This document shows positions 1 through 64,000 of a DNA stretch of 64,000 nt, one piece after another. This DNA is from an uncultured Hyphomicrobiales bacterium (GTDB taxonomy: Bacteria > Pseudomonadota > Alphaproteobacteria > Rhizobiales > Beijerinckiaceae), in NCBI GenBank assembly GCA_903902915.1, contig CAIUWR010000078.1, positions 1-64,000 on the forward strand, given 5' to 3'. A model generated the notes under the pieces. That model saw only the letters and a list, made by a program, of their open reading frames with translations. It was not told where the DNA came from and did not search any database. How positions within the stretch are numbered: the first letter of the stretch is position 1; each line of letters begins with the position of its first letter. The position numbers were made by a program, and so were the translations under genes.

Positions 1-469
1 ATCGAACCAATCTCCTCCCGCCTAATTAGGCGAGATATGAACACCCTAAGGAGCTCGGAAAAACTGGGTCGCGTCCGCCGCACAAGTCGGCGTCGCCGTC
101 AGTGGGTGCTGTATAGTCGCGGCCCCCGGACCTGTCAACACTGTTTTCGGGAAAACGTGTCCGAACGTCTGATAATCCCGGAATTGCGGGATATTTTTGA
201 CGGGACCGACCTGCAAGGCGCGTTTGACGGCTTAAGCCTGCGCGCGCAATCGGTACATATTGAGCGTCAATGTGCCGGGACTGGGCGACAGTCATATGAC
301 AGGTGCGCCCGCAGGCCCCAATTGAGCCAAGTTTCTGTCGCTAGGCTTATATGGTCGCGTCGGCGTTGACCCGAGAGCGCGGCGCAGTCATGTTTACGCG
401 CGGCTGGCGCAGGCTTCGCGGCGCGCCGTGCCGCGACCATTGGACAGGATTGGCATTTTGACGAGCATC
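1..469. other. Intergenic region upstream of the M23 peptidase gene
   Basis: I see no convincing gene here. Open frames on both strands have arginine-rich compositions typical of chance reading in GC-rich DNA. The stretch holds a small perfect palindrome at 21-30 and a weak stem with a T-run at 175-198, and it must carry the promoter of the M23 gene. No tRNA or other structured RNA was recognised. Confidence 0.5.
175..198 (+). terminator. Weak terminator-like hairpin
   Basis: A six-base-pair stem (ATCCCG at 175-180 and CGGGAT at 187-192, six-base loop) is followed by A and five T residues. It could end a transcript entering from the left. The stem is short, so this is tentative. Confidence 0.25.
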
Positions 470-2509
470 ATGGATACGCAGGCGAGAATGCGGCGGGGTC
501 GAATGGACCGGCATTCTGATCGTCAGGCGGACCGTGGTCGGACGCGGGCTGATCTGGGCGTGGAACCCCCCATCGAACTGGATGGGGAGGAACACACGCA
601 GGTCGATCGTTGGCGCGTTTCCTTCCGTTGGCTGGTCGGCACCGTGCTCACGGGTCTGGCGGGCGCGCTGCTGATCAGCGCGGCCCTCTACGCCGCCTTG
701 GGCAGTCATTCCTATTTTGCCGAGTCCCCTGCTTTCGCTGTGATCAACCGTCGCGACGCAGGTGGCGAACAGATCAATGGGGGCAAGGGCGACCGGCTGA
801 TGAAATCGGTCGATCTGGTGGCGGCCAAGCAGAGCTTTCGAACCTCCGCCCGGATCTCCGTCGGCGATCGCGAGGTGATGCGCATGCGCGGTTTCACGCG
901 GATCGCGACCCCGCTCAGCCTCATCAGCACCGGTTTCGCCGACGACGTGCCGCCGTTCAACCCGATCAAGCTGCTCAACGATGCGCGCAATCCAATTGCG
1001 GCCGAAGCCATCGATCCGGGGCAGCGGCAGGATGATGCGGAAGTGTCATTCGCCAGCCGCGACCTGGCGGGACTCGATCTGCCGGTAGCTACTTTGCGCC
1101 TTTCGGCGGAGGAGGCGCAGGCGCAGGTGGCGGAGCTTTTGAAAAGCGCTTTTTCCAGCGGCAATCCGTTGCCCCTCACCTCCCAGCTCCTCCTGACGCG
1201 CACCAGCCGGGTTGGTCTCGACGTGGCGGGCGGGCTTGGCTACGCCACCATCGGCGCGGGCGCCCTCTCCGCGCCCTTCTCCAACATCGAAGTGCGCATG
1301 GTGCCGGAGAACGTGACCAATCTGCGCAAAGCCGGGCCCGAGGCGAAAGATTCCGAGGAACGGCTTGTCATCATCCGTAAAAATGAGTCCGTGGAGGACG
1401 TCTTGCGGACCAATGGGGCTGGCCGCGACCAGATCGCCGTCATTCTGCGCGCCCTCAAGCGCGCTTCGCAAGCGCCTGTGACTGAGGGCCAGCGACTGAA
1501 GCTCCTCCTTGCAGATGTGACAGGGCTTGGCCGTGAGCTGCAGATCGCGCGGCTCATGGTCTATACGGACGACAAGCTGGAGGCGACAGTCGCCATCACC
1601 GACGACGGCGACTTCGTTCCCGTGGCCAGCTCCAATGAATCTCCCCCTCCCGCCGCGCGCAGCAAACAGGGCGAGGATGACGAGGATGAGGATGGCGAGG
1701 GCATGCGTCTGTATGATTCGCTTTACGAAACCGCTTTGAAGTCAGATATTCCGCGCGCGGTCATCAACGACCTCGTCCGCATCTTCGCCAATGACGTGGA
1801 CTTCCAGCGGGCGGTGTCTGCGGGCGACGCCTTCGAGGCTTTTTATGAGGATGGCGAGGAAGGCGAGACGCGCAATGACGTGCTCTTCGCCTCCATCACC
1901 ACACGCAATGAGACCTTCCGCTATTACAAATTCCAGACGCCTGACGACCAGATGGTGGATTTCTATGACGAGAACGGGCGCTCGACGCGCAAATTCCTCG
2001 TCCGCAAACCCATCACCCAGGGCGAAACGCGCTCGGGCTTTGGCATGCGCCGCCACCCTATCCTTGGCTACACGCGCATGCATACCGGCGTGGATTGGGC
2101 CGCGCCCATGGGCACGCCGATCTTCGCGGCCGGCAACGGCACAGTCATCAAGGCTGGCCGCGAGTCGGGCTATGGCAACCGTGTCGAAATCCAGCACGCG
2201 AACGGCTACATCACGACCTACAACCATATGTCGGGCTTTGCGCGCGGTCTGACCGAGGGTCAGCGCGTTCGCCAGGGTCAGGTCATTGGTTATCTGGGCA
2301 TGACTGGTCTCGCCACAGGGCCGCATCTTCACTACGAAGTCATCGTCAACGGGCACTTCGTGGATCCGCTGCGGGTCAAGCTGGCGCGCACGCGCGAGCT
2401 TGACGGGCGCATGATCGCCAATTTCCGTCGCGAACGCGAACGGATCGACGATCTCATCTCGCGCGCGCCGGGCGCCTCGAGGGTCGCTGCGCGCACGGGC
2501 GCCAACTGA
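470..2509 (+). CDS. Membrane-anchored M23 family metallopeptidase (LytM-type murein endopeptidase)
   Basis: Predicted to cut peptide cross-links in peptidoglycan in the periplasm, or to act as an amidase activator. About 679 residues from the ATG at 470; a GTG at 428 is an in-frame alternative adding 14 residues. One hydrophobic segment lies at about residues 55-76 (WLVGTVLTGLAGALLISAAL), so the N-terminus is cytoplasmic and the rest periplasmic. A very acidic stretch (EDDEDEDGEG) lies near residue 400. The C-terminal M23 domain keeps the zinc ligands: His538 and Asp542 in HTGVDWA, and His619/His621 in GPHLHYE, so it is probably catalytic rather than a degenerate EnvC/NlpD type. The long middle part resembles the N-terminal regions of other alphaproteobacterial M23 proteins. 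It ends directly against the stop codon of convergent gluQ. Confidence 0.88.
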   Translation: MDTQARMRRGRMDRHSDRQADRGRTRADLGVEPPIELDGEEHTQVDRWRVSFRWLVGTVLTGLAGALLISAALYAALGSHSYFAESPAFAVINRRDAGGEQINGGKGDRLMKSVDLVAAKQSFRTSARISVGDREVMRMRGFTRIATPLSLISTGFADDVPPFNPIKLLNDARNPIAAEAIDPGQRQDDAEVSFASRDLAGLDLPVATLRLSAEEAQAQVAELLKSAFSSGNPLPLTSQLLLTRTSRVGLDVAGGLGYATIGAGALSAPFSNIEVRMVPENVTNLRKAGPEAKDSEERLVIIRKNESVEDVLRTNGAGRDQIAVILRALKRASQAPVTEGQRLKLLLADVTGLGRELQIARLMVYTDDKLEATVAITDDGDFVPVASSNESPPPAARSKQGEDDEDEDGEGMRLYDSLYETALKSDIPRAVINDLVRIFANDVDFQRAVSAGDAFEAFYEDGEEGETRNDVLFASITTRNETFRYYKFQTPDDQMVDFYDENGRSTRKFLVRKPITQGETRSGFGMRRHPILGYTRMHTGVDWAAPMGTPIFAAGNGTVIKAGRESGYGNRVEIQHANGYITTYNHMSGFARGLTEGQRVRQGQVIGYLGMTGLATGPHLHYEVIVNGHFVDPLRVKLARTRELDGRMIANFRRERERIDDLISRAPGASRVAARTGAN

Positions 2510-3385
2510 TCATCGCGGATCAAAGCCCAACCGCTTGCGCAGCTGCTGCGGGCTGACCCCATCGTGGCGCAGGGAGCGGATGGCCTTGGCGCGAGCGCTT
2601 TTCGACAATTTCTCGCCGCCCTTGTCGCGCAGCAGCTTGTGATGGCGATAGTTGGGCGCATCAAGGCCCAGCAACGCTTGCAAGAGACGATGCAGGCTTG
2701 TGGCGTTGAACAGATCCTGCCCGCGCACCACGTCCGTGATCCCCTGGATATGGTCATCCAGCACCACCGCGAGATGATAGCTGGTGGGAATGTCCCGGCG
2801 TCCGATCACCGCGTCGCCCCAGAGCGCGGGTTCGGCGGTGACGTCGCGGGGTTCGTCCTCCTCCCCATATTCGCGCCAGCCCAGCAACATGCCCGCCACC
2901 GCAAGAGCCTCGTCCATATTGAGGCGCAGAGCCGCGTGCTGGCCCGCCGCCAGACGCTGCGCGCGCTCATCCGCGCTCATATGCTTGCAAGTTCCCGGAT
3001 AGAGCGGCGCCCCATCGGGATCGCGCGGCCAGTCGCGCGAACCATCGACGGCGCGGGCGATGTCGGTTCGCGAGCAGAAGCAGGGATAGAGCAGGCCGCG
3101 CCCGGTCAGATCCTCCAAGGCGCAGGCATAGTCGGAAAAATGTTCGGACTGGCGGCGCACGGGCTCCCGCCAGACGATGCCCAGCCACGTCAGATCCTCG
3201 AAAATCGCCGCCTCATACTCTCTGCGGCAACGATCAAGGTCGATATTTTCGATTCGCACCAGCAATTGACCGCCCAGCTTGCGCGCCACGCGCTCGTTCT
3301 GGAGCGCCGAATAGGCATGCCCCAGATGCAGATAGCCGTTCGGCGAAGGCGCGAAGCGCAGGGTCGGTGTTCGGGTTGTGGTCAT
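2510..3385 (-). CDS. gluQ: Glutamyl-Q tRNA(Asp) synthetase
   Basis: GluQRS activates glutamate and transfers it to queuosine at position 34 of tRNA(Asp), a wobble-base modification. The 291-residue protein matches the size of this stand-alone GluRS-like catalytic core and lacks an anticodon-binding domain. Near the N-terminus is the class I signature RFAPSPNGYLHLGHA (HIGH-like); the KMSKS-like motif is EKLSKS near residue 257. A zinc-site pattern is visible: CFCSR, then Y and TCKH. The stop codon abuts that of the M23 gene, so the two are convergent with no spacer. Its promoter shares the 200-base divergent gap with hipB. A full GltX would be much longer, so the GluQ assignment is secure. Confidence 0.93.
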   Translation of the reverse strand: MTTTRTPTLRFAPSPNGYLHLGHAYSALQNERVARKLGGQLLVRIENIDLDRCRREYEAAIFEDLTWLGIVWREPVRRQSEHFSDYACALEDLTGRGLLYPCFCSRTDIARAVDGSRDWPRDPDGAPLYPGTCKHMSADERAQRLAAGQHAALRLNMDEALAVAGMLLGWREYGEEDEPRDVTAEPALWGDAVIGRRDIPTSYHLAVVLDDHIQGITDVVRGQDLFNATSLHRLLQALLGLDAPNYRHHKLLRDKGGEKLSKSARAKAIRSLRHDGVSPQQLRKRLGFDPR

Positions 3386-3464
3386 GGTTCAGCCGATATG
3401 GGGCTACAAACTGGCGCGAGGAGGCGGGGAAGGCAAGATGGGGGACGCTGGTGATGGGCTGATG

Positions 3465-3577
3465 TTCCCGAGCGGGAAATTGAGGTCGTGTCAGGACGGG
3501 ATGCGAGAGCAAATTTACCGAGCGGGAACAGGCTCTGGACTTCCTTCGGAAATCGGCGATACTTTCCCGCCCGGGAC
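3465..3577. promoter_or_regulatory. Three evenly spaced dyad operators, probably for HipB
   Basis: Three 14-base dyads lie upstream of hipB: TTCCCGAGCGGGAA at 3465-3478 (perfect 6-bp arms), TTACCGAGCGGGAA at 3515-3528 (one mismatch) and TTCCCGCCCGGGAC at 3564-3577 (one mismatch). Starts are 50 and 49 bases apart, close to whole helical turns. The last one ends five bases before the hipB ATG and includes the likely ribosome-binding GGGA. HipB proteins repress their own operons by binding dyads; this assignment is inference from position and symmetry. The array lies in the gap shared with divergent gluQ, so it might also influence that gene. Confidence 0.7.
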
Positions 3578-3582
3578 ATATC

Positions 3583-3822
3583 ATGACCAACCGCATTCCA
3601 ACCCCCGCCGACATCGGCGCCCTCGTGCGCTCCACCCGCAAAGCCACCGGCCTGCGGCAGGACGAGCTCGCGGGCGCCTGCGGCGTCGGCCTGCGCTTCA
3701 TCGTGGATCTGGAAGCGGGCAAACCCACCGCACAAATCGGCAAGGCGCTGCAAGTGCTGGCGGCGCTGGGTGTCACGATGACGCTGACGCCGCCGCCGGA
3801 GGGGAAAGGGCGGCGGGGATGA
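3583..3822 (+). CDS. hipB: HipB-like antitoxin, XRE family transcriptional regulator
   Basis: A 79-residue helix-turn-helix protein, the expected size for HipB antitoxins. The HTH region (LVRSTRKATGLRQDELAGACGVGLRFIVDLEAGKPTA read in pieces) spans about residues 12-48 and is followed by the usual LQVLAALGVTMTL segment. Family role: it binds operator dyads and the HipA kinase, repressing the operon and neutralising the toxin. The ATG of hipA overlaps its stop codon (ATGA), so the two are translationally coupled, the usual arrangement. Three dyads upstream fit autorepression. Confidence 0.9.
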   Translation: MTNRIPTPADIGALVRSTRKATGLRQDELAGACGVGLRFIVDLEAGKPTAQIGKALQVLAALGVTMTLTPPPEGKGRRG

Positions 3823-5075
3823 GCGAACGTGCGCTCGATGTCTGGTGGGATGGGCGGCGGGCGGGGCGGCTGACCCAGAACGAACATGGGGACCTCGGCT
3901 TCTCCTATTCGGCCGATTGGCTCGAAGACACCGCCACCCCCGCTTTATCGGCCTCCCTGCCCAAGCGCGTGGAGCCGTTCAGCCGGCGCGCCTGCCGACC
4001 TTTCTTCGGCGGCCTGTTGCCGGAAGAAAGCCAGCGGGATGCGGCGGCGCAGGCGCTCGGCGTCTCCCGGGACAATGATTTCGCTCTGCTTGATCGGCTC
4101 GGCGGGGATGTGGCGGGAGCCCTTCAGCTTCTGCCGCCCGGCGAAACGCCTCGCCAATATGACGCCGACCGACAAGCTTCGCCGCTTGATGAAGCCGGAT
4201 TGATCCGGGTGCTCGACGCATTGCCGCTGCGCCCCCTGTTGGCGGGCGAAACCGGTTTGCGGCTTTCGCTCGCGGGCGCCCAATCGAAGGTGCCGGTGAC
4301 GCTTTTGGGAGACGCCATCGCGTTGCCTGCGCCCGGCCAGCCGACGACGCATATCCTCAAGCCGCCTATCGCCCGATTTGCGGCCACGACGGAAAACGAA
4401 GTCTTCGTCATGCGCCTAGCTGCCGCCATCGGCCTCGATGTGGCGGAGGTTGAGCCGCGACTTGTGCGAAATCGCCGTTTCCTCCTCGTGCGACGCTATG
4501 ACCGGGCGCTCGGTGCGGATGGAGAAATGAAGCGAATCCATCAGGAGGACTTTTGCCAGGCGCTCGGCGTTCCGCCGGAGCGGAAATACGCCAGCGAAGG
4601 GGGCCCAACTTTCAAGAATTGCTTCGCCCTTCTGCGCCGCCAATCCACCCGTCCAGCCGTCGACGCCCTGAAGCTGCTCGATGCGGCGATCTTCAATGTC
4701 ATTGCTGGCAACGCAGACGCCCATGGCAAGAATTTTTCACTTCTCTACGGAGATGAGGGCGCCCGCCTCGCGCCGCTGTATGATTTGCTGGCGACGGTCG
4801 CCTATCCCGAACTTTCGTCCAAATTCGCCATGCGCATCGGCGGACGCGCGACGCTTGAAGACCTCGACGCGCACGGCTGGGGCGCTTTCGCCGCAGACGC
4901 CGGGCTGGGCTTGCCCCTCATTCGCCGTAGAGCAAGGGAGCTTTGCGAGAGAGTAAAGAACGTGGCGCGCGATGTCGCCGAGCTACTCTCATTCTGCGGC
5001 CTCGATCACGCCGCGCTGACGCGGCTCGTGACTATGGTGATCGAACGCGCTGAGCGATGCGTCCTGAAATTTTGA
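3819..5075 (+). CDS. hipA: HipA-family serine/threonine protein kinase toxin
   Basis: HipA toxins phosphorylate targets, in E. coli glutamyl-tRNA synthetase, to trigger growth arrest. The reading frame is open far upstream, but the ATG at 3819, overlapping the hipB stop, starts the conserved N-domain (MSERALDVWWDGRRAGRL). Length 418 residues, near the E. coli protein. Visible features: the HipA N-subdomain, RLSLAGAQSK matching the loop with the autophosphorylated serine, HILKP holding the ATP-site lysine, and the catalytic NADAHGKNFS motif with its aspartate, then APLYDLLAT and SKFAMRIGG. All are intact, so it looks functional. It lies beside the tRNA(Asp) glutamylation gene gluQ; a functional link with the HipA target GltX is only speculation. 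Confidence 0.92.
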   Translation: MSERALDVWWDGRRAGRLTQNEHGDLGFSYSADWLEDTATPALSASLPKRVEPFSRRACRPFFGGLLPEESQRDAAAQALGVSRDNDFALLDRLGGDVAGALQLLPPGETPRQYDADRQASPLDEAGLIRVLDALPLRPLLAGETGLRLSLAGAQSKVPVTLLGDAIALPAPGQPTTHILKPPIARFAATTENEVFVMRLAAAIGLDVAEVEPRLVRNRRFLLVRRYDRALGADGEMKRIHQEDFCQALGVPPERKYASEGGPTFKNCFALLRRQSTRPAVDALKLLDAAIFNVIAGNADAHGKNFSLLYGDEGARLAPLYDLLATVAYPELSSKFAMRIGGRATLEDLDAHGWGAFAADAGLGLPLIRRRARELCERVKNVARDVAELLSFCGLDHAALTRLVTMVIERAERCVLKF

Positions 5076-5166
5076 GACCGAAGCAGGCGAGAGGCGATGC
5101 GCCATTTTCCGATACGCCCCCTCCCCCCGCTTGACGCCGCGCCCCCGTCGCTTCACACAAACACCC

Positions 5167-5862
5167 ATGATGACGCCTCCTCAAACCACCCTCACCGGCC
5201 CCCGTCTCGCGCCCCGCTCGGGCGCGCCCAAGCAGCTGGTCGTGTTCCTGCACGGCTATGGCGCCGATGGGCGGGATTTAATTGATATTGGCAAGCAGTG
5301 GCAGCGCATTCTGCCGCAAGCCGCCTTTGTCGCGCCCCATGCGCCCGAGCCCTGCGGCATGGCGCCCACGGGGCGGCAGTGGTTTGCGCTCACCATGCGC
5401 GATCCCCATGAGCGCTGGCGGGGCGTGACCATGGCCCATCCGGGCCTTGACGCCTTTCTAGATGCGGAGCTGGAGGCCGCTGGTCTTGACGACAGCAAGC
5501 TGGCTTTGGTCGGCTTCAGCCAGGGGACCATGATGGCGCTGCATGTGGGCCTGCGCCGCAAGCGCGCCCCCGCCGCCTTGCTGGGCTTTTCGGGCGTGCT
5601 CGCCGGCCCCGATCATCTCGCCGAGGCGACCGCGCGCAACGCCAAGGGCGAAGCGCCGCCGGTCCTGCTGGTGCATGGCACGTCGGACGACGTGATCCCC
5701 TTCGAGGCCCTGTTCGACAGCGCCGAGCAACTCGCCAAGGCGGACATCCCCACCCAATGGCACATGTCCGCCGGGCTGGGCCATGGCATTGATCAGGCGG
5801 GCCTCGTCCACGGGGGCCTGTTTCTGGCCAAAGCCTTTGGCGTTCGCCTGCCCCGCCGCTGA
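5167..5862 (+). CDS. Alpha/beta-hydrolase, phospholipase/carboxylesterase family
   Basis: A 231-residue esterase of the carboxylesterase 2 / dienelactone-hydrolase-like group, cytoplasmic (no signal peptide). The ATG pair at 5167-5172 precedes the conserved beta strand (KQLVVFLHGYGADGRDL), so this start is preferred over one at 5131. The oxyanion-hole HGYGADG motif, nucleophile elbow GFSQG, catalytic Asp in HGTSDDVIPF and catalytic His in GLGHGID give a complete triad. Family members hydrolyse short acyl esters or lysophospholipids; the substrate cannot be read from the sequence. It sits 35 bases before the next gene on the same strand. Confidence 0.85.
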   Translation: MMTPPQTTLTGPRLAPRSGAPKQLVVFLHGYGADGRDLIDIGKQWQRILPQAAFVAPHAPEPCGMAPTGRQWFALTMRDPHERWRGVTMAHPGLDAFLDAELEAAGLDDSKLALVGFSQGTMMALHVGLRRKRAPAALLGFSGVLAGPDHLAEATARNAKGEAPPVLLVHGTSDDVIPFEALFDSAEQLAKADIPTQWHMSAGLGHGIDQAGLVHGGLFLAKAFGVRLPRR

Positions 5863-5897
5863 CTCAAACCCTGAAACACACCCAAGGAGGAACCCCG

Positions 5898-6887
5898 GTG
5901 AACAAGGTCAAGCTCTCCATCGCAACTACCGATTACGATCATTTTCGTGACTTCCGCTTCGGCCTCGTGCAGGCCGAAGGCATCGAGCACACCTGGCTCA
6001 ATCTCGGCCATCACGAGGTCTTCGCGCGCTTCACCTTCAACCGCGAATGGGATGTCACCGAACTGTCCTGCGCCAAGTTCACCGCCCAGGTGACGCGCGA
6101 CAACCCCGACATCGTCGGCCTGCCGGTGATCTGCTCGCGCCTGTTCCGCTTCTCGTCCTTCTATGTGAACAAGAACAGCGGCATCAAGACGGTGCAGGAT
6201 CTCAAGGGCAAGCGCGTCGGCTCCCCTGAATGGGCCCATTCGGCCGCCGTCTACATGCGCGGCTGGATGCACAACGAATGCGGCGTGAAACTGCAGGATG
6301 TGCATTGGTATCAGGCGGGCGCCAATGCGCCGGGCCGCATCGAAAAGGTGGAGCTGTCGCTGCCCGAGGGCGTCCAGCTGACCCGCGTCTCCGACAAGTC
6401 CCTGTCGGAAATGCTGGCCTCCGGCGAGATTGATTGCGCCATCATCGCGCGTCCCCCCACCTGCTTCCTCGAAGACCATCCCGATGTGGTGCGCCTCTTC
6501 CCTGACTATCTGGAAATGGAAGAAGAGTATTATGACCGCACCAAGGTCTGGCCGATCATGCACATCATCGCCGTGCAGAAGCACATTCTGGACGCGAACC
6601 CGTGGATTGCGCGCAACCTGTTGAACGCCTTCAACGAATCCAAGCGCCGCTCGCTCGAGCGCCTGTTCGATCCCGCCGTCTCGCGCTATCCCCTGCCCTG
6701 GCTGTCCACCTATGCGCGGCGCATGCGCGACCGGATGCATGGCGACACCTTCCCCTTCGGCGTCGAGGCCAATCGCCCGACCTGGGAGCAACTGCTGCTC
6801 TATACCTACCAGCAGGGCATCGCCCATCGCCACGCCAAGGTGGAAGACGTGTTCCCGGCGGGCATCGACACTGAAATCATCGTCTGA
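5898..6887 (+). CDS. 4,5-dihydroxyphthalate decarboxylase-like / solute-binding-fold protein
   Basis: A 329-residue protein starting at a GTG (5898) seven bases after a strong AAGGAGG. The start MNKVKLSIATTDYDHFRDF, the WDVTELSCAKF segment, GIKTVQDLKGKRVGSPE and the GEIDCAIIARPP segment place it in the periplasmic-binding-like family that includes 4,5-dihydroxyphthalate decarboxylase and proteins annotated as ABC substrate-binding proteins. There is no signal peptide, which favours a cytoplasmic enzyme over a receptor. A paralogue lies at 50282-51283. The following gene is an acyl-CoA ligase, consistent with a role in aromatic acid use. Decarboxylase activity is not proven by any motif I can see. 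Confidence 0.65.
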   Translation: MNKVKLSIATTDYDHFRDFRFGLVQAEGIEHTWLNLGHHEVFARFTFNREWDVTELSCAKFTAQVTRDNPDIVGLPVICSRLFRFSSFYVNKNSGIKTVQDLKGKRVGSPEWAHSAAVYMRGWMHNECGVKLQDVHWYQAGANAPGRIEKVELSLPEGVQLTRVSDKSLSEMLASGEIDCAIIARPPTCFLEDHPDVVRLFPDYLEMEEEYYDRTKVWPIMHIIAVQKHILDANPWIARNLLNAFNESKRRSLERLFDPAVSRYPLPWLSTYARRMRDRMHGDTFPFGVEANRPTWEQLLLYTYQQGIAHRHAKVEDVFPAGIDTEIIV

Positions 6888-7002
6888 GCCAAACCTTGGG
6901 CTGGGGCCGAACGGCTCCCGCTTAAGTCGCATTTTCTCTTGTCGCGATTATGCATATCCTCCCGGAGAATGGTCCTTGAAAGGGCCTCGGGAGGCGAACT
7001 CG

Positions 7003-8613
7003 ATGCGCGACCACGAATCCTGCTACCGCGATTTTTCCGTTCAGGCGCTCGCGCGGGACGTGCTGCAAGGCAGCCTTGAAGACGGCCTCAACGCGGCGGT
7101 CGAATGCTGCGACCGCTGGGCGGATGGCGATAAAATCGCCCTGAACTTCGTTGGGCGCGACTTTGCGACCCGGCGCATCAGTTTCGCGCAGCTGAAGGAC
7201 GACTCCGCGCGCTTCGCCAATCTTCTTCGCCAACGCGGCATAGGACGGGGCGATGTGGTGAGCGGACTGCTGCCGCGCATTCCCGAACTGCTGACGGTCA
7301 TCCTCGGCGTCTGGCGCGCAGGCGCCATCTATCAACCTCTGTTCACCGCCTTCGGGCCAGCGGCCATCGCCAGCCGGGTGACGGCGCCGGGCTCCAGCAA
7401 GGCCCGGCTCATCGTGACGGACGCCGTCAATCGGCCCAAGCTCGACACTGTCGCGGACTGCCCCCCGACGCTGGTCGTGGAGCCGGAAGGGGCGAATAGT
7501 TTCGCAGCCCTGCTGGCGGCGCAGTCGGCGGCGTTCGAGCCCGTGTTGTCGCGCGGCGACGACACCTTCATCATGCTGTTCACGTCCGGCACCACCGGCA
7601 GCCCGAAAGGGGTGAATTACAAGCTGAACAATCTGCTTCCCGTCGCCGTCTACATGCGCGACGCCATCGACCTGCGGCCGGAGGATACGTTCTGGAACGT
7701 CGCCGATCCCGGCTGGGCCTATGGCATGTATTACAGCGTGCTCGGCCCCCTGTTGCTGGGCCATTCCCTCACCTTTTTCGAAGGCGCCTTCACCGTCGAG
7801 GCCGCCGTGCGCGTCATCAGGGATCTCGGCGTCACCAATCTGGCGGCGGCGCCCACCGCCTACCGGCTTCTGATGGCGGCGGACCCGCAGGCGCTGGCGC
7901 CCATCGAGGGCCAGTTGCGGGTCGCCAGCAGCGCGGGCGAGCCGCTCAACCCGGAAGTCGCCCGCTGGGCCGAACGGGCGCTGCGCGCCCCGCTTTATGA
8001 TCATTACGGGCAGACCGAGATGGGCATGATGGTCAACAACCATCATGCGCTGCGCCATGAGGTGAAACCGGGCGCGGCGGGTCTCCCGATGCCGGGATTC
8101 ACCGTGGTGGTTCTGGATGAAGAGCTGCGGCCCGTCGGCCCCGACACGCCGGGCGTGCTGGGCGTCCACCGCCCATCCTCGCCGCTGTTCTTCTTCGATG
8201 GCTATCGGCAGGCCGACACGCCGAGCTTTCGGGGCGATTGGTATCTGACCGGCGACACGATGCAGCAGGACGCTGACGGGCATTTCTTTTTCGTTGGCCG
8301 CAACGACGACATCATCACCTCCGCAGGTTATCGCATCGGCCCCTTCGATGTGGAGAGCGTGATCATGGAGCTGGCCGCCGTCGCCGAAGTGGCGGTGGTG
8401 GGCAAGCCGGATCCGGAACGGACCGAAATCGTGAAGGCTTTCGTCGTGCTGCGCGCGGGCGCTACGCCCTCAGAGGAACTGAAATCCGAAATTCAGACCC
8501 ATGTCCGCACGCGCCTTTCCACCCATGCCTATCCAAGGGAGGTGGACTTCGTGAACGAACTCCCGAAGACGCCGAGCGGCAAGGTGCAGCGGTTCCTGCT
8601 CAGGCGGGTGTAG
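7003..8613 (+). CDS. AMP-forming acyl-CoA synthetase
   Basis: Activates a carboxylic acid to its CoA thioester through an acyl-adenylate. 536 residues from the ATG at 7003, which has GGGAGG eight bases upstream; the frame stays open further upstream but without family sequence. All core motifs are present: FTSGTTGSPKG (P-loop-like), YGQTEMG (A5), WYLTGDT (A7), GRNDDIITSAGYRIGP (hinge) and the C-terminal PKTPSGKVQR with the acylation-controlled lysine. The VADPGWAYGMYYSVLGPL segment resembles the acetyl/propionyl-CoA synthetase branch, but the protein is shorter than Acs. Substrate unknown; the neighbour upstream suggests a small aromatic or organic acid. Confidence 0.85.
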   Translation: MRDHESCYRDFSVQALARDVLQGSLEDGLNAAVECCDRWADGDKIALNFVGRDFATRRISFAQLKDDSARFANLLRQRGIGRGDVVSGLLPRIPELLTVILGVWRAGAIYQPLFTAFGPAAIASRVTAPGSSKARLIVTDAVNRPKLDTVADCPPTLVVEPEGANSFAALLAAQSAAFEPVLSRGDDTFIMLFTSGTTGSPKGVNYKLNNLLPVAVYMRDAIDLRPEDTFWNVADPGWAYGMYYSVLGPLLLGHSLTFFEGAFTVEAAVRVIRDLGVTNLAAAPTAYRLLMAADPQALAPIEGQLRVASSAGEPLNPEVARWAERALRAPLYDHYGQTEMGMMVNNHHALRHEVKPGAAGLPMPGFTVVVLDEELRPVGPDTPGVLGVHRPSSPLFFFDGYRQADTPSFRGDWYLTGDTMQQDADGHFFFVGRNDDIITSAGYRIGPFDVESVIMELAAVAEVAVVGKPDPERTEIVKAFVVLRAGATPSEELKSEIQTHVRTRLSTHAYPREVDFVNELPKTPSGKVQRFLLRRV

Positions 8614-8655
8614 CGGAGGCCGGACCTTTATTATTGCAATGATCATGTTTATATT

Positions 8656-8685
8656 CCGACCATCCGCCCTCCGGCGGATGGTCGG
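8656..8685. repeat. Perfect 13-bp inverted repeat hairpin
   Basis: CCGACCATCCGCC at 8656-8668 and its exact complement at 8673-8685 enclose a four-base loop. It lies between the acyl-CoA ligase and the SPFH gene, both on the plus strand. There is no T-run on the plus side; the AT-rich stretch (tttatatt) precedes it. It may act as an mRNA-stabilising or rho-assisted termination structure. Confidence 0.6.
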
Positions 8686-8712
8686 GAGGCGGCTTCAGGG
8701 CCGTTGATTTTG

Positions 8713-9741
8713 ATGAGCATGCATCAGCCGCCAAGCACGCCAGCGACCTGGACCACCCGCATCGTCCCAGGCGCCATCGCCCTCGCAGCCCTTGTTTTCG
8801 CGAGCAACAGCTTCTTCATCGTGCCGCAGACGGACGTGGCTTTCGTGACCCGCTTTGGCAAGGTGATAGACCCTCAGGCTGGCCCGGTCGGCCCCGGGTT
8901 GAATTTCAAGCTGCCGTTCGTCGACAATCCGGACAGGTTGCGGATCACCACCGACACATTTGAATTGCCTGAAAAGAAGGCCTTCACGCGCGACACGCAG
9001 GAAATCACCCTGCGCGTCAGCGTGACCTATCGCGTCCCCACGACCGCCGCCTATCATCTGCTTTATGAGATCGGCAAATCTGGCAATATCGACATTCACT
9101 CCAACATCATTCTGCTGTCGAATGAAGTCGTGCGCGAAGTCTTGTCGAAACATTCGGTGACCGAGATTGCTGGCGAGCAGCGCGAGAATATCGTCAGCGA
9201 GATCAAGGTCAAACTCGGCGAAGTCCTCGCCCGCCTGCTCCAGATCGAGGTTTCCGGCGTGCAGCTGAACTCGCTGGATTTCTCGCCCCAGTTCAAGGAA
9301 GCCATGAATCAGGCGACCCTCGCGCGCAGCAAAGCCGTCACCGCGCAACAGGACGCAGATCGCGCCCAGATCGAGGCGGTGACGCGCGTGACGCAGGCGC
9401 GGGCGGAAGCCGATGCGCAGGTCGCCCGCGCCGAAGGGCAAGCGCGCGCGCAGATCACCCAGGCCAGGGCGGAAGCGGAAGGCAATCTGCTCAAGGCGAA
9501 GGCGGATGGCGACGCCACGCGCCTACGCGGCGAAGGCGAAGCGCAAGCCACGCGCGCAAGAATCGACGCCACCGGGGGAATGGACAATTACGTCCGCCAG
9601 ATGGAGGCGCAAGCGAAGCTGCGATGGACCGGCCAGGTGCCCCAATACATGCTCGGGGGCAATGGCGGATCGGGTTCGCCAACCATCCCCATCATCCTGC
9701 CGATGACGCCGCAGACGGCGGCGCCGACCGCGTCTCGCTGA
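8713..9741 (+). CDS. SPFH/Band 7 (prohibitin-like) membrane protein
   Basis: A 342-residue protein with one N-terminal membrane segment (VPGAIALAALVFASNSFFIV, about residues 17-36), then an SPFH domain beginning VPQTDVAFVTRFGKV, and a long alanine/glutamate/arginine-rich coiled coil (about 195-300, repeated QARAEA units). Such proteins form membrane microdomain scaffolds or complexes such as HflK/HflC that modulate FtsH. The FFIVPQTDVAFVTRFGKV start and GPGLNFKLPF resemble the HflC branch, but no hflK partner is adjacent, so I do not assign hflC. Starts at TTG 8704 or ATG 8719 are possible. It continues the plus-strand series after the hairpin. Confidence 0.75.
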   Translation: MSMHQPPSTPATWTTRIVPGAIALAALVFASNSFFIVPQTDVAFVTRFGKVIDPQAGPVGPGLNFKLPFVDNPDRLRITTDTFELPEKKAFTRDTQEITLRVSVTYRVPTTAAYHLLYEIGKSGNIDIHSNIILLSNEVVREVLSKHSVTEIAGEQRENIVSEIKVKLGEVLARLLQIEVSGVQLNSLDFSPQFKEAMNQATLARSKAVTAQQDADRAQIEAVTRVTQARAEADAQVARAEGQARAQITQARAEAEGNLLKAKADGDATRLRGEGEAQATRARIDATGGMDNYVRQMEAQAKLRWTGQVPQYMLGGNGGSGSPTIPIILPMTPQTAAPTASR

Positions 9742-9796
9742 GTGTCCGCGCCCGCAAGATCTCGCCTCGCCCGCCTAATCATGCCAAAAGAAGCGC

Positions 9797-10576
9797 ATGT
9801 CCCTCGACGTCGTCGATCTGCGCTCCTTCTACGCCTCGGCCCTTGGCCGGGTGGCCCATCGATTCGTGGGGGCCATCATCGGGCGGCGGTGGGAGAATTG
9901 CGCGGGCCTGTCCATGCTGGGCGTGGGCTACGCCACGCCCTATCTGACCACCTTTCGCGAGAGCGCCGTGCGGGTGCTGGCCTTCATGCCCGCCGAACAG
10001 GGCGTGGTGAACTGGCCGGAAGATGGCGCCTCCTCCTCAGCCCTCGTCGACGCCACCATGATGCCCCTGCCCGACGCCTGCATCGACCGGGTGCTGGTGG
10101 TCCATGCGCTGGAGCTCAGCGAGGCGCCGACCGAACTGCTCTCCGAAATCTGGCGCATCCTGACGCCGGGCGGGCGGGTGATCATCGTCGCGCCCAACCG
10201 GCGCGGAGTCTGGGCGCAGCTGGAGGCCACCCCGTTCGGGCAGGGTCGCCCCTATTCGCGCGGCCAGTTGCGCGAATTGCTGCGCGACACGCTTTTCTCA
10301 CCCGTGCATGAGGCCGAGGCGCTCTATGTGCCGCCCTTCGGTCGCCCCTATCTGCTGCGCATGGCGGGCGCCTTCGAGCGCATGGGCGAACGTTTCGGCC
10401 TGCCGGGCGGGGGCGTGCATGTGATCGAGGCGACCAAACAGCTCTACCGCCCCATCGGCGCCCGCAAGGTCGTGCGGCGCCCGCTGCCGCAGCTGGAGCA
10501 CGCGCTCTCGCCGACCCCTGCGGGGATCGGTTTTGGCGGCAGCCGCCGCGATGGCGACGATCAGGCCGCCCGGTAG
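9797..10576 (+). CDS. Class I SAM-dependent methyltransferase (gloB-associated type)
   Basis: A 259-residue cytoplasmic protein. The motif MLGVGYATPYL stands for the glycine-rich SAM loop, MMPLPDACIDRVLVVHALE for motifs II-III, and IWRILTPGGRVIIVAPNRRGVWA for the post-motif seen in Methyltransf_11 proteins. In alphaproteobacteria a protein of this kind is often encoded close to gloB; here gloB lies about 3.4 kb downstream with receptor genes in between. The substrate is unknown. Its last 16 bases overlap the 3' end of the convergent TauD-type dioxygenase gene. Confidence 0.75.
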   Translation: MSLDVVDLRSFYASALGRVAHRFVGAIIGRRWENCAGLSMLGVGYATPYLTTFRESAVRVLAFMPAEQGVVNWPEDGASSSALVDATMMPLPDACIDRVLVVHALELSEAPTELLSEIWRILTPGGRVIIVAPNRRGVWAQLEATPFGQGRPYSRGQLRELLRDTLFSPVHEAEALYVPPFGRPYLLRMAGAFERMGERFGLPGGGVHVIEATKQLYRPIGARKVVRRPLPQLEHALSPTPAGIGFGGSRRDGDDQAAR

Positions 10577-11439
10577 AAGGGCCGCTCGCCCGCCACCGTG
10601 GTGCGGTGCATGCGGCGCGTATCGGGATAATGATAGCCGCCGCCCGCCATATGATTCAGGCAGGCGTTGTCCCAGAAAACGAAATCCCCATCCTTCCACT
10701 TGTGCGTATAGCGCCAGGCGGGATTGGAGAACATGAAGCGGAACAGCTCATCAAGCAGGGGCTGGGCCTGCGCATCGTCCATATCCTCGATGGCGATGGT
10801 GAAACGCGGCGAAATATAGAGCGTGGGGACGCCCGTCTCGGGATGGGTGCGCACCATCGGCTGCACCACGGGCTTGGTCTCCTTCTCCCGGCGCTTGTAA
10901 TAATCGACCGCCGCTTCGCGCTCAGCGGAGATGGTGACGCGCGGGTTCAGCGTCTTCGACACATGATGGACCGCGTTGCGGCCCTCGATCTGGCGCTTCA
11001 GGGCGTCCGGCAGAGCCGCAAAGACCTGATTGGTGTTGATGAATTCCGTATCGCCGCCCTGCAGCGGATTCTTCACCGAATAGAGCATGGTGATGCGGCA
11101 GGGGTCGGTCATGTGGGAGGAATCCGAATGCCAGAAATCCCCGGCGTCCACGATGCCCACCTGCGACCCATCGGGCCTGCGCTCATTGGAGAGGATCAGC
11201 ACGTCATTGTCGTCGGGGTGACAATAGGCGCTGCGGTCCTGGGATTCGAGGCTGCCCCATTGCCGTGCGAAGCTCGCCTGCGCCTTCGGCGTGAGGGCCT
11301 GATCGCGGATGCACAGGATCGGATGATCGCGAAAGGCCTGTCGCAGCGCCGCGAAATCGTCCGGCGCTGGGTTGGAGCAATCAAAGCCGATGATTTCCGC
11401 CGCGCCTGCGGGTGAAATCTGGTTCAGGGTGAAGCCCAT
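10561..11439 (-). CDS. TauD/TfdA family Fe(II)/2-oxoglutarate dioxygenase
   Basis: A 292-residue non-haem iron oxygenase that couples 2-oxoglutarate decarboxylation to hydroxylation, usually releasing sulfite, a phenol or similar from its substrate. The facial triad is visible: His104 and Asp106 in FWHSDSSHM, and His278 in RRMHRTTVAGERPF, whose arginine would bind 2-oxoglutarate. The N-terminal AAEIIGFD and CIRDQALTPKAQASFARQWG segments are typical. Adjacent genes are organic-acid receptors rather than tauABC, so taurine is not a favoured substrate; an aryloxy or short organic acid substrate is equally possible. Confidence 0.85.
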   Translation of the reverse strand: MGFTLNQISPAGAAEIIGFDCSNPAPDDFAALRQAFRDHPILCIRDQALTPKAQASFARQWGSLESQDRSAYCHPDDNDVLILSNERRPDGSQVGIVDAGDFWHSDSSHMTDPCRITMLYSVKNPLQGGDTEFINTNQVFAALPDALKRQIEGRNAVHHVSKTLNPRVTISAEREAAVDYYKRREKETKPVVQPMVRTHPETGVPTLYISPRFTIAIEDMDDAQAQPLLDELFRFMFSNPAWRYTHKWKDGDFVFWDNACLNHMAGGGYHYPDTRRMHRTTVAGERPFYRAA

Positions 11440-11622
11440 GGTTCCTCCGGATCGTTGATGCGCGCGGCGCTACGTTGAGGCGAACCCTACAGCGGAATCC
11501 GATGATGTTGCAACGAGCCCCGCTATGGCGTCGGCGTGAGGCCCCGGGAGGGAAGGCCCGTCAATCAGTTGCGGCGGCGCCCGCGCAAGCGTTAAGCTGG
11601 CTCCATAAATTGGGAGGACGCC

Positions 11623-12666
11623 ATGTCGAAACACCGCGCCGCGCGGCTCATCCATTTTCTGGGCCTTTTCGCGATGGCCGCCACAGGCGCGCTGGCGCAG
11701 ACGCAGACGCAGACGCCGGAGAGTTTCTACCGGGGGCGCACCGTCAGCATCTATATCGGCTTTGGCGGCGGCGGCTCCTATGATTTCTATGGCCATCTCA
11801 TCGCCCGTCATATGGGCAAGCATATTCCCGGCAATCCCACCGTGGTGGCGCAATCCATGCCGGGCGCGGGCAGTTTCAAACTGGCGAACTGGTTGACCTC
11901 GCTCGCCCCCAGAGATGGGACCGCCATGGGCATCGTCTCCCAGGCGGTTGCGCTGGAGGAGGCGCTGGGCAGCCCGGGGGTGCAATATAAAACCCGAGAC
12001 TTCAACTGGATCGGCCGCGCCACCTCGGTCATCGAGATCATGATGACCGGCGAAAAAGCCAAGGCGAAGACCATCGACGACGCTTATACGACCGAGGTGA
12101 TGATCGGCGGCACCGGGCCGGGCTCGCCCTCGGAGGGCTATCCGAAATTGCTGAACGCGGCGGCGGGCACGAAATTCCGCATCATCGCGGGCTATCCGGC
12201 CTCCGCCGAAGTGCTGCTCGCCATGGAGAAAGGCGAGGTGGACGCGGCCTTCACCTCCTTCGGCTCGCTCACCGCCTATCATCAGGACTGGCTCGACCAG
12301 AAAAAGGTCCATCTTCTGGCGCAGGGCACGGTGGCGCGCACGCGGGAGTTGCCGGATGTTCCAGCCGTCGGCGAATTGGGCAAGACGCCGCAGGACCGGC
12401 AGATGCTGCAACTCTACGCCTCCACCGCCGATATCGGCCGCTCCTTCATCGCGCCCCCCGGCCTGCCGACCGAGCGGGTCGCCGTGCTGCGCGCCGCCTT
12501 TGACGCGACCATGAACGACCCGGAATTTCGGGCCGAAGTGACGCGCGTGAAGGCGGAGTTTCACCCCCTGCCGGGCGAACAGGTGCAAAAGCTGATCGAG
12601 GCGACGGCCCAGACGCCGCCGGAGGTCATCGCGCGCATGAAGGCGCTTTTGCAGGGGAACAACTAG
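11623..12666 (+). CDS. TctC/Bug-type tripartite tricarboxylate transporter receptor, copy 1
   Basis: A 347-residue secreted solute-binding protein. The N-terminus has a signal peptide (LIHFLGLFAMAATGALAQ, cleavage near residue 26) and then SFYRGRTVSIYIGFGGGGSYDFYGHLIARHM, the Bug-family start. A GGGAGG Shine-Dalgarno lies five bases before the ATG. Bug proteins deliver carboxylates to TctAB permeases; none is adjacent, the nearest tctBA being at 53.3 kb. It is the first of a tandem pair with the gene at 12752; the two share long identical runs such as KHIPGNPTVVAQSMPGAG. The ligand is unknown. Confidence 0.85.
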   Translation: MSKHRAARLIHFLGLFAMAATGALAQTQTQTPESFYRGRTVSIYIGFGGGGSYDFYGHLIARHMGKHIPGNPTVVAQSMPGAGSFKLANWLTSLAPRDGTAMGIVSQAVALEEALGSPGVQYKTRDFNWIGRATSVIEIMMTGEKAKAKTIDDAYTTEVMIGGTGPGSPSEGYPKLLNAAAGTKFRIIAGYPASAEVLLAMEKGEVDAAFTSFGSLTAYHQDWLDQKKVHLLAQGTVARTRELPDVPAVGELGKTPQDRQMLQLYASTADIGRSFIAPPGLPTERVAVLRAAFDATMNDPEFRAEVTRVKAEFHPLPGEQVQKLIEATAQTPPEVIARMKALLQGNN

Positions 12667-12751
12667 GCGCGGCCATGCGTCCGATTGAAGCGCGGGCTGC
12701 AGGTCGGTAAAAGACCCGCAGTCTGGGCCTTCGCCCGACAGGAGAAATTCC

Positions 12752-13765
12752 ATGTTCCGCTTCCTGCGTCCGCTGGCCCTTGGCCTCTGCGCCCTCGCTC
12801 CCGCCGCCAGCTTCGCCCAGACGCCCGACTTCTACAAAGGCAAGACCGTCAGCATCTACATCGGCTTCTCGCCGGGTGGCACCTATGACCTCTTCGGGCG
12901 TCTGGTGGCGCGCCATATGAGCAAGCATATTCCCGGCAACCCCACCGTGGTGGCGCAGTCCATGCCGGGCGCGGGCAGCTTCACCCTCGCCAACTGGATG
13001 TATCGCATCGCCCCCAAGGACGGCACGGCCATGGGCATCGTCGCCCAGACCATGGCGATCGAAGAGATGCTGAAGACCCCCGGCGTCAACTACAAGTCCG
13101 CCGAGTTCAACTGGATCGGCCGCGCCACCTCAAACGTCGAGATCACTCTGGTCTCCAGCACCGCCAAGGCCAAGACGGTCGAGGACGCCAAGACCATCGA
13201 GACGACGCTCGCCTCCACCGGCGCAGGCTCGCCCGGCGAGGGCTATCCGAAGCTGATGAATGGCGCCATCGGCACCAAGTTCAAGCTGGTCGGCCCCTAT
13301 CCGGGCTCCACCGACGGATTGCTCGCCATGGAGCGCGGCGAGACCGACGGCGCCTTCACCTCGTGGAACACGCTCAACGTCACCAAGCATGACTGGCTGG
13401 AGGAGAAGAAGGTCAATGTGCTCGTGCAATACGCCCTCGAGCGCCTGCCCGACCTCAAGGACGTGCCCACCATGGTCGAGCTGGCCAAGACGCCGGAAGA
13501 CAAGGAGCTGTTCGCCTTCTATGTGAGCGGCGGCGAAGTCGGCCGCGCCTTCCTCGCGCCCCCCGGCGTGCCGGCCGAACGCGTGGCGATCCTGCGAAAG
13601 GCCTTTGACGAGACGATGAAAGACCCGGAACTGCTGGCTGAAATCGAGAAAGCGAAACTCGACTTCGTGCCCGGCACCGGCGAGCAGTTGCAAAAGCTGA
13701 TCGCCCAGACCGCCGCCGTGCGGCCCGAGGTGATCCAGCGCATGCAGTCGCTGCTGCAGAAGTAA
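12752..13765 (+). CDS. TctC/Bug-type tripartite tricarboxylate transporter receptor, copy 2
   Basis: A 337-residue paralogue of the preceding gene, 85 bases downstream and with its own AGGAGA ribosome-binding site. Signal peptide MFRFLRPLALGLCALAPAASFAQ, then DFYKGKTVSIYIGFSPGGTYDLFGRLVARHM. Conserved positions follow copy 1 throughout (DGTAMGIVAQ, FNWIGRAT, GAGSPGEGYPKL), and parts are nearly identical at DNA level, so the pair arose by tandem duplication. Divergence in the binding-cleft region suggests different ligands or affinities, which I infer only. An inverted-repeat element follows the gene. Confidence 0.85.
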   Translation: MFRFLRPLALGLCALAPAASFAQTPDFYKGKTVSIYIGFSPGGTYDLFGRLVARHMSKHIPGNPTVVAQSMPGAGSFTLANWMYRIAPKDGTAMGIVAQTMAIEEMLKTPGVNYKSAEFNWIGRATSNVEITLVSSTAKAKTVEDAKTIETTLASTGAGSPGEGYPKLMNGAIGTKFKLVGPYPGSTDGLLAMERGETDGAFTSWNTLNVTKHDWLEEKKVNVLVQYALERLPDLKDVPTMVELAKTPEDKELFAFYVSGGEVGRAFLAPPGVPAERVAILRKAFDETMKDPELLAEIEKAKLDFVPGTGEQLQKLIAQTAAVRPEVIQRMQSLLQK

Positions 13766-13790
13766 GTCACGCCAACGATGAGCATACGCA

Positions 13791-13925
13791 GACCCCCACC
13801 CCGTCCGCTGGCGCGGCCGACCCTCCCCACAGGGGGGAGGGTATGTCGGTTAGCGATCTGAATGATATACGTGAAACGCCTGCCGATCCTCTCCCCCCTG
13901 TGGGGAGGGGTGCGGGGTGGGGGTC
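13791..13925. repeat. Nested inverted-repeat element (REP/MITE-like)
   Basis: A 135-base element bounded by perfect 13-base inverted ends (GACCCCCACCCCG at 13791-13803, complement at 13913-13925). Inside, each half has another GC-rich block (CCCTCCCCACAGGGGGGAG, 13821-13839, and its complement at 13891-13909) that is itself nearly self-complementary. The central 45 bases are unrelated and AT-richer. It fills the gap between the second receptor gene and gloB, ending 44 bases before the gloB start. The structure resembles short intergenic palindromic elements spread through Hyphomicrobiales genomes. Confidence 0.75.
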
Positions 13926-13969
13926 CACCCATTTACGGCGTGAGCGCAGACCTTTTCTTGGAGCATCCC

Positions 13970-14740
13970 ATGACCGCCGAGGTTCATCAGTTTCCCTGCC
14001 TGTCCGATAATTTCGGCGTCCTCGTCCATGATCCCGCGACCGGCGCCACCGCCGCCATCGACGTGCCGGAGGCCGCGCCCGTTTTGAAGGCGCTGGCGGA
14101 GAAGGGCTGGACCCTCACCGACATTCTCGTCACCCATCGCCATGCCGATCATGTGCAGGGCATCCCCGAGGTAAAGCGACACTTCCCCAAGGCCCGCGTC
14201 ATCGCCCCCGCAGGCGAAGCGGACCGGGTGCCCATGGTGGACGCCACCGTGAAAGAGGGCGATGTGGCGAGCGTCGGCTCCCTGCGCGCGAAGGTCATCG
14301 AGACCCCCGGCCACACCATCGGTCATATCGTCTACTGGTTCGAGGCGGACAAGCTGCTGTTCGCAGGCGACACGCTGTTTTCCATCGGCTGCGGAAGGGT
14401 CAACGAGGCGCCCATGGGCGTCATGTGGAATTCGCTGCTCAAGCTTGCCGCCTTGCCCGAAGACACCGCCCTCTATTGCGGCCACGAATATACTTTGGCC
14501 AACGCCAAATTCGCGCTGACCATCGAGCCCGGCAACGCGACGCTGATCGCCCATATCAAGGAGATCGAGGCGCTGCGGGCGCGCGGCGACGCCACATTGC
14601 CCACCACGCTGGGCCTTGAACTCGCGATCAACCCCTTCCTGCGCGCGGAGGATCCTGCCGTGCAGGCGCAACTGGGCATGGTCGGCGCCGCGCCAGCCGA
14701 TGTCTTCGCCGAGATCCGTGAACGCAAGAACAGGTTCTGA
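13970..14740 (+). CDS. gloB: Hydroxyacylglutathione hydrolase (glyoxalase II)
   Basis: Hydrolyses S-D-lactoylglutathione to lactate and glutathione, the second step of methylglyoxal detoxification in the cytoplasm. 256 residues, the normal family length, from the ATG at 13970 that has GGAG six bases upstream; the frame is open further up through the repeat element, which is not coding. The metallo-beta-lactamase motif THRHADH gives His56, His58, Asp60 and His61; further ligands are in ETPGHTIGH, FAGDTLFSIGCGR and YCGHEYT. The C-terminal PTTLGLELAINPFLR segment binds glutathione. The cupin gene follows three bases later. Confidence 0.94.
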   Translation: MTAEVHQFPCLSDNFGVLVHDPATGATAAIDVPEAAPVLKALAEKGWTLTDILVTHRHADHVQGIPEVKRHFPKARVIAPAGEADRVPMVDATVKEGDVASVGSLRAKVIETPGHTIGHIVYWFEADKLLFAGDTLFSIGCGRVNEAPMGVMWNSLLKLAALPEDTALYCGHEYTLANAKFALTIEPGNATLIAHIKEIEALRARGDATLPTTLGLELAINPFLRAEDPAVQAQLGMVGAAPADVFAEIRERKNRF

Positions 14741-14743
14741 CCC

Positions 14744-15217
14744 ATGGGCGCCGCTTATCAGCATGACGGCATGAGCGCGGACGAGGTGGTGCGGCTGCTG
14801 GGCCTGACGCCTCATCCTGAGGGCGGCTTCTACCGCGAAACGTTCCGCGATCCCCGCACTGACGCGCAGGGCCGCTCAGCTTCGTCGCTGATCTATTTTC
14901 TGCTGGGGACCGGCGACGTCTCGGCCTGGCACCGGGTGGATGCGGCGGAGGTCTGGCACTGGCATGCGGGCGCCCCGCTGTCCCTCACCATTTGCGAAAA
15001 CGGCCACGACTGCGAGTCCGTCCATCTGGGCGCGGACCTGAAAGCGGGCCAGCGGCCTCAATTCGTCGTCCCGGCCAACTGGTGGCAGACGGCGACCAGT
15101 CTCGGCGCCTGGACGCTGGTGGGCTGCACGGTCGCGCCCGCCTTCGACTTCGCCCATTTCGAGCTGGCCCCGCCGGACTGGCGACCCCAGCCCCGCGGCG
15201 CGAGCGATCAAAAATAG
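14744..15217 (+). CDS. Cupin domain protein, DUF985/Cupin_5 family
   Basis: A 157-residue single-domain cupin. The signature LGLTPHPEGGFYRETFRD, followed by SLIYFLLGTGDVSAWHRVDAAEVWHWHAGAPL and VPANWWQTATSLGAWTLVGCTVAPAF, is that of the family once called DUF985. Glutamate and histidines in EVWHWH could hold a metal, but the enzymatic function of the family is not established. An alternative start lies at 14771 (MSADEVVRLL). It is three bases downstream of gloB and probably co-transcribed with it. It runs convergent to phaR. Confidence 0.8.
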   Translation: MGAAYQHDGMSADEVVRLLGLTPHPEGGFYRETFRDPRTDAQGRSASSLIYFLLGTGDVSAWHRVDAAEVWHWHAGAPLSLTICENGHDCESVHLGADLKAGQRPQFVVPANWWQTATSLGAWTLVGCTVAPAFDFAHFELAPPDWRPQPRGASDQK

Positions 15218-15263
15218 ACCGCGCGCGGTGGGCGCATGAAACGGCGCCGAAGCGCCCGACGCC

Positions 15264-15872
15264 TCAGCCCTTGCGGCCGAGGCTCTCGATCTGGCGCTGC
15301 ATTTCGGAGATCTGGCGGCGCATCTCGTCGAAGTCCGGCGCGGCGCCTGGGGCATTGGGGGCCGGGGCGGCCGTAGTGTCGGCTTCCGTCGGCTGTACGG
15401 TCGTGGTGAAGGGCGTGAACATGGTCAGGGCCTGACTGAACATGGCTATGTTCTTGCGGGCCTGTTCTTCCATGGCGCTGAAGATCTGTCCGGCCGGGAT
15501 ATCCTTGCCGCCCATGGCGCCCACGAAGTCTTCCCGGATCTTGACTTGATCATTGACGAATTTGCCGATGGAAAATTCCAGGAAACTGGGCACCACCATC
15601 TGCATGCTGTCGCCATAAAGCCGGATCAATTGACGCAGAAACGTGATGGGCATGAGGGACTGCCCCTCCTTGCCTTCCTGGTCGAAAATGATCTGCCCGA
15701 GCACGGCGCGGGTGATGTCCTCGCCGCTCTTTGCGTCAAAAACCAGAAAGTCCTCGCCGACCTTCACCATTTTGGCGAGATCCTCGAGGGTCACGTAAGT
15801 GCTCGTGCCGGTGTTGTAGAGGCGGCGGTTCGCATATTTCTTGATCGTAATCGGTTTTTTTTCGATGGCCAT
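15264..15872 (-). CDS. phaR: Polyhydroxyalkanoate synthesis repressor
   Basis: PhaR binds both DNA and PHB granules and represses phasin and PHB genes until polymer accumulates. 202 residues. The N-terminal DNA-binding domain is diagnostic: ITIKKYANRRLYNTGTSTYVTLEDLAKMVK at about residues 8-37, followed by the PHB accumulation regulatory domain (VLGQIIFDQEGKEGQSLMPITFLRQLIRLYGDSMQ). The C-terminus is proline/alanine-rich and then forms a short coil (DEMRRQISEMQRQIESL). It diverges from phaA-phaB across a 291-base gap, the common alphaproteobacterial order, so it likely controls genes in trans and perhaps this gap. Confidence 0.94.
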   Translation of the reverse strand: MAIEKKPITIKKYANRRLYNTGTSTYVTLEDLAKMVKVGEDFLVFDAKSGEDITRAVLGQIIFDQEGKEGQSLMPITFLRQLIRLYGDSMQMVVPSFLEFSIGKFVNDQVKIREDFVGAMGGKDIPAGQIFSAMEEQARKNIAMFSQALTMFTPFTTTVQPTEADTTAAPAPNAPGAAPDFDEMRRQISEMQRQIESLGRKG

Positions 15873-16163
15873 TCGTGAAGCCCTGCCCCGCTGGACGATA
15901 TGCCCTGCCCACAGGATAGCCGCCCTTTCTTCCGGCGGAAACAGGTTTGTGACGAAATATCAGGCTTTGGCTCGCAATATGCTTCTCGTTCTTTCGGTTA
16001 TGTAGACCAAATTGCATGATCGGGGAGCCCCGTCAGCGCTTGACCGGCGCGGAGCGGACGGGTAGCCCGATAGTGAGGCGGCGAACAGCTTGACTGTTCG
16101 CGACGGACGCGAATCTTCACGGAGCGGAAACAGCTCCAGACCTGTCGCATGAGGAGTTTCCAG
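15873..16163. promoter_or_regulatory. phaR-phaA divergent regulatory gap with an 8-bp dyad
   Basis: This gap carries both divergent promoters. At 16081-16101 a perfect dyad, GCGAACAG and CTGTTCGC with a five-base spacer, lies about 60 bases before the phaA start. A second small dyad, GGAGC/GCTCC, lies at 16121-16137. The TTGCATG and GCAATATGC stretches around 15975-16020 resemble the TGC-rich sequences reported for PhaR targets, but this is weak. The phaA ribosome-binding site is GAGGAG at 16151-16156. Confidence 0.45.
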
Positions 16164-17339
16164 ATGGCATCCGATATCGTGATTGTAGGCGCCGCGCGCA
16201 CGGCGGTGGGATCCTTCAACGGCGTCTTTGGCGCCACGCCAGCGCATGAACTGGGCGCCGTGGCCATCAAGGCCGCCCTTGAGCGCGCAGGCGTAGATGC
16301 GGCCGAAGTGGACGAAGTGATTCTCGGCCAGATCCTCGCGGCCGGCCAAGGCCAGAACCCCGCGCGTCAGGCCGCCATGAAGGCAGGCGTTCCCCAAGAA
16401 AAGACCGCCTGGGGCCTCAACCAGCTCTGCGGCTCGGGCCTGCGCGCGGTGGCGCTGGGCATGCAGCAGATCGCCAATGGCGACGCCTCCATCATCGTGG
16501 CGGGCGGACAGGAATCCATGTCGCTGTCCCCCCATGCAGCCTATCTGCGCAATGGGCAGAAGATGGGCGACATGAAGCTCCTCGACACCATGATCAAGGA
16601 TGGCCTCACCGACGCCTTCCATGGCTATCATATGGGCACGACGGCTGAAAATATCGCAACCCGTTGGCAGCTCAGCCGCGAAGATCAGGATCGTTTCGCC
16701 ACCGGCTCCCAGAACAAGGCCGAGGCCGCGCAAAAGGCTGGCCGCTTCAAGGACGAGATCGCGCCGGTGACCGTCTCCTCCCGCAAGGGCGATGTGGTCG
16801 TCGATCAGGACGAATATATCAAGGCTGGCACGACGCTCGAGTCGCTCGCCAAGCTGCGCCCCGCCTTCTCCAAGGACGGCACGGTGACAGCGGGCAACGC
16901 CTCGGGCATCAACGATGGCGCCGCCGCCCTCGTGTTGATGACCGCAGCTGAAGCCGCCCGCCGCGGCCTCACCCCTCTGGCGCGCATCGCCTCCTGGGCG
17001 ACCGCTGGCGTCGATCCCGCCATCATGGGCTCCGGCCCCATTCCCGCCTCGCGCAAGGCGCTGGAAAAGGCCGGCTGGAAGGTCGGGGATCTCGATCTGA
17101 TCGAGGCCAACGAGGCTTTCGCCGCGCAGGCTCTGGCGGTCAACAAGGACATGGGCTGGAACCCGGAGATCGTGAATGTGAATGGCGGCGCCATCGCGCT
17201 CGGCCATCCCATCGGCGCCTCGGGCGCCCGCGTCTTCACGACGCTGCTGTATGAAATGGCGCGCCGCGACGCCAAGAAGGGCCTCGCCACCCTGTGCATC
17301 GGCGGTGGCATGGGCATTGCGTTGTGCGTCGAACGCTAA
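16164..17339 (+). CDS. phaA: Acetyl-CoA acetyltransferase (beta-ketothiolase)
   Basis: Condenses two acetyl-CoA to acetoacetyl-CoA, the first step of PHB synthesis. 391 residues from the ATG at 16164 with GAGGAG upstream. The nucleophile is Cys89 in [11 protein letters not shown]; the other catalytic residues lie in [10 protein letters not shown] (His) and [10 protein letters not shown] (Cys). Length and motifs fit biosynthetic thiolases closely. phaB follows 101 bases downstream. No phaC synthase is in the window, so the polymerase is encoded elsewhere, as is common in alphaproteobacteria. Confidence 0.95.
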
Positions 17340-17440
17340 GCCGGGTTCCCTAAGCCCAAAGTCGCCAACCGAAAGCCTAAATGAGACTGGCGGCCGGGTC
17401 TGATACAACCCGGCTGTCAATCATAGGGGAGGATGCAGCA

Positions 17441-18166
17441 ATGACACGAGTCGCAGTCGTCACCGGAGGCTCGCGCGGCATTGGCGCCGCCATCTCCAGG
17501 GCCCTCAAGGCCGCAGGCTTCAACGTCGCCGCCAATTACGCGGGCAACGACGAGGCCGCGGCGAAATTCCGCGAAGAGACGGACATCCCGGTCTACAAGT
17601 GGGACGTCTCCAGCTACGAGGCCTGCGCGGCCGGTCTGGCGGAAGTCGAGAAGGATCTCGGCCCCATCGACGTGGTGGTGAACAATGCGGGCATCACCCG
17701 CGACGGCTTCTTCCACAAGATGACGCCCGACCAGTGGAACGCAGTCATCAACACCAACCTGAATTCGCTCTTCAACATGTGCCGCCCTGTCGTCGAGGGC
17801 ATGCGCAACCGCAATTTCGGCCGCATCATCTGCATCTCATCCATCAATGGGCAGAAGGGTCAGGCGGGCCAGTCGAACTATTCGGCCGCCAAGGCTGGCG
17901 AGATCGGCTTCGTGAAGGCGCTGGCGCAGGAAAACGCCAACAAGGGCATCACGGTGAATGCGATCTGCCCGGGCTATATCGGCACGGAAATGGTCCGCGC
18001 CATCGCGCCAGAGGTTCTGGAAAAGCGTATCCTGCCGCAAATTCCCGTCGGTCGCCTCGGCGAGCCCGAAGAGATCGCGCGGATCGTCGTCTTCCTGGCG
18101 GCGGACGAGTCCGGCTTCATCACCGGCTCGACGCTCTCGGCCAACGGCGGCCAGTACATGGCCTGA
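17441..18166 (+). CDS. phaB: Acetoacetyl-CoA reductase (short-chain dehydrogenase)
   Basis: Reduces acetoacetyl-CoA to (R)-3-hydroxybutyryl-CoA with NADPH. 241 residues starting at ATG 17441 after GGGGAGG. The cofactor loop GGSRGIG (residues 9-15), NNAG at 81-84, the catalytic serine in CISSING near 133, Tyr147 and Lys151 in YSAAK are all present; the C-terminus FITGSTLSANGGQYMA is typical of PhaB. It forms an operon with phaA and is convergent with the FAD monooxygenase 17 bases further on. Confidence 0.94.
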   Translation: MTRVAVVTGGSRGIGAAISRALKAAGFNVAANYAGNDEAAAKFREETDIPVYKWDVSSYEACAAGLAEVEKDLGPIDVVVNNAGITRDGFFHKMTPDQWNAVINTNLNSLFNMCRPVVEGMRNRNFGRIICISSINGQKGQAGQSNYSAAKAGEIGFVKALAQENANKGITVNAICPGYIGTEMVRAIAPEVLEKRILPQIPVGRLGEPEEIARIVVFLAADESGFITGSTLSANGGQYMA

Positions 18167-18183
18167 ACGGCGCGACCTTCTGG

Positions 18184-19314
18184 TCAGGCGGCGAGCTCCG
18201 CCTGCCAGACATTGTAGCCGTAAAGCCAGTCCACATTGCCGCCCTCGCGCAGCCATTCGTTGCCGCGCGATCCGATCTGCACCCGCGCGGTGCGCTCGCG
18301 ACGGCTGTTCTCGTAGCGTTGCAAGGCGGCGGGCGCCTCGTTCGGCCCCACCCCTTCGAGCGCGCGCGCGAGCATGACGCCATCCTCCACCGCCATGCAG
18401 GCGCCCTGCGCCATGAAGGGCGTCATCGGGTGGCAGGCGTCGCCCAGCAGACTGATGCGCCCCTGCGACCAGACCGGCAGCGGATCGCGCACCAGCAGCG
18501 CTGATTTCATCACCACATCGCAGGCGTCGACCAGGGCGCGAGCCTCCGGGTGATAGCCAGCATAGGCCGCCTGCATCTCCTTGGGGTCGCCCGGCTCCGT
18601 CCAGGATTCATGCGTCCAGTCCGGCTGCCCGATGGTTGCGAAAACAAAGATCTCCTCGCCACGCAAAAGCGGAAAAGTGACGATCTGGCTATCTGGGCTG
18701 GGGCCCCACCATTTCGTGAAAGCGTCGAGGTTGGGCAGATGCGCCACTTTCGCGCGGGGAATGACGCCGCGAAAAGCCACGAGTCCGGTGTAGTGCGGAC
18801 GCTCCGGCCCGAAGAGGGCCGTGCGCGCCAATGAATGGATGCCGTCCGCCCCCACAAGGGCGTCAAAGGCGAAACGCTCCGCGCCCGCTTCGAGAAACGC
18901 TTTTTCGGCCGTCTGTGAAACGCCCGTGACCCGCATTCCCAGCGTCAGCGCTTCGGCGGGCAGACGATCCTCCAGCGCGGTGAGAAGGTCGGCGCGATGG
19001 GTGGTGAGTTGCGGGGCGCCATAGCGCTTTTCCGCTTCGTCGCCCATGGGAATGCGCGACGTCTCGGCGCCGGTGTCCCATGTGCGGCTGATGCGATGGG
19101 TGGTGCGTGCGGCGGTGCGCCGCAAGGCGTCCCCAATGCCCAAACCATCAAGCGCCCGCACAGCGTTCGGGGTGAGGTTGATGTCGGCGCCCACCCGCCC
19201 GTATCGGGTCGCCTGCTCGAAGACCATCACCTCATGGCCACGCTCGCGCAGGGCGATGGCCGCACAGAGTCCGCCCACGCCACCACCGACAATTCCAACT
19301 GAAAGCTTGCCCAT
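18184..19314 (-). CDS. FAD-dependent aromatic monooxygenase (salicylate/3-hydroxybenzoate hydroxylase-like)
   Basis: A class A flavoprotein hydroxylase expected to use NAD(P)H and O2 to hydroxylate an aromatic acid. 376 residues from the ATG at 19314; a GTG at 19332 is an in-frame alternative. The dinucleotide-binding GIVGGGVGGL lies at the N-terminus, the DG motif is LVGADGIHSLAR, and the FAD-ribityl GD motif is ISLLGDACHPMTPFMAQGACMAVED. It lies downstream of a hydroxyquinol-type ring-cleavage dioxygenase on the same strand, but a strong hairpin separates them, so they may be separately transcribed. Together they could feed hydroxylated aromatics to ring cleavage. Confidence 0.85.
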   Translation of the reverse strand: MGKLSVGIVGGGVGGLCAAIALRERGHEVMVFEQATRYGRVGADINLTPNAVRALDGLGIGDALRRTAARTTHRISRTWDTGAETSRIPMGDEAEKRYGAPQLTTHRADLLTALEDRLPAEALTLGMRVTGVSQTAEKAFLEAGAERFAFDALVGADGIHSLARTALFGPERPHYTGLVAFRGVIPRAKVAHLPNLDAFTKWWGPSPDSQIVTFPLLRGEEIFVFATIGQPDWTHESWTEPGDPKEMQAAYAGYHPEARALVDACDVVMKSALLVRDPLPVWSQGRISLLGDACHPMTPFMAQGACMAVEDGVMLARALEGVGPNEAPAALQRYENSRRERTARVQIGSRGNEWLREGGNVDWLYGYNVWQAELAA

Positions 19315-19394
19315 TGCGCAAATCCGTTTCACTGGCGAACTATTATTTTACAGGTGGATAGAATGCCGGAAATCGCCCGCGACAGCAACCAATG

Positions 19395-19426
19395 CAAACG
19401 GCCCGCCCCTTTTGAGGGCGGGCCGT
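19395..19426 (-). terminator. Hairpin terminator after the intradiol dioxygenase gene
   Basis: An eleven-base perfect stem (19398-19408 with 19416-19426) and seven-base loop, with a short T-run when read on the minus strand. It lies 30 bases past the stop of the intradiol dioxygenase gene. Confidence 0.7.
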
Positions 19427-19455
19427 GGTTCGGCGACGATGGCGCGGCGCGGCGC

Positions 19456-20349
19456 CTATTTGATCGGAGGCTGCGGGAGATTGGAGTCGCCCTCCTCCAT
19501 ATGGAACGTATAGTCGAGCGTGTACCAGGGATCGGTGACGTCGGGCGCGGGGGCCGTTCCCGTCTCATGGCGGCGATAATCGCCCACCAGCGCCTTGGTG
19601 ACGCCAAACACCACGTCATTTTCAAGATGTTGCGCGCCCTGCACGAAGACTTGCGTGACCAGCGTCTTGAAGCCGGGCTTGTGCAGCAGGAAATGGATAT
19701 GGGCCGGGCGCCAGGGCTCGCGCTTCTGGAACAGCACCATATCGCCCACCGGCCCATCCACGGGAATCGGATAGCCTGCAGGCAGAATGGAACGGAAAGA
19801 GAAGCGCCCCTCGGCGTCCGTATGGAACTTGCCGCGAAGGTTATGGTCGGCCTGTTCGGGATCCTGATTCTCATACATGCCGGTGGTGGAGGAATGCCAC
19901 ACATCGACCTCGACCCCCGCCATGGGCCGGCCCTCGGGATCGACCACGCGGCAATCGGCGAACAGCGCCGGGCCGGGGGTCGGCGAACGCAGCAGCGAGC
20001 CGCCATTGGGCGTTTCAGGGCTGCGCATGCGCCAGAAGGGGCCGAGTAACGCCGCCGCCGTCTCGGTCGAGCCGTTGGCGCCGTTGTTCATCAGGCAGAC
20101 CAGCGTGGAGACGCCGATGGTGTCGGAGAAAAGCACGCCCTCATTATGGGTGTCGGTGGTCTGCTTGCCGATGCGGTTCAGGAAATCAACGCCATATTCC
20201 CATTCCTTCTCGGTCAGCTTCACCTCGCGCACGAAGGCGTGCATGTGCTTGACGAAGGCCTCGCCGATTTGCCGGATGCGGGCGTCCGGCGCGCCGGACA
20301 TGGCCTGCAAGACGGCGGGCGTGACGTCTTTTTCATCGTTGATGATCAT
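19456..20349 (-). CDS. Intradiol ring-cleavage dioxygenase, hydroxyquinol 1,2-dioxygenase-like
   Basis: Non-haem Fe(III) enzyme that opens catechol or hydroxyquinol between the two hydroxyls. 297 residues from the ATG at 20349, preceded by GAGGAA; longer in-frame starts lack family sequence. The N-terminal helical linker domain covers about residues 1-100. The iron ligands are in the expected order: Tyr159 (GMYENQ), Tyr193 (GYPIPVDG), His217 and His219 (WRPAHIHF). GVLFSDTIGVSTLV and the overall length fit the hydroxyquinol branch better than CatA, though chloro- or plain catechol is possible. Product would be maleylacetate; no maleylacetate reductase was seen nearby. Confidence 0.88.
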   Translation of the reverse strand: MIINDEKDVTPAVLQAMSGAPDARIRQIGEAFVKHMHAFVREVKLTEKEWEYGVDFLNRIGKQTTDTHNEGVLFSDTIGVSTLVCLMNNGANGSTETAAALLGPFWRMRSPETPNGGSLLRSPTPGPALFADCRVVDPEGRPMAGVEVDVWHSSTTGMYENQDPEQADHNLRGKFHTDAEGRFSFRSILPAGYPIPVDGPVGDMVLFQKREPWRPAHIHFLLHKPGFKTLVTQVFVQGAQHLENDVVFGVTKALVGDYRRHETGTAPAPDVTDPWYTLDYTFHMEEGDSNLPQPPIK

Positions 20350-20470
20350 GGGCGTTCCTCGTGCTTTAAGTGATCGGACTATCCGGCATGGATTTTCGGG
20401 GGTCAAGGCGACGCGCGCGAATTCCATTCAGCCCCTGTTCCCCGCCCGCATGGGGCGCTAGACTCGCCCC

Positions 20471-21256
20471 ATGCGCCACAGCTTCACCCTCTCCGCCAAT
20501 ATCTCCATGCTCTTCCCCGATCTGCCCTTCGTGGCGCGGATCGGGGCCGCGGCCGCTGCGGGTTTCCGGGCGGTGGAGTGCCAGTTTCCCTATGCGGCCG
20601 ACCCGCACGAAGTTGCGGGCGAACTGGCGCGCCATGACCTCGTGATGAATGGGATCAACACGCCGCAAGGCGATCCGGCCAAAGGCGAGTTCGGCATGGC
20701 CGCGGTTCCGGCCGCGCAGAGCCGTTTCCGCGACGAGTTCGAACAGGCTTTGGCCTATGCGGCGATCGTGGGCGCGCGGACCATCCATGTCATGTCCGGC
20801 ATGACGGGCGGCCGGACGGCTGCGGCGCGGGACGCCTTTTTCGAGAATTTTTTCTGGGCCTCGCACAAGGCGCGACTGGCGGACCTCACCCTGCTCATCG
20901 AGCCGCTGAACGCCGTCGACCGGCCGGGCTATTTCGTTTCCCGCTCCGACGATATCGTGGCGCTGCTGGAAGAGCTTGGTTGCGACAATGTCAAGCTGCT
21001 GTTCGACGTCTATCATATCCAGATCATGGAGGGAGACCTGCTGCGGCGGCTGGATCGTCACTGGCCCCATGTGGGCCATGTGCAGCTGGCCTCGGTTCCC
21101 CATCGCCACGAGCCTGACGAAGGCGAAGTCGCCTTCGCCGCCATTCTCGCGCATCTCGACGCGCGGGGCTATGCGGGCTTCGTGGGCGCTGAATATAACC
21201 CGCGCGGGCAGACGCTCGCCGGGCTTGGCTGGGCCGCGCCCCGGCTCGGCCGATGA
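20471..21256 (+). CDS. hyi: Hydroxypyruvate isomerase-like TIM-barrel protein
   Basis: 261 residues, matching Hyi, which interconverts hydroxypyruvate and tartronate semialdehyde. Family features: FTLSANISMLFPDLPF at the N-terminus, GFRAVECQFPY, LLIEPLNAVDRPGYF holding a metal-ligand Glu, LLFDVYHIQIMEGDL with the Asp and His, GHVQLASVPHRHEPDEGE, and the C-terminal FVGAEYNPRG. The xylose-isomerase-like fold and a divalent metal are expected. No gcl or glxR genes are adjacent, so the glyoxylate role is assumed from family. Its stop overlaps the start of the next gene (ATGA). Confidence 0.8.
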   Translation: MRHSFTLSANISMLFPDLPFVARIGAAAAAGFRAVECQFPYAADPHEVAGELARHDLVMNGINTPQGDPAKGEFGMAAVPAAQSRFRDEFEQALAYAAIVGARTIHVMSGMTGGRTAAARDAFFENFFWASHKARLADLTLLIEPLNAVDRPGYFVSRSDDIVALLEELGCDNVKLLFDVYHIQIMEGDLLRRLDRHWPHVGHVQLASVPHRHEPDEGEVAFAAILAHLDARGYAGFVGAEYNPRGQTLAGLGWAAPRLGR

Positions 21257-21909
21257 GCATTGCCGACAAAGACGCCTTCATTCGCGCGCAGACGCGCCTG
21301 CTGCCCGTGCCCCATGCGCCGGAAATCAGCCTCCACATCGCCGATGTCGCCACCGAGCTTTGGAGCAAGACCGAAGACGAGCTGGGCGAAATCGGCCTGC
21401 CGCCGCCCTTCTGGGCCTTCGCCTGGGCGGGCGGGCAGGCGCTGGCGCGCTATCTGCTCGACCATCCCGATAGCGTGCGCGGCCGCTGCGTCCTCGATTT
21501 CGCGGCGGGCTCCGGTCTTGTGGGTATTGCTGCGGCCAAGGCCGGGGCGACGCAGGTGACAGCAGTGGATATCGACGCCTTCGCCATCAGCGCCATGGGC
21601 CTCAACGCGCAGGCCAATCAGGTAAACCTGACCGCGCGCATGGGCGACATCGTGGGGCAGGACGAGGGCTGGGACGTGGTGCTGGCTGGCGATGTCTCTT
21701 ATGAGCGCGACATGGCGGCGCGCGTCACGGACTGGCTGGAGCGCCTCGCCCGGCGCGGGGCGCTGGTGCTGATCGGCGATCCCGGACGCAGCTATCTGGC
21801 GCGCGAGCGGCTGGAGTCCATCGCCGAATATCAGGTGCCGGTGACGCGCGATCTGGAGGACGCCGAGGTCAAGACGACCTGCGTCTGGCGCTTTCGCGGC
21901 CATCCTTGA
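21253..21909 (+). CDS. Class I SAM-dependent methyltransferase, ETFB-lysine-methyltransferase-like
   Basis: A 218-residue methyltransferase of the METTL20/nicotinamide N-methyltransferase-like group. PPPFWAFAWAGGQALARYLLDHP precedes the SAM motif VLDFAAGSGLVGIAAAKAGA, then VTAVDIDAFAISAMGLNAQAN and DVVLAGDVSYERDM. In alphaproteobacteria and mitochondria close relatives methylate lysines of the electron transfer flavoprotein beta subunit; I propose this by resemblance only. It is translationally coupled to the hyi-like gene by a four-base overlap. A terminator of the opposite-strand rpmF follows. Confidence 0.75.
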   Translation: MSIADKDAFIRAQTRLLPVPHAPEISLHIADVATELWSKTEDELGEIGLPPPFWAFAWAGGQALARYLLDHPDSVRGRCVLDFAAGSGLVGIAAAKAGATQVTAVDIDAFAISAMGLNAQANQVNLTARMGDIVGQDEGWDVVLAGDVSYERDMAARVTDWLERLARRGALVLIGDPGRSYLARERLESIAEYQVPVTRDLEDAEVKTTCVWRFRGHP

Positions 21910-21942
21910 ACAAGACTGGCCTGCAAGACTGGCCTGAACGCC

Positions 21943-21966
21943 AAAAAGGCCGGGGGGAACCCGGCC
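21943..21966 (-). terminator. rho-independent terminator of rpmF
   Basis: Read on the minus strand, GGCCGGG (21966-21960) pairs with CCCGGCC (21954-21948) around a five-base loop and is followed by five T. It lies 25 bases after the rpmF stop and could also serve the convergent methyltransferase gene. Confidence 0.8.
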
Positions 21967-21991
21967 TCTTCAGTCCGCAAAAGCGGCAGGA

Positions 21992-22177
21992 TCAATCCTT
22001 GGACTTGACCTTCATGACCTGACGGCCGTTGTACATGCCGGTCTTCAGATCAACGTGATGGGGACGACGCAGCTCGCCCGAGTCCTTGTCCTCGGCATAG
22101 GTCGGGGCGGCGAGGGCGTCAGCGGAACGGCGGAAGCCGCGCTTCATCGGGGAAGTCTTACGTCTCGGAACTGCCAT
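21992..22177 (-). CDS. rpmF: 50S ribosomal protein L32
   Basis: A 61-residue ribosomal protein. The N-terminus [22 protein letters not shown] is the L32 signature, so the ATG at 22177 is chosen over an upstream in-frame codon. [16 protein letters not shown] completes the family pattern; the zinc-ribbon cysteines found in some L32 proteins are absent, as in other alphaproteobacteria. It has its own terminator. The upstream neighbour on the same strand is mtgA. Confidence 0.96.
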
Positions 22178-22311
22178 GTCACTCTCCAGATAGGCGCGTA
22201 CCAAGGCTTGAGCCGGCGCGCATCGAATTAGCTGCCGGGCTGATACACCCAAACCGCCCTGTTGACCAGCGACGATTCCGCTTTTTCGGCTGCGGCGCCC
22301 GTTTCACCCCG

Positions 22312-22995
22312 TCATTCGCCCGCCTTCAGACAATCGGCGAGCCCCGGCGTCAGGGCGGCGCGGCGCACGATGGTGGCTGCGATGCGATTTTGCTGCGCGC
22401 CAGGGCGCGCCGGATTGCGCCGCAAGGGATTGGGCAGCGCCGCCGCGAGCAGCGCCGCCTCCCGCAGGTTCAGTTGCGAAGCTGGCTTGCCGAAATAGCG
22501 CCGCGCGGCGGCCTCCGCCCCAAACAGCCCATCGCCCCATTCGGCTATGTTGAGATAGGCTTCCATAACGCGCCGCTTGCCCCACATCTTGTCGATGACC
22601 AACGCAGCCGGAATCTCCAGCCCCTTGCGCAGCGTCGACCGGGAGGGCCAGAGAAAAATGTTTTTGGCGCTCTGCATGGGAATCGTGGACGCGCCGCGCG
22701 TCGGCCCATCCTCGCCCGACGCCGCGACGACGGCCCGCAATGCGCCCCAATCAACGCCCCCATGGCGGCAAAAGCGGCCATCCTCCGAGGCGATGACCGC
22801 CAGAGGCAGAGCCGCGCCCAACCGGTCCAGAGGGGTCCAGACCCGCTCTACGGGCCGGAACGTGACCCAGCGGGCCAGCATGAGGGTGGACACGGTCGGA
22901 ACGAAAGCCCAGAGCGCCACGAGCGCCGCGAAGACAACCAGAAGGATCAGGGCGGCTCGCAAGAGCCATTTCAAGATTGCGCGCAAAAACGCCAT
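22312..22995 (-). CDS. mtgA: Monofunctional peptidoglycan transglycosylase
   Basis: Polymerises lipid II into glycan strands at the outer face of the inner membrane (GT51 family). 227 residues with one N-terminal membrane anchor (WLLRAALILLVVFAALVALWAF, about residues 10-31). The catalytic glutamate Glu71 lies in IASEDGRFCRHGG; GASTIPMQSAKNIFLWPSRS, KRRVMEAYLNIAEWG and GAEAAARRYFGK are the remaining GT51 motifs. No transpeptidase domain, which separates it from class A PBPs. It runs with rpmF on the minus strand and diverges from ispA. Confidence 0.95.
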   Translation of the reverse strand: MAFLRAILKWLLRAALILLVVFAALVALWAFVPTVSTLMLARWVTFRPVERVWTPLDRLGAALPLAVIASEDGRFCRHGGVDWGALRAVVAASGEDGPTRGASTIPMQSAKNIFLWPSRSTLRKGLEIPAALVIDKMWGKRRVMEAYLNIAEWGDGLFGAEAAARRYFGKPASQLNLREAALLAAALPNPLRRNPARPGAQQNRIAATIVRRAALTPGLADCLKAGE

Positions 22996-23094
22996 GGTCG
23001 CGCAACTCAGCCCTTGCGAAAGACGCCCACAGCCTTGACCGAAGGACGCGGCTGAGGCAAGCGGAACAACGTCCCTGGAGCGCCGGAGGCTTCA

Positions 23095-24024
23095 TTGTCA
23101 GACACATCAGACCCCCAGATGAGCTTCGAGGCCCGGCTTGGGGCAGTGGCGCGCGACGTCGCCGCCCTGCTCGACGCGTTGCTGAACGACAGTCCCCTGC
23201 CCGGCGAAATCGCAAGGCCGACGCGGCTCGTCGCGGCCATGCGCCATGGCGCCCTCAATGGCGGCAAGCGCCTGCGCCCCTTCCTCACCGTCGAGGCCGC
23301 CCGCCTGCTGGGCGTTTCCGGTCCCGGCGTCTTGCGCGCCGCCTGCGCAGTGGAGCTGGTGCATTGCTATTCCCTCGTGCACGACGATCTGCCCGCCATG
23401 GACGACGACGACCTGCGCCGGGGCCAGCCCACGGTGCACCGGGCCTATGACGAAGCGACCGCAATTCTCGCAGGCGATTCGCTGCTCACCCTCGCCTTCG
23501 ACGTGATGGCGGACGAGGCGACCCACCCGGACGCGACTGTGCGCGCGGCCCTCGTGCTGGGGCTGGCGCGGGCGTCGGGCCTTGGCGGCATGGCCGGCGG
23601 GCAGATGTATGATCTGGCCGCGGAAGCCTCCCTCAATCCCCATACGGTGGAGGAGATCGCCCGGCTGCAAGCCATGAAGACCGGCGCCCTGCTGCGCTTC
23701 GCGGTCGAGGCGGGCGCCATCGTGGCGGGCGCAAATTCCGAACAGACCGCCCAGCTCGTGGCCTATGGGAAAGCGCTGGGCGCCGCCTTTCAGGTGGCCG
23801 ACGACATTCTCGACGCCGAAAGCGACGAGGCCTCGCTTGGCAAGGCGGCGGGCAAGGACGCAGGACGCAACAAGGCGACGCTGGTGAAGGCGCTGGGCCT
23901 GGAAGCCGCCAAGTCCTCCCGCGACGCGCTGGCGCGACAGGCGGAAGAGGCGCTGGCGGGCTTTGGCGAGGCCGCCCGCATCTTGGTGGAGGCGGCACGC
24001 TTCACCGCCGCAAGGCGCAATTGA
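23095..24024 (+). CDS. ispA: Polyprenyl diphosphate synthase, farnesyl/geranylgeranyl type
   Basis: Condenses isopentenyl diphosphate with allylic diphosphates to give farnesyl diphosphate. 309 residues from a TTG at 23095, preferred because GGAGG lies about six bases upstream; the first ATG (23119) has no ribosome-binding site. First aspartate-rich motif: LVHDDLPAMDDDDLRRG; second: ADDILDAESDE; GGKRLRPFL holds the IPP-binding residues. The extended first motif (DDxxxxD) is the bacterial FPP-synthase type. Start codon TTG may lower expression. It diverges from mtgA and ends against the convergent dioxygenase gene. Confidence 0.9.
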   Translation: MSDTSDPQMSFEARLGAVARDVAALLDALLNDSPLPGEIARPTRLVAAMRHGALNGGKRLRPFLTVEAARLLGVSGPGVLRAACAVELVHCYSLVHDDLPAMDDDDLRRGQPTVHRAYDEATAILAGDSLLTLAFDVMADEATHPDATVRAALVLGLARASGLGGMAGGQMYDLAAEASLNPHTVEEIARLQAMKTGALLRFAVEAGAIVAGANSEQTAQLVAYGKALGAAFQVADDILDAESDEASLGKAAGKDAGRNKATLVKALGLEAAKSSRDALARQAEEALAGFGEAARILVEAARFTAARRN

Positions 24025-24056
24025 AACGAGCCGCAGCCAACGCATCAGGAACAGGC

Positions 24057-25061
24057 CTACCTCTGCTTCCCCGGCACGCCGTCCCACCAGGGACAGGCGC
24101 CTGGCATGAGGTTGTAGTTGCCCTCCAGCACCTGCACGGGGCGTCGTAACCCGCTATTGGCGTTTTCGATGCACAGGTCGCGCGCCGCGCTCTTGCCTTC
24201 CGGCGTCATCCAGGAACGCTCGTGGCCCCACAGGCTCGGGCCTTCGGTGCGGTGGCTGGCCTCCCATGTGGCGGGGTCGATCAATTGCCCGCCCCAGCCG
24301 TGCTCGGTCATGAAGCCCGACGGGGTGTGGGTGTAATAGGAGGTCATGTAGTCGCCGCAGTGGCGGCCCAGCGTCACCGCCAGACGACCGTCTTTCTTCA
24401 ACGCAAGATCGAGCCCCTGGCCCACGTCGTCGAGGCTGAAATGCTCGATCATCATGTGATGGATCGAGCGCTTGCCGGTCTCGATCAACGCGAAGGAATG
24501 GTGACGCGGATTCACATGGAAAAAATAGGCCTCGAAAGGCTTGTAGTAGTAATCGCTGAGGCCGAAGCCCATGAGGTCGCGGTAGAAGGGCACCGCATCC
24601 GCCACGCGCTCCGCCGTCGTCACCACATGGCCGAGGCCCAGCGGTCCCGTGCGGAACCCCGAATGTACCCGCCCGCCGGTGAAGGGACGGTCGCTGATCT
24701 CCGCGCCATGGAAGAATTCGAGCCGGTAACCGATGGGGTCGGTGACGATCACCAGATCCTTCACCCGGCGCTGATCGGCGAGCGCCCGCGATCCGCGCTC
24801 CGCGCTGATCCCCGCCTTGTCGAGGGTGGCGCAAAAGGCGCCCAGCGCCACTGCGTCATCCATCTCCCACCCGAAATAGGCGACGCCCTCGCCGCCGTTC
24901 TCCTCGATCACGAGCCGCTGTTTGCGGTCATCCATCCGCAAAGCCATGCTGCCGCCAGCCTTGTCGGCGATCTGCATGCCTGCGAGCCGGGTTGCGTAAT
25001 CGGCCCAATCGGCGAGGCTTTTCGCGTTGACGCCAAGATAGCCGAGGGCCCTAGGTTTCAT
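24057..25061 (-). CDS. Extradiol ring-cleavage dioxygenase, BphC/glyoxalase-fold
   Basis: Type I extradiol dioxygenase using Fe(II) to cleave a catechol next to a hydroxyl, as 2,3-dihydroxybiphenyl 1,2-dioxygenase does. 334 residues, two vicinal-oxygen-chelate domains. Iron ligands fall at the BphC spacing: His145 (LGLGHVVTT), His201 or 202 (SIHHMMIEH) and Glu253 (GFMTEHGWGG). The C-terminus is longer than in BphC. Predicted substrates are bicyclic or alkyl-substituted catechols, unproven. It diverges from the MetE-like/UbiD operon across a 174-base gap with a hairpin, hinting at shared regulation. Confidence 0.88.
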   Translation of the reverse strand: MKPRALGYLGVNAKSLADWADYATRLAGMQIADKAGGSMALRMDDRKQRLVIEENGGEGVAYFGWEMDDAVALGAFCATLDKAGISAERGSRALADQRRVKDLVIVTDPIGYRLEFFHGAEISDRPFTGGRVHSGFRTGPLGLGHVVTTAERVADAVPFYRDLMGFGLSDYYYKPFEAYFFHVNPRHHSFALIETGKRSIHHMMIEHFSLDDVGQGLDLALKKDGRLAVTLGRHCGDYMTSYYTHTPSGFMTEHGWGGQLIDPATWEASHRTEGPSLWGHERSWMTPEGKSAARDLCIENANSGLRRPVQVLEGNYNLMPGACPWWDGVPGKQR

Positions 25062-25128
25062 TGCTTATCCTCTTCGACGCAACCGCGCCTTTCTTGATCG
25101 CCTCCTTTTCCCGCGTTTATGGCCCTCA

Positions 25129-25159
25129 GCGCAAGGGGTGACGCTGCGCCCCTTTGCGC
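25129..25159. promoter_or_regulatory. Hairpin/dyad in the divergent gap of the extradiol dioxygenase and MetE-like genes
   Basis: GCGCAAGGGG (25129-25138) can pair with CCCCTTTGCGC (25149-25159), one bulged base, around a ten-base loop. It lies about 75 bases before the MetE-like start and could be an operator or leader hairpin for the operon. Confidence 0.4.
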
Positions 25160-25235
25160 CAGCGCGGCCTTCGTTTATGCAATGCGCTGTCGCACGCGCT
25201 CCAATCCAAGGGGCCGCCAATGTCAGGGAGTCGAA

Positions 25236-26357
25236 ATGTCCGCTCGCACAACGCCGCCGTTCCGCGCCGATCAAGTTGGCAGTCTCATTCGTCCCCAGGC
25301 GCTCATCGACGCGCGCGAGGCCGCCCAGCAAGGCCGGATGGCGCCCGAGCAACTGCTCGACATCCAGCATGAGGCCATCCGCGACGTCGTGCGCATGCAG
25401 GAAGAAGCGGGGCTGAAGGTCGTCACCGACGGCGAGTTCAACCGCTTCTCGTGGCAGCGCGACTTCCTGCTGAAGATCAAGAATGTAGCCCCTGCGGAGG
25501 CCAGGCTCAACGTGCGCTTTCATTCCAAGGCGGGCGCGCGCGACCACAAGCCGCCGACCCTCGAAGTGCGCGGCAAGATTTCCCGTCCCGGCCCGATGTT
25601 CGTGGGCGATTTCGAATATCTCGCCTCCGTCGCCAAAGCGACGCCCAAGGTCACGATGCCCTCGCCCACGATCCTGCATTTTCGAGGCGGCCGCAGTTCG
25701 GTCGATCAGACCGCCTATCCCGACATGGCCGACTTCTTCGCGGATCTGGCGCAGGTCTATCGCGAAGAACTCACCGACCTCTACGCCAAGGGCTGCCGCT
25801 ATGCGCAGATCGACGAGGTGAACCTCGCCTACCTCTGCGATCCCGTGCTGCGCGCGCAGGCGACGGGCTTTGGCGAAGATCCTGATCAGTTGCCCAAGAC
25901 CTACGCCAAGCTGATCAACGATTCGATTGCTGGCCTGCCCGCCGACATGACCATGTGCATGCATCTGTGCCGCGGCAATTTCGCAGGCGCCTGGATCGCT
26001 GAAGGCGGCTATGAGCCCGTCGCCGAGCTGCTCTTCAACGAGGTGAACGTCACCGGCTATTTCCTCGAATTCGACAGCGAGCGGGCTGGCGGCTTCGAAC
26101 CCCTGCGTTTCCTGCCCAAGGGCAAGGTGGCGGTGCTGGGTCTCGTGACGACGAAAAGCTCCGCCATGGAGACAAGGGACGATCTGATGCGCCGCATCGA
26201 GGAGGCCGCGAAATTTGCGCCGCTCGATCAATTGGCGCTCAGCGCCCAATGCGGCTTTTCCAGCGGCATCGGCGGCGAGACCATGACGGTGGAGCGCGAG
26301 TTCGAAAAACTGCGCCTCATCGTGGAGACCGCGCGCGAGGTTTGGGGCGGCGCATGA
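25236..26357 (+). CDS. Short MetE-like (core cobalamin-independent methionine synthase-like) methyltransferase
   Basis: A 373-residue protein equal to only the catalytic C-terminal half of MetE. The ATG at 25236 follows AGGGAG and starts the conserved PPFRADQVGSLIRPQALI. Likely zinc ligands are the His and Cys of MHLCRGNF and the Cys of SAQCGFSSG, matching the H-x-C and C of MetE. It lacks the MetE N-terminal barrel, so polyglutamyl-folate use is doubtful; core proteins of this kind may use other methyl donors or act on thiols such as CoM-type substrates. Its stop overlaps the UbiD-family start (ATGA), tying it to aromatic acid decarboxylation. The commonly used methionine synthase name should be treated with caution. 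Confidence 0.75.
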   Translation: MSARTTPPFRADQVGSLIRPQALIDAREAAQQGRMAPEQLLDIQHEAIRDVVRMQEEAGLKVVTDGEFNRFSWQRDFLLKIKNVAPAEARLNVRFHSKAGARDHKPPTLEVRGKISRPGPMFVGDFEYLASVAKATPKVTMPSPTILHFRGGRSSVDQTAYPDMADFFADLAQVYREELTDLYAKGCRYAQIDEVNLAYLCDPVLRAQATGFGEDPDQLPKTYAKLINDSIAGLPADMTMCMHLCRGNFAGAWIAEGGYEPVAELLFNEVNVTGYFLEFDSERAGGFEPLRFLPKGKVAVLGLVTTKSSAMETRDDLMRRIEEAAKFAPLDQLALSAQCGFSSGIGGETMTVEREFEKLRLIVETAREVWGGA

Positions 26358-27907
26358 CAGGAGCAGCGAACGTGCCGGAACAGGATTCCATCTCGAACGA
26401 CGATCTTGAACGCTTCCGTCTGCGTCGCTTCGTCGAGGCCCTGTCCTCGGCGGACGAGCTGGTCACCCATGACGCGCCTTGCGATCTCGTCGATCTGCCG
26501 GAGCTGATCGACGGCGCCGCGAAGGCGGTGCTCGTGACCAGCGTTGGCGCGGAGGCGCAGGAGGTTGTCGCCAATGTCTGCGGCAGCCGCTCACGCCTCG
26601 CCCTGGCCTTTGGCGTGGCGCCCGACAAGGTGCGCGAGGAGGTGCAAAAGCGCCTGCGCCTCGCGCCCGAGATCGTGGAGATGGACCGCGCCCGCGCGCC
26701 CGTGCAGCAGGTGGTGCTGACGGGCGAGGACGCCGATCTGACGCGCCTGCCCGTGCATCTGCAACATGGCGCCGATGGCGCGCCCTATATTTCCGCAGGC
26801 ATCGATTTCGTCGTGGATCCGCGCACCGGCATGACCAATTCAGGCATTCGCCGCCTGATGCTGCGCGGCCCGCGCGAGGCGGGAATCGATCTCGTCTCGC
26901 CCAGCGATTTCCGCGCGATCTATGAAGCCAATGTGAAGGACGGCCCCTTCCCCGTGGCCTTCGTCGTGGGCGCGCACCCGATCGACTACATGGCCGCGAT
27001 GATGCGCGTTCCGGTGGATGAACTTGGCCTCATATCGTCGCTTCGCGCCGCGCCGCTCCCCGTGGTCAAATGCGTGACCAACGACATTCGCGTGCCCGCC
27101 GACGCCGAATATGTGATCGAAGGCTATCTCGACGAGCGCGGCCATGTGGAGCCCGAAGGCCCCTTTGGCGAATTCCTTGGATATTATGGCGCCCTCAAGC
27201 GCAACCCCGTCTTCCATGTGACCGCGATCACCCATCGCAAGGACGCGCTGTTCCAGAGCATGAGCATCGGCGGGCGGGCCATGAGCCGCACGGACACGGC
27301 GCAGCTCAACGCCATCCGCACCGAGGTCATGGTGTGGCGCGCGCTGGAGACGGCTGTGCGCGAGCCGCTTGGCGTCTACGCCACCGGCTCGAGCGGCGGC
27401 ATGTTCAATGTGCGGATATCGCTGCGCCAGCGCGTGCCCGGCGAAGCGCGCAACGCCATTGCGGCGGCGCTTGGGTGCCTGGGCAATATCAAGAATGTCT
27501 TCGTGGTCGATCCCGACATCGACATCTATTCCGACGAGCAGATCGACTGGGCCTTGGCGACCCGCTTTCAGCCCGACCGCGATCTGGTGGTGCTCTCGGG
27601 CATGCGCACGCTGCCGCTCGATCCGTCGCTTGCGGAGGCGCGGGTGGGCGGCAAGGCGGGCTATGACCTCACCTGGCCCTTCGGCTCGGGCGGACGCCTC
27701 GACATGTCCGTGCCCGAGGCCCCCCGCTTCGAGGGCGCGCGCTTCCCCAGCGTCGAGGCGGCGCTGGACCATGGGGCGAAGAGCTTCGAGGAGCTGATGG
27801 CCGCCGTCGGCAGCCGCGACGGCCGCGAGATCGTGCGCGTTCTGGACCAGCTGCGCCAGAGCCGCGGGCTGAAGCGCGACGAGCGCGGGCATTATCTGCT
27901 GCCGTAG
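26354..27907 (+). CDS. UbiD family prenyl-FMN-dependent decarboxylase
   Basis: Reversible decarboxylation of an aromatic or alpha,beta-unsaturated acid using prenylated FMN. 517 residues from the ATG at 26354, which overlaps the stop of the MetE-like gene; the frame is open further upstream but unrelated to the family. Typical elements are NSGIRRLMLRGP, the EYVIEGYLDERGHVEPEGPFGEFLGYYG block holding the catalytic acids, and VFVVDPDIDIYSDEQIDWALATRFQPDRDLVVL. No ubiX prenyltransferase is in the window, so cofactor must come from elsewhere. Ubiquinone-type UbiD is less likely, given the context of ring-cleaving enzymes and the MetE-like partner. Confidence 0.86.
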   Translation: MTGAANVPEQDSISNDDLERFRLRRFVEALSSADELVTHDAPCDLVDLPELIDGAAKAVLVTSVGAEAQEVVANVCGSRSRLALAFGVAPDKVREEVQKRLRLAPEIVEMDRARAPVQQVVLTGEDADLTRLPVHLQHGADGAPYISAGIDFVVDPRTGMTNSGIRRLMLRGPREAGIDLVSPSDFRAIYEANVKDGPFPVAFVVGAHPIDYMAAMMRVPVDELGLISSLRAAPLPVVKCVTNDIRVPADAEYVIEGYLDERGHVEPEGPFGEFLGYYGALKRNPVFHVTAITHRKDALFQSMSIGGRAMSRTDTAQLNAIRTEVMVWRALETAVREPLGVYATGSSGGMFNVRISLRQRVPGEARNAIAAALGCLGNIKNVFVVDPDIDIYSDEQIDWALATRFQPDRDLVVLSGMRTLPLDPSLAEARVGGKAGYDLTWPFGSGGRLDMSVPEAPRFEGARFPSVEAALDHGAKSFEELMAAVGSRDGREIVRVLDQLRQSRGLKRDERGHYLLP

Positions 27908-27924
27908 GGGGCTTTACTTGCCGC

Positions 27925-27960
27925 CTCCATGATATACATTTTGTTCTGTATATCATGGAG
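27925..27960. promoter_or_regulatory. Perfect 14-bp operator palindrome of the vapBC operon
   Basis: CTCCATGATATACA (27925-27938) and its exact complement (27947-27960) flank an eight-base AT-rich spacer. The right arm contains GGAG of the antitoxin ribosome-binding site, six bases from the ATG. This is the expected position for autorepression by the AbrB-type antitoxin; a transcript starting upstream would fold the site and hide the ribosome-binding sequence. Confidence 0.8.
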
Positions 27961-27966
27961 GTCGTC

Positions 27967-28197
27967 ATGCAGGTTTCCAGATGGGGCAATAGCTTGGCCG
28001 TGCGGCTGCCCAAGAAGCTCGTGGACGAGATGAGCCTCGTCGAGGGCGACGAGATCGACGTCGTCGAGGTGATCAACCGGACGCTCATGGTCGAGAAGGA
28101 CCAGCGCCGCAAACGGGCCTTGGAAAACATGCGACTGCGCGGGTGGACTGCGCCCGCCGATTATAAATTTGATCGCGACGAGGCCAATGAGCGGTGA
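27967..28197 (+). CDS. vapB: AbrB/MazE-type antitoxin (VapB)
   Basis: A 76-residue swapped-hairpin DNA-binding antitoxin. MQVSRWGNSLAVRLPKKLVDEMSLVEGDEIDVV at residues 1-33 is the SpoVT/AbrB fold signature; the C-terminal tail (MRLRGWTAPADYKFDRDEANER) would wrap the toxin. The ATG at 27967 has GGAGG five bases upstream; one codon earlier in-frame starts are less likely. Its stop overlaps the toxin GTG (GTGA). Expected role: neutralise VapC and repress the operon through the palindrome at 27925-27960. Confidence 0.9.
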   Translation: MQVSRWGNSLAVRLPKKLVDEMSLVEGDEIDVVEVINRTLMVEKDQRRKRALENMRLRGWTAPADYKFDRDEANER

Positions 28198-28598
28198 GGG
28201 CCTTTTTCGACACCAACATCCTCATCTATGCGCAGGAAGCTGGCCCGAAAGGGGAAACGGCGCGGGCGCTGATGACTGAAGGAGGGATCGTCAGCGTGCA
28301 GGTGCTGAACGAATTCGTCAACGTCCTGCGCAAAAAGCATCGGCGCAGTTGGGCGCAGATTGAACAGGCGCTGGGCGATGTGGATGATGCGCTTGACGAA
28401 GCTGTCCCGCTCACCTTCGAAATCCACGCTGTTGGCGTCGCCCTCGCCCGCGACCATGGACTGAGCATTTATGACGCGATGATCGTCGCGGCTGCCCTGG
28501 AGGCGGGTTGCGATACGTTGTTCAGCGAGGACATGCAGCATCAGCGGACCTTCGGGGACATGCGGATCGTCAACCCGTTTCTTGAACGCGCTGGCTGA
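28194..28598 (+). CDS. vapC: PIN-domain ribonuclease toxin (VapC)
   Basis: VapC toxins cut tRNA or rRNA with a Mg-dependent PIN active site. 134 residues from a GTG at 28194 that overlaps the vapB stop, ensuring lower translation than the antitoxin. The acidic residues are in place: Asp6 (FFDTNILIY), Glu40 (VLNEFVNV), Asp94 (SIYDAMIVAAA) and Asp113 (FSEDMQ). Nothing is truncated, so the toxin is probably active. The pair is the second toxin-antitoxin locus in the window and lies right after the UbiD gene. Confidence 0.92.
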   Translation: MRAFFDTNILIYAQEAGPKGETARALMTEGGIVSVQVLNEFVNVLRKKHRRSWAQIEQALGDVDDALDEAVPLTFEIHAVGVALARDHGLSIYDAMIVAAALEAGCDTLFSEDMQHQRTFGDMRIVNPFLERAG

Positions 28599-28664
28599 CC
28601 GCCCGCCCACCCGGGAACAATCGCCTCCCGCGCGTGTTGCACCGCTGTTGAAGCGGAGGTCGAC

Positions 28665-28955
28665 ATGGCGGCAAGCGATAGCGGTACGGCGAAACCCGCC
28701 CCCAAGGCGGGCGGCGGCGCTTTCATGAAACCACTCCATCCGTCCAGGGAGCTGGCGGCGGTCGTGGGCGCGGAGCCGCTGCCCCGCTCCGAGGCGGTGA
28801 GCCGGATGTGGGCCTATATCAAGGAGCACAAGCTCCAGAACGAGCAGAACAAGCGCGAGATCATCGCGGACGCCAAGCTGCTCGCCATCTTCGACAACAA
28901 GGACAAGGTGAGCATGTTCGAGATGAACAAACACCTCGCCAGACATCTGAAGTGA
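28665..28955 (+). CDS. SWIB/MDM2-domain protein
   Basis: A 96-residue protein with a charged, alanine/proline-rich tail at residues 1-20 and one SWIB domain (FMKPLHPSRELAAVVGAEPLPRSEAVSRMWAYIKEHKLQ and NKREIIADAKLLAIF to the end, in pieces). SWIB is best known from eukaryotic SWI/SNF chromatin complexes and chlamydial topoisomerase; stand-alone bacterial copies occur in Hyphomicrobiales but their role is undescribed. GGAGG lies five bases upstream of the ATG. A lysine-rich composition might allow DNA or protein binding. It sits alone between vapC and a convergent oxidoreductase. Confidence 0.88.
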   Translation: MAASDSGTAKPAPKAGGGAFMKPLHPSRELAAVVGAEPLPRSEAVSRMWAYIKEHKLQNEQNKREIIADAKLLAIFDNKDKVSMFEMNKHLARHLK

Positions 28956-28973
28956 CGCGCGGGCGCCGCACCC

Positions 28974-30146
28974 TCACTCGGCGGCGGCCATGATCTGGCG
29001 CGTGCCCGGCAGGTCGCGGATCTGCGGATAGACCTCTTTGGCGAAGAGGGTCATGTTGCGCACCGTGCTCTTGTGGTCGAGGAACCCCGCCTGCATCATC
29101 ATGAGCAGATGATCGAAGCCGCCGACGCGCTCATATTCCAGCCAGATCTGCGCCGCCACCTGATCGGGCGTGCCGTAGATCACCACGCCCAGCTCCCGCT
29201 GCTGCTCCATGGTCACCTGCCGCAATCCATCGTTGCTGCGCGCGCGCGCGTCCCCATCGCCCTTGAGCGCTGCGGCGGTGGCGGCCACCGGCACATAGCC
29301 GGGCGGATTGCGGAACTGCGGCTCCACCTTGGCCTTCAAATACCAGGTCAGCTCGCGCGCGCCCCGCTCCGCCTCCGCCTCGGTGTCCCCCACATAGAGC
29401 AGCGGCATGAAGGCGAGGCCGCCGCCGCCGGGCTGGCCATTGTCCGCATAGGCGCCGCGATAGGCGTCGAACAGCTCGCGCACCTTTCGCCACGGTTGCA
29501 GGAAGGTGGCGAAGACATAGCCTTGAGAGGCGGCGCGGCGCACGGATTCCACATCGCTGGAGCCCGTCACCCAGACGGGCGGATGGGGGGCCTGATAGGG
29601 GCGCGGCCAGATGTTGACCGCGCGGCGGTTGGTGAAGCGCGTCTCCACGTTGAATGGTTCGTCGTGGGAGGTCCAGGCCTTCACGCATAGCTCGATCCCC
29701 TCCCAAAGGCGCTCGGCCGTATGGGTGGGATTGGTGTTGGCCGCGAAGATCTCATAAGGCACGCCGCGCACGAAACCCGCCTCGAGGCGCCCGCGCGAAA
29801 TGCAGTCGATCATCGCCATCTCCTCGGCGATACGGATCGGATCGCCCCGATTGGCGATGGGATTGCCCAGAATGCAGATGCGCCCCTTCGAGGTCTGTCG
29901 CGCCAGAATGGCCAGCGACAGAGGCGCGGCGACGTCAAGGCAAGTGGCGGTCTGATGATGCTCGTTGACCATCATGTTGAGGCCGAGATCGTCGGCGATC
30001 ATGTGCTCGTCAAGATAGCGATTGTAGAGATCGGCGCCGATCTTCGGATCGAAATGCCGATTGGGCAGGGTGACGCGAATCGTCGAGAGGCTGTCCATGG
30101 GGGGCAGATGGGGATAGGGCATCTCGGTGAAGTGCCAGGCCTGCAT
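28974..30146 (-). CDS. LLM class flavin-dependent oxidoreductase (bacterial luciferase-like monooxygenase)
   Basis: A 390-residue TIM-barrel flavin monooxygenase using reduced FMN or F420. Typical elements are NMMVNEHHQTATCLDVAAPLSLAILARQTSKGRICILGNPI near residue 55-95 (in pieces), RIAEEMAMIDCISRGRLEAGFVRG and PPVWVTGSSDVESVRRAASQGYVFATF. The substrate is unknown; the group contains nitrilotriacetate, alkanesulfonate and long-chain alkane monooxygenases. An 18-base gap separates it from the SWIB gene on the opposite strand. No reductase partner is adjacent, so reduced flavin would be supplied from elsewhere. Confidence 0.85.
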   Translation of the reverse strand: MQAWHFTEMPYPHLPPMDSLSTIRVTLPNRHFDPKIGADLYNRYLDEHMIADDLGLNMMVNEHHQTATCLDVAAPLSLAILARQTSKGRICILGNPIANRGDPIRIAEEMAMIDCISRGRLEAGFVRGVPYEIFAANTNPTHTAERLWEGIELCVKAWTSHDEPFNVETRFTNRRAVNIWPRPYQAPHPPVWVTGSSDVESVRRAASQGYVFATFLQPWRKVRELFDAYRGAYADNGQPGGGGLAFMPLLYVGDTEAEAERGARELTWYLKAKVEPQFRNPPGYVPVAATAAALKGDGDARARSNDGLRQVTMEQQRELGVVIYGTPDQVAAQIWLEYERVGGFDHLLMMMQAGFLDHKSTVRNMTLFAKEVYPQIRDLPGTRQIMAAAE

Positions 30147-30352
30147 GGTGCGTCCTCCTCTCCCGCTGTTGGCGCGGTTTGTGGAGAGAGTGTGCTACGG
30201 GTTGGGGCGGTTGGCAATCGGGGGCATTTGGCTTTCGCCATTTTTCGCCAGCTGAATGAACTCGCCATGCCCCTCATCACCATATCATCCATCCGCGCAG
30301 TCCCATGCGAGCGTGGAAAGCCTAGGCGTTGCGTCCCCAAGTGAGGACTGTT

Positions 30353-32383
30353 TCAATCCGTCGCATGAAGCTCGTCGCGAAGGGCCGATCTTATCTTTGA
30401 GAAGACCGCGCTCCAATCGCCCGGCCGGTCTTGCCTGAACAGGCGCGTCGATGGATACCAGGGACTGTCTTCGCGATCCAGCATCCAGCGCCAGTCGGGC
30501 ACGTAAGGCAACATGACGCATGTTTTTTTGTTCAGCGCCCCGGCCAGATGAACAGTCGTGTTGTCGATGGATATGACGATGTCGCACGCTTCCACCAGAG
30601 CCGCGAACCCGTCCATATCATCATGGATGTCGATCTCCGGCATTGATTTTATATCCACGTCATTGTGGGCTTTGAGAGCGGCGAGCTCGTCGCCCACGTC
30701 TCCATATTGCAAGTTCACAAAAACATATCCAGCAGGATCAATGGCGTTGAACAGGTCGGTCAATGCGAGGCTTCGCGTCGCTCCGGTTTTTTCTGCATTG
30801 CTTCGCCAACTCAGGCCGCAAATTTTTGCGGCGCCATCACGGGATAACATGCGGCGAAACGCATCCGCACGTTTTTGATCCGCAAACAGATAGGGCGTTT
30901 CCGCTGGAATGGTCGCCAGATTTGTCTTGAACGCAAGCGGCAGGCTCATCAGGGGGCAATGGACGTCAAAATCGGATGGAATGTTCCTGATCGAACAAAC
31001 CTTGATCGCTCCACCCAGACTTCCCACCAACGACATCAGCTTATCCGTGACGGCGACCGTCACCGCCGCGCCTTTTTCCTCCAGACGTTTTAAATATCGG
31101 CAAAACTGAATGACGTCGCCGACGCCCTGCTCTTCATGGATCAGTATTTTCTTACCCTTGAGGCTTTCCTCTCCAAGCCAGAGTGGCTGTTGAAAACACC
31201 TGCTCCCATTGGCCTCCTTGGTCTTTTTCCGCCATTCATAAAAAGTCAGGCCATCCTCGAAATGGCCCATCAACAAAAGCAATTGACCCATGTTGAGCAA
31301 CAGCTCCGGTGAATTTTCGCGCAGGGATGCGGCGCGACGATAGCTTTCCAGAGCGTCGTCAAACCGCTTCAGTTCCTTGAGAGCGTTTCCCCGATTTGCA
31401 TGCGCGTCAAAATGATCAGGTCGTATCTTGATCGCCCTGTCGTAATCCAGAAGCCCTTCGTCAAAACGGTTCAGGTCATAGAGGAGATTGCCTCTATTGT
31501 AGAAGGCGTTCGCATAATAAGGATCGATCGCGGCAGCTCTGTCATAACTGATCAGCGCCTCTTCCCAGCGCCCCATTTGCTGAAGCAAGCCGCCACGGTT
31601 TGAGTGGTCCTCCGCGCAATGCGGGTTGATTTCAATCGATCTGTCGTAATTCCAAAGCGCCTCGTCAAACCGCTTCAAATCTTTCAGCGCATTCCCTCGG
31701 CTCGAAAAAGCGTCCCTGTAATCGGGTTTGGCGGCGACCGCTTTGTCATAACTCATGACCGCTTCTTCAAGCCGATTTAACTCCTGAAGGCAGCCCCCAC
31801 GGTTATAATAGGCGTCAAAATGACGGGGATTCAAATTCACCACCTCGTCATAGCATTCAAGCGCGGCATCGAATCGCAACAATTTCTGGAGCAATACGCC
31901 GCGATTATAATAAGCCTCCGCATAGTCGCGCCTGACGGAAATCGCCATGTCGTATTTGGCGAGCGCTTCTTCATATCGAAACAGTTCCTGAAGCGTGTTC
32001 CCCGCGTTGGAGTAGGCTTCGGCGTGATCAGGCTTCAAGGCGGTCGCTGTTTCATAATTCACCAGCGCTTCTTCAAATAGGCCCAGGCTGTGGAGGACGA
32101 GGCCATAATTGGAATATAGCGGCGCAAAGTCGGACTTTATTCGTAATGCTTTTTCGAAAAAGTGGCGAGCTTGTGCGAAATGTCCGGTCTGCTGCTCAAT
32201 GAGCCCGGACAGATGGAGCGCATCAAAATGTTTCGAGCTGGCTTTCAATATCTCGCCATATAAACGCTTGGCCTCCACCAGATGGCCCAACTGGTGAAGA
32301 CTGATCGCCTCATGAAGTTTTTTTTGGTGCACGTCTATGGTCGGCAGTTCGGATTGTGGGCGAAATTTCTTTTTATTCGACAT
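30353..32383 (-). CDS. TPR-repeat protein with a C-terminal glycosyltransferase-like domain
   Basis: 676 residues from the ATG at 32383 (a GTG at 32404 is possible). About residues 20-370 are at least nine consecutive 34-residue TPR units of the AxYNRGxxLxxLxRFDEALxxYDRAI type. The C-terminal part (about 400-676) resembles GT9/GT41-like domains: ILIHEEQGVGDVIQFCRYLKRL, CGLSWRSNAEKTGATRSLALTDL and ACDIVISIDNTTVHLAGALNKKTCVMLP. It may modify a protein or polysaccharide; no signal peptide. Its codon choice includes many A/T third positions (ttt, aaa, aat), unlike the neighbours, which suggests transfer. No flagellin or polysaccharide cluster is adjacent. Confidence 0.85.
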   Translation of the reverse strand: MSNKKKFRPQSELPTIDVHQKKLHEAISLHQLGHLVEAKRLYGEILKASSKHFDALHLSGLIEQQTGHFAQARHFFEKALRIKSDFAPLYSNYGLVLHSLGLFEEALVNYETATALKPDHAEAYSNAGNTLQELFRYEEALAKYDMAISVRRDYAEAYYNRGVLLQKLLRFDAALECYDEVVNLNPRHFDAYYNRGGCLQELNRLEEAVMSYDKAVAAKPDYRDAFSSRGNALKDLKRFDEALWNYDRSIEINPHCAEDHSNRGGLLQQMGRWEEALISYDRAAAIDPYYANAFYNRGNLLYDLNRFDEGLLDYDRAIKIRPDHFDAHANRGNALKELKRFDDALESYRRAASLRENSPELLLNMGQLLLLMGHFEDGLTFYEWRKKTKEANGSRCFQQPLWLGEESLKGKKILIHEEQGVGDVIQFCRYLKRLEEKGAAVTVAVTDKLMSLVGSLGGAIKVCSIRNIPSDFDVHCPLMSLPLAFKTNLATIPAETPYLFADQKRADAFRRMLSRDGAAKICGLSWRSNAEKTGATRSLALTDLFNAIDPAGYVFVNLQYGDVGDELAALKAHNDVDIKSMPEIDIHDDMDGFAALVEACDIVISIDNTTVHLAGALNKKTCVMLPYVPDWRWMLDREDSPWYPSTRLFRQDRPGDWSAVFSKIRSALRDELHATD

Positions 32384-32917
32384 GGGGCCCCACGTAACTT
32401 TCACGAACCGACTCGCAACCAGAAACGCCTGCTTATCAAGGGACGCTGCGAACCATCGCTTTCAACACAGCGATGATCGGGGACTGATCGGCGTCAAATC
32501 GTCACCCGCATTGAGTGGAAACGATACATTGAATGCGCGTTCAAGCCAATCGCCCTGCCCTGAGCCGGGCGCATAAGTCCTGGATGGCGGGCTTTTCGGC
32601 TTCGGGAGTCGCCGATCAGCAAATCGGCGCCGCATGAAGGACGCCCGTTTTCAGCGACTTGTGATTCGATGCTGGGCCCATCGAGATGAACCCAACGGGT
32701 AAAGTCCGCGGCGCCACCTGCCAAGATCAAGCTTGGGCGCGCATTTACGTGCGCTTGATCCGTCACAGCGGCCGCAATTCATGTGGGAATTATGACACAT
32801 CCTTTCCGCAAAGAGTAAGGTGCTTATTTTATGGGCAAAATGCCTAGGCCTTAACGTTGAGGTCGCGGCGGAAATTTGGCATCAAGGGGTCATAACGTCG
32901 TCCTAAAGGAGAATCTT
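32384..32917. other. 534-base intergenic region with no recognised gene
   Basis: Lies between two divergent genes. A 90-codon open frame on the minus strand at 32494-32766 shows no family resemblance and no ribosome-binding site. The right end, from about 32800, becomes AT-rich (ttattttatgggc) and likely holds the porin promoter, with AAAGGAG at 32906-32912. No tRNA or structured RNA was recognised. Confidence 0.45.
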
Positions 32918-33781
32918 ATGTCCATCATGCGTTTATCAGCGGCGGCGTCCGTCCTGTTCGCGGCAATGCCTGCTTTCGCGGCCGATCTCCCCAGCAAGAA
33001 GGCTCCCGCGCCCGCAGTGGTCGCCGTGTCTCCCTGGGAATTCACCGTCGGTGGCGGCGTGACCTCCAACTACGAATTTCGTGGCATCAGCCAGTCCTCG
33101 AATGGTGCGGGCGTAACCGCGCTCGCCGAGGGTCGCTATAACTTCTCCGACACATGGCAGGGCTACGCTGGCGTGTCCGGCGAGAGCATCAAGCTGAACC
33201 CCTATTTTCCGAACCCGACCATGGAGCTGGACGTCGATGGCGGCGTGCGCGGCACCTTTGGCGGCCTGACGACCGATGTCGGCGTCTGGTACTATGGCTA
33301 TCCCGGCGCGCAGAACAGCGCGCTCTTCCCGACCAATCCCGGCTGGTATGAGGGCTACGCGAAGGCCGCCTACAACGTCACGGACTGGCTGAATATCGGC
33401 GGCAACGCCTATTTCACGCCTAGCTACGTCGACACCGGCGCCTCGGGCACCTATGTCTCCGGCACCTTCAAGGCCACCTTGCCCGCCAACTTCTCGATCT
33501 CCGGCGAGCTCGGCCGTCAGATCCTGGGCACCGAGGATCTGGTTCACAGCGGTGGCTTGCCGCTCGTGAAGCTCCCCTCCTACAACACGTGGAACGCGGG
33601 CGTTTCCTACGCCTACAACTTCGCGACTCTCGACCTTCGTTACTGGGGCACCGATCTGAGCAAGTCCGCTTGCTCCACGATCACCGGCCCGAGCTCGAAT
33701 GGCGGCACGACTTCGAAGTACTGCGGTTCGGCTTTCGTAGCCTCGCTGAACTTCGCTCTGACCAACAAAGACCTGAAGTAA
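32918..33781 (+). CDS. TorF-family putative outer-membrane porin
   Basis: A 287-residue secreted beta-barrel protein. Signal peptide MSIMRLSAAASVLFAAMPAFA, then ADLPSKKAPAP, the typical start of alphaproteobacterial outer-membrane proteins. WEFTVGGGVTSNYEFRGISQSSNGAGVTALAEGRY matches the TorF (TIGR02001) family, and alternating hydrophobic/aromatic strands follow to the terminal FVASLNFALTNKDLK. Function in the family is unproven; diffusion of small solutes is assumed. Start at ATG 32918 has AAAGGAG upstream. A strong terminator follows, so it is monocistronic and probably well expressed. Confidence 0.87.
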   Translation: MSIMRLSAAASVLFAAMPAFAADLPSKKAPAPAVVAVSPWEFTVGGGVTSNYEFRGISQSSNGAGVTALAEGRYNFSDTWQGYAGVSGESIKLNPYFPNPTMELDVDGGVRGTFGGLTTDVGVWYYGYPGAQNSALFPTNPGWYEGYAKAAYNVTDWLNIGGNAYFTPSYVDTGASGTYVSGTFKATLPANFSISGELGRQILGTEDLVHSGGLPLVKLPSYNTWNAGVSYAYNFATLDLRYWGTDLSKSACSTITGPSSNGGTTSKYCGSAFVASLNFALTNKDLK

Positions 33782-33802
33782 CAGCTTCTCCAGTCTGAAT
33801 AG

Positions 33803-33832
33803 AAAGCGCGCCTCAAAAGGGCGCGCTTTTTT
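33803..33832 (+). terminator. rho-independent terminator of the porin gene
   Basis: AAAGCGCGCC (33803-33812) pairs with GGCGCGCTTT (33820-33829) around a seven-base loop, running into a six-base T tract. It lies 22 bases after the porin stop codon. Confidence 0.92.
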
Positions 33833-33997
33833 GCGCCCTATCGCGCCTTGCGCAAGACAGCTCCCCGCAACGGAGGTCAGACATCCGCCACAGCACGGCT
33901 TGACCGCGCGTGGAACGCGTGATCGACTCGCGGCCCAAACATGCTTCTGAACAAACAGGAGCGGGCGGGAGCGGGCGTCTGGCATGAGCATACGAGC

Positions 33998-34783
33998 ATG
34001 AGCGGCATCGTCGTCGAAGGGCTTCGGCATCTCTACAGGCCAAAGCGCGGCGCGCCTGTGCTGGCGTTGGAAGATGTGACTCTCAGCGTGGGCGATCAGG
34101 AGTTCATCGCCCTGCTTGGCCCCTCCGGCTGCGGAAAATCCACCCTGCTCTACCTCATGGGCGGTTTTCTGCCCGTGGAGACCGGCCTCATCACCATGGA
34201 TGGCGCGCCCGTCGCGGGGCCGGGACCCGATCGCGGCGTCGTGTTCCAGCATTTTGCGCTGTTCCCCTGGAAGACCGTGCTGCAAAACGTGCTCTATGGG
34301 CTGGAGCGCCAGCCCTTGGCGCGCGGCGAGCGCGAGGCGCGCGCCCTCGCTTTCATCAAGATGGTCGGCCTCTCGGGCTTCGAGAATAATTACCCCTCCC
34401 AGCTCTCCGGCGGCATGAAGCAGCGCGCGGCCATCGCCCGCACGCTGGCCATCGACCCGAAGGCGCTGCTGATGGACGAGCCCTTCGGCGCGCTCGACGC
34501 GCAGACCCGCCATCTCATGCAGACCGAACTGCTCGCCATCTGGCGCCGCTCCCCCAAGACCGTGATCTTCGTCACCCATGACGTGCAGGAGGCGGTCTAT
34601 CTGGCGGAGCGCATCGTGGTCATGTCGGCGCGGCCCGGGCGCATCAAGGAGATCGTGACCGTGGGCCTCGACAAGGCGGACCCGGAGCTGACGCGCAGCA
34701 GCGCCTTCGCGCAAATGAGCGATCATGTCTGGTCGCTGGTGCGCGACGAGGCGATCAAGGCGCAGGCGGGCGTCGGCCCATGA
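33998..34783 (+). CDS. ABC transporter ATP-binding protein (nitrate/sulfonate/taurine type)
   Basis: ATPase of an importer, 261 residues from the ATG at 33998. Walker A LLGPSGCGKST, Q-loop FQHFALFPWKTVLQNV, signature QLSGGMKQR, Walker B ALLMDEPFGALDAQ and H-loop VTHDVQEA are intact. The FPWKTVLQN pattern is that of SsuB/TauB/NrtD ATPases. It overlaps the next gene by four bases, giving one operon with two different permease genes. No binding protein is adjacent; the receptors at 40729 and 51298 are of the matching family. Substrate unknown. Confidence 0.9.
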   Translation: MSGIVVEGLRHLYRPKRGAPVLALEDVTLSVGDQEFIALLGPSGCGKSTLLYLMGGFLPVETGLITMDGAPVAGPGPDRGVVFQHFALFPWKTVLQNVLYGLERQPLARGEREARALAFIKMVGLSGFENNYPSQLSGGMKQRAAIARTLAIDPKALLMDEPFGALDAQTRHLMQTELLAIWRRSPKTVIFVTHDVQEAVYLAERIVVMSARPGRIKEIVTVGLDKADPELTRSSAFAQMSDHVWSLVRDEAIKAQAGVGP

Positions 34784-35532
34784 ACGCGCTCTCCAGCGCC
34801 GTCCTGCGCTATTCCCCCCTGCTGATTCTGGCCCTGTGCTGGGAGGCGGCGGCGCGCAGCGGCTTGTTCTCCTCATCGTCCCTGCCCCCGCTCAGCGCCA
34901 TCGCGCTGGCCTGGGTCGATCTGGCGCGCAGCGGCGACCTCACCGGCAATACGCTGGCCTCGCTCTGGCGCACGGGCGCGGGGCTGGGGCTGGCCATCGT
35001 CATCGGCGCGGTGCTGGGCTTCGCCATGGCCTTCTGGCGCGGCGCCGAGACCGCCCTGAGTCCGGTGGTGGAGCTGTTCTATCCCCTGCCAAAATCCGCC
35101 CTGATCCCCGTCACCGCCCTCTGGCTGGGCTTTGGCGATGGGTCGAAGATCCTCTTGATCTGCATGGGCTGCATGCTGCCGGTGACCATGGGCGCCTTCA
35201 ACGGCGCCCTTTCCGCCGACCGCACCCTGCTCTGGTCCGCCCGCAGCCTTGGCGCCAGCCGGTTGCGCAGCATGTGGGATGTGGTGCTGCCCAGCGCCGT
35301 TCCCGAATTGCTGAACGGAATCCGCACAGCGCTGGCCCTGTCCTTCGTGCTGCTGGTGAGTTCCGAACTGATCGTCTCGCGCGAGGGGCTGGGCTATCTG
35401 ATCGGCTTTCTGGGCTCGAACGGAACCTATGAATCCATGTTCGCGGTGGTGCTGACGGTGGCCTTCATCGGCTTTCTCGCCGATCAGCTTTTCGAGTCCT
35501 TCGTGCGGAGGATCCTCGCATGGCGGGACTGA
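34780..35532 (+). CDS. ABC transporter permease, SsuC/TauC type (first)
   Basis: A 250-residue inner-membrane permease. About six hydrophobic segments are visible, starting YSPLLILALCWEAAARSG. The cytoplasmic loop that contacts the ATPase follows the binding-protein-dependent permease pattern, SARSLGASRLRSMWDVVLPSAVPELLNGIRTALALSFVLLVSSELI. Overlaps the ATPase gene by four bases and the second permease by 13. Having two distinct permeases implies a heterodimeric channel. Confidence 0.88.
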   Translation: MNALSSAVLRYSPLLILALCWEAAARSGLFSSSSLPPLSAIALAWVDLARSGDLTGNTLASLWRTGAGLGLAIVIGAVLGFAMAFWRGAETALSPVVELFYPLPKSALIPVTALWLGFGDGSKILLICMGCMLPVTMGAFNGALSADRTLLWSARSLGASRLRSMWDVVLPSAVPELLNGIRTALALSFVLLVSSELIVSREGLGYLIGFLGSNGTYESMFAVVLTVAFIGFLADQLFESFVRRILAWRD

Positions 35533-36305
35533 CCACGCCCTCCTTCGCCGCCCGCGCCGGACACCTCGCCCTGCGCTGGTCGCTGGTCGTCGCGCTCTTC
35601 GTTTCCTGGGAGCTGCTGACGCGCAGCCGCACCTTCACGCCCTTCATGCTGCCCTCGCCGCAAAGCGTGCTGGAGCGCATCTGGCGCGATGGAAGCAGCG
35701 GGGATCTCTTCATCAACATGGCGCTGACCATCTATCGCGCGTTGGCGGGCTTCCTCATCGCCGCCATGCTGGGCGTCAGCATCGGCCTTCTGATGGCGCG
35801 CAACGCGGGCCTGCGCTGGTTTCTCGATCCGGTGATCTCGGTTGGCTTTCCCATGCCCAAGATCACCTTTCTGCCGGTGATCGTGCTGTGGTTGGGCTTT
35901 TACGACACGGCCAAGATCAGCATGGTGGTGTTCGACGCCATCTTCCCGATCCTCACCGCGACCATCGCGGGGGTGCGCAGCGTGGAAAAGGAGCTGATCT
36001 GGTCGGCCCGCAATCTGGGCGCGCGCGAACGCGACCTCCTGTGGCAGATCCTGCTCCCCGCCGCCTCGCCGCAGATCCTCACCGGCTTGCAGGTCGCTCT
36101 GCCCATCGCGCTCATCGTCGCGGTGGTGGCGGAGATGATGATGGGAGGCTACGGCATGGGCGGCGCCATGATCCAGGCCTCCCGCATGGCCGATTCACGC
36201 GGCGTCTTCGCAGGCATCCTCGAGATCTCCATCGTCGGCTGGATCTTCGTGAAAGCCATGGTTATGCTGCGCGCGCGGCTGCTGTTCTGGCATGCGCAGA
36301 GGTAG
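35520..36305 (+). CDS. ABC transporter permease, SsuC/TauC type (second)
   Basis: 261 residues; membrane segments start at HLALRWSLVVALFVSWELLTRS. The coupling loop is WSARNLGARERDLLWQILLPAASPQILTGLQVALPIALIVAVVAEMM, read in pieces. Distinct in sequence from the preceding permease but of the same family, so ATPase plus two permeases make a heteromeric importer. Its ATG lies 13 bases inside the previous gene, indicating tight co-translation. Confidence 0.88.
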   Translation: MAGLTTPSFAARAGHLALRWSLVVALFVSWELLTRSRTFTPFMLPSPQSVLERIWRDGSSGDLFINMALTIYRALAGFLIAAMLGVSIGLLMARNAGLRWFLDPVISVGFPMPKITFLPVIVLWLGFYDTAKISMVVFDAIFPILTATIAGVRSVEKELIWSARNLGARERDLLWQILLPAASPQILTGLQVALPIALIVAVVAEMMMGGYGMGGAMIQASRMADSRGVFAGILEISIVGWIFVKAMVMLRARLLFWHAQR

Positions 36306-36313
36306 GATTGCCC

Positions 36314-36526
36314 ATGGCTAAAAACGACAAACTCGGCGAAGGGGCCGACGATACGGGATCTACAGGCGGCGACGGCTGGATTGACGAAGACGACGCCCCC
36401 GACCTGTCTTCGCCAGACTATCAAGCGAAAATCGCCGCCGCGATCACCTGCGCACCACCGGCGGCGGGCTCCAGCGGCCGTCCAGCGCCTCGGGCCGGGG
36501 CGCGTAGAGGCGCAGGGTCATGCTGA
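36314..36526 (+). pseudogene. Truncated small acidic ORF, BrnA/CopG-antitoxin-like tail
   Basis: A 70-codon frame starting nine bases after the permease stop. The first 45 residues are acidic; GWIDEDDAPDLSSPDYQAKIAAAI recalls (in part) the DPDDAPELTDEFFxxA motif of BrnA-type antitoxin proteins. From about residue 46 the frame runs antisense through the 3' end of the DUF1254 gene and turns into arginine/proline/alanine-rich sequence without biological look. I read it as a gene whose 3' part was lost. No toxin partner is adjacent. Confidence 0.4.
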
Positions 36527-37847
36527 TGGGGCCGCGCGCGGGGGCGGGCAGCCAGTTGGCGCGCTGCTGCGGGCCGGGATCGTCGCTCTGGACGGAAATG
36601 TCGAGGGAGCCATCGGCGTTGAAGACCAGCGGATCGCGGTCGCCCAGCGCGTAGCGGTTGAGGGAATTGGCGACGGGGAAGCCTTCGGCGTCATACATGG
36701 TCAGGGACCAGAAGGCGTCGGCGGGGGGCAGCTCGCCCTTCCTGAAACTGACCACATAGCGGTTCTCGCCCATCACGGGCTTGCCCTCGGAATCCTGCAA
36801 ATTCAGCGGATAGACGGCGTCCTGCGGCTGGTTGGCGCCAAGGCCGCGCTGGGCGACGACGGCGCGTTCGAAATAGTCGTCGCCATAGACGCCCAGCGAC
36901 GTGTTGATCTGCCAGCCATTGACCATCTTGCCGATGGAGCCGCCGCGCTCGTTCATCAGCCTCAACCCATTCGCCGCGCCCTCTTCCACAGCGGCGCGGA
37001 TGGTTGGATCAAGCGAGGCGAGATCGAAGGGCTTGCCCCGCTCGACGCCGATCCGCTCCAGACGGCTCAGTTGCGACCAATCCGTGATCTGCGGTGGATT
37101 TTCAGCCAGCAGGTCCGCGCCCCTGCGGAAGAATTCTTCGGGCTTCATGGCGTCGACCTGCGTCTTGGGCGCCGTCGTCATGTCGAGCGCGGGATTGATC
37201 GTGACGGCGGGCGCCACGGGCGGCTTGCCCCAATCCACGAGGCGCGTCAGCTTGTAACCCGACTGAACCTGACGCACGGCCGCATAGTCGGACGGCCCAT
37301 TGGTCTGGGTGCGCCCGATGATCCACACACGGGGCGTCGGCGCCGCGATGGCCTGCACCCCCTCCGGCAACGCGCCGCTCCAGCCGGGCGGCGTCACCGC
37401 GAAATTCCCGGCCCCATCGCCGCTGGTGCGCGAACCGGGCGCGGCGAACACATTCGACCACATGTCCAGCATGGGCATGAGATAATAGCGGCCCTTCATC
37501 TCGGGCAGGCTGAGGATCACCGGACCCTGCGTCAGATCCAGCCAGGCGGAGGAATAAAGCGTGTCGAAATTGGGCCGCACCACCGTACGGAACGAGGCAT
37601 CGGGATAGGCGGCCATGTGGGAGAAGGCGTTGGCGGGGCCAAAGCCGGGAACTTGCCCGGGCGGCATATTGGTGGTGATGCGGCGCGTCAGGTCCATGGT
37701 CACCAGCGGATAAAAATATTGATAAGCCTCCGCCGCGATCTGCCGCGCCTCGCTGGCCTGCGTGGTGGTGGGCGCGGCGGCTTTGACGGGAAGCGTCGAA
37801 CTGAGCATGGCGGCGCAGAGCGCCAGGGAGATCCGGAACGTCGTCAT
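36444..37847 (-). CDS. Secreted DUF1254/DUF1214 domain protein
   Basis: 467 residues from the ATG at 37847, which has GGAGGA upstream and opens a signal peptide (MTTFRISLALCAAMLSSTLPVKA). The DUF1254 domain comes first (AAEAYQYFYPLVTMDLTRR, VVRPNFDTLYSSAWLDL, YYLMPMLDMWSNVFAAPGSRT), then DUF1214 (WSLTMYDAEGFPVANSLNRYALGDR and the C-terminal NWLPAPARGPISMTLRLYAPRPEALDGRWSPP). The family is widespread, periplasmic and without a settled function. Its 3' end overlaps the truncated ORF on the other strand by 83 bases. Confidence 0.9.
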   Translation of the reverse strand: MTTFRISLALCAAMLSSTLPVKAAAPTTTQASEARQIAAEAYQYFYPLVTMDLTRRITTNMPPGQVPGFGPANAFSHMAAYPDASFRTVVRPNFDTLYSSAWLDLTQGPVILSLPEMKGRYYLMPMLDMWSNVFAAPGSRTSGDGAGNFAVTPPGWSGALPEGVQAIAAPTPRVWIIGRTQTNGPSDYAAVRQVQSGYKLTRLVDWGKPPVAPAVTINPALDMTTAPKTQVDAMKPEEFFRRGADLLAENPPQITDWSQLSRLERIGVERGKPFDLASLDPTIRAAVEEGAANGLRLMNERGGSIGKMVNGWQINTSLGVYGDDYFERAVVAQRGLGANQPQDAVYPLNLQDSEGKPVMGENRYVVSFRKGELPPADAFWSLTMYDAEGFPVANSLNRYALGDRDPLVFNADGSLDISVQSDDPGPQQRANWLPAPARGPISMTLRLYAPRPEALDGRWSPPPVVRR

Positions 37848-38065
37848 ATGCAGATCCTCCAGAGCGCGCAGAACCGAAAGATGGCGGAGCATCACGCCTC
37901 CTCATGCTATGGTCGTGACAATTGAACGCGGACCAAAGGCCGACCACGGTCGAGATGGCGCGGCCTGGCGCCAAGTCAACTGGCCGTCAGGGCGCCCTTC
38001 CTCGCAGGCGCAACATGGCGTAAGGGAGCCGGGCCCCGCCCTTTCGCCCAAGGCCCAACCCGCTC

Positions 38066-39688
38066 ATGATCCGCCTCGACAACATTTCCAAGCAGAACGG
38101 CCATCAGATTCTCTTCATCGAGGCCTCCGCCGCCCTTCAGCGGGGCGAGAAGATCGGTCTCGTCGGCCCCAACGGCTCGGGCAAGACCACACTGTTCCGC
38201 ATGATCACCGGCGAGGAGCTGCCGGATGAGGGTCAGGTGGGCGTCGATCGGGGCGTCACCATCGGCTATTTCAGCCAGGATGTCGGTGAAATGTCCGGCC
38301 GCAGCGCCGCCGCCGAGGTGATGGACGGCGCAGGCCCGGTGAGCGAAGTCGCCGCGCGCCTGCGCGAGCTGGAGGCCGCCATGGGCGACCCCGACCAGGC
38401 CGACAATATGGACGAGATCATCGAGCTTTATGGCGAGGCGCAGGGGCGCTTCGAGGAGCTGGGCGGCTATGCGCTGGAAGGCCGCGCCCGCGAGGTGCTG
38501 GCGGGCCTGAGCTTCACCGAAGAGATGATGGACGGCGACGTGGGCGCGCTTTCGGGCGGCTGGAAGATGCGCGTGGCCCTCGCCCGCATCCTGCTCATGC
38601 GCCCGGACTGCATGCTGCTCGACGAGCCGAGCAACCATCTGGATCTGGAAAGCCTGATCTGGCTGGAAGACTTCTTGCGCGGCTACGAGGGCGCCCTGCT
38701 CATGACCTCCCATGATCGCGCCTTCATGAACCGCATCGTCACCAAAGTGGTGGAGATCGACGGCGGCTCGCTCAATTCCTATTCGGGCGATTATGAATTC
38801 TATGAGGCCCAGCGCGCGCAGAACGAGAAGCAGCAGCTGGCGCAATTCGAGCGCCAGCAGGCCATGCTCGCCAAGGAGATCAAGTTCATCGAGCGCTTCA
38901 AGGCGCGCGCCTCCCATGCGGCGCAAGTCCAAAGCCGCGTGAAAAAACTCGACAAGATCGAGCGCGTGGAGCCGCCCAAGCGCCGCCAGTCCGTGACCTT
39001 CGAATTCCCGCCAGCGCCCCGCTCCGGCGAGGATGTGGTCACGCTGAAGAACGTCAACAAGAGCTATGGCGACCGCGTGATCTATGAAGGGCTCGACTTT
39101 CTGGTGCGCCGCAAGGAGCGCTGGTGCGTGATGGGGGTCAATGGCGCGGGCAAGTCCACCTTGTTGAAACTGGTGGTTGGCGCGACCGGTCCCGACACCG
39201 GCGCAGTGACCATGGGCGGCACGGTGAAGATGGGCTATTTCGCCCAGCACGCCATGGAAGTGCTGGACGGCGAACTCAGCGTGTTCCAGCAGCTGGAGGC
39301 GACCTTCCCGCAGGCGGGTCAGGGCTCGCTGCGCGCGCTCGCGGGTTGCTTCGGTTTTTCGGGCGACGACATCGAGAAGAAATGCCGCGTGCTGTCGGGG
39401 GGCGAAAAGGCGCGGCTGGTGATGGCGCAGCTGCTCTATGATCCGCCAAACTTCCTCGTGCTCGACGAGCCCACCAACCATCTGGATCTCGCCACGAAAG
39501 AGATGCTGGTCGAGGCGCTTTCGCAATATGAGGGCGCCATGCTCTTCGTGTCCCATGACCGCCACTTCCTCGCCGCGCTCTCCAACCGCGTGCTGGAACT
39601 GACCCCCGACGGCATCCACAAATATGGCGGCGGCTATACGGAATATGTGGCGCGCACTGGCCAGGAAGCGCCGGGGTTGCGGCGGTAG
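38066..39688 (+). CDS. ABC-F family ATPase, YbiT-like translation factor
   Basis: 540 residues with two ABC domains on one chain and no membrane segment, the ABC-F layout; such proteins act on ribosomes. First domain: Walker A GPNGSGKTT, signature LSGGWKMR, Walker B LLDEPSNHLD. Second: GVNGAGKST, LSGGEKAR, LVLDEPTNHLD. The linker helix pair QRAQNEKQQLAQFERQQAMLAKEIKFIERF, then KASxAxQVQSR-like sequence, fits the YbiT/EttA branch; the long C-terminal coil of Uup is missing. It lies between DUF1254 and DUF2786 genes with no obvious operon partner. Confidence 0.88.
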   Translation: MIRLDNISKQNGHQILFIEASAALQRGEKIGLVGPNGSGKTTLFRMITGEELPDEGQVGVDRGVTIGYFSQDVGEMSGRSAAAEVMDGAGPVSEVAARLRELEAAMGDPDQADNMDEIIELYGEAQGRFEELGGYALEGRAREVLAGLSFTEEMMDGDVGALSGGWKMRVALARILLMRPDCMLLDEPSNHLDLESLIWLEDFLRGYEGALLMTSHDRAFMNRIVTKVVEIDGGSLNSYSGDYEFYEAQRAQNEKQQLAQFERQQAMLAKEIKFIERFKARASHAAQVQSRVKKLDKIERVEPPKRRQSVTFEFPPAPRSGEDVVTLKNVNKSYGDRVIYEGLDFLVRRKERWCVMGVNGAGKSTLLKLVVGATGPDTGAVTMGGTVKMGYFAQHAMEVLDGELSVFQQLEATFPQAGQGSLRALAGCFGFSGDDIEKKCRVLSGGEKARLVMAQLLYDPPNFLVLDEPTNHLDLATKEMLVEALSQYEGAMLFVSHDRHFLAALSNRVLELTPDGIHKYGGGYTEYVARTGQEAPGLRR

Positions 39689-39689
39689 A

Positions 39690-40406
39690 CTAGCCGCCGC
39701 CTTGTCCCTGAATGCCCTCATGGATCGTCAGCGACGCGCCGGCCACCCCGCCTGCGTCATAGGCCGTTGGCGACACCATGCGGGTGGGGCGGCGTACTTG
39801 TCGCAACTCCAGCCCCAGCTTCGCCATTTCAGTCTCCACCACGGCGCTTTTCAACACGACGAGATCGCGGCGGCCCAGATTGCGCGCCGCGTCCCGCGCA
39901 TCTTTCATGTCCGTCAGCTTGCGCGCGATGGACATGACCATGCCCAGCGTGAACGAGCCATGGGCCACATGCCGCTCCTGATGGCGAAAGCGCTGATAGG
40001 CGTGGGTGGTCTTGTAGCGGCCGAGTTCCGCGCGCACCGAATTGTCGATCAGTTCGGCGAGATAAAGCGCCACTTCCGCATCTGACGGCAGGCCGAAAAA
40101 GACATAGCGCGCTTCACCCTCGGGATTCTTCTCGCGCCATACGCGACAATCGCAAAAGCGCCCGATGGCGCCCACGCAATAGTCGAGAGGAATGCGATTC
40201 TTGCGGCGGGTCTCGAAGACGCGGCGTTCGCAGGCGGACTCGCGCAGCTCCACGTCGCTCAAGGTGAGGTCGTAGCGATCCAGCAATTCGGCGACCTTGG
40301 CGGCGGCCATCATGGCCTCGGCCTCGGTGCAGCCATTGTCCATGGTCTTGGCGCGCAGGGCCTGGATACGCAGCTTGAGCTTGTCCAGGGCGGCGGGGTC
40401 AGTCAC
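39690..40406 (-). CDS. DUF2786 domain protein
   Basis: 238 residues from a GTG at 40406 that has AAGGA eight bases upstream; longer starts lack family sequence. The N-terminal DUF2786 motif is DKLKLRIQALRAKTMDNGCTEAEAMMAAAKVAELLDRYDLTLSDVELRE (in pieces), where the glutamates are conserved. The rest includes RIPLDYCVGAIGRFCDCRVWREK and FFGLPSDAEVALYLAELIDNSV, seen in phage- and bacteria-encoded relatives. No function is known for the family. It is convergent with the ABC-F gene, with one base between stops. Confidence 0.83.
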   Translation of the reverse strand: MTDPAALDKLKLRIQALRAKTMDNGCTEAEAMMAAAKVAELLDRYDLTLSDVELRESACERRVFETRRKNRIPLDYCVGAIGRFCDCRVWREKNPEGEARYVFFGLPSDAEVALYLAELIDNSVRAELGRYKTTHAYQRFRHQERHVAHGSFTLGMVMSIARKLTDMKDARDAARNLGRRDLVVLKSAVVETEMAKLGLELRQVRRPTRMVSPTAYDAGGVAGASLTIHEGIQGQGGG

Positions 40407-40728
40407 GATCAGATCCTTCAGGCGACGTCGCCTCGCTACCGCATCTAGGATGTATCGCCGATGCAAGGCAAGACGCCGCCACAGGCGTTCGGCGCAAGCT
40501 CGTCCGTCGCCTTTCGGCGGAGATTGATTTTCTGCGCCAGGTTCGATCTATTCTCCCTCAAGCGACCGCAACGAACGGTCCCGGTTGGGGGAAATATGAC
40601 ACAGGACGGTTTTCTGGTCGGCGCCGCGCCTGCGGCCGCATATCCCCATTTTCATGATCGGCGCCGAACGCGGCTTTGACCCAAGACGGCGTGGACGTCC
40701 TGTCCAAAATAAACCAAGGGAGCATCAT
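40407..40728. other. 322-base intergenic region
   Basis: Lies between divergent DUF2786 and receptor genes and must hold both promoters. No gene or structured RNA was recognised; short GC-rich dyads occur around 40620-40670 (for instance the GGCGCCG repeats). The receptor ribosome-binding site AAGGGAG is at 40715-40721. Confidence 0.4.
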
Positions 40729-41739
40729 ATGCGTTTAGGACACTTTCTGACGGGAGCTGCGGCCGCAGCCGCCATGCTCGCCTCCACCCTGGCGGCCAGC
40801 GCGGAGCCTCTGAAGATCCGTCTGGCCTGGATCATTCCAGCCGCCAATATCGGACCGATCCTCTTCGCCAAGCCGGGCCTCGCCAAAAATCTGGGCAAGA
40901 CCTATGTGCTGGAGCCGGTGCGCTTCCAGGGCACGCCGCCGATGATCACTGCGCTGGCGGTGAACGAGATCGACGTGGGGCTTCTGGGCTTCACCACCAT
41001 GGGGCTGGCGATCCAGAACGCAGGCATGGACGATCTGCGCATCTTCGCCAATGAATTCGCGGACGGCGCGCATGATCATCACAGCAACGAATTCATGGTG
41101 CGCGCCGACAGCGGCATCAAGAGCGTGGCCGATCTCAAGGGCAAGGTGCTGGCCACCAATGCTGCGGGCAGCGCGGTGGACGTGGCCATGCGCGCCATGC
41201 TGAACAAGGCGGGCCTTGTGGACAAGCGCGATTACACCGTCGTGGAGGCGGGCTTCGGCGCCATGAAGGCCATGCTGCTGGAAAAGAAGGTGGATCTGAT
41301 CCCCGCCGCGCCGCCCTTCCACAATGATGCGGAACTGCGCAAGAACGCCGCCGTGCTCTTCACCCAGAAAGACGCCATGGGACCGTCAGCGCTGGGCGTC
41401 TGGGTGGCCCATGCGGACTTCCTGAAGAAGAACCGCGCCGCGATGGTCGATTTTCTGACCGACGCCATGGTCGCCACCCGCTGGTATCTGGATCCGAAGA
41501 ATCAGGAAGAAGCGGTGAAGATCGCCTCTGACTTCGCCAAGGCCCCGCCCGCGCTCTTCGCCGGCTGGCTTTACACGCAGAAGGATTATTACCGCGATCC
41601 CGACCTCAAACTCGACATCCCCGCCTTTCAGGCCAACATGGACCTGCAACGGGAGCTGGGTTTCCTGAAGGACAAGATCGAGATCGGCAAATATGTCGAT
41701 TCAAGCCTGATCGAAGAGGCGGCCAAGCGTTTGCAGTAA
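40729..41739 (+). CDS. ABC transporter substrate-binding protein (SsuA/NrtA-like)
   Basis: 336 residues from the ATG at 40729 after AAGGGAG. A signal peptide is clear (HFLTGAAAAAAMLASTLAASA), then EPLKIRLAWIIPAANIGPILFAKPGLAKN. VNEIDVGLLGFTTMGLAIQNA, SVADLKGKVLATNAAGSAVD and AGFGAMKAMLLEKKVDLIPAAPP follow the NMT1/SsuA pattern. The matching ATPase and permeases lie 4.4 kb upstream at 33998-36305; pairing is plausible but unproven. It ends convergent to efp with a hairpin between. Confidence 0.83.
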   Translation: MRLGHFLTGAAAAAAMLASTLAASAEPLKIRLAWIIPAANIGPILFAKPGLAKNLGKTYVLEPVRFQGTPPMITALAVNEIDVGLLGFTTMGLAIQNAGMDDLRIFANEFADGAHDHHSNEFMVRADSGIKSVADLKGKVLATNAAGSAVDVAMRAMLNKAGLVDKRDYTVVEAGFGAMKAMLLEKKVDLIPAAPPFHNDAELRKNAAVLFTQKDAMGPSALGVWVAHADFLKKNRAAMVDFLTDAMVATRWYLDPKNQEEAVKIASDFAKAPPALFAGWLYTQKDYYRDPDLKLDIPAFQANMDLQRELGFLKDKIEIGKYVDSSLIEEAAKRLQ

Positions 41740-41747
41740 TCAAGACC

Positions 41748-41777
41748 GCGCCAGCGGGCCCAATGCTCCGCTGGCGC
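41748..41777. terminator. Bidirectional hairpin between convergent receptor and efp genes
   Basis: GCGCCAGCGG (41748-41757) pairs perfectly with CCGCTGGCGC (41768-41777). There is no T tract on either side, but the position between two stop codons fits a transcription barrier. Confidence 0.55.
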
Positions 41778-41795
41778 AATTACAAAGGCCGCGGC

Positions 41796-42365
41796 TCAGT
41801 CCTTGGCGCGCTCGACATAGGAGCCGTCTTCGGTCTGAACGACGACGCGGGTGCCGACCGAAATGTGGGGCGGGACCATGGTGCGGGCGCCGTTTGACAG
41901 GATCGCGGGCTTGAAGGAGGACGAGGCCGTCTGGCCCTTCATGGCGGGCTCGGTCTCGACGACTTCAAGGGTGACGCGCGCGGGCAGCTGCACGCCCACG
42001 GCCACGCCGTTGAAGATGCTCAGGATGATCTTCTGGCCTTCCTGCAGGAACACCTTCTGCGAGCCGATCACGTCGTCCGGCACGTTCAACTGATCGTAGT
42101 TTTCGGCGTTCATGAAGTGGTTGCCGTCGCCATCCGAGTAGAGATAGCTGTATTCGGTGTCTTCCACGAAGGCGCGCTCGACCTGTTCGGTGGTCTTGTA
42201 GCGCACGCTGGTCTTCACGCCATCCGACAGGCGGCGCATGTCGATCTGGGTCGTGGGCGTGCCCTTGCCGGGGTGAAAGCTCTCGGCGGAGAGCACGGCG
42301 TAAAGCTGGCCATCCTCGTGCTCGATGATGTTGCCCTTGCGAACCGAACTGGCGATGACTTTCAC
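41796..42365 (-). CDS. efp: Elongation factor P
   Basis: EF-P binds between the P and E sites and rescues ribosomes stalled on polyproline. 189 residues, full length, three beta-barrel domains. The modified residue is Lys34 in [12 protein letters not shown], which matches the lysylated lysine of the E. coli type rather than the rhamnosylated arginine. The genes for the modifying enzymes EpmA and EpmB diverge from it, so the modification set is complete at this locus apart from hydroxylase EpmC, which is not seen. Confidence 0.97.
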
Positions 42366-42479
42366 GGCGGTATCCTTGGTTGATGGCAGGCCTTGCGCAG
42401 CCTATTGAGGGCGTTCTTGAGCGGCCTGTACCATAATTCTCTCGGCGAAGCGCCATCCCTATGGCAAAGCACGGCACGA

Positions 42480-43547
42480 ATGACAACACCCCCCGCCCCC
42501 TCTTCCTGGTGGACGCCCCATGTCCATGCCGACCGCAGGCCCTTTCTGCGGGCGCGGGCGCGCATGTTTGCGGCTTGGCGCGAGGGTTTCGAGGCGCTGG
42601 ACTTCACCGAAGTGGACACCGCCGCCTTGCAGGTCTCGCCCGGCAACGAGGCCCATATCGGCGCCTTCGCCACCAGTTTGACCGGACCAGGCGGGCAGGC
42701 GCGCAGGCTGTTTCTGCACACATCGCCCGAATTCGCCTGCAAGAAACTTCTGGCGGCGGGAGAGGAGCGGATCTTCACCTTCGCCCATGCCTTCCGCAAT
42801 GGCGAGCGCGGGCCGCTGCACCATCCCGAATTCACCCTGCTGGAATGGTATCGGGTCGGCGAGAGCTATGAGGCGCTGATCGAAGATTGCAGCCGCATTC
42901 TCGCCGCAGCCGCAACTGCGGCGGGAGTGACCACCCTGCGCTACCGCGACCGGCTGGCGGACCCATACGCATCGCCAGAACGCCTGACCGTGGCTGACGC
43001 TTTCCAGCGCCATGCGGGCGTCGATCTGCTGGCGACGCTGGATGGGCGGGGGGCGCCCGACCGGGACGCTCTGGCGGCTCAGGCTGCGCTGGCGGGCGTC
43101 ACGCCTGCGCAGGACGACACATGGTCGGACCTGTTCAGCAAGCTGCTGGTGGCACATGTGGAGCATCGGCTGGGGCTGGGCCGCCCCACCGTGCTGATCG
43201 AATATCCCGCCTGCGAAGCGGCGCTGGCGCGGCCCTGCGCGCACGATCCGCGCGTGGCGGAGCGTTTCGAGCTCTACGCCTGTGGGATCGAACTCGCCAA
43301 CGCCTTTGGCGAACTCACCGACCCCGCCGAACAGCGCCGCCGTTTCGAGATGGAGATGGACGAGCGCGCCCGCATCTATGGGCAAGACGAGCGCTATCCC
43401 CTGGACGAGGATTTTCTGGCGGCCCTCGCCCTCATGCCCGACGCCTGCGGCATAGCGCTGGGCGTGGACCGACTGGTCATGCTGGCCACCGGCGCTTCCC
43501 GCATTGATCAGGTGATCTGGACGCCGGTGGCGGAGATTTCGCTGTGA
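42480..43547 (+). CDS. epmA: EF-P lysine lysyltransferase (GenX/PoxA)
   Basis: Adenylates (R)-beta-lysine and attaches it to EF-P Lys34. 355 residues, a class II lysyl-tRNA-synthetase core without the anticodon-binding domain. Start ATG 42480 opens the family sequence (SSWWTPHVHADRRPFLRARARMFAAWREGF). Class II motifs: LHTSPEFACKKLLAAG, FRNGERGPLHHPEFTLLEWYR (motif 2), and GIALGVDRLVMLATG (motif 3). It is overlapped by epmB, sharing GTGA, and diverges from its substrate gene efp. Confidence 0.94.
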   Translation: MTTPPAPSSWWTPHVHADRRPFLRARARMFAAWREGFEALDFTEVDTAALQVSPGNEAHIGAFATSLTGPGGQARRLFLHTSPEFACKKLLAAGEERIFTFAHAFRNGERGPLHHPEFTLLEWYRVGESYEALIEDCSRILAAAATAAGVTTLRYRDRLADPYASPERLTVADAFQRHAGVDLLATLDGRGAPDRDALAAQAALAGVTPAQDDTWSDLFSKLLVAHVEHRLGLGRPTVLIEYPACEAALARPCAHDPRVAERFELYACGIELANAFGELTDPAEQRRRFEMEMDERARIYGQDERYPLDEDFLAALALMPDACGIALGVDRLVMLATGASRIDQVIWTPVAEISL

Positions 43548-44581
43548 GCGGGTTGCACAGTCCGGGCGATCTGGCGGCGGCGGGCCTCGCCTCGCTCGAC
43601 TCCGTGGCCGCGCTGGAAAAAGTAACCGCCCGCTACGCCATGTCGATCACCCCGGAGATCGCCGCCCTCATCGACCCGCTGGACCCCGCCGATCCGATCC
43701 GCCGCCAATTCATCCCCGATCCCGCCGAGCTGGACACCCGCCCGCAGGAGCGCGCCGACCCCATCGGCGATGGCGCCCATTCCCCGGTCGAGGGGATCGT
43801 GCATCGCTATCCCGACCGGGTGCTGTTGAAGCTGCTCCACGCCTGCCCGGTCTATTGCCGCTTCTGCTTCCGCCGCGAGACCGTGGGGCCGAGCGGGGCC
43901 GGGATGCTGTCGGGCGAGGCGCTGAACCGGGCGCTGGCCTATATCAGCGCGGACCCCGGCATCTGGGAGGTGATCCTCACCGGAGGCGATCCGCTGGCCC
44001 TCTCGCCCCGGCGCCTCGCGCAGGCCATGGAGGCGCTGGCCGCGATCTCCCATGTGAAGGTGGTGCGCCTGCATAGCCGCGTGCCCGCCGTGGATCCTGC
44101 GCGGATCACGCCAGAAATCGTCGCGGCCCTCAAGCGCTTCCCCCGCGCGGTCTATGTGGCGCTGCACGCCAACCATCCGCGCGAGCTGACCCCTGCGGCG
44201 CGAAGCGCCTGCGCGCGGCTGATCGAATCCGGCGTGGCCATGGTGAGCCAGACCGTGCTTTTGGCGGGTGTGAACGACGACGCTGGCGTGCTGGCCGACC
44301 TCATGCGCGCTTTCGTCGAGACGAGGATCAAGCCCTACTATCTCCACCATCCCGACCTCGCGCCCGGCACCTCGCATCTGCGGGTGCCGATCGCGCGCGG
44401 ACAAGAGCTTGTGCGCGCCCTGCTGGGCCGGGTGTCCGGCCTCTGCCAACCCGCCTATGTGCTCGACATTCCCGGCGGCTTCGGCAAATCCCCGATTGGC
44501 CCGACCTATCTGACGCCAGAGGAGCAGGGCTGGCGGGTGGAGGATTTCCAGGGTGCAAGCCACGCTTACGACGATGTCTGA
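43544..44581 (+). CDS. epmB: EF-P beta-lysylation radical-SAM enzyme (lysine 2,3-aminomutase family)
   Basis: Converts (S)-alpha-lysine to (R)-beta-lysine, the substrate of EpmA. 345 residues from a GTG overlapping the epmA stop. The iron-sulfur motif CPVYCRFC gives Cys101, Cys105 and Cys108; GGDPLALSPRRL matches the SAM-binding region and DIPGGFGKSP near the C-terminus holds the probable PLP lysine. The length equals EpmB rather than the longer clostridial KamA. With efp and epmA it completes the beta-lysylation pathway in one place. Confidence 0.94.
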   Translation: MSGLHSPGDLAAAGLASLDSVAALEKVTARYAMSITPEIAALIDPLDPADPIRRQFIPDPAELDTRPQERADPIGDGAHSPVEGIVHRYPDRVLLKLLHACPVYCRFCFRRETVGPSGAGMLSGEALNRALAYISADPGIWEVILTGGDPLALSPRRLAQAMEALAAISHVKVVRLHSRVPAVDPARITPEIVAALKRFPRAVYVALHANHPRELTPAARSACARLIESGVAMVSQTVLLAGVNDDAGVLADLMRAFVETRIKPYYLHHPDLAPGTSHLRVPIARGQELVRALLGRVSGLCQPAYVLDIPGGFGKSPIGPTYLTPEEQGWRVEDFQGASHAYDDV

Positions 44582-44657
44582 CCGACGAAACGTAAGCTCT
44601 GGCCGCGAAATGGCCCGACTCAGCTAATATGGCGCACTGGTCCTGGAGCATCAGCCT

Positions 44658-47072
44658 TTGATTCGTTCGTTTCGCCTCCTTCTGTGCGCCCTCACGCTTG
44701 CGCTGGGCGCCTCCCTCTCCTTCGCGCAGGCGCCCGCTCCCGTCTCGGTCGCGGCGCAAAAACTCGACGGCGTGCGCGCCAGCGTGGAACAGATCGAGCA
44801 GGCGCTTGGCCGCCGCGAGCTGGGCGACGCCGCTCTGCTGGATTTGCGCGCCAGCATCGAGCCGCTGAACGTCGCCCTGAAGGCCGCGCTGGAAGACCTG
44901 ACCCCCAGGCAGGACGCCGCCCGCGTGCAGCTGGAGCAGCTCGGCCCCAAGCCGGACGACAAGGCGCCCCCGGAGGCGCCTGCGGTGGCCGCCGAACGCG
45001 AGGGCCTGCAAAAGCAGTTCGAAGACGCCGACGCCGCCGTCAAGCGGGCGAAACTGCTCTCGGTGCGCCTCGATCAGGCCTCCGGAACCATCCTTTCCCT
45101 GCGGCGCGATCTGTTCACGCGCGCCCTGTTGGCGCGCAGCTACAGCATTTTGAGCCCCAATCTCTGGAGCTCCATCTGGCGCGAGACGCCAGCCGATTTC
45201 AGGGCGCTCGGCATGGTCGCCAGCGACTCGTGGAGCGCTGCGGCGGCGCGGCTGGAGGGCCTGGCCATCCTCGGCTTGCTCACCGGCACGCTGGCCATAG
45301 CGGTCGCTTACGCAGCCGTGCTGAGATTGCAGCGCCGCGTGGTGCGCCGCGATCCTTCAAGGCAGGACGTGGACGCCTTTTCGAAGGCGCTGGGCGCGGT
45401 TTGGGTGGCCATCTCGGTCGCCTCCACCCCCATGATCGCCATGGCCGCCATGATGGGCCTTTGGCGTGGGCTTGGCCTGTTCAACATGCGGCTCGATCCG
45501 CTGGTCGCCAGCCTGACGGACGGCGTGGCGCGGGTGGCGATCACGGCGGGCGTCGCGCGCGGCTTGCTGGCGCCAGACCTTCCCAATTGGCGATTGCTGG
45601 ATCTTGGCGACCGAACCGTGGACCGATTGGCCCGGCTGGCGCTCTCCGTCGCCCTTTTCGTGTCGGCCGCCAAAGCGATGGAGGCGGTGATCGAGGTGAT
45701 CGGCGCGAGCCTCGCCCTTTCAGTGGCGCTGCGCGGCCTCTCGGGCCTTATCGTGGCGTGCATGCTCGCCATTGGCTTGCAGGGCGTCGCTCCGCAGCCG
45801 GATGCGGAGGAAGCATGCCTTGGGCCGAAGCTGAGCCCGCGGCGCGACTGGTATGGGCCGATGCGCCTCGCCGTCTGGGCCTGCGTGACCGCCATCATCG
45901 TCGCCACGCTGATCGGCTATGTGTCCTTTGGCGCCTTTCTGGTCGATCAGGTGGTCTGGGCGAGTTTCATCGGCAGCGGCCTTTATCTGCTGCTGGAGCT
46001 GACGCGCGAGGCCATCGCGCAGGGCATGCAGCCGCACGCGCGCGTCGGCCGCAACCTCATGGCGAGCCTTGGGCTGCGGCGCGAATCGCTCGACCAATGC
46101 GCGGTTTTGCTGGCGGGCGCGGCGCAGCTGGGGCTGATCACAGCGGCCGCCATGCTGGCGCTGGCGCCGTGGGGCATCGAATCCGACGACATGTTCTCCA
46201 GCATCCGCGCGGCCTTCTTCGGCTTTCGCGTGGGAGATGTGACGATCTCGCTTTCGGGCATCATCGTCTCGGTCCTGCTGTTCGCCATCGGTTTCGCGCT
46301 CACGCGCGGCTTCCAGCACTGGCTGGAATCGACCCTGCTGCCGCGCACCCAGCTGGACGCTGGCCTGCGCAACTCCATCCGCACCAGCGTCGGCTATATC
46401 GGCTTCGTCATCGCCGCCGCCGTGGGCCTCGGCTATATGGGGCTGAGCTTCGACAAGCTGGCCATCGTCGCGGGCGCCCTGTCGGTGGGCATCGGCTTTG
46501 GTCTGCAATCCATCGTCAACAATTTCGTCTCCGGGCTCATCCTGCTCTGGGAGCGGGCGATCAGGGTGGGCGACTGGGTCGTGCTGGGCGAGGAGCAGGG
46601 CTATGTGCGGCGCATCAATGTGCGCTCCACCGAAATCGAAACCTTCGACCGCGCCACCATGATCGTGCCCAACTCCAACCTCGTCACCGGCGTGGTGAAG
46701 AACTGGGTGCGCGGCGACAAGACCGGCCGCATCAAGATCCCCATCGCCGTCCAGATGAGCGCCGACCCCGAAATCGTCCGCGACACGCTCATCGCCTGCG
46801 CCAAGGCTCATGAGCTGGCGCTGCGCATTCCCGCCCCCATCGTGTCTTTCGTGGGCATGACCGAGACGCTGCTGAAATTCGAGCTGATGTGCTTCGTGGC
46901 GGATGTCGAAACCTCCGGCCGGGTGAAGAGCGATTTGCATTTCGACATCTTCAGGCGCTTCAAGGCGGCGGGTCTGGAATTCACCCCGCCCGCAGCATCC
47001 CCCACCATCGCCATCGCAGGGCTGGAGCGGCTCGAAGCCGCGCTCCGCATCCTGCCCACCGCAAAATCCTGA
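44658..47072 (+). CDS. MscS-family mechanosensitive channel with DUF3772 domain
   Basis: 804 residues. The start is a TTG (44658) with TGGAG about nine bases upstream, followed by a clear signal peptide (IRSFRLLLCALTLALGASLSFA); no ATG fits. The periplasmic DUF3772 part runs to about residue 150, with coiled coil (VSVAAQKLDGVRASVEQIEQALGRREL). Around ten membrane segments follow; the MscS pore and beta domain are at about 600-790 (LGYMGLSFDKLAIVAGALSVGIGFGLQSIVNNFVSGLILLWE in pieces; IRVGDWVVLGEEQGYVRRINVRSTEIET). It gates on membrane tension to release osmolytes. Confidence 0.9.
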   Translation: MIRSFRLLLCALTLALGASLSFAQAPAPVSVAAQKLDGVRASVEQIEQALGRRELGDAALLDLRASIEPLNVALKAALEDLTPRQDAARVQLEQLGPKPDDKAPPEAPAVAAEREGLQKQFEDADAAVKRAKLLSVRLDQASGTILSLRRDLFTRALLARSYSILSPNLWSSIWRETPADFRALGMVASDSWSAAAARLEGLAILGLLTGTLAIAVAYAAVLRLQRRVVRRDPSRQDVDAFSKALGAVWVAISVASTPMIAMAAMMGLWRGLGLFNMRLDPLVASLTDGVARVAITAGVARGLLAPDLPNWRLLDLGDRTVDRLARLALSVALFVSAAKAMEAVIEVIGASLALSVALRGLSGLIVACMLAIGLQGVAPQPDAEEACLGPKLSPRRDWYGPMRLAVWACVTAIIVATLIGYVSFGAFLVDQVVWASFIGSGLYLLLELTREAIAQGMQPHARVGRNLMASLGLRRESLDQCAVLLAGAAQLGLITAAAMLALAPWGIESDDMFSSIRAAFFGFRVGDVTISLSGIIVSVLLFAIGFALTRGFQHWLESTLLPRTQLDAGLRNSIRTSVGYIGFVIAAAVGLGYMGLSFDKLAIVAGALSVGIGFGLQSIVNNFVSGLILLWERAIRVGDWVVLGEEQGYVRRINVRSTEIETFDRATMIVPNSNLVTGVVKNWVRGDKTGRIKIPIAVQMSADPEIVRDTLIACAKAHELALRIPAPIVSFVGMTETLLKFELMCFVADVETSGRVKSDLHFDIFRRFKAAGLEFTPPAASPTIAIAGLERLEAALRILPTAKS

Positions 47073-47091
47073 CCCTCACAGAAACGAGACC

Positions 47092-47601
47092 ATGCGCAAC
47101 CTTCCCGTCCGACTGACCGCCCTGGCCGCCGTCCTGAGCCTCGCCGCCTGCGCGCAAAAGCCTCTCGAAATCCCCACCGGCCAGCCGACGTTCTACCTCT
47201 CCATGGCCTCGCGCGAGGCGAAGGTGGATACGGCGGCGGCGCGCGATCTGATTTCCATCTACCGCCGCAACAACGGGCTCTCGATGGTTTCGCTGGATCC
47301 GATCCTGCTGGCGGAGGCGCAGAAACAGGCGGACGCGATGGCCGCCGCCGATTCCATGAGCCATGAAGTGCGCGGCACATTGCGCGTGCGGCTGGATGGA
47401 GCCGGTCTGGAACATTCCACAGCGGTGGAGAATATCTCGGCGGGCTACCACACGCTCGCCGACGCCATCTCCGGCTGGCGCAATTCGCCCCACCACAACG
47501 AGAACCTGCTGAACGAAAAAATGCGCCGCATGGGCATCGCCAGCGCCTATGCGCCGGGCACCAAGTACAAGGTGTTCTGGGCCTTGGTGATGAGCGATTG
47601 A
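47092..47601 (+). CDS. CAP/SCP-domain lipoprotein
   Basis: 169 residues with a lipoprotein signal (LTALAAVLSLAAC, lipobox Cys19). A CAP (PR-1/SCP) domain follows: ARDLISIYRRNNGLSMVSLDPILLAEAQKQADAMAAADSMSH, GLEHSTAVENISAGYHTLADAISGWRNSPHHNENLLNEKMRRMGIA, in pieces. The histidine and glutamate positions of the CAP cavity (MSH, ENISAG, SPHHNENLL) are kept. Function in bacteria is unsettled; often cell-envelope associated. It begins 20 bases after the MscS gene and is likely co-transcribed. Confidence 0.87.
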   Translation: MRNLPVRLTALAAVLSLAACAQKPLEIPTGQPTFYLSMASREAKVDTAAARDLISIYRRNNGLSMVSLDPILLAEAQKQADAMAAADSMSHEVRGTLRVRLDGAGLEHSTAVENISAGYHTLADAISGWRNSPHHNENLLNEKMRRMGIASAYAPGTKYKVFWALVMSD

Positions 47602-47700
47602 CGCGCCCCGCCCAGCCTTCGCAGGCTGGCGATGCTTGACATGGCCAACATGTCTCCGAACAGGTGTCGGGAGCGACTTCACACAAGCCCAGGCCCGGCC

Positions 47701-48396
47701 ATGACCACGAACCGATTTCTGCACCGCCACCGCTTGTTGCGCCATATTCTGGGGCGCCAGCGCCTCGTGGGCTGCGTCGCGCTGGGCCTGCTGACGCTGG
47801 TCTTGCTGCCAGCGTCATGGCGCGTGGAGACGCAGCTTTTGACCGCCTGGAACCTCGGCGTGGCGCTCTATATCGCCAGCTCGATGCGCGTGATGGTCAT
47901 GGCGGATCCGACCAAGATGCGCCGCCTCGCCCAGCTGACCGACGAGAGCCGCTTCGTGGTGCTGACCTTGGCCATTCTGGCGGCGGTGGCGAGCATTGTG
48001 GCCATCGTCGCGCAACTGGCGCAGGTGAAGGATATGGCGGGGACCATGAAGGCCCTGCATCTGGGCCTGGCGGGCTTGACCATCCTCAGCTCCTGGACCT
48101 TCATCCACCTCATCTTCGCCCAGCATTACGCCCATGAGTTTTTTATCGAGCGCGCAGCTCAACCCACGGCGCCCGAGGCCATGCGCGGCGGCATCGCCTT
48201 TCCCGATACGCAAAGCCCCGACTTTCTGGACTTCCTGTATTTTTCCTTCGTGATCGGCGTGGCGTCCCAGACGGCGGACGTGACCATCTGCTCGCGCCCC
48301 ATGCGCCGCGTGGCGCTGATCCACTGCGTGTTGTCGTTTTTCTTCAACACGACCTTGCTGGCCCTGACGATCAATATCGCGGCGGGGTTGATTTGA
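47701..48396 (+). CDS. DUF1345 integral membrane protein
   Basis: 231 residues with about five hydrophobic segments: VGCVALGLLTLVLLPASW, LTAWNLGVALYIASSM, VVLTLAILAAVASIVAIVAQL, LHLGLAGLTILSSWTFIHLIFAQHYAHEF and VLSFFFNTTLLALTINIAAGLI. The pattern FPDTQSPDFLDFLYFSFVIGVASQTADVTI is the DUF1345 signature, but no function is known. Start at ATG 47701. It follows the CAP lipoprotein gene by 100 bases and abuts convergent ispG. Confidence 0.88.
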   Translation: MTTNRFLHRHRLLRHILGRQRLVGCVALGLLTLVLLPASWRVETQLLTAWNLGVALYIASSMRVMVMADPTKMRRLAQLTDESRFVVLTLAILAAVASIVAIVAQLAQVKDMAGTMKALHLGLAGLTILSSWTFIHLIFAQHYAHEFFIERAAQPTAPEAMRGGIAFPDTQSPDFLDFLYFSFVIGVASQTADVTICSRPMRRVALIHCVLSFFFNTTLLALTINIAAGLI

Positions 48397-48399
48397 GGC

Positions 48400-49659
48400 T
48401 CAGGCCCCAAACCGCTTCTCGATATACTCCGTCACCAGCGCCTTGAATTCGCTGGCGATCCCCGCCCCCCGCAAAGTCATCGCCTTCTGGCCGTCGATGA
48501 AGACCGGGGCCGCCGGGGTTTCGCCGGTGCCGGGCAGGGAAATGCCGATGTCGGCGTGTTTGGATTCGCCCGGGCCGTTCACGATGCAGCCCATGACCGC
48601 CACATTCAGCGCCTCGACGCCGGGATAGCGGGTCTTCCAGCCCGGCATTTCGTCGCGGATATAGTCCTGAATGTCGCGGGCCAGTTCCTGGAACACCGTC
48701 GAAGTCGTGCGCCCGCAGCCGGGGCATGCCGCCACCAGCGGCACGAAGGTGCGAAAGCCCATGGTCTGCAACAGCTCCTGCGCCACGCGCACTTCAAGCG
48801 TGCGGTCGCCGCCGGGCTCGGGGGTCAGCGACACGCGGATCGTGTCGCCGATGCCTTCTTGCAGCAAAATGCCCATGGCCGCCGAGGAGGCCACGACCCC
48901 CTTGGAGCCCATGCCCGCTTCCGTCAGCCCCAGATGGATCGCGTAATCGGACCGCGAGGCCAGCATGCGGTAGACGGTGATCAGATCCTGCACCGCCGAG
49001 ACCTTGGCCGACAGGATGATGCGGTCGCGCCCCAGCCCGATCTCCTCGGCCCGTTCCGCCGAGAGCAGCGCCGAGCGCACCATGGCCTCGCGGGTGACGG
49101 CCCGCGCTTCGATGGGCTGGGCCGAGCGGGCGTTCTCGTCCATCAGGGCGGTCAGCAGCTCCTGATCGAGCGAGCCCCAATTGGCGCCGATGCGCACCGC
49201 CTTGCCGTGCTGGATCGCCAGCTCGACGATGGCGCCGAATTGCCGATCCTTCTTGTCCTTGAAGCCCACATTGCCCGGATTGATCCGGTATTTCGCCAAA
49301 GCTTCGGCGCAGGCGGGATGGGCGGCCAGCAGCTTGTGGCCGATATAGTGGAAGTCGCCCACCAGCGGCACGCCGACGCCAAGCTTGGCCAGCTTGTCGC
49401 GGATATGGGGTACGGCGGCGGCGGCCTCGTCCCGATCAACCGTGAGTCGCACCAGTTCGGAGCCCGCGCGCGCCAGAGCCGCGACCTGCTGGACCGTTCC
49501 CTCGATGTCGGCGGTGTCCGTATTGGTCATGGACTGCACGACCACGGGCGCGCCGCCGCCCACCATTACGGCGCAGGCGCCATCGCCCACCCGGACCTGA
49601 ACCGTGCGATGCCGGGGCGCGGGGCCGCTCTGGATATCGCTGCGCTGGTCGAGGGGCAT
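48400..49659 (-). CDS. ispG: 4-hydroxy-3-methylbut-2-en-1-yl diphosphate synthase
   Basis: Penultimate enzyme of the MEP pathway to isoprenoids, an iron-sulfur reductase acting on MEcPP. 419 residues from the ATG at 49659, which has GGAGAGA upstream. [22 protein letters not shown] opens the TIM barrel; the [4Fe-4S] cysteines are in [14 protein letters not shown] and [16 protein letters not shown]. Length and motifs fit GcpE. It works upstream of the polyprenyl synthase encoded at 23.1 kb. The zur-like gene lies 20 bases upstream on the same strand. Confidence 0.96.
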
Positions 49660-49679
49660 GGTTCGTCTCTCCAATGATG

Positions 49680-50192
49680 TCAGGTCAGTTTGCAACGGGC
49701 GCAAAGCCCCGCCAGTTCGATCACCTGGGCGCGGGGCATGAAGCCCGCGCTCTGCGCGACGCCCCGCAGGCTTTCGGCGGCGGCGCTCGAGGTCGCCTCC
49801 GTCACCGCGCCGCAGGCGTCGCAGATCAGGAAGATCGCGGGTTCGTGGGCGCCGTGGCCGTGTTCGCAGGCCATGAAGGCGTTGCGGGAGGCGAGCCGGT
49901 GCACCAGCCCCTTCTCGACCAGAAAATCCAGCGCCCTATAGACCGAGATCGGCGCAGGGCGCTTGCCCGTGCCCGCCGCCAGCCGGTCGATCATGTCATA
50001 GGCGCCCAAGGGGCTGCCCGCCGCGCAGAGCTCATCGAGCACCCGGCGCCGTGCGGGCGTGAGGTCGACCCCCTGACCATCGGCGCGGGCCGGATCATGG
50101 GCGCAATGAGAGTGATCCCGGTGGCTGGCGGCCGGGTTCAGGTTCGTGGAGGAGGGGCGAAGCGGTTTCACGCGCTCAGTATAGGGCGCCAT
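49680..50192 (-). CDS. Fur-family regulator, probable Zur
   Basis: 170 residues from the ATG at 50192; other starts further up are possible. The winged-helix part contains [29 protein letters not shown] and [31 protein letters not shown]. Metal site residues: [22 protein letters not shown] and the C-terminal LCARCK pair, giving the structural zinc site. The AFMACEHG region fits Zur better than Fur. An unusual His/Cys-rich N-terminal stretch, [17 protein letters not shown], precedes the DNA-binding domain. It may form an operon with ispG. Confidence 0.82.
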
Positions 50193-50281
50193 CGCGCCGG
50201 GATCGACTCCGGCTTTGCGGGTAGGCGCCGCGTGACAAGCGCCCCGCCACCGCATAGAACCGGCTGAACAGGAGAGGAAAC

Positions 50282-51283
50282 ATGGCCGAAGGCAAAATGG
50301 AACTCAGCATCGCGCTGTCCGACAACGAGCGGACCCGGCCCATCATCGACGGAATCGTGCAGCCGCAGGGCATGCGCCTGCATACGACCGTGGTGCACCC
50401 TTCCGAAATGTTCTGGCGGCAGCTGAAATACGCCGACTTCGACGTGTCGGAAATGTCGGTCTCCTCGCTGCTGATCGCAGCCTCGAAGGGCGACTACACC
50501 TGGGCGGCGATTCCGGTCTTCACATTCCGCATGTTCTTCCACACCCGCATCCTCGTGCGCGCCGACCGGGGCATCAAGTCTCCGCAGGATCTGCGCGGCA
50601 AGCGTGTGGCGGTGCCCGAATATCAGCAGACCTCGGCCATCTGGTCGCGCGGCATCCTGCAACATGAATTCGGCGTCGCGGCCCGCGACGTCGAATGGTT
50701 CATGGAGCGGACCCCGGACATGAGCCACGGCGGCTCCACCGGCTTCACGCCGCCCGAAGGCGTGCGCCTGAACCGCATTCCGCCCACCACGAACATTGGC
50801 GAAATGCTGGTGAAGGGGGAGTTGGACGCCACCCTGCTCTATCTCACCAACACCAATCTCGTGGACCGCAGCAGCATCGACATCACCCGCGAGCCGCACA
50901 TTCAATATCTGTTCCCCGACCCCATCGCCGAGGGCCAACGCTTCTATGGCAAGACGGGCGTCTACCCGATCAACCACACTTTGGTGGTGCGCCGCGAGCT
51001 GCTGGAAAAGCACCCCTGGATCGCCCTCAACCTCTATTCCGCCTTCCTCAACGCCAAGAACGACGTGACCCGCCGCGCAAGGGCGGCCATGGCGCCCTGG
51101 CTGGAAGTGGGCGCGCTGGGCGATCAGGCCGAAAAAGGCTTCAACGCCGATCCCCTCGCCTATGGCGTGAAGGCCGCGCGGCCGGTGCTGGAGACGGTCG
51201 CGCAATATCTGCAGGAGCAAGGCCTCACCGACCGGCGCGTCGGCCTCGAGGAGGTCTTCGCCAAAACCACGCTCGACGTCTGA
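50282..51283 (+). CDS. 4,5-dihydroxyphthalate decarboxylase-like / solute-binding-fold protein, paralogue 2
   Basis: 333 residues starting at ATG 50282 after AGGAGAGG. The sequence MELSIALSDNERTRPIIDGIV, the segment YADFDVSEMSVSSLLIAASKGD, SPQDLRGKRVAVPEYQQTSAIW and GELDATLLYLTNTN match the family of the gene at 5898. No signal peptide, so a cytoplasmic enzyme is favoured, although annotation pipelines also call these ABC receptors. It is followed 14 bases later by a true signal-peptide-bearing receptor, so the pair may serve one uptake-and-decarboxylation route. Confidence 0.68.
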   Translation: MAEGKMELSIALSDNERTRPIIDGIVQPQGMRLHTTVVHPSEMFWRQLKYADFDVSEMSVSSLLIAASKGDYTWAAIPVFTFRMFFHTRILVRADRGIKSPQDLRGKRVAVPEYQQTSAIWSRGILQHEFGVAARDVEWFMERTPDMSHGGSTGFTPPEGVRLNRIPPTTNIGEMLVKGELDATLLYLTNTNLVDRSSIDITREPHIQYLFPDPIAEGQRFYGKTGVYPINHTLVVRRELLEKHPWIALNLYSAFLNAKNDVTRRARAAMAPWLEVGALGDQAEKGFNADPLAYGVKAARPVLETVAQYLQEQGLTDRRVGLEEVFAKTTLDV

Positions 51284-51297
51284 CCCGGAGAACCGCC

Positions 51298-52266
51298 ATG
51301 AAAAAGCTTGCAGCCCTCTCGCTCTGCGCTCTGTTCGGCGGGCAGGCGCTCGCGCAGGAGCGCGTGTGGCGACACGGCGTCATCGAGCCCAAAGCGGATG
51401 CGGGGCTCATCATGGCCGGGCTGCAAGGGGGCTTTCCGGAAAAGTTCGGACTGAAGGTGGAAATCCTCAACCTCAAATCCGACGTTCTCGGCCTGAAGGC
51501 CCTGCTGGCGGGCGAACTTGACAGTTATGAGGGCGGGCCTGCGGGCGCGATCACCGCCGATTCGCGCGGCGTCGACGTCAAGGTCATCGGCTGCGCCTGG
51601 CCGCGCATTCCCCATGGGCTCTTCGTGCGGGCCGACATCACCGACATCGCCCAGCTCAAGGGCAAGGCCATCGCCATCTCCGCCCCCAACGCCTTCCCGG
51701 ACCTTCTCGCCCGCGCGGCGCTGAAAAAGGCGGGCGTGTCGCCGGACGATGTGACCTTCGCCAATCTTGGCAGCGATTCGGATCGCTTCAAGGCGCTGAT
51801 GGCCAATGTGGTGCAGGCCTCGGTCTCCTCGGGCGAGTTTCTCGCCGTGGCGCCGCCCGATGTGAAGCTGCTCTTCGCCGGGCGCGACCTCATGCCCCAA
51901 TTCCTGCGCAATTGCGTCATGACCTCGGGCAAGACCATCGCATCGAAACGCGACGACGCCGTGCGCTTCATGGCCGCCGAAATCGCGGGCTCGCGCTGGG
52001 CTGTGACCCACAAGGACGAGGTGATGAAGATCACCCGCGACGCCGCAGGCATCAAGGCGGACGACCCGCGCCCCGAATTCGTCTTCACGGAATCCCTGAA
52101 ATACGGCGATTTCGATCCCGAGATGAATGTGGCGAAGGACAAGCTCGCCTGGCTGCAAAACCTTCTCGTGGAGACCGCCGACGTCACCAAACCGGTGGAC
52201 ATCGCCAAGACCTACGACGAGACGATCCGCAAGGATGCGGCGGTCCTGGCGGATAAGATCGAATAG
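51298..52266 (+). CDS. ABC transporter substrate-binding protein (TauA/SsuA-like)
   Basis: 322 residues from ATG 51298 with GGAGA upstream. Signal peptide MKKLAALSLCALFGGQALAQ, then the NMT1-type binding fold: IMAGLQGGFPEKFGLKVEILNLKS, GELDSYEGGPAGAITADSRG and DIAQLKGKAIAISAPNAFPDLLARAALKKAG. The ligand is unknown. It is likely co-transcribed with the upstream decarboxylase-like gene. No permease genes are adjacent; the 34-36 kb ABC proteins are of a matching family. Confidence 0.82.
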   Translation: MKKLAALSLCALFGGQALAQERVWRHGVIEPKADAGLIMAGLQGGFPEKFGLKVEILNLKSDVLGLKALLAGELDSYEGGPAGAITADSRGVDVKVIGCAWPRIPHGLFVRADITDIAQLKGKAIAISAPNAFPDLLARAALKKAGVSPDDVTFANLGSDSDRFKALMANVVQASVSSGEFLAVAPPDVKLLFAGRDLMPQFLRNCVMTSGKTIASKRDDAVRFMAAEIAGSRWAVTHKDEVMKITRDAAGIKADDPRPEFVFTESLKYGDFDPEMNVAKDKLAWLQNLLVETADVTKPVDIAKTYDETIRKDAAVLADKIE

Positions 52267-52275
52267 CCTCGCCCG

Positions 52276-53010
52276 TCACGGCCGCCCGAACCCCGCCGCA
52301 TCGAACACAGCGCGGCAGGGCTCCTGCGCCAGGAAGGCCAGAAAGTCACGCGCGGCGGGCGCCGCCTCGCGCCCAAGGGCGACCGCGTAGCTTGTGGTCA
52401 ACTGGACCCCTTCCGGCAGCCAGGCGCCGATCTCGACCCCCTCCACAGCGACGATCTCGGTGGATTGGGTGAGGCCGAAGGGGGCGCGGCCCTCCGCCAC
52501 TTCCTTCATGACATTATAGCCGCCCACGCGCAGCACCGTGCGGTCGGCCAGTTCCGCGATCAGCCCCAGCCGCTCCAGAACCTTGTGCAAATGATTGCCC
52601 GCAGTGCCCCCGCCTGCGGGATCGCCGCGCACGATGACGGGCGCCGCGCGCAATGTGCGCACGAAGGCCTCCAGCGTCGCAATATCCGGCGCGGCTTCGC
52701 CGCATCGCACCCCCAGCGCCACCCGCGAGACGCCCACCACCACGGGCTCGCCCACCAGCCCGCGCGCCGCCAGCTCCTGAAGCGACTCCAACGAAGCGGC
52801 GAGCACATCGGCCCTCTCGCCCGCGCCCAGACGCCTCACAATGGCGCCCGATGTGTCGAACAGCGCCTGCGCGCCGCCTCCCGTGCCGGCATGGAAAAGC
52901 CTGGCGCAATGGGTGATCGCCTGACGCACGGCGCTGGCGCACAAGATGCGCAGGCATGCGCCGTTCACATTTGCGTCATCGCGCGCCCCAATGATGGTTT
53001 CGTCAGCCAT
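52276..53010 (-). CDS. ModA-like substrate-binding-domain protein without signal peptide
   Basis: 244 residues from the ATG at 53010, preceded by GGGAGG. The region LRILCASAVRQAITHCARLFHAGTGGGAQALFDTSGAIVRRL resembles the molybdate-binding (ModA, PBP-II) fold, and the ADVLAASLESLQELAARGLVGEP and FGLTQSTEIVAVEGVEIGAWLPEGVQLTTSYAVAL segments continue it. There is no signal peptide in this frame, so it may be cytoplasmic, or the secreted start was missed. No modBC genes follow. It diverges from tctB over 252 bases. Confidence 0.72.
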   Translation of the reverse strand: MADETIIGARDDANVNGACLRILCASAVRQAITHCARLFHAGTGGGAQALFDTSGAIVRRLGAGERADVLAASLESLQELAARGLVGEPVVVGVSRVALGVRCGEAAPDIATLEAFVRTLRAAPVIVRGDPAGGGTAGNHLHKVLERLGLIAELADRTVLRVGGYNVMKEVAEGRAPFGLTQSTEIVAVEGVEIGAWLPEGVQLTTSYAVALGREAAPAARDFLAFLAQEPCRAVFDAAGFGRP

Positions 53011-53262
53011 ATGCCCTCCCCATTCTATTCGCGGCGAAACATAGAGCATCTGACGCCCCGGGACGAGCGGTGGGCGCAGCCGCATGGCGCAGGCTCGGCC
53101 ATCCTAGTCGCCGCACCGCGCAAAAGTCATTTGCGGAACCGGCGCTTGCTCCCCCACCGCCAATCGTCGTATTCACTGAGGGAAGATTTGATTGGGGGCA
53201 TGGAACCATCGCGACGCAGTGCGCGGTGATGGTGGAGGCCCACATACGGGGGGAGCTGTCGC

Positions 53263-53739
53263 ATGATCAGTGAAGGTAGGCGTGACTATTACGCTGGCGG
53301 ACTGATGATCCTCATCGGCAGCGGCGCTGCTGTCATTGGATCGACCTATAAGGTCGGGGGCCTCACACAAATGGGACCGGGGTTCTTCCCTGTGTGCCTT
53401 GGCGTCCTGATCGTGATCATGGGCGTGCTGATCATGCTCGCGGCCCGGGCGGGCGCGAAGGGCGGCCCCGACATCATGGACGCCCATCATGCGCTCCCCT
53501 CCCACCCCGACTGGCGCGGCTGGGGCTGCATCATCGGCAGCGTCTTCGCCTTCCTCGTTCTGTCGGACTATGCGGGACTGGCGCCGGCCACCTTCTTCTG
53601 CGTCTTCATCGCGGCCAGCGGCGACAATGACAGTCATGTGAAAGCGTCCGCGCTTCTGGCGGCCGGCATCACCGTCTTCGCCATCCTGCTTTTTTCTTTC
53701 GTTCTGCATGTGCAGATTCCAGTTCTGAAGGGCCTGTAA
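53263..53739 (+). CDS. tctB: Tripartite tricarboxylate transporter small permease TctB
   Basis: 158 residues with about four membrane segments (YYAGGLMILIGSGAAVIGSTY, FFPVCLGVLIVIMGVLIML, IIGSVFAFLVLSDYAGLAPATFF and ASALLAAGITVFAILLFSFVLHV). The TctB fold needs the large subunit, whose gene begins two bases after this stop codon. Together they carry a carboxylate across the inner membrane using a proton or sodium gradient, with a TctC receptor. GGGGAG precedes the ATG. No receptor gene is adjacent. Confidence 0.9.
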   Translation: MISEGRRDYYAGGLMILIGSGAAVIGSTYKVGGLTQMGPGFFPVCLGVLIVIMGVLIMLAARAGAKGGPDIMDAHHALPSHPDWRGWGCIIGSVFAFLVLSDYAGLAPATFFCVFIAASGDNDSHVKASALLAAGITVFAILLFSFVLHVQIPVLKGL

Positions 53740-53740
53740 C

Positions 53741-55270
53741 ATGGACACTGGCATTGGCGGCCTCATGCATGGCTTCAGCATCGCGCTGGAGCCGCATAAT
53801 CTTCTGTGGTGCTTCGTCGGCGTCATGGTCGGCAATCTCGTCGGCGTGCTGCCCGGCATGGGCGTGCTGTCGGCGATTTCGATCCTGCTGCCGCTGACCT
53901 TCGGCATGAAGCCGGTCGCGGCGGTGCTGATGCTGTCGGGCATCTACTACGGCGCGCAATATGGCGGCGCCATTTGCTCGATCCTGCTCAACCTGCCCTG
54001 TCACCCCCCCCATGCGGTGACCTGTCTCGACGGCTTCCCCATGACCAAACAGGGCCGCGGCGGCGTGGCGCTGGGCATCACCATGATGGGGTCGATGTTC
54101 GGGGCGGCCTTCGGCATCCTGCAAATGATCTTCTTCGCGCCCTATGTGGCGAAGGTCGCCTTCCAGTTCGGCGCCCCGGAGATCTGCGCGCTGATGCTGC
54201 TGGGCCTGTTGGCGGGCTCGACCCTCGCCAAGGGATCGCCCCTCAAGGGCGTGGCCATGACCATGCTGGGCCTGCTGCTGGGCATCATGGGCACGGACGT
54301 GAACACGGGCGTCGAGCGTTTCACCTTCGGCATCGTGGATCTGTCCGACGGCCTCGAACTGGTGGCCCTGTCGCTCGGCCTCTTCGGCATTGCGGAGTTC
54401 TTGCGCTCGGTGAACAACACCGCGCCCCTGAATCTCACCTATACGAAGATCAAGGTCGCGGACATGATGCCCACCAGGGACGACATGAAGCGCTCCGCCA
54501 TGCCCATCCTGCGCGGCACGGTGATCGGCAGTCTTTGCTCGTGCATTCCAGGCACGGGACCGACCATCGCCTCCTTCGTCGCCTACGCCACCGAAAAGAA
54601 GGTGTCGAAGACGCCGGAACGCTTCGGCCATGGCGCGATCGAGGGCGTGGCGGCTCCCGAGGCCTCGACCCATTCGTCCGTGCAGGGCGACTTCATCCCC
54701 ACCATGAGCCTTGGCATTCCAGGCGACGCGGTGATGGCCCTGCTGCTGGGCGCATTGATCATCCACGGCATCACGCCCGGCCCGCGCCTGATCGTCGAAC
54801 ATCCCGATATCTTCTGGGGCCTGATCGCCAGCTTCTGGGTGGGCAACCTGATCCTCGTCATCCTGAATGTGCCGATGATCGGCATCTGGGTGAAGCTGTT
54901 GATGATCCCCTACAAATATCTTTATCCCAGCGCGCTGTTCTTCATCTGCATCGGCGTCTTCGCCGCCCGCAACTCGCTCTTCGACGTGGGCGCCACGCTG
55001 GCGCTCGGCATCTTCGGCTATCTGCTGGTGCTTCTGAAATTCGAACCCGCGCCCATCCTGCTCGGCTTCGTGCTCGGCCCGCGCTTTGAGGAAAACTTCC
55101 GGCGCGCGCTGATCATCTCGCGCGGCGATCTGATGACCTTCGTGGAGCGCCCGATTTCGGCGGTGTTCCTGGGCTTCTGCCTGCTGCTCATCGGCGCCCA
55201 GCTCTATGTGCGCATCCGCAAGCCCAAATTCATCGACAAGCCCGCCATTGCGGGCCATGGGATCGAATAG
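53741..55270 (+). CDS. tctA: Tripartite tricarboxylate transporter large permease TctA
   Basis: 509 residues with about eleven membrane segments. The conserved duplicated loops are GVLPGMGVLSAISILLPLTFGM near residue 30 and CIPGTGPTIASFVAYATEKKVSK at about 270, followed by FIPTMSLGIPGDAVMALLLGAL. This is the DUF112/TctA channel subunit; substrate class cannot be read. It forms an operon with tctB, and a strong terminator follows. Possible receptors are the three TctC-like proteins in the window (11.6, 12.8 and 57.9 kb). Confidence 0.95.
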   Translation: MDTGIGGLMHGFSIALEPHNLLWCFVGVMVGNLVGVLPGMGVLSAISILLPLTFGMKPVAAVLMLSGIYYGAQYGGAICSILLNLPCHPPHAVTCLDGFPMTKQGRGGVALGITMMGSMFGAAFGILQMIFFAPYVAKVAFQFGAPEICALMLLGLLAGSTLAKGSPLKGVAMTMLGLLLGIMGTDVNTGVERFTFGIVDLSDGLELVALSLGLFGIAEFLRSVNNTAPLNLTYTKIKVADMMPTRDDMKRSAMPILRGTVIGSLCSCIPGTGPTIASFVAYATEKKVSKTPERFGHGAIEGVAAPEASTHSSVQGDFIPTMSLGIPGDAVMALLLGALIIHGITPGPRLIVEHPDIFWGLIASFWVGNLILVILNVPMIGIWVKLLMIPYKYLYPSALFFICIGVFAARNSLFDVGATLALGIFGYLLVLLKFEPAPILLGFVLGPRFEENFRRALIISRGDLMTFVERPISAVFLGFCLLLIGAQLYVRIRKPKFIDKPAIAGHGIE

Positions 55271-55298
55271 GGTCGCCTTGAGAAGCGGATGAACTTTG

Positions 55299-55329
55299 CG
55301 GCGCGGGCGGGTCCCGCGCCGTTTTGTTT
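55299..55329 (+). terminator. rho-independent terminator of tctBA
   Basis: CGGCGCGGG (55299-55307) pairs with CCCGCGCCG (55313-55321) around a five-base loop, followed by a T-rich stretch (ttttgttt). It lies 28 bases past the tctA stop and ends the operon before an AT-rich island. Confidence 0.88.
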
Positions 55330-55482
55330 GGGAGGCGATCATCCCGCAAGCTTAGAAGCTCGCACATTTTTGAACCATTGAAGTCAATGAAATTTGTTAT
55401 TAATATCATTTAAAATGTTTCTTTATCAGACACTCACATCAGGCAAAAATTCATCATTAGTCATCGAAAGGACAGACAGATC

Positions 55483-56073
55483 ATGCTTTTAATCAACAAC
55501 AATGGAGAAAATAATCTTATTTCATTAGAAAATGATGACAACTTGAATGGCGGCGTGAGCATCAGCGCCAACAACAACAAACTGAAAATTGGAGCTGGCT
55601 GCAAAGCGCACAATCTGAAAATTGATCTCGGTGAAAACTGCAACGTTTTGATCGGAGATAACTGCACTTTAGGTTGCTTAAATATTTGGGCGTCCAGAGA
55701 TGCCGAAATAATCATCGGCTCCGATTCCAATTTCACCTGGATCGCCCAGATCTCCTGCCACGAGCCCAGCTCGATAATGATCGGGAGCAACTTTTTGTGC
55801 GCGACGGACGTGTTGATCACATCAAGCGACATGCATGGGATTTACGACCTCGAAACCGGCGAAAGAGTGAACCCTGCAAAAAACATCGTCATTAACGAAT
55901 CAGTCTGGCTGGGAATTGGCGCGATCGTTTTGAAGGGGTCCAAGGTCGGCCATGACTCAATCATAGGCGCAAGATCAGTCGTGATGGGCGAAATTCCAAA
56001 CAATTCCGTAGCTGTGGGCAACCCTGCCAGAGTGATCAAGCAAAATGTTTTCTGGAAACATACTCTGGATTGA
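55483..56073 (+). CDS. Left-handed beta-helix (hexapeptide) acyltransferase, AT-rich
   Basis: 196 residues of hexapeptide repeats (LKIGAGCKAHNLKIDLGENC, VLIGDNCTLGCLNIW and later VWLGIGAIVLKGSKVGHDSIIGARSVVMGEIPNNSVAVGNPARVIK, in pieces), ending in the typical GNPARVI. The SSDMHGIYDLETGERVN loop with a catalytic-type histidine resembles xenobiotic/colanic or serine-O-acetyltransferase-like enzymes such as WcaF. Base composition is strikingly AT-rich compared with both neighbours, and the upstream 150 bases even more so. No glycan cluster surrounds it. Transfer from a low-GC source is likely. Confidence 0.85.
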   Translation: MLLINNNGENNLISLENDDNLNGGVSISANNNKLKIGAGCKAHNLKIDLGENCNVLIGDNCTLGCLNIWASRDAEIIIGSDSNFTWIAQISCHEPSSIMIGSNFLCATDVLITSSDMHGIYDLETGERVNPAKNIVINESVWLGIGAIVLKGSKVGHDSIIGARSVVMGEIPNNSVAVGNPARVIKQNVFWKHTLD

Positions 56074-56147
56074 ATTCGCCAACGTTCACACTTGACCCCC
56101 GCTCATAAATGCAGGCCCCTGCGAAGCGACGAGCAGACGGAGACAGC

Positions 56148-57506
56148 ATGGCCGGGGACGCGACAGCGCCGCAGAGCGAAGACTGGTTTGGCCATCCGCG
56201 TGGCCTGACTTTCCTTTTCGCCACCGAAATGTGGGAACGTTTCTCCTATTACGGCATGCGGGCGCTGCTGGTGCTCTACATGGTGGGCGACCTGCTGAAG
56301 CCGGAAAACGCCGCGCAGGTGCTGGGCCTTCCAGCGCTGCGGCAGGGATTGGAGACGATCTCCGGCCCGCTCGGCGCCCAGCCCTTCGCCTCGCAAATCT
56401 ACGGGCTCTATTCGGGCTTCGTCTATCTGACGCCCATTCTGGGAGGCTGGCTCGCCGACCGCTGGCTGGGGCGTCGCCGCACGGTGGCCGTGGGGGCGGG
56501 GCTGATGGTGGCTGGCCATTTCCTGATGGCTTCGGAGCGCTTCTTCCTGCTGGCGCTGATTCTGCTGATTCTGGGCTCTGGCGCCTTCAAGCCCAACATC
56601 GTGACGCAGGTTGGCGCGCTCTACGGGACGCGGGACGAGCGGCGGGACCGGGCCTATTCGATCTTCTATGTGGGCATCAACATCGGCGCCTTCTTCTCGC
56701 CGCTGATCTGCGGAACCCTGGGCGAGACGGTGGGCTGGCACTATGGCTTCGCCAGCGCGGGGGTCGGCATGGCGGTGGGCCTCGCCATCTATCTGGTGGG
56801 CGGGAAGAACCTGCCCGCCGAACGGAAGACGCCTGAATCCGTGCAAGCGCCGCGGGAAGAAACGAGCCTGCGCAGCGCCCTGCTGGGCCTCGCTCTGCTC
56901 TTCGCGCCCTCGGCCCTGTTCTGGGCCGCCTATGAGCAACAGGGCAACACCATCGCCTTGTTCGCCCAGAGCGCGGACCGCTCCATCGGCTTCGGGGCCT
57001 GGAGCGTCGAGATTCCCGTGACCTGGTTTCAAGCTTTCAACCCGCTGATGATCTTCGCCTTCACGCCGCTGGTGGTGGGCCTGTGGGCGCGGCTGGCGCG
57101 GCGCGGACGCGAGCCATCCACCATCGCCAAGCTCTGGACCGGCTGCTTTGGCCTCAGCGCGGGCTATCTGGTGCTGGCTTTGGGCGCGGCGCTGACCGAG
57201 GGGACGCAGGCCAGCTGGCTCTGGCTGCTGGCCTATTTCGTGGTGATCACCTTCGCCGAACTCTATTTCTCGCCCATCGGCCTGTCGCTGGTCTCGCGCA
57301 TGGCGCCGCGTTCCTCACGCTCGCTGGTCATGGGCCTGTGGCTCGCCTCCACCTTCATCGGCAATCTGTCGGCGGGCTGGCTGGGCGGCCTGTGGTCCCG
57401 CCTGCCGCACGCGACTTTCTTTCTGATCGTCGCGGGCGTGTCGGCTGCGGCGGGCTTGCTGCTGCTGGGCGCCCGCCGCAAGTTGAGCGCGCTCTTGCCT
57501 GCGTGA
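56148..57506 (+). CDS. Proton-dependent peptide transporter, POT/PTR family
   Basis: 452 residues, twelve or more membrane segments. The POT signature ExxERFSYYG is EMWERFSYYGMRALL near residue 25, and the second family signature is FYVGINIGAFFSPLICG. Imports di- and tripeptides with protons. The start at ATG 56148 has GGAGA upstream and begins AGDATAPQSEDWFGHPRG; codons further up are unlikely. It follows the AT-rich acyltransferase gene but its own composition is normal for the genome. Confidence 0.93.
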   Translation: MAGDATAPQSEDWFGHPRGLTFLFATEMWERFSYYGMRALLVLYMVGDLLKPENAAQVLGLPALRQGLETISGPLGAQPFASQIYGLYSGFVYLTPILGGWLADRWLGRRRTVAVGAGLMVAGHFLMASERFFLLALILLILGSGAFKPNIVTQVGALYGTRDERRDRAYSIFYVGINIGAFFSPLICGTLGETVGWHYGFASAGVGMAVGLAIYLVGGKNLPAERKTPESVQAPREETSLRSALLGLALLFAPSALFWAAYEQQGNTIALFAQSADRSIGFGAWSVEIPVTWFQAFNPLMIFAFTPLVVGLWARLARRGREPSTIAKLWTGCFGLSAGYLVLALGAALTEGTQASWLWLLAYFVVITFAELYFSPIGLSLVSRMAPRSSRSLVMGLWLASTFIGNLSAGWLGGLWSRLPHATFFLIVAGVSAAAGLLLLGARRKLSALLPA

Positions 57507-57508
57507 GC

Positions 57509-57730
57509 CTACCGCTCGCCCGATTGCTGGTTATGCACCTGATCCTGCAACTGCTCGTTCTGGATCTCGCGGCCATCGAGCCCTTGCGAGTCCGGGCGGC
57601 GGCTCTTGTCGCGGTTGGACAGAACCTCGTTATCCCCGATCTTGTTTCCGGGAACTTCGGTCATGGCGCCGGAACCTGACCCCTTGTGATGGACGCCCTC
57701 GCCGAGTTTCTTGTGATTGGCATTGGCCAT
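57509..57730 (-). CDS. Small hydrophilic conserved-looking hypothetical protein
   Basis: 73 residues from the ATG at 57730, preceded by GAGG. It is strongly hydrophilic, with asparagine, glutamine, lysine and aspartate throughout: MANANHKKLGEGVHHKGSGS, then MTEVPGNKIGDNEVLSNRDKSRRPDSQGL and REIQNEQLQDQVHNQQSGER. No membrane segment or known domain. Such proteins look like small disordered stress proteins, but I cannot assign a function. It is convergent with the peptide transporter gene, with two bases between stops. Confidence 0.7.
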   Translation of the reverse strand: MANANHKKLGEGVHHKGSGSGAMTEVPGNKIGDNEVLSNRDKSRRPDSQGLDGREIQNEQLQDQVHNQQSGER

Positions 57731-57899
57731 AATCGCCTCGCTCCTCGCCCGCCTGCCGGACGCCGAGGGTGAACGCAGCTGGGAAGGCATCGTTGCGTCG
57801 GGGATGGCTGAAAGGGGTACGCCTTGTCTCCGCCCCTCATTCAGGCGAAACTCTCTCCAACTGGCGCTGATCCGACGCCGCGCCACCAAGGGGAAACAG

Positions 57900-58871
57900 A
57901 TGACAAAAACGACCGCGCCACGCTGGCTGCGCCTCGCCGCCGCCTTGAGCCTTGGGCTCTGCGCCGCAGCCCAGGCGGCGGATTATCCAACCCAGCAAAT
58001 CAAGATCGTGGTCCCACTGCCGCCGGGCAGCGCGCCGGATTTTCTCTCGCGCATCATCAGCGCCTCGTTTCAGCAGCAATGGGGCCAGACGGTCGTCGTC
58101 GAGAACAGGCCCGGCGCCGCCCAGAATCTGGGCGGCGAACTTGTGGCCCGCGCCGCGCCCGACGGCTACACCCTGCTGACCTCGCCCCCGCCGCCCATCG
58201 CGCTGAACAAATATCTCTTCCCCAATCTGAAATATGATCCCGACAAATTCACCCCGGTCACGGTCATTTGCAGCGTTCCCAATGTGCTGCTGGTGCGCAA
58301 CAATCTGCCCGCGACCAATCTCGCGGAATTCGTGGCGCTGGCGCGCAGGCCCGGCGGCCTCACCTACGCCTCGACCGGGGCGGGCAGCACCCTGCATCTC
58401 ACCGCCGAAATCATCCGGGCGAAGACGGGCGCGGACCTCGTCCATGTGCCGTTCAAGGGCACCGGCGAGGTGATGACCGAATTGCTGGCCGGGCGCATCG
58501 ACTTCGCCTTCGCCAATCTGCTCGACGCCTGGCCGCATCTGTCGTCGGGCGGCATGCGGGCGCTGGCCATCGGCTCGGAAAAACGCGACCCCAGCCTGCC
58601 CGACGTACCGGCCCTGAACGAAATGTGGCCTGATCTCGTCTCGGGCACCTGGTTCGCCGTGGTCGCCCCGCCCGACACCCCTCGCGAGATCGCGGAGAAG
58701 CTGTCGGCGGGAATCCGCACCGCCTTCCAGGCGCCGGAAGCCGCCAAACGTCTGCAGGAACTGCGCGCCACCCCCGTATTGAGCACGCCTGCGGAAGCCG
58801 CGCGCCTTTTCAAACAGGATAGCGAACGTTGGGGCGCAGTGATCCAGGCCAATCATATCAAGGGGGAATGA
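57900..58871 (+). CDS. TctC/Bug-type tricarboxylate transporter receptor, third copy
   Basis: 323 residues from the ATG at 57900. Signal peptide LRLAAALSLGLCAAAQA, then ADYPTQQIKIVVPLPPGSAPDFLSRIISASFQQQWGQTVVVENRPGAAQNLGGELVARAAPDGYTLL in classic Bug order. Distinct from the tandem pair at 11.6-13.8 kb: it has the standard VENRPGA motif that they replace with VVAQSMPGAG. It could serve tctBA, 2.6 kb upstream, but the AT-rich gene and the transporter lie between. Ligand unknown. Confidence 0.88.
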   Translation: MTKTTAPRWLRLAAALSLGLCAAAQAADYPTQQIKIVVPLPPGSAPDFLSRIISASFQQQWGQTVVVENRPGAAQNLGGELVARAAPDGYTLLTSPPPPIALNKYLFPNLKYDPDKFTPVTVICSVPNVLLVRNNLPATNLAEFVALARRPGGLTYASTGAGSTLHLTAEIIRAKTGADLVHVPFKGTGEVMTELLAGRIDFAFANLLDAWPHLSSGGMRALAIGSEKRDPSLPDVPALNEMWPDLVSGTWFAVVAPPDTPREIAEKLSAGIRTAFQAPEAAKRLQELRATPVLSTPAEAARLFKQDSERWGAVIQANHIKGE

Positions 58872-58952
58872 GCCGCAGAGGCGGCCAGCCTGACCTTGAC
58901 TTGAAATGGCCGCAAATGGGGCCGTGAATGAGCCGTCATCCTGTGAGGCGCC

Positions 58953-60341
58953 ATGTCGGGCAATCCAGATCCAACCCTTGTCGCCCTGCACCGCTTCGGG
59001 CTCGGCGCCCGCCCCGGCGACCGGGCGCGCGTCGGCGCCGACGCGCGCGGCTTTGTGATCGCGCAACTGAACGGCCAGGTCCCCATCATCGGCGCCCAAC
59101 TTCCCGCCTCGGACGAAGCCACGCGGCAGCGCCATGCGGCGGAGGCGACGCGCAAGGAAGCGAGCCAGCGGCCGGCCCCATCGACCATGGCGGAGGCCGG
59201 GGCCGTAAAGGACGAAGAACCCCATATCGAAATGACGCTCTTTCGCGCCGAGGCGGCCGCGCGCTTCCAGCAACTCGCGAGCGCCGAGCGGGGCCTGATC
59301 GAGCGGCTCGTGCTGTTCTGGAGCAACCATTTTACCGTATCGGCCGCCAAGGGGGCGGCGGTGCGCGCCCTGGTGGGCGCCTTCGAGCGGGAGGCGATCC
59401 GCCCCCATGTGTTGGGCCGCTTCCAGGATATGCTCATGGCGGTGGAGCAGCATCCGGCCATGCTGATCTATCTCGACAACACCCAGTCCTTCGGCCCCAA
59501 CTCGCGCGCCGGATTGAACCGCGAGCGGGGCCTTAACGAAAATCTCGCGCGCGAGACTCTCGAACTGCACACGCTGGGCGTCGATGGCGGCTATGGACAG
59601 GCGGATGTGGGCGCGCTGGCGCGGATCTATACCGGCTGGGGCATCACCGGACCGCAGCAAGGCCCGCCTGACGGAGGGCGCTTCAACTTCGCCCCGCCGC
59701 GTCACGAGCCGGGGCCGCAGACCCTGCTTGGCCGCACCTATCCCGAAAGACAAGGCAAGGCGGGGCTGGAGCAGGGCGGGGCGGCGCTGGCCGATCTCGC
59801 CCGACACCCCTCCACCGCCCGCTTCATCGCCCGCAAACTGGCCCGCCATTTCGTCGCCGACGAGCCGCCCGCGACGCTGGTCGCCAAGCTGGAAGCCGCC
59901 TTCACGGCGAGCGATGGCGATCTTTCAACCGTGACCCGCGCCCTCCTCGAAGCGCCCGAGGCTTGGTCGGCGCCGCTCGCCAAACTGCGCACGCCGATGG
60001 ATTTCATGGCGGCGCTGATGCGGGCGGCGGGCCGCGCGCCCGAAGGCCCGGCCATGATCATTGGGCTGCGCCTGATGGGCCAGCCCCTGTGGCAAGCGCC
60101 CGGCCCCAATGGCTGGCCGGACACGACCGCCGCCTGGCTCGCGCCCGAGGCGATGGCGGCGCGTCTCGACATCGCCGCCCAATGGGGACGGCGAGCGGGC
60201 GACGTCGATCCGCTCGATCTCGCAAACGACATCCTCGGCCCCGCCGCCTCCCGCGACACGCGCGAGGCCATCGCGGGGGCCGAAAGCCGCGCCCAGGGCC
60301 TTGCGCTTTTGTTCATGTCGCCCGAATTCCAGCGTCGATGA
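58953..60341 (+). CDS. DUF1800 protein
   Basis: 462 residues. DPTLVALHRFGLGARPGDRARVGADARGFVIAQLNG opens the DUF1800 family; LVLFWSNHFTVSAAKG, HPAMLIYLDNTQSFGPNSRAGLNRERGLNENLARETLELHTLGVDGGYGQADVGALARIYTGW are its main blocks (in pieces). No signal peptide is seen in this frame. The family is nearly always paired with DUF1501, here 10 bases downstream. Its biochemical role is unknown. The pair and a following short Hsp70 form an unexplained row. Confidence 0.9.
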   Translation: MSGNPDPTLVALHRFGLGARPGDRARVGADARGFVIAQLNGQVPIIGAQLPASDEATRQRHAAEATRKEASQRPAPSTMAEAGAVKDEEPHIEMTLFRAEAAARFQQLASAERGLIERLVLFWSNHFTVSAAKGAAVRALVGAFEREAIRPHVLGRFQDMLMAVEQHPAMLIYLDNTQSFGPNSRAGLNRERGLNENLARETLELHTLGVDGGYGQADVGALARIYTGWGITGPQQGPPDGGRFNFAPPRHEPGPQTLLGRTYPERQGKAGLEQGGAALADLARHPSTARFIARKLARHFVADEPPATLVAKLEAAFTASDGDLSTVTRALLEAPEAWSAPLAKLRTPMDFMAALMRAAGRAPEGPAMIIGLRLMGQPLWQAPGPNGWPDTTAAWLAPEAMAARLDIAAQWGRRAGDVDPLDLANDILGPAASRDTREAIAGAESRAQGLALLFMSPEFQRR

Positions 60342-60351
60342 GGCAAGCCCC

Positions 60352-61533
60352 ATGAGCATCACACGCCGCACCTTTCTGCGCGCAAGCGCCGCCTTCGGGG
60401 CTCTGGCGCCGGCGACCCACGCCTTTGGCGCCGCGCGCGATTCGCGCCTCGTCACCATCGTGCTGCGCGGCGCCCTTGACGGGATGGCCGCCGTCGCGCC
60501 CATCGGCGATCCGGCCTATGCGGGCTTGCGGGGGGATCTCGCACTTACAAGGGCGAACGCCCTGCCGCTCGACGGATTCTTCGCTCTGCATCCAGCCATG
60601 CCGCAATTCGCCCGGCTCTATCAGGCCCGGCAGGCGCTGGTGGTCCATGCGGCGGCGAGCCCCTATCGGGGCCGCTCCCATTTCGAGGGGCAGGATGTGC
60701 TGGAGAGCGGCCAGTCGAGCGTCGGGCGCGCCGACAGCGGCTGGATGAACCGGATGTTGCAGGCCCTGCCCTCCAGCAGGAACGCAGGCCGCGAGGGTTT
60801 GGCGGTGGGCGCGCTGACGCCGCTCATCATGCGCGGCCCCGCCCCCGTGCTGGGCTGGGCGCCGCAATCCCTCAAGGCGGAGGACGATCTGGCCCAGCGC
60901 GTTCTGAGCCTCTACCGCCATGCCGATCCGGCGCTTGGAGCGGCGCTGGCCCAGGGGCTCGACACCAACCACATGGCGCTCAACGCCAGCAAAGGCGTGG
61001 AAGCGAACCAAGGCGCAGGCCAGCCCCATGCGGCCATGGTGAAGACGGCGGAGGGCGCGGCGCGCCTGTTGGCGCAGGACAATGGGCCCCGCATCGCAGC
61101 GCTGGCCTTCGATGGCTGGGACACCCATGTGAACGAGAGCGCCCGCCTCGCCCAGCTTCTGGCTGGCCTCGACGCCGCGCTGGCGACTTTCGAACAGACC
61201 CTTGGCGCCCGCTGGGCCGACACCGCCATTCTCGTGGTGACGGAATTTGGCCGCACCGTGCAGATCAACGGAACCGGGGGCTCGGATCATGGGACCGGCA
61301 GCGTCGCCTTTCTGGCGGGCGGGGCGGTGAAGGGCGGGCGCGTGGTGGCGGACTGGCCGGGGCTCGCGCAAGCGCAACTTTTCGAGGGCCGCGACCTGAA
61401 GCCCACCCTCGATCTGCGGGCGCTGGCCAAGGGACTGGCGGCGGACCATCTGGGGCTATCAGCCAAAGCCCTTGACGATGCGATCTTTCCCGGCTCGCAG
61501 ACGGTGCGCCCGCTCACCGGGCTCATCGCGTGA
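60352..61533 (+). CDS. DUF1501 protein with twin-arginine signal
   Basis: 393 residues. The start ITRRTFLRASAAFGALAPATHAFGA has the RRxFLR twin-arginine pattern, so it is exported folded, implying a bound cofactor or metal. Family blocks: VTIVLRGALDGMAAVAPIGD, FALHPAMPQFARLYQARQALVVHAAASPYRGRSHFEGQDVLESG, FDGWDTHVNE and VVTEFGRTVQINGTGGSDHGTGSVAFLAGGAVKGG. The His/Asp motifs recall the alkaline-phosphatase/sulfatase fold, which is inference. It follows its DUF1800 partner on the same strand by 10 bases. Confidence 0.9.
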   Translation: MSITRRTFLRASAAFGALAPATHAFGAARDSRLVTIVLRGALDGMAAVAPIGDPAYAGLRGDLALTRANALPLDGFFALHPAMPQFARLYQARQALVVHAAASPYRGRSHFEGQDVLESGQSSVGRADSGWMNRMLQALPSSRNAGREGLAVGALTPLIMRGPAPVLGWAPQSLKAEDDLAQRVLSLYRHADPALGAALAQGLDTNHMALNASKGVEANQGAGQPHAAMVKTAEGAARLLAQDNGPRIAALAFDGWDTHVNESARLAQLLAGLDAALATFEQTLGARWADTAILVVTEFGRTVQINGTGGSDHGTGSVAFLAGGAVKGGRVVADWPGLAQAQLFEGRDLKPTLDLRALAKGLAADHLGLSAKALDDAIFPGSQTVRPLTGLIA

Positions 61534-61625
61534 CTTGCGCCTTGACCTGACGCGCAAGGCGACTAGGGTCGCGCTCCCGCCTGCCTGACATGCGCAGCGC
61601 CAAAAAATCCCATCGCAGAGAACCC

Positions 61626-62948
61626 ATGCCAGACGATTTATCAGCCCGCGCCACCCATGCGGCGGGCTCCCTCGGCCTCGACTTCGGCACCACCAATTCC
61701 GTGGCGGCGCTCGTGCGCCCGGACGGCTCCGTGCAAACCGCGCAATTCGTCCATGCGAGCGGCGTCGAAACCGTGTGCCGCTCCGCGATCAGCTTCTTCA
61801 AGACCGGCGGAACGACGCTGACGGAAGTCGGCCCCTGGGCGGTGGACCGCTATCTCGCCGACCCCATGGGTTGCCGCTTTCTGCAATCTTTCAAGACCTT
61901 CGCGGCCAGCGCCTCGTTCCACTCGACGGCGATCCACGGCAAGGCTTACCGCTACGAAGACCTGATGGCGGCCTTTATCGAAAAAATGCTGGCCCAGTCC
62001 GAACCGCCGCTGGCGCAGGCCACGCGCAGGCTCGTCATCGGACGACCCGTGGCCTATGCGGGCTATGCCCCCGACGCCGCACTGGCGCAGACGCGCTATC
62101 TGGCGGCGCTCGCCAAATGCGGCATTGACGATGTGCATTTCGTCTATGAGCCGGTGGCGGCGGCTTTCTATTTCGCGCAAAGACTGGAGCGCGACGCCAC
62201 GGTTCTGGTGGCTGACTTTGGCGGCGGCACCAGCGATTTCTCCATCGTGCGCTTTTCTGTGGGCAAGGATGGCTTGCGCGCCATTCCCATGGCCAAGACC
62301 GGCGTTGGGCTGGCGGGCGACCGCTTCGACTTCCGCATCATCGACAATGTCCTCTCGCCGCGTCTGGGCAAGGGCAGCCGCTACAAGAGCTTCGACAAGA
62401 TGCTCGACTTCCCCACCCATTACTTCACCAATTTCGCCGCTTGGCACCAGCTGGCCATCATGAAGTCGGCCCAGACCCTGCGCGAGCTGCGCCAGCTGGC
62501 CAAGGCCAGCGACAAGCCCGAAGAGCTGGAGATGCTGATCACCATCATCGAGGAGGATCTTGGCTATCCGCTCTACAAGGCGGTGTCCGAGGCGAAGCTC
62601 GCGCTCTCGCACAACGAGCAAGCGCAGCTCTCCTTCAACAGCGAGGGCATCGTCATCGAGGCGAATGTGGAGCGCGAAGCGTTTGAACGCTGGATCGAGC
62701 CCGATCTGCTGCGCATCGATCAGGCGGTGGAGGCGGCGCTTGAACAGGCGGGGCTGGCGGCGGGAGATATCGACAAGGTCTTCCTCACCGGCGGCACCTC
62801 CTTCGTGCCAGCCGTCCGCTCTCGCTTCGCCGCGCGCTTTGGCGAAGAGCGGCTGGAAACCGGAGACCAGCTCCTGTCCATCGCCTATGGCCTCGCGCTG
62901 ATCGGCGGAGAGACGGATATTGAACGCTGGACCGTGCGCGAGGGGTGA
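61626..62948 (+). CDS. Short Hsp70-family chaperone (YegD-like)
   Basis: 440 residues, only the ATPase half of DnaK plus a short tail. Phosphate-1 motif LGLDFGTTNSVAALV, phosphate-2 VADFGGGTSDFSIV and adenosine motif VFLTGGTSFVPAVRSRF are intact, so it should bind ATP. The substrate-binding beta domain and lid of DnaK are missing, as in YegD. Clients and co-chaperones are unknown. It begins 92 bases after the DUF1501 gene on the same strand; a functional tie is possible. Confidence 0.87.
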   Translation: MPDDLSARATHAAGSLGLDFGTTNSVAALVRPDGSVQTAQFVHASGVETVCRSAISFFKTGGTTLTEVGPWAVDRYLADPMGCRFLQSFKTFAASASFHSTAIHGKAYRYEDLMAAFIEKMLAQSEPPLAQATRRLVIGRPVAYAGYAPDAALAQTRYLAALAKCGIDDVHFVYEPVAAAFYFAQRLERDATVLVADFGGGTSDFSIVRFSVGKDGLRAIPMAKTGVGLAGDRFDFRIIDNVLSPRLGKGSRYKSFDKMLDFPTHYFTNFAAWHQLAIMKSAQTLRELRQLAKASDKPEELEMLITIIEEDLGYPLYKAVSEAKLALSHNEQAQLSFNSEGIVIEANVEREAFERWIEPDLLRIDQAVEAALEQAGLAAGDIDKVFLTGGTSFVPAVRSRFAARFGEERLETGDQLLSIAYGLALIGGETDIERWTVREG

Positions 62949-62958
62949 AGAAGACGGC

Positions 62959-63174
62959 TCAGCGGTCCAGCTGAGCCGCTATCTTGCGCAGGAGATGCGA
63001 AAATTGATCCGGCGACGCGTCTTGCGGGGCCGGATAGACCTGATCGAGCCTGCGCCCGAACCTGTCGCGCAGGCGCTTGTCCTTGAAAGGATTCTCGAGG
63101 AGCTGCGGATCGCCCGCGAGCGTCGGCTCCGGGGTTGCATAGGCCCATTGCGCCTGTTGGGGACGGGGGCTCAC
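62959..63174 (-). CDS. Small protein resembling a NepR-type anti-sigma factor
   Basis: 71 residues from a GTG at 63174; an in-frame stop lies 13 codons upstream and there is no clear ribosome-binding site. The C-terminal half, DKRLRDRFGRRLDQVYPAPQ then DASPDQFSHLLRKIAAQLDR, parallels the NepR pattern of a helix (IGRQLRxxYDxV) followed by EPVPDRFLxLLxxL. NepR sequesters EcfG sigma factors in the general stress response. PhyR and ecfG are not adjacent, so this would be an orphan paralogue. The plus strand carries a competing open frame, and I consider the minus strand more protein-like. Confidence 0.4.
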   Translation of the reverse strand: MSPRPQQAQWAYATPEPTLAGDPQLLENPFKDKRLRDRFGRRLDQVYPAPQDASPDQFSHLLRKIAAQLDR

Positions 63175-63296
63175 GTGCGCAAGCCGGGGCGGTTCGGGGA
63201 TCGGAACAAAGGCTCACTCCAGCTCAAGGTCAGGGTTCAGCTTGGGTATAATCCCCGCGCCGCTGCTTCGTTCCCGCTGCTGGGCGAAATTCTCAC

Positions 63297-64000
63297 CTAA
63301 CGGAAAAATGATCGCCCATCGGCGAGGACGCAGCCCTCCGGGGCCTCCGCGCCGTCCAGCACAGCGACCACCGTTCGGGCGATGATCATGTTGGTGCGCG
63401 CCAGCCCCTCCCGCGTGGAGGCGGCCGAATGGGGCGTGCCCACCACATTGGGCAGAGCGAGCAGGGCCTGCGCCACCGGTTTCAATTCAGGGTCAGCCTC
63501 GCCCTCATAGACGTCGAGCCCCGCCCCGCCCAGATGACCGCTGCGCAGGGAGGCCAGCAGCGCACGATCGTCCACCAGCCCGCCGCGCGCGGTATTGATC
63601 AGGATGGCGCCGGGCTTCATGGCGGCCAGCTCAGCCGCGCCGATCAGATGGCGCGTCTGCGGCGTCAGGGGCGCGTGGAGGCTCACATAGTCGCATTCCC
63701 GCAAAAGCGTCGCGAGATCGGTGAATGCGACGCCCGCTGTTTCGCCAAATGCAAGGTTTGGGTGTGGCGTAACCGCTAATAGTATTGACTCGAAACCTTT
63801 CAGGCGCTGCGCCAGCGCCCGCCCCGAACGGCCCAAGCCGATGATTCCGACGGTCTTTCGATAGAGGTCCGCGCTCACCCGGATCGACCAATCGCCGGAA
63901 AGCATGGCGTTTTGCTGTTCGCGCATGCGCCGCCCCACCGCAAGCATGAGGCCAATGGCGGCGTCCGCCACCGAGGCGTCGTTGCCGCCAGTGGCGATGG
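63297..64000 (-). CDS. D-isomer-specific 2-hydroxyacid dehydrogenase (partial, 5' end outside window)
   Basis: The C-terminal 233 or so residues of an NAD-dependent oxidoreductase of the phosphoglycerate/glyoxylate reductase group; the frame continues past base 64000, reading GGNDASVADAAIGLML at the edge. NAD loop VGIIGLGRSGRALAQRL, the catalytic Arg in NTARGGLVDD, Glu in GLDVYEGEADPELK and His in VGTPHSAASTREG are all present. Acts in the cytoplasm to reduce or oxidise a 2-hydroxy/2-oxo acid; substrate not determinable. Confidence 0.9.
   Translation of the reverse strand, partial: IATGGNDASVADAAIGLMLAVGRRMREQQNAMLSGDWSIRVSADLYRKTVGIIGLGRSGRALAQRLKGFESILLAVTPHPNLAFGETAGVAFTDLATLLRECDYVSLHAPLTPQTRHLIGAAELAAMKPGAILINTARGGLVDDRALLASLRSGHLGGAGLDVYEGEADPELKPVAQALLALPNVVGTPHSAASTREGLARTNMIIARTVVAVLDGAEAPEGCVLADGRSFFR

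Follow-up and report, generated by a model that had tools for sequence, protein, structure and literature searches.

The window analysed here is a 64,000-nucleotide stretch of DNA. It contains a gene for a MetE-like core protein that overlaps the gene of a UbiD-family decarboxylase, and an extradiol dioxygenase gene that is divergent from this pair. The following features were assigned (numbers beginning with L, G and C are our own handles for loci, genomes and contigs, respectively):

24057..25061, minus strand: extradiol dioxygenase of type I (BphC-type), 334 aa, transcribed away from the MetE-like/UbiD pair
25062..25235, no strand: intergenic region of 174 bases between the divergent genes, presumably with both promoters inside
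25236..26357, plus strand: MetE-like core protein of PRK06520, 373 aa, with one catalytic barrel
26354..27907, plus strand: UbiD-family decarboxylase, 517 aa, four-base overlap with the MetE-like gene
27955..28197, plus strand: MazE-type antitoxin, probably an insertion, outside the module
28194..28598, plus strand: PIN-domain toxin that pairs with this antitoxin, likewise a probable insertion
28665..28955, plus strand: SWIB-domain protein, 96 aa, kept 3' of UbiD in L009-L011, L013 and L050
28974..30146, minus strand: luciferase-like (LLM) flavin monooxygenase, 390 aa, kept with the pair in L009-L011, L013, L014 and L050

The most likely start of the MetE-like gene is the ATG at 25236, which has a GGAG-like ribosome site and from which the relatives align; on both grounds the first in-frame ATG, at 25119, was disfavoured. 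The MetE-like gene ends at 26357 and the UbiD gene starts with the ATG at 26354, so that the two share the four bases ATGA. The overlap and the divergent dioxygenase had been described in a first-pass annotation of the sequence, and all three open reading frames were confirmed. The antitoxin was read as an insertion because no MazE-type gene was called in L010, L014 and L050.

The MetE-like protein is a member of PRK06520 (NF005085), with 422.9 bits against a cut-off of 313 and residues 4-370 aligned to positions 3-368 of 368. NCBIfam names this family homocysteine methyltransferase. With the model of canonical two-domain MetE (TIGR01371) only 43.4 bits were reached against a cut-off of 929.95; the 373 residues comprise the catalytic part only, and the N-terminal MetE domain is absent. 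The predicted zinc site (H243, C245, E278, C339) and the predicted homocysteine site (S16, E67, D193) were invariant in 47 of 47 aligned rows, their roles being mapped from the MetE literature. Beside the site, N69, A250, G251 and G344 were fixed in the subgroup, that is, present in 11 of 11 rows of the window clade and in 0 of 32 others. In MetE, a tryptophan stacks the pterin; the region that aligns with this site reads HFRGGR in the MetE-like protein. When the AlphaFold model was used for structure searches, MetE relatives occupied the top 32 / top 24 rows, followed by UROD-fold proteins. These searches used a single predicted model, and all statements about the pocket are based on sequence. 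DUF1852 (PF08908, MesX) had no match among the ten neighbours scanned (18184-24024 and 27955-30146), and thus the adjacent MesX that marks a MesD is missing at the locus, adjacency being the one aspect of MesD that was compared.

The UbiD protein scored 273.5 bits with TIGR00148 (cut-off 244.85), and its N-terminal, middle and C-terminal Pfam domains (PF20695, PF01977, PF20696) were all above cut-off. R167, E268 and E273 form a putative triad, for which we assume the roles of the R-E-E triad of Fdc1. As to the source of prenyl-FMN, the genome contains two PF02441 flavoproteins, either or neither of which may be UbiX. The UbiD subfamily is partially linked to a xanthine-dehydrogenase (XDH)-type gene, which was present within 5 kb of UbiD in 8 of 16 UbiD loci outside the window pair and absent from the other 8; no neighbours were called for the UbiD loci L129-L131 (G670, G593, G504). 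The dioxygenase scored 244.4 bits with the biphenyl-2,3-diol dioxygenase model, below the equivalog cut-off of 366.45, and therefore its substrate is not implied. Alignment to 1han assigned it to the type I extradiol enzymes, with the predicted iron ligands H145, H202 and E253, presumably a 2-His-1-Glu arrangement.

Conservation of the pair was analysed by a gene-neighbourhood search. Adjacent MetE-like and UbiD genes were found at ten distinct places among the loci examined (the window, L009-L014, L023, L050 and L143), and thus the pair is conserved, the lack of which had been named beforehand as a ground for giving up a joint function. The MetE-like gene precedes UbiD in the window, L009-L014 and L050; the two are divergent in L023; and in L143 UbiD comes first, followed by a MetE-like gene that belongs to another clade in the tree (L143 is one of several rows, L092, L093 and L113-L115 among the others, that were entered into the tree by hand). 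By itself, the L143 pair could be due to chance, because its genome yielded 19 MetE-like and 16 UbiD first-look candidates. The exact four-base overlap recurs only in L009 and L010; elsewhere the genes are close and the UbiD start is ambiguous. The LLM enzymes of six near relatives scored 780-862 bits. Matches in L023 (141.8 bits) and in L016 and L017 (58-62 bits) were too weak to be counted as conserved. Of 80 loci, 12 had a BphC homologue in the vicinity of the MetE-like gene.

Co-occurrence was quantified in 13 genomes, hand-picked from L009-L028 and L050, with MetE-like proteins of at least 54% identity. This type of UbiD was present in 11 of the 13 (best matches E <=4.5e-148) and in 5 of 385 alphaproteobacteria, own genome included; the thresholds were 1e-100 and 1e-140, respectively, and the 11 positives also pass 1e-140. 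Five of the 13 genomes were known beforehand to carry the pair (L010, L013, L014, L023, L050). Without them, UbiD was present in 6 of 8 genomes, with 47-67% identity, compared to 4 of 384 alphaproteobacteria (Fisher test, 1e-9). It was not found in G684 and G685, and L022 and L024-L028 contain MetE-like relatives with neither a UbiD nor a BphC homologue in the stretches examined, some of which were short. Conversely, UbiD of this type occurred without the MetE-like protein (1e-120) in 6 of 7 other genomes or records; for three of these, the search covered a plasmid record only.

The genome of the window also contains metH. Therefore, the MetE-like protein is not the sole methionine synthase and methionine synthesis is independent of it. 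Together, the three gene orders, the co-occurrence and the presence of metH give good support to the joint function that the first-pass annotation had proposed for the pair.

The neighbours of PRK06520-type genes elsewhere were tabulated with a panel of families that was derived from these same loci with a simple ORF picker, so that the counts are descriptive and do not amount to a test; these loci are also non-independent, several coming from one genome, and some genes were merged or uncalled (e.g. in L023, L044, L071 and L084). Some relatives adjoin LigM, MetF-like or intradiol dioxygenase genes, the adjoining LigM scoring 696 bits with vanillate/3-O-methylgallate O-demethylase. Of 105 loci, nine had a MetF-like gene and two a LigM-type gene within 5 kb. 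In 60 of the 105 loci no aromatic or C1 family of the panel was present within 5 kb when XDH and MetE2 were set aside, and 53 of these 60 lacked any panel family; furthermore, a member on a Klebsiella plasmid adjoins a urea-type ABC transporter. For these two reasons, PRK06520 as a whole is not tied to aromatics. At least two MetE-like copies in tandem were found in 12 of 117 loci, some of them beside MetF-like genes. L045 encodes, next to MetF, a 489-aa protein that is conserved in seven loci and matched nothing in Pfam or the PDB (0.001 for both). In L016, BphC is accompanied by a protein of 471 aa (465 aa in L017), which we take to be the length of LigM; it is MmgE/PrpD-like, and identity with LigM was rejected.

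A LigM-type demethylase was not found in the own genome at 1e-20, a single GCV_T match reaching 33 bits, and 12 of the other 13 genomes had no LigM match either. Another demethylase would thus be needed. The genome does contain a MetF-like gene (C100, a contig other than that of the pair) and a LigXa_C Rieske oxygenase (C78, about 69.7-71.0 kb) in a second module, which spans 66.8-84 kb on the contig of the pair.

Our main reading, with a probability of about 0.38, is that the genes may form a module for the breakdown of an aromatic acid (probably of the methoxylated, lignin type), in which the MetE-like protein would take the methyl group directly. UbiD with prenyl-FMN would remove the ring carboxylate, and the MetE-like protein, with zinc-bound homocysteine thiolate, would accept the methyl group, whether from the original acid or from the product of decarboxylation, so that methionine and the free phenol are formed. 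The BphC-type dioxygenase would then open the catechol, and the LLM enzyme would oxygenate an intermediate. The idea favoured for the pair is demethylation of a putative methoxylated aromatic acid, which gains indirect support because some relatives adjoin LigM and MetF. Direct methyl transfer from an aromatic ether to a thiol was chosen as the specific mechanism, without certainty. To our knowledge, no MetE-fold enzyme moves a methyl group from an aryl ether directly to homocysteine, and the methionine cycle would be overloaded if each substrate molecule yielded a methionine; both points count against direct transfer. The stricter proposal that the subgroup consists of cobalamin- and folate-free aryl O-demethylases, which pass the ether methyl straight to zinc-bound homocysteine thiolate in step with a prenyl-FMN decarboxylase, is voiced as an unlikely one. 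The tandem MetE-like copies may represent a wider version of direct O-demethylation with a thiol as methyl shuttle. A shuttle by reversal of methionine synthase was dropped because methyl transfer from methionine to THF is thermodynamically unfavourable, and a shuttle is retained only in the thiol version.

A different role for the MetE-like protein, somewhat unlikely in our estimate, although it fits nearly as well as demethylation, is that of a methyl sink. Another enzyme, e.g. the Rieske oxygenase encoded in that second module or an undetected one, would demethylate the substrate, and the MetE-like protein would only move the C1 unit to homocysteine, thereby regenerating its carrier, 5-methyl-THF or another one. 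The Rieske oxygenase and the MetF-like gene of the own genome agree with this, as do the MetF-like and LigM-type genes near PRK06520 relatives. However, Rieske oxygenases yield formaldehyde and not methyl-THF, the LigM-type gene was not found, the MetF-like gene lies on a different contig, and the HFRGGR region and the absent N-terminal domain do not favour a pterin donor. A parallel exists in Sphingobium SYK-6, where O-demethylation feeds methionine synthesis and a ligM-metF-ligH operon is present (PMC6888825).

Non-methyl thiol chemistry, in which LLM or another oxygenase would produce an epoxide or a quinone and the zinc thiolate would add to this product, appears improbable. The fold and the type of zinc site are common to the MetE superfamily, six near relatives retain the LLM enzyme next to the pair, and the subgroup-specific changes are close to the site. 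The model for this chemistry is epoxyalkane:CoM transferase, a member of the superfamily in which a zinc thiolate adds to an epoxide. Yet the invariant S16, E67 and D193 point to homocysteine as the thiol, and the epoxide or quinone is purely postulated. We similarly give little credence to a spare ordinary methionine synthase that shares a promoter with UbiD and no common pathway. The NCBIfam family name and the 60 loci away from aromatic and C1 genes are compatible with it, but the adjacency in three gene orders, the co-occurrence, metH and several divergent PRK06520-type paralogues in the own genome argue against it.

The locus combines known folds in an association that our searches of open-licence papers did not turn up; judged by title and start of abstract, none of these papers describes a MetE-like/UbiD pair. 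Automatic annotation calls proteins of this MetE-like kind methionine synthases, and a number of these names would be wrong if the subgroup were a catabolic demethylase or a methyl sink. A demethylation route in bacteria without LigM/DesA would then become testable with one purified enzyme, and a distinct UbiD subfamily would gain a functional context. If direct transfer is true, aromatic O-demethylation would have a further chemistry in addition to that of oxygenases and of methyltransferases that depend on THF or corrinoids.

Among known systems, LigM/DesA together with MetF also bring the methyl groups of methoxy-aromatics into C1 and methionine metabolism, as described for SYK-6 (PMC6888825) and Agrobacterium fabrum Atu1420-Atu1418 (PMC7797058). 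The likeness extends to the few PRK06520 genes that adjoin LigM and MetF. In contrast to the MetE-like protein, LigM/DesA have a GcvT fold and a THF acceptor, and they were not found in the window genome. The core methionine synthases MesA-MesD (PMC7857596) and core-MetE (PMC7005905) are likewise one-domain proteins with an intact zinc site and no folate-binding N-domain, an architectural likeness; the window genome differs in having metH and in placing the gene in a putative catabolic cluster. The term YxjG does not occur in PMC7857596. The nearest solved relatives of the window UbiD, 6h6v and 6h6x, have the three UbiD domains and the putative R-E-E triad in common with it, at a partial similarity of 194-196 bits. 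We take these structures to be HmfF. Epoxyalkane:CoM transferase is a zinc-thiolate enzyme of the MetE superfamily that acts in catabolism and uses coenzyme M and epoxides, and it is likened to the MetE-like protein by description alone. The closest counterpart is PRK06520 / YxjG-YxjH 'methionine synthase II' (1ypx, presumably of the YxjG type), with a full-length family match and identical zinc and homocysteine residues; 1ypx superimposed on the predicted MetE-like model with a Z of 40.7 and an rmsd of 1.7 over 315 residues, 42% of the aligned residues being identical. Compared with the 32 rows from outside its clade, the window subgroup has N69 in place of R, A250/G251 in place of R/Q/K-S, G344 in place of T/V/M and G346 in place of what is mostly E, and, unlike the YxjG-YxjH type as described, its MetE-like protein is paired with a UbiD.

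The first-pass annotation had described a half-length MetE-like protein and a UbiD decarboxylase with a four-base overlap, divergent from an extradiol dioxygenase, and the open reading frames (ORFs) confirmed this observation. The overlap of the two reading frames consists of ATGA, and the genes are arranged as follows:

24057-25061, minus strand: extradiol dioxygenase gene, divergent from the MetE-like/UbiD pair
25236-26357, plus strand: MetE-like gene, ORF of 373 aa
26354-27907, plus strand: UbiD gene, ORF of 517 aa
27955-28598, plus strand: MazE antitoxin/PIN toxin pair, between the UbiD and SWIB genes

On the 3' side of ubiD, the toxin-antitoxin pair and the SWIB protein gene are followed by a luciferase-like flavin monooxygenase gene on the opposite strand. 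Among the comparison loci (L numbers), gene calling gave both MazE and PIN for L013, a single member of the pair for L009 and L011, and neither for L010, L014 and L050; in the window, they are probably a small insertion. Taurine/sulfonate-type ABC transporter genes with an SsuA-family binding protein (33941-36305 and 40654-41739), possibly serving substrate uptake, lie a few kb beyond the downstream end of the module. Elongation factor P, EpmA-like and lysine 2,3-aminomutase-like genes adjoin at 41796-44581. The window (G+C content 64.5%) is carried by contig C78 of a 3.68 Mb genome with a completeness of 99.91%, and the closest relatives in the scan were MAGs of Beijerinckiaceae, together with one that bears the label Rhizobium sp. 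Q54 (89-92% identity of the MetE-like protein).

The neighbourhood search that had been proposed was performed with tblastn over the comparison loci and the window, and the pair was found to recur. After repeat rows had been merged, the two genes were at most 3 kb apart at 10 distinct places (the window, L009, L010, L011, L012, L013, L014, L023, L050 and L143). The overlap is kept in L009 and L010, while a distance of 2-8 bases separates the aligned ends in L011-L013 and L050, and one of 77 bases in L014. In L023 (Rhodospirillales) the pair is divergent, with identities to the window of 64% (MetE-like) and 61% (UbiD). In L143 (Xanthobacteraceae) UbiD precedes the MetE-like gene (58% and 48%, respectively), and a well-supported branching places the latter outside the clade of the window protein. 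Within the stretch examined, 80 MetE-like loci contained a UbiD gene in 8 cases and a BphC homologue in 12.

UbiD was present in 11 of 13 genomes with a MetE-like protein of at least 54% identity; these genomes were hand-picked, and for five of them the presence of the pair was known beforehand. The remaining eight contained UbiD in six cases (G682, G683, G686-G689; 47-67% identity), and the genome search found no UbiD of this type in G684 and G685, where the MetE-like protein is present. Across the class, the background was 5 of 385 genomes, including the source genome, and, across the order at E 1e-80, 1 of 297 genomes, namely the source genome itself. Fisher's test against 4/384 yielded 1e-16 for 11/13, 2e-12 when four Beijerinckiaceae-like genomes were counted once, and 1e-9 for 6/8, values that serve only as a guide because the genomes are related and hand-chosen. 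The converse does not hold, as just one of the seven further genomes or records in which this UbiD occurs gave a MetE-like match at 1e-120; three of the seven are plasmid records only. From the recurrent adjacency and the co-occurrence, the joint function that had been postulated for the two proteins is likely.

The MetE-like protein belongs to the one-domain family PRK06520 (422.9 bits, cut-off 313) and scored just 43.4 bits against 930 with the canonical MetE model. The suggested structure prediction with AlphaFold2, based on 47 sequences from the window and the loci, yielded a MetE-type fold (mean pLDDT 91.4, pTM 0.90). The model matched 1ypx (Z 40.7, rmsd 1.7, 315 residues) and, with Z about 28-34, also the C-terminal half of MetE structures. 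The candidate site is intact: H243, C245, E278, C339, S16, E67 and D193, which we take to be the zinc ligands and homocysteine contacts of MetE, are invariant in 47 of 47 aligned rows. In MetE the pterin stacks on a Trp, and this region reads HFRGGR in the window protein. Thirteen positions, found by searching for differences, are fixed or nearly fixed differently in 11 rows of the window's subgroup and 32 rows outside the clade, with four clade rows (L023-L026) in neither group. N69, A250, G251 and G344 are subgroup-specific changes at most 6 residues from site residues. The alignment suggests that the donor pocket of this subgroup may be changed.

The window UbiD matches all three UbiD domains, and its nearest solved sequences are 6h6x/6h6v (194-196 bits), which we take to be HmfF. 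The dioxygenase is of the BphC type (nearest solved sequence 1han); because it scores below the equivalog cut-off, no substrate is implied. Its homologue stays with the MetE-like orthologue in the Xanthobacteraceae loci L015-L020. Genes for an aromatic-acid transporter and amidohydrolase-2 proteins are also present in L015, L016 and L020 (names from Pfam and NCBIfam for L020, by similarity for the other two), where no UbiD was nearby in the stretches examined. In comparison genome G677, the pair is contiguous (L148 and L050) with a second module encoding an FAA hydrolase, pirin, a Rieske oxygenase, an NMT1-type protein, a second UbiD, a xanthine-dehydrogenase-type protein (XDH), a distant second MetE-like protein (MetE2), a cupin, an HpaI-type aldolase, an amidohydrolase, homogentisate dioxygenase and fumarylacetoacetase. 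The source genome has the same module plus a DAO gene (L111), located outside the window at about 40 kb from the pair on its downstream side:

C78, 66.8-84 kb: second UbiD (69% identical), Rieske LigXa_C oxygenase, FAA hydrolase, pirin, XDH, distant MetE2, and aldolase-, amidohydrolase- and homogentisate dioxygenase-like genes

All 8 MetE2 sequences (L050 and L148 being one gene) retain HxC together with a Glu and a Cys. Of the 16 loci examined for this UbiD type, 8 have an XDH gene at a distance of up to 5 kb; these 8 include loci of Neorhizobium and Paraburkholderia, which also carry an annotated enoyl-CoA hydratase. A further aromatic pathway piece is located in the window at 18184-20427, where a flavoprotein monooxygenase gene (3-hydroxybenzoate 6-hydroxylase/salicylate hydroxylase-like) adjoins a catechol-type intradiol dioxygenase gene, both below equivalog cut-offs.

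For the wider family, a panel of aromatic/C1 neighbour families built from these same loci was used. At least one panel family, excluding XDH and MetE2, occurred within 5 kb in 45 of 105 PRK06520-type loci, XDH or MetE2 alone in 7, and no panel family in 53. At this distance, MetF-like genes were near in 9/105 and LigM-type genes in 2/105. The LigM-type protein of L066 scored 696 bits to a solved vanillate/3-O-methylgallate O-demethylase, and that of L034 scored 887 bits to L066's; in L034, four MetE-like copies (one partial in the alignment) are accompanied by genes for a MetF-like protein and an intradiol dioxygenase. One MetE-like copy of G677 is accompanied by a MetF-like protein that scores 193 bits to 7xg9 and by an amidohydrolase similar to that adjoining the MetE-like copy on contig C21 of the source genome; this amidohydrolase resembles gamma-resorcylate and 5-carboxyvanillate decarboxylases. 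Because of these LigM, MetF, dioxygenase and amidohydrolase neighbours, we read the family in part as handling methyl groups in aromatic catabolism. The 53 panel-free loci and a Klebsiella plasmid copy adjoining a urea-type transporter argue against this reading. L031, L032, L034, L038 and L054 each contain four MetE-like copies that are consecutive or almost so, and all of these loci except L038 have a MetF-like gene no more than 5 kb away. A conserved protein of 467-495 aa lies between the intradiol dioxygenase and MetF/MetE-like genes (L045:6369-7838 and six homologues in L031, L032, L034, L043, L054 and L056), with no Pfam match at 0.001 for two examined and no PDB match for one.

The source genome contains metH (1709.8 bits), and a search for the THF-dependent aryl O-demethylases LigM/DesA found none in it. 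Therefore, neither a need for methionine nor a THF demethylase explains the MetE-like gene, which favours direct methyl transfer: the methyl group of a methoxy-aromatic would pass directly to homocysteine on the MetE-like zinc. We tentatively prefer this reading, with a probability of about 0.38. That the MetE-like protein instead acts as a methyl sink seems to us only slightly less probable.

The folds are known ones, in an association of MetE-like and UbiD proteins for which no description was found in the open-licence literature searched. Related findings have been published: core methionine synthases without folate domains (PMC7857596, PMC12366255, PMC12478193), a UbiD of Paenibacillus proposed to act on a methoxylated acid, 5-carboxyvanillate (PMC12673573), an O-demethylase coupled with a MetF-like protein in A. 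fabrum (PMC7797058), and SYK-6, in which the methyl group for methionine can come from aromatic O-demethylation (PMC6888825).
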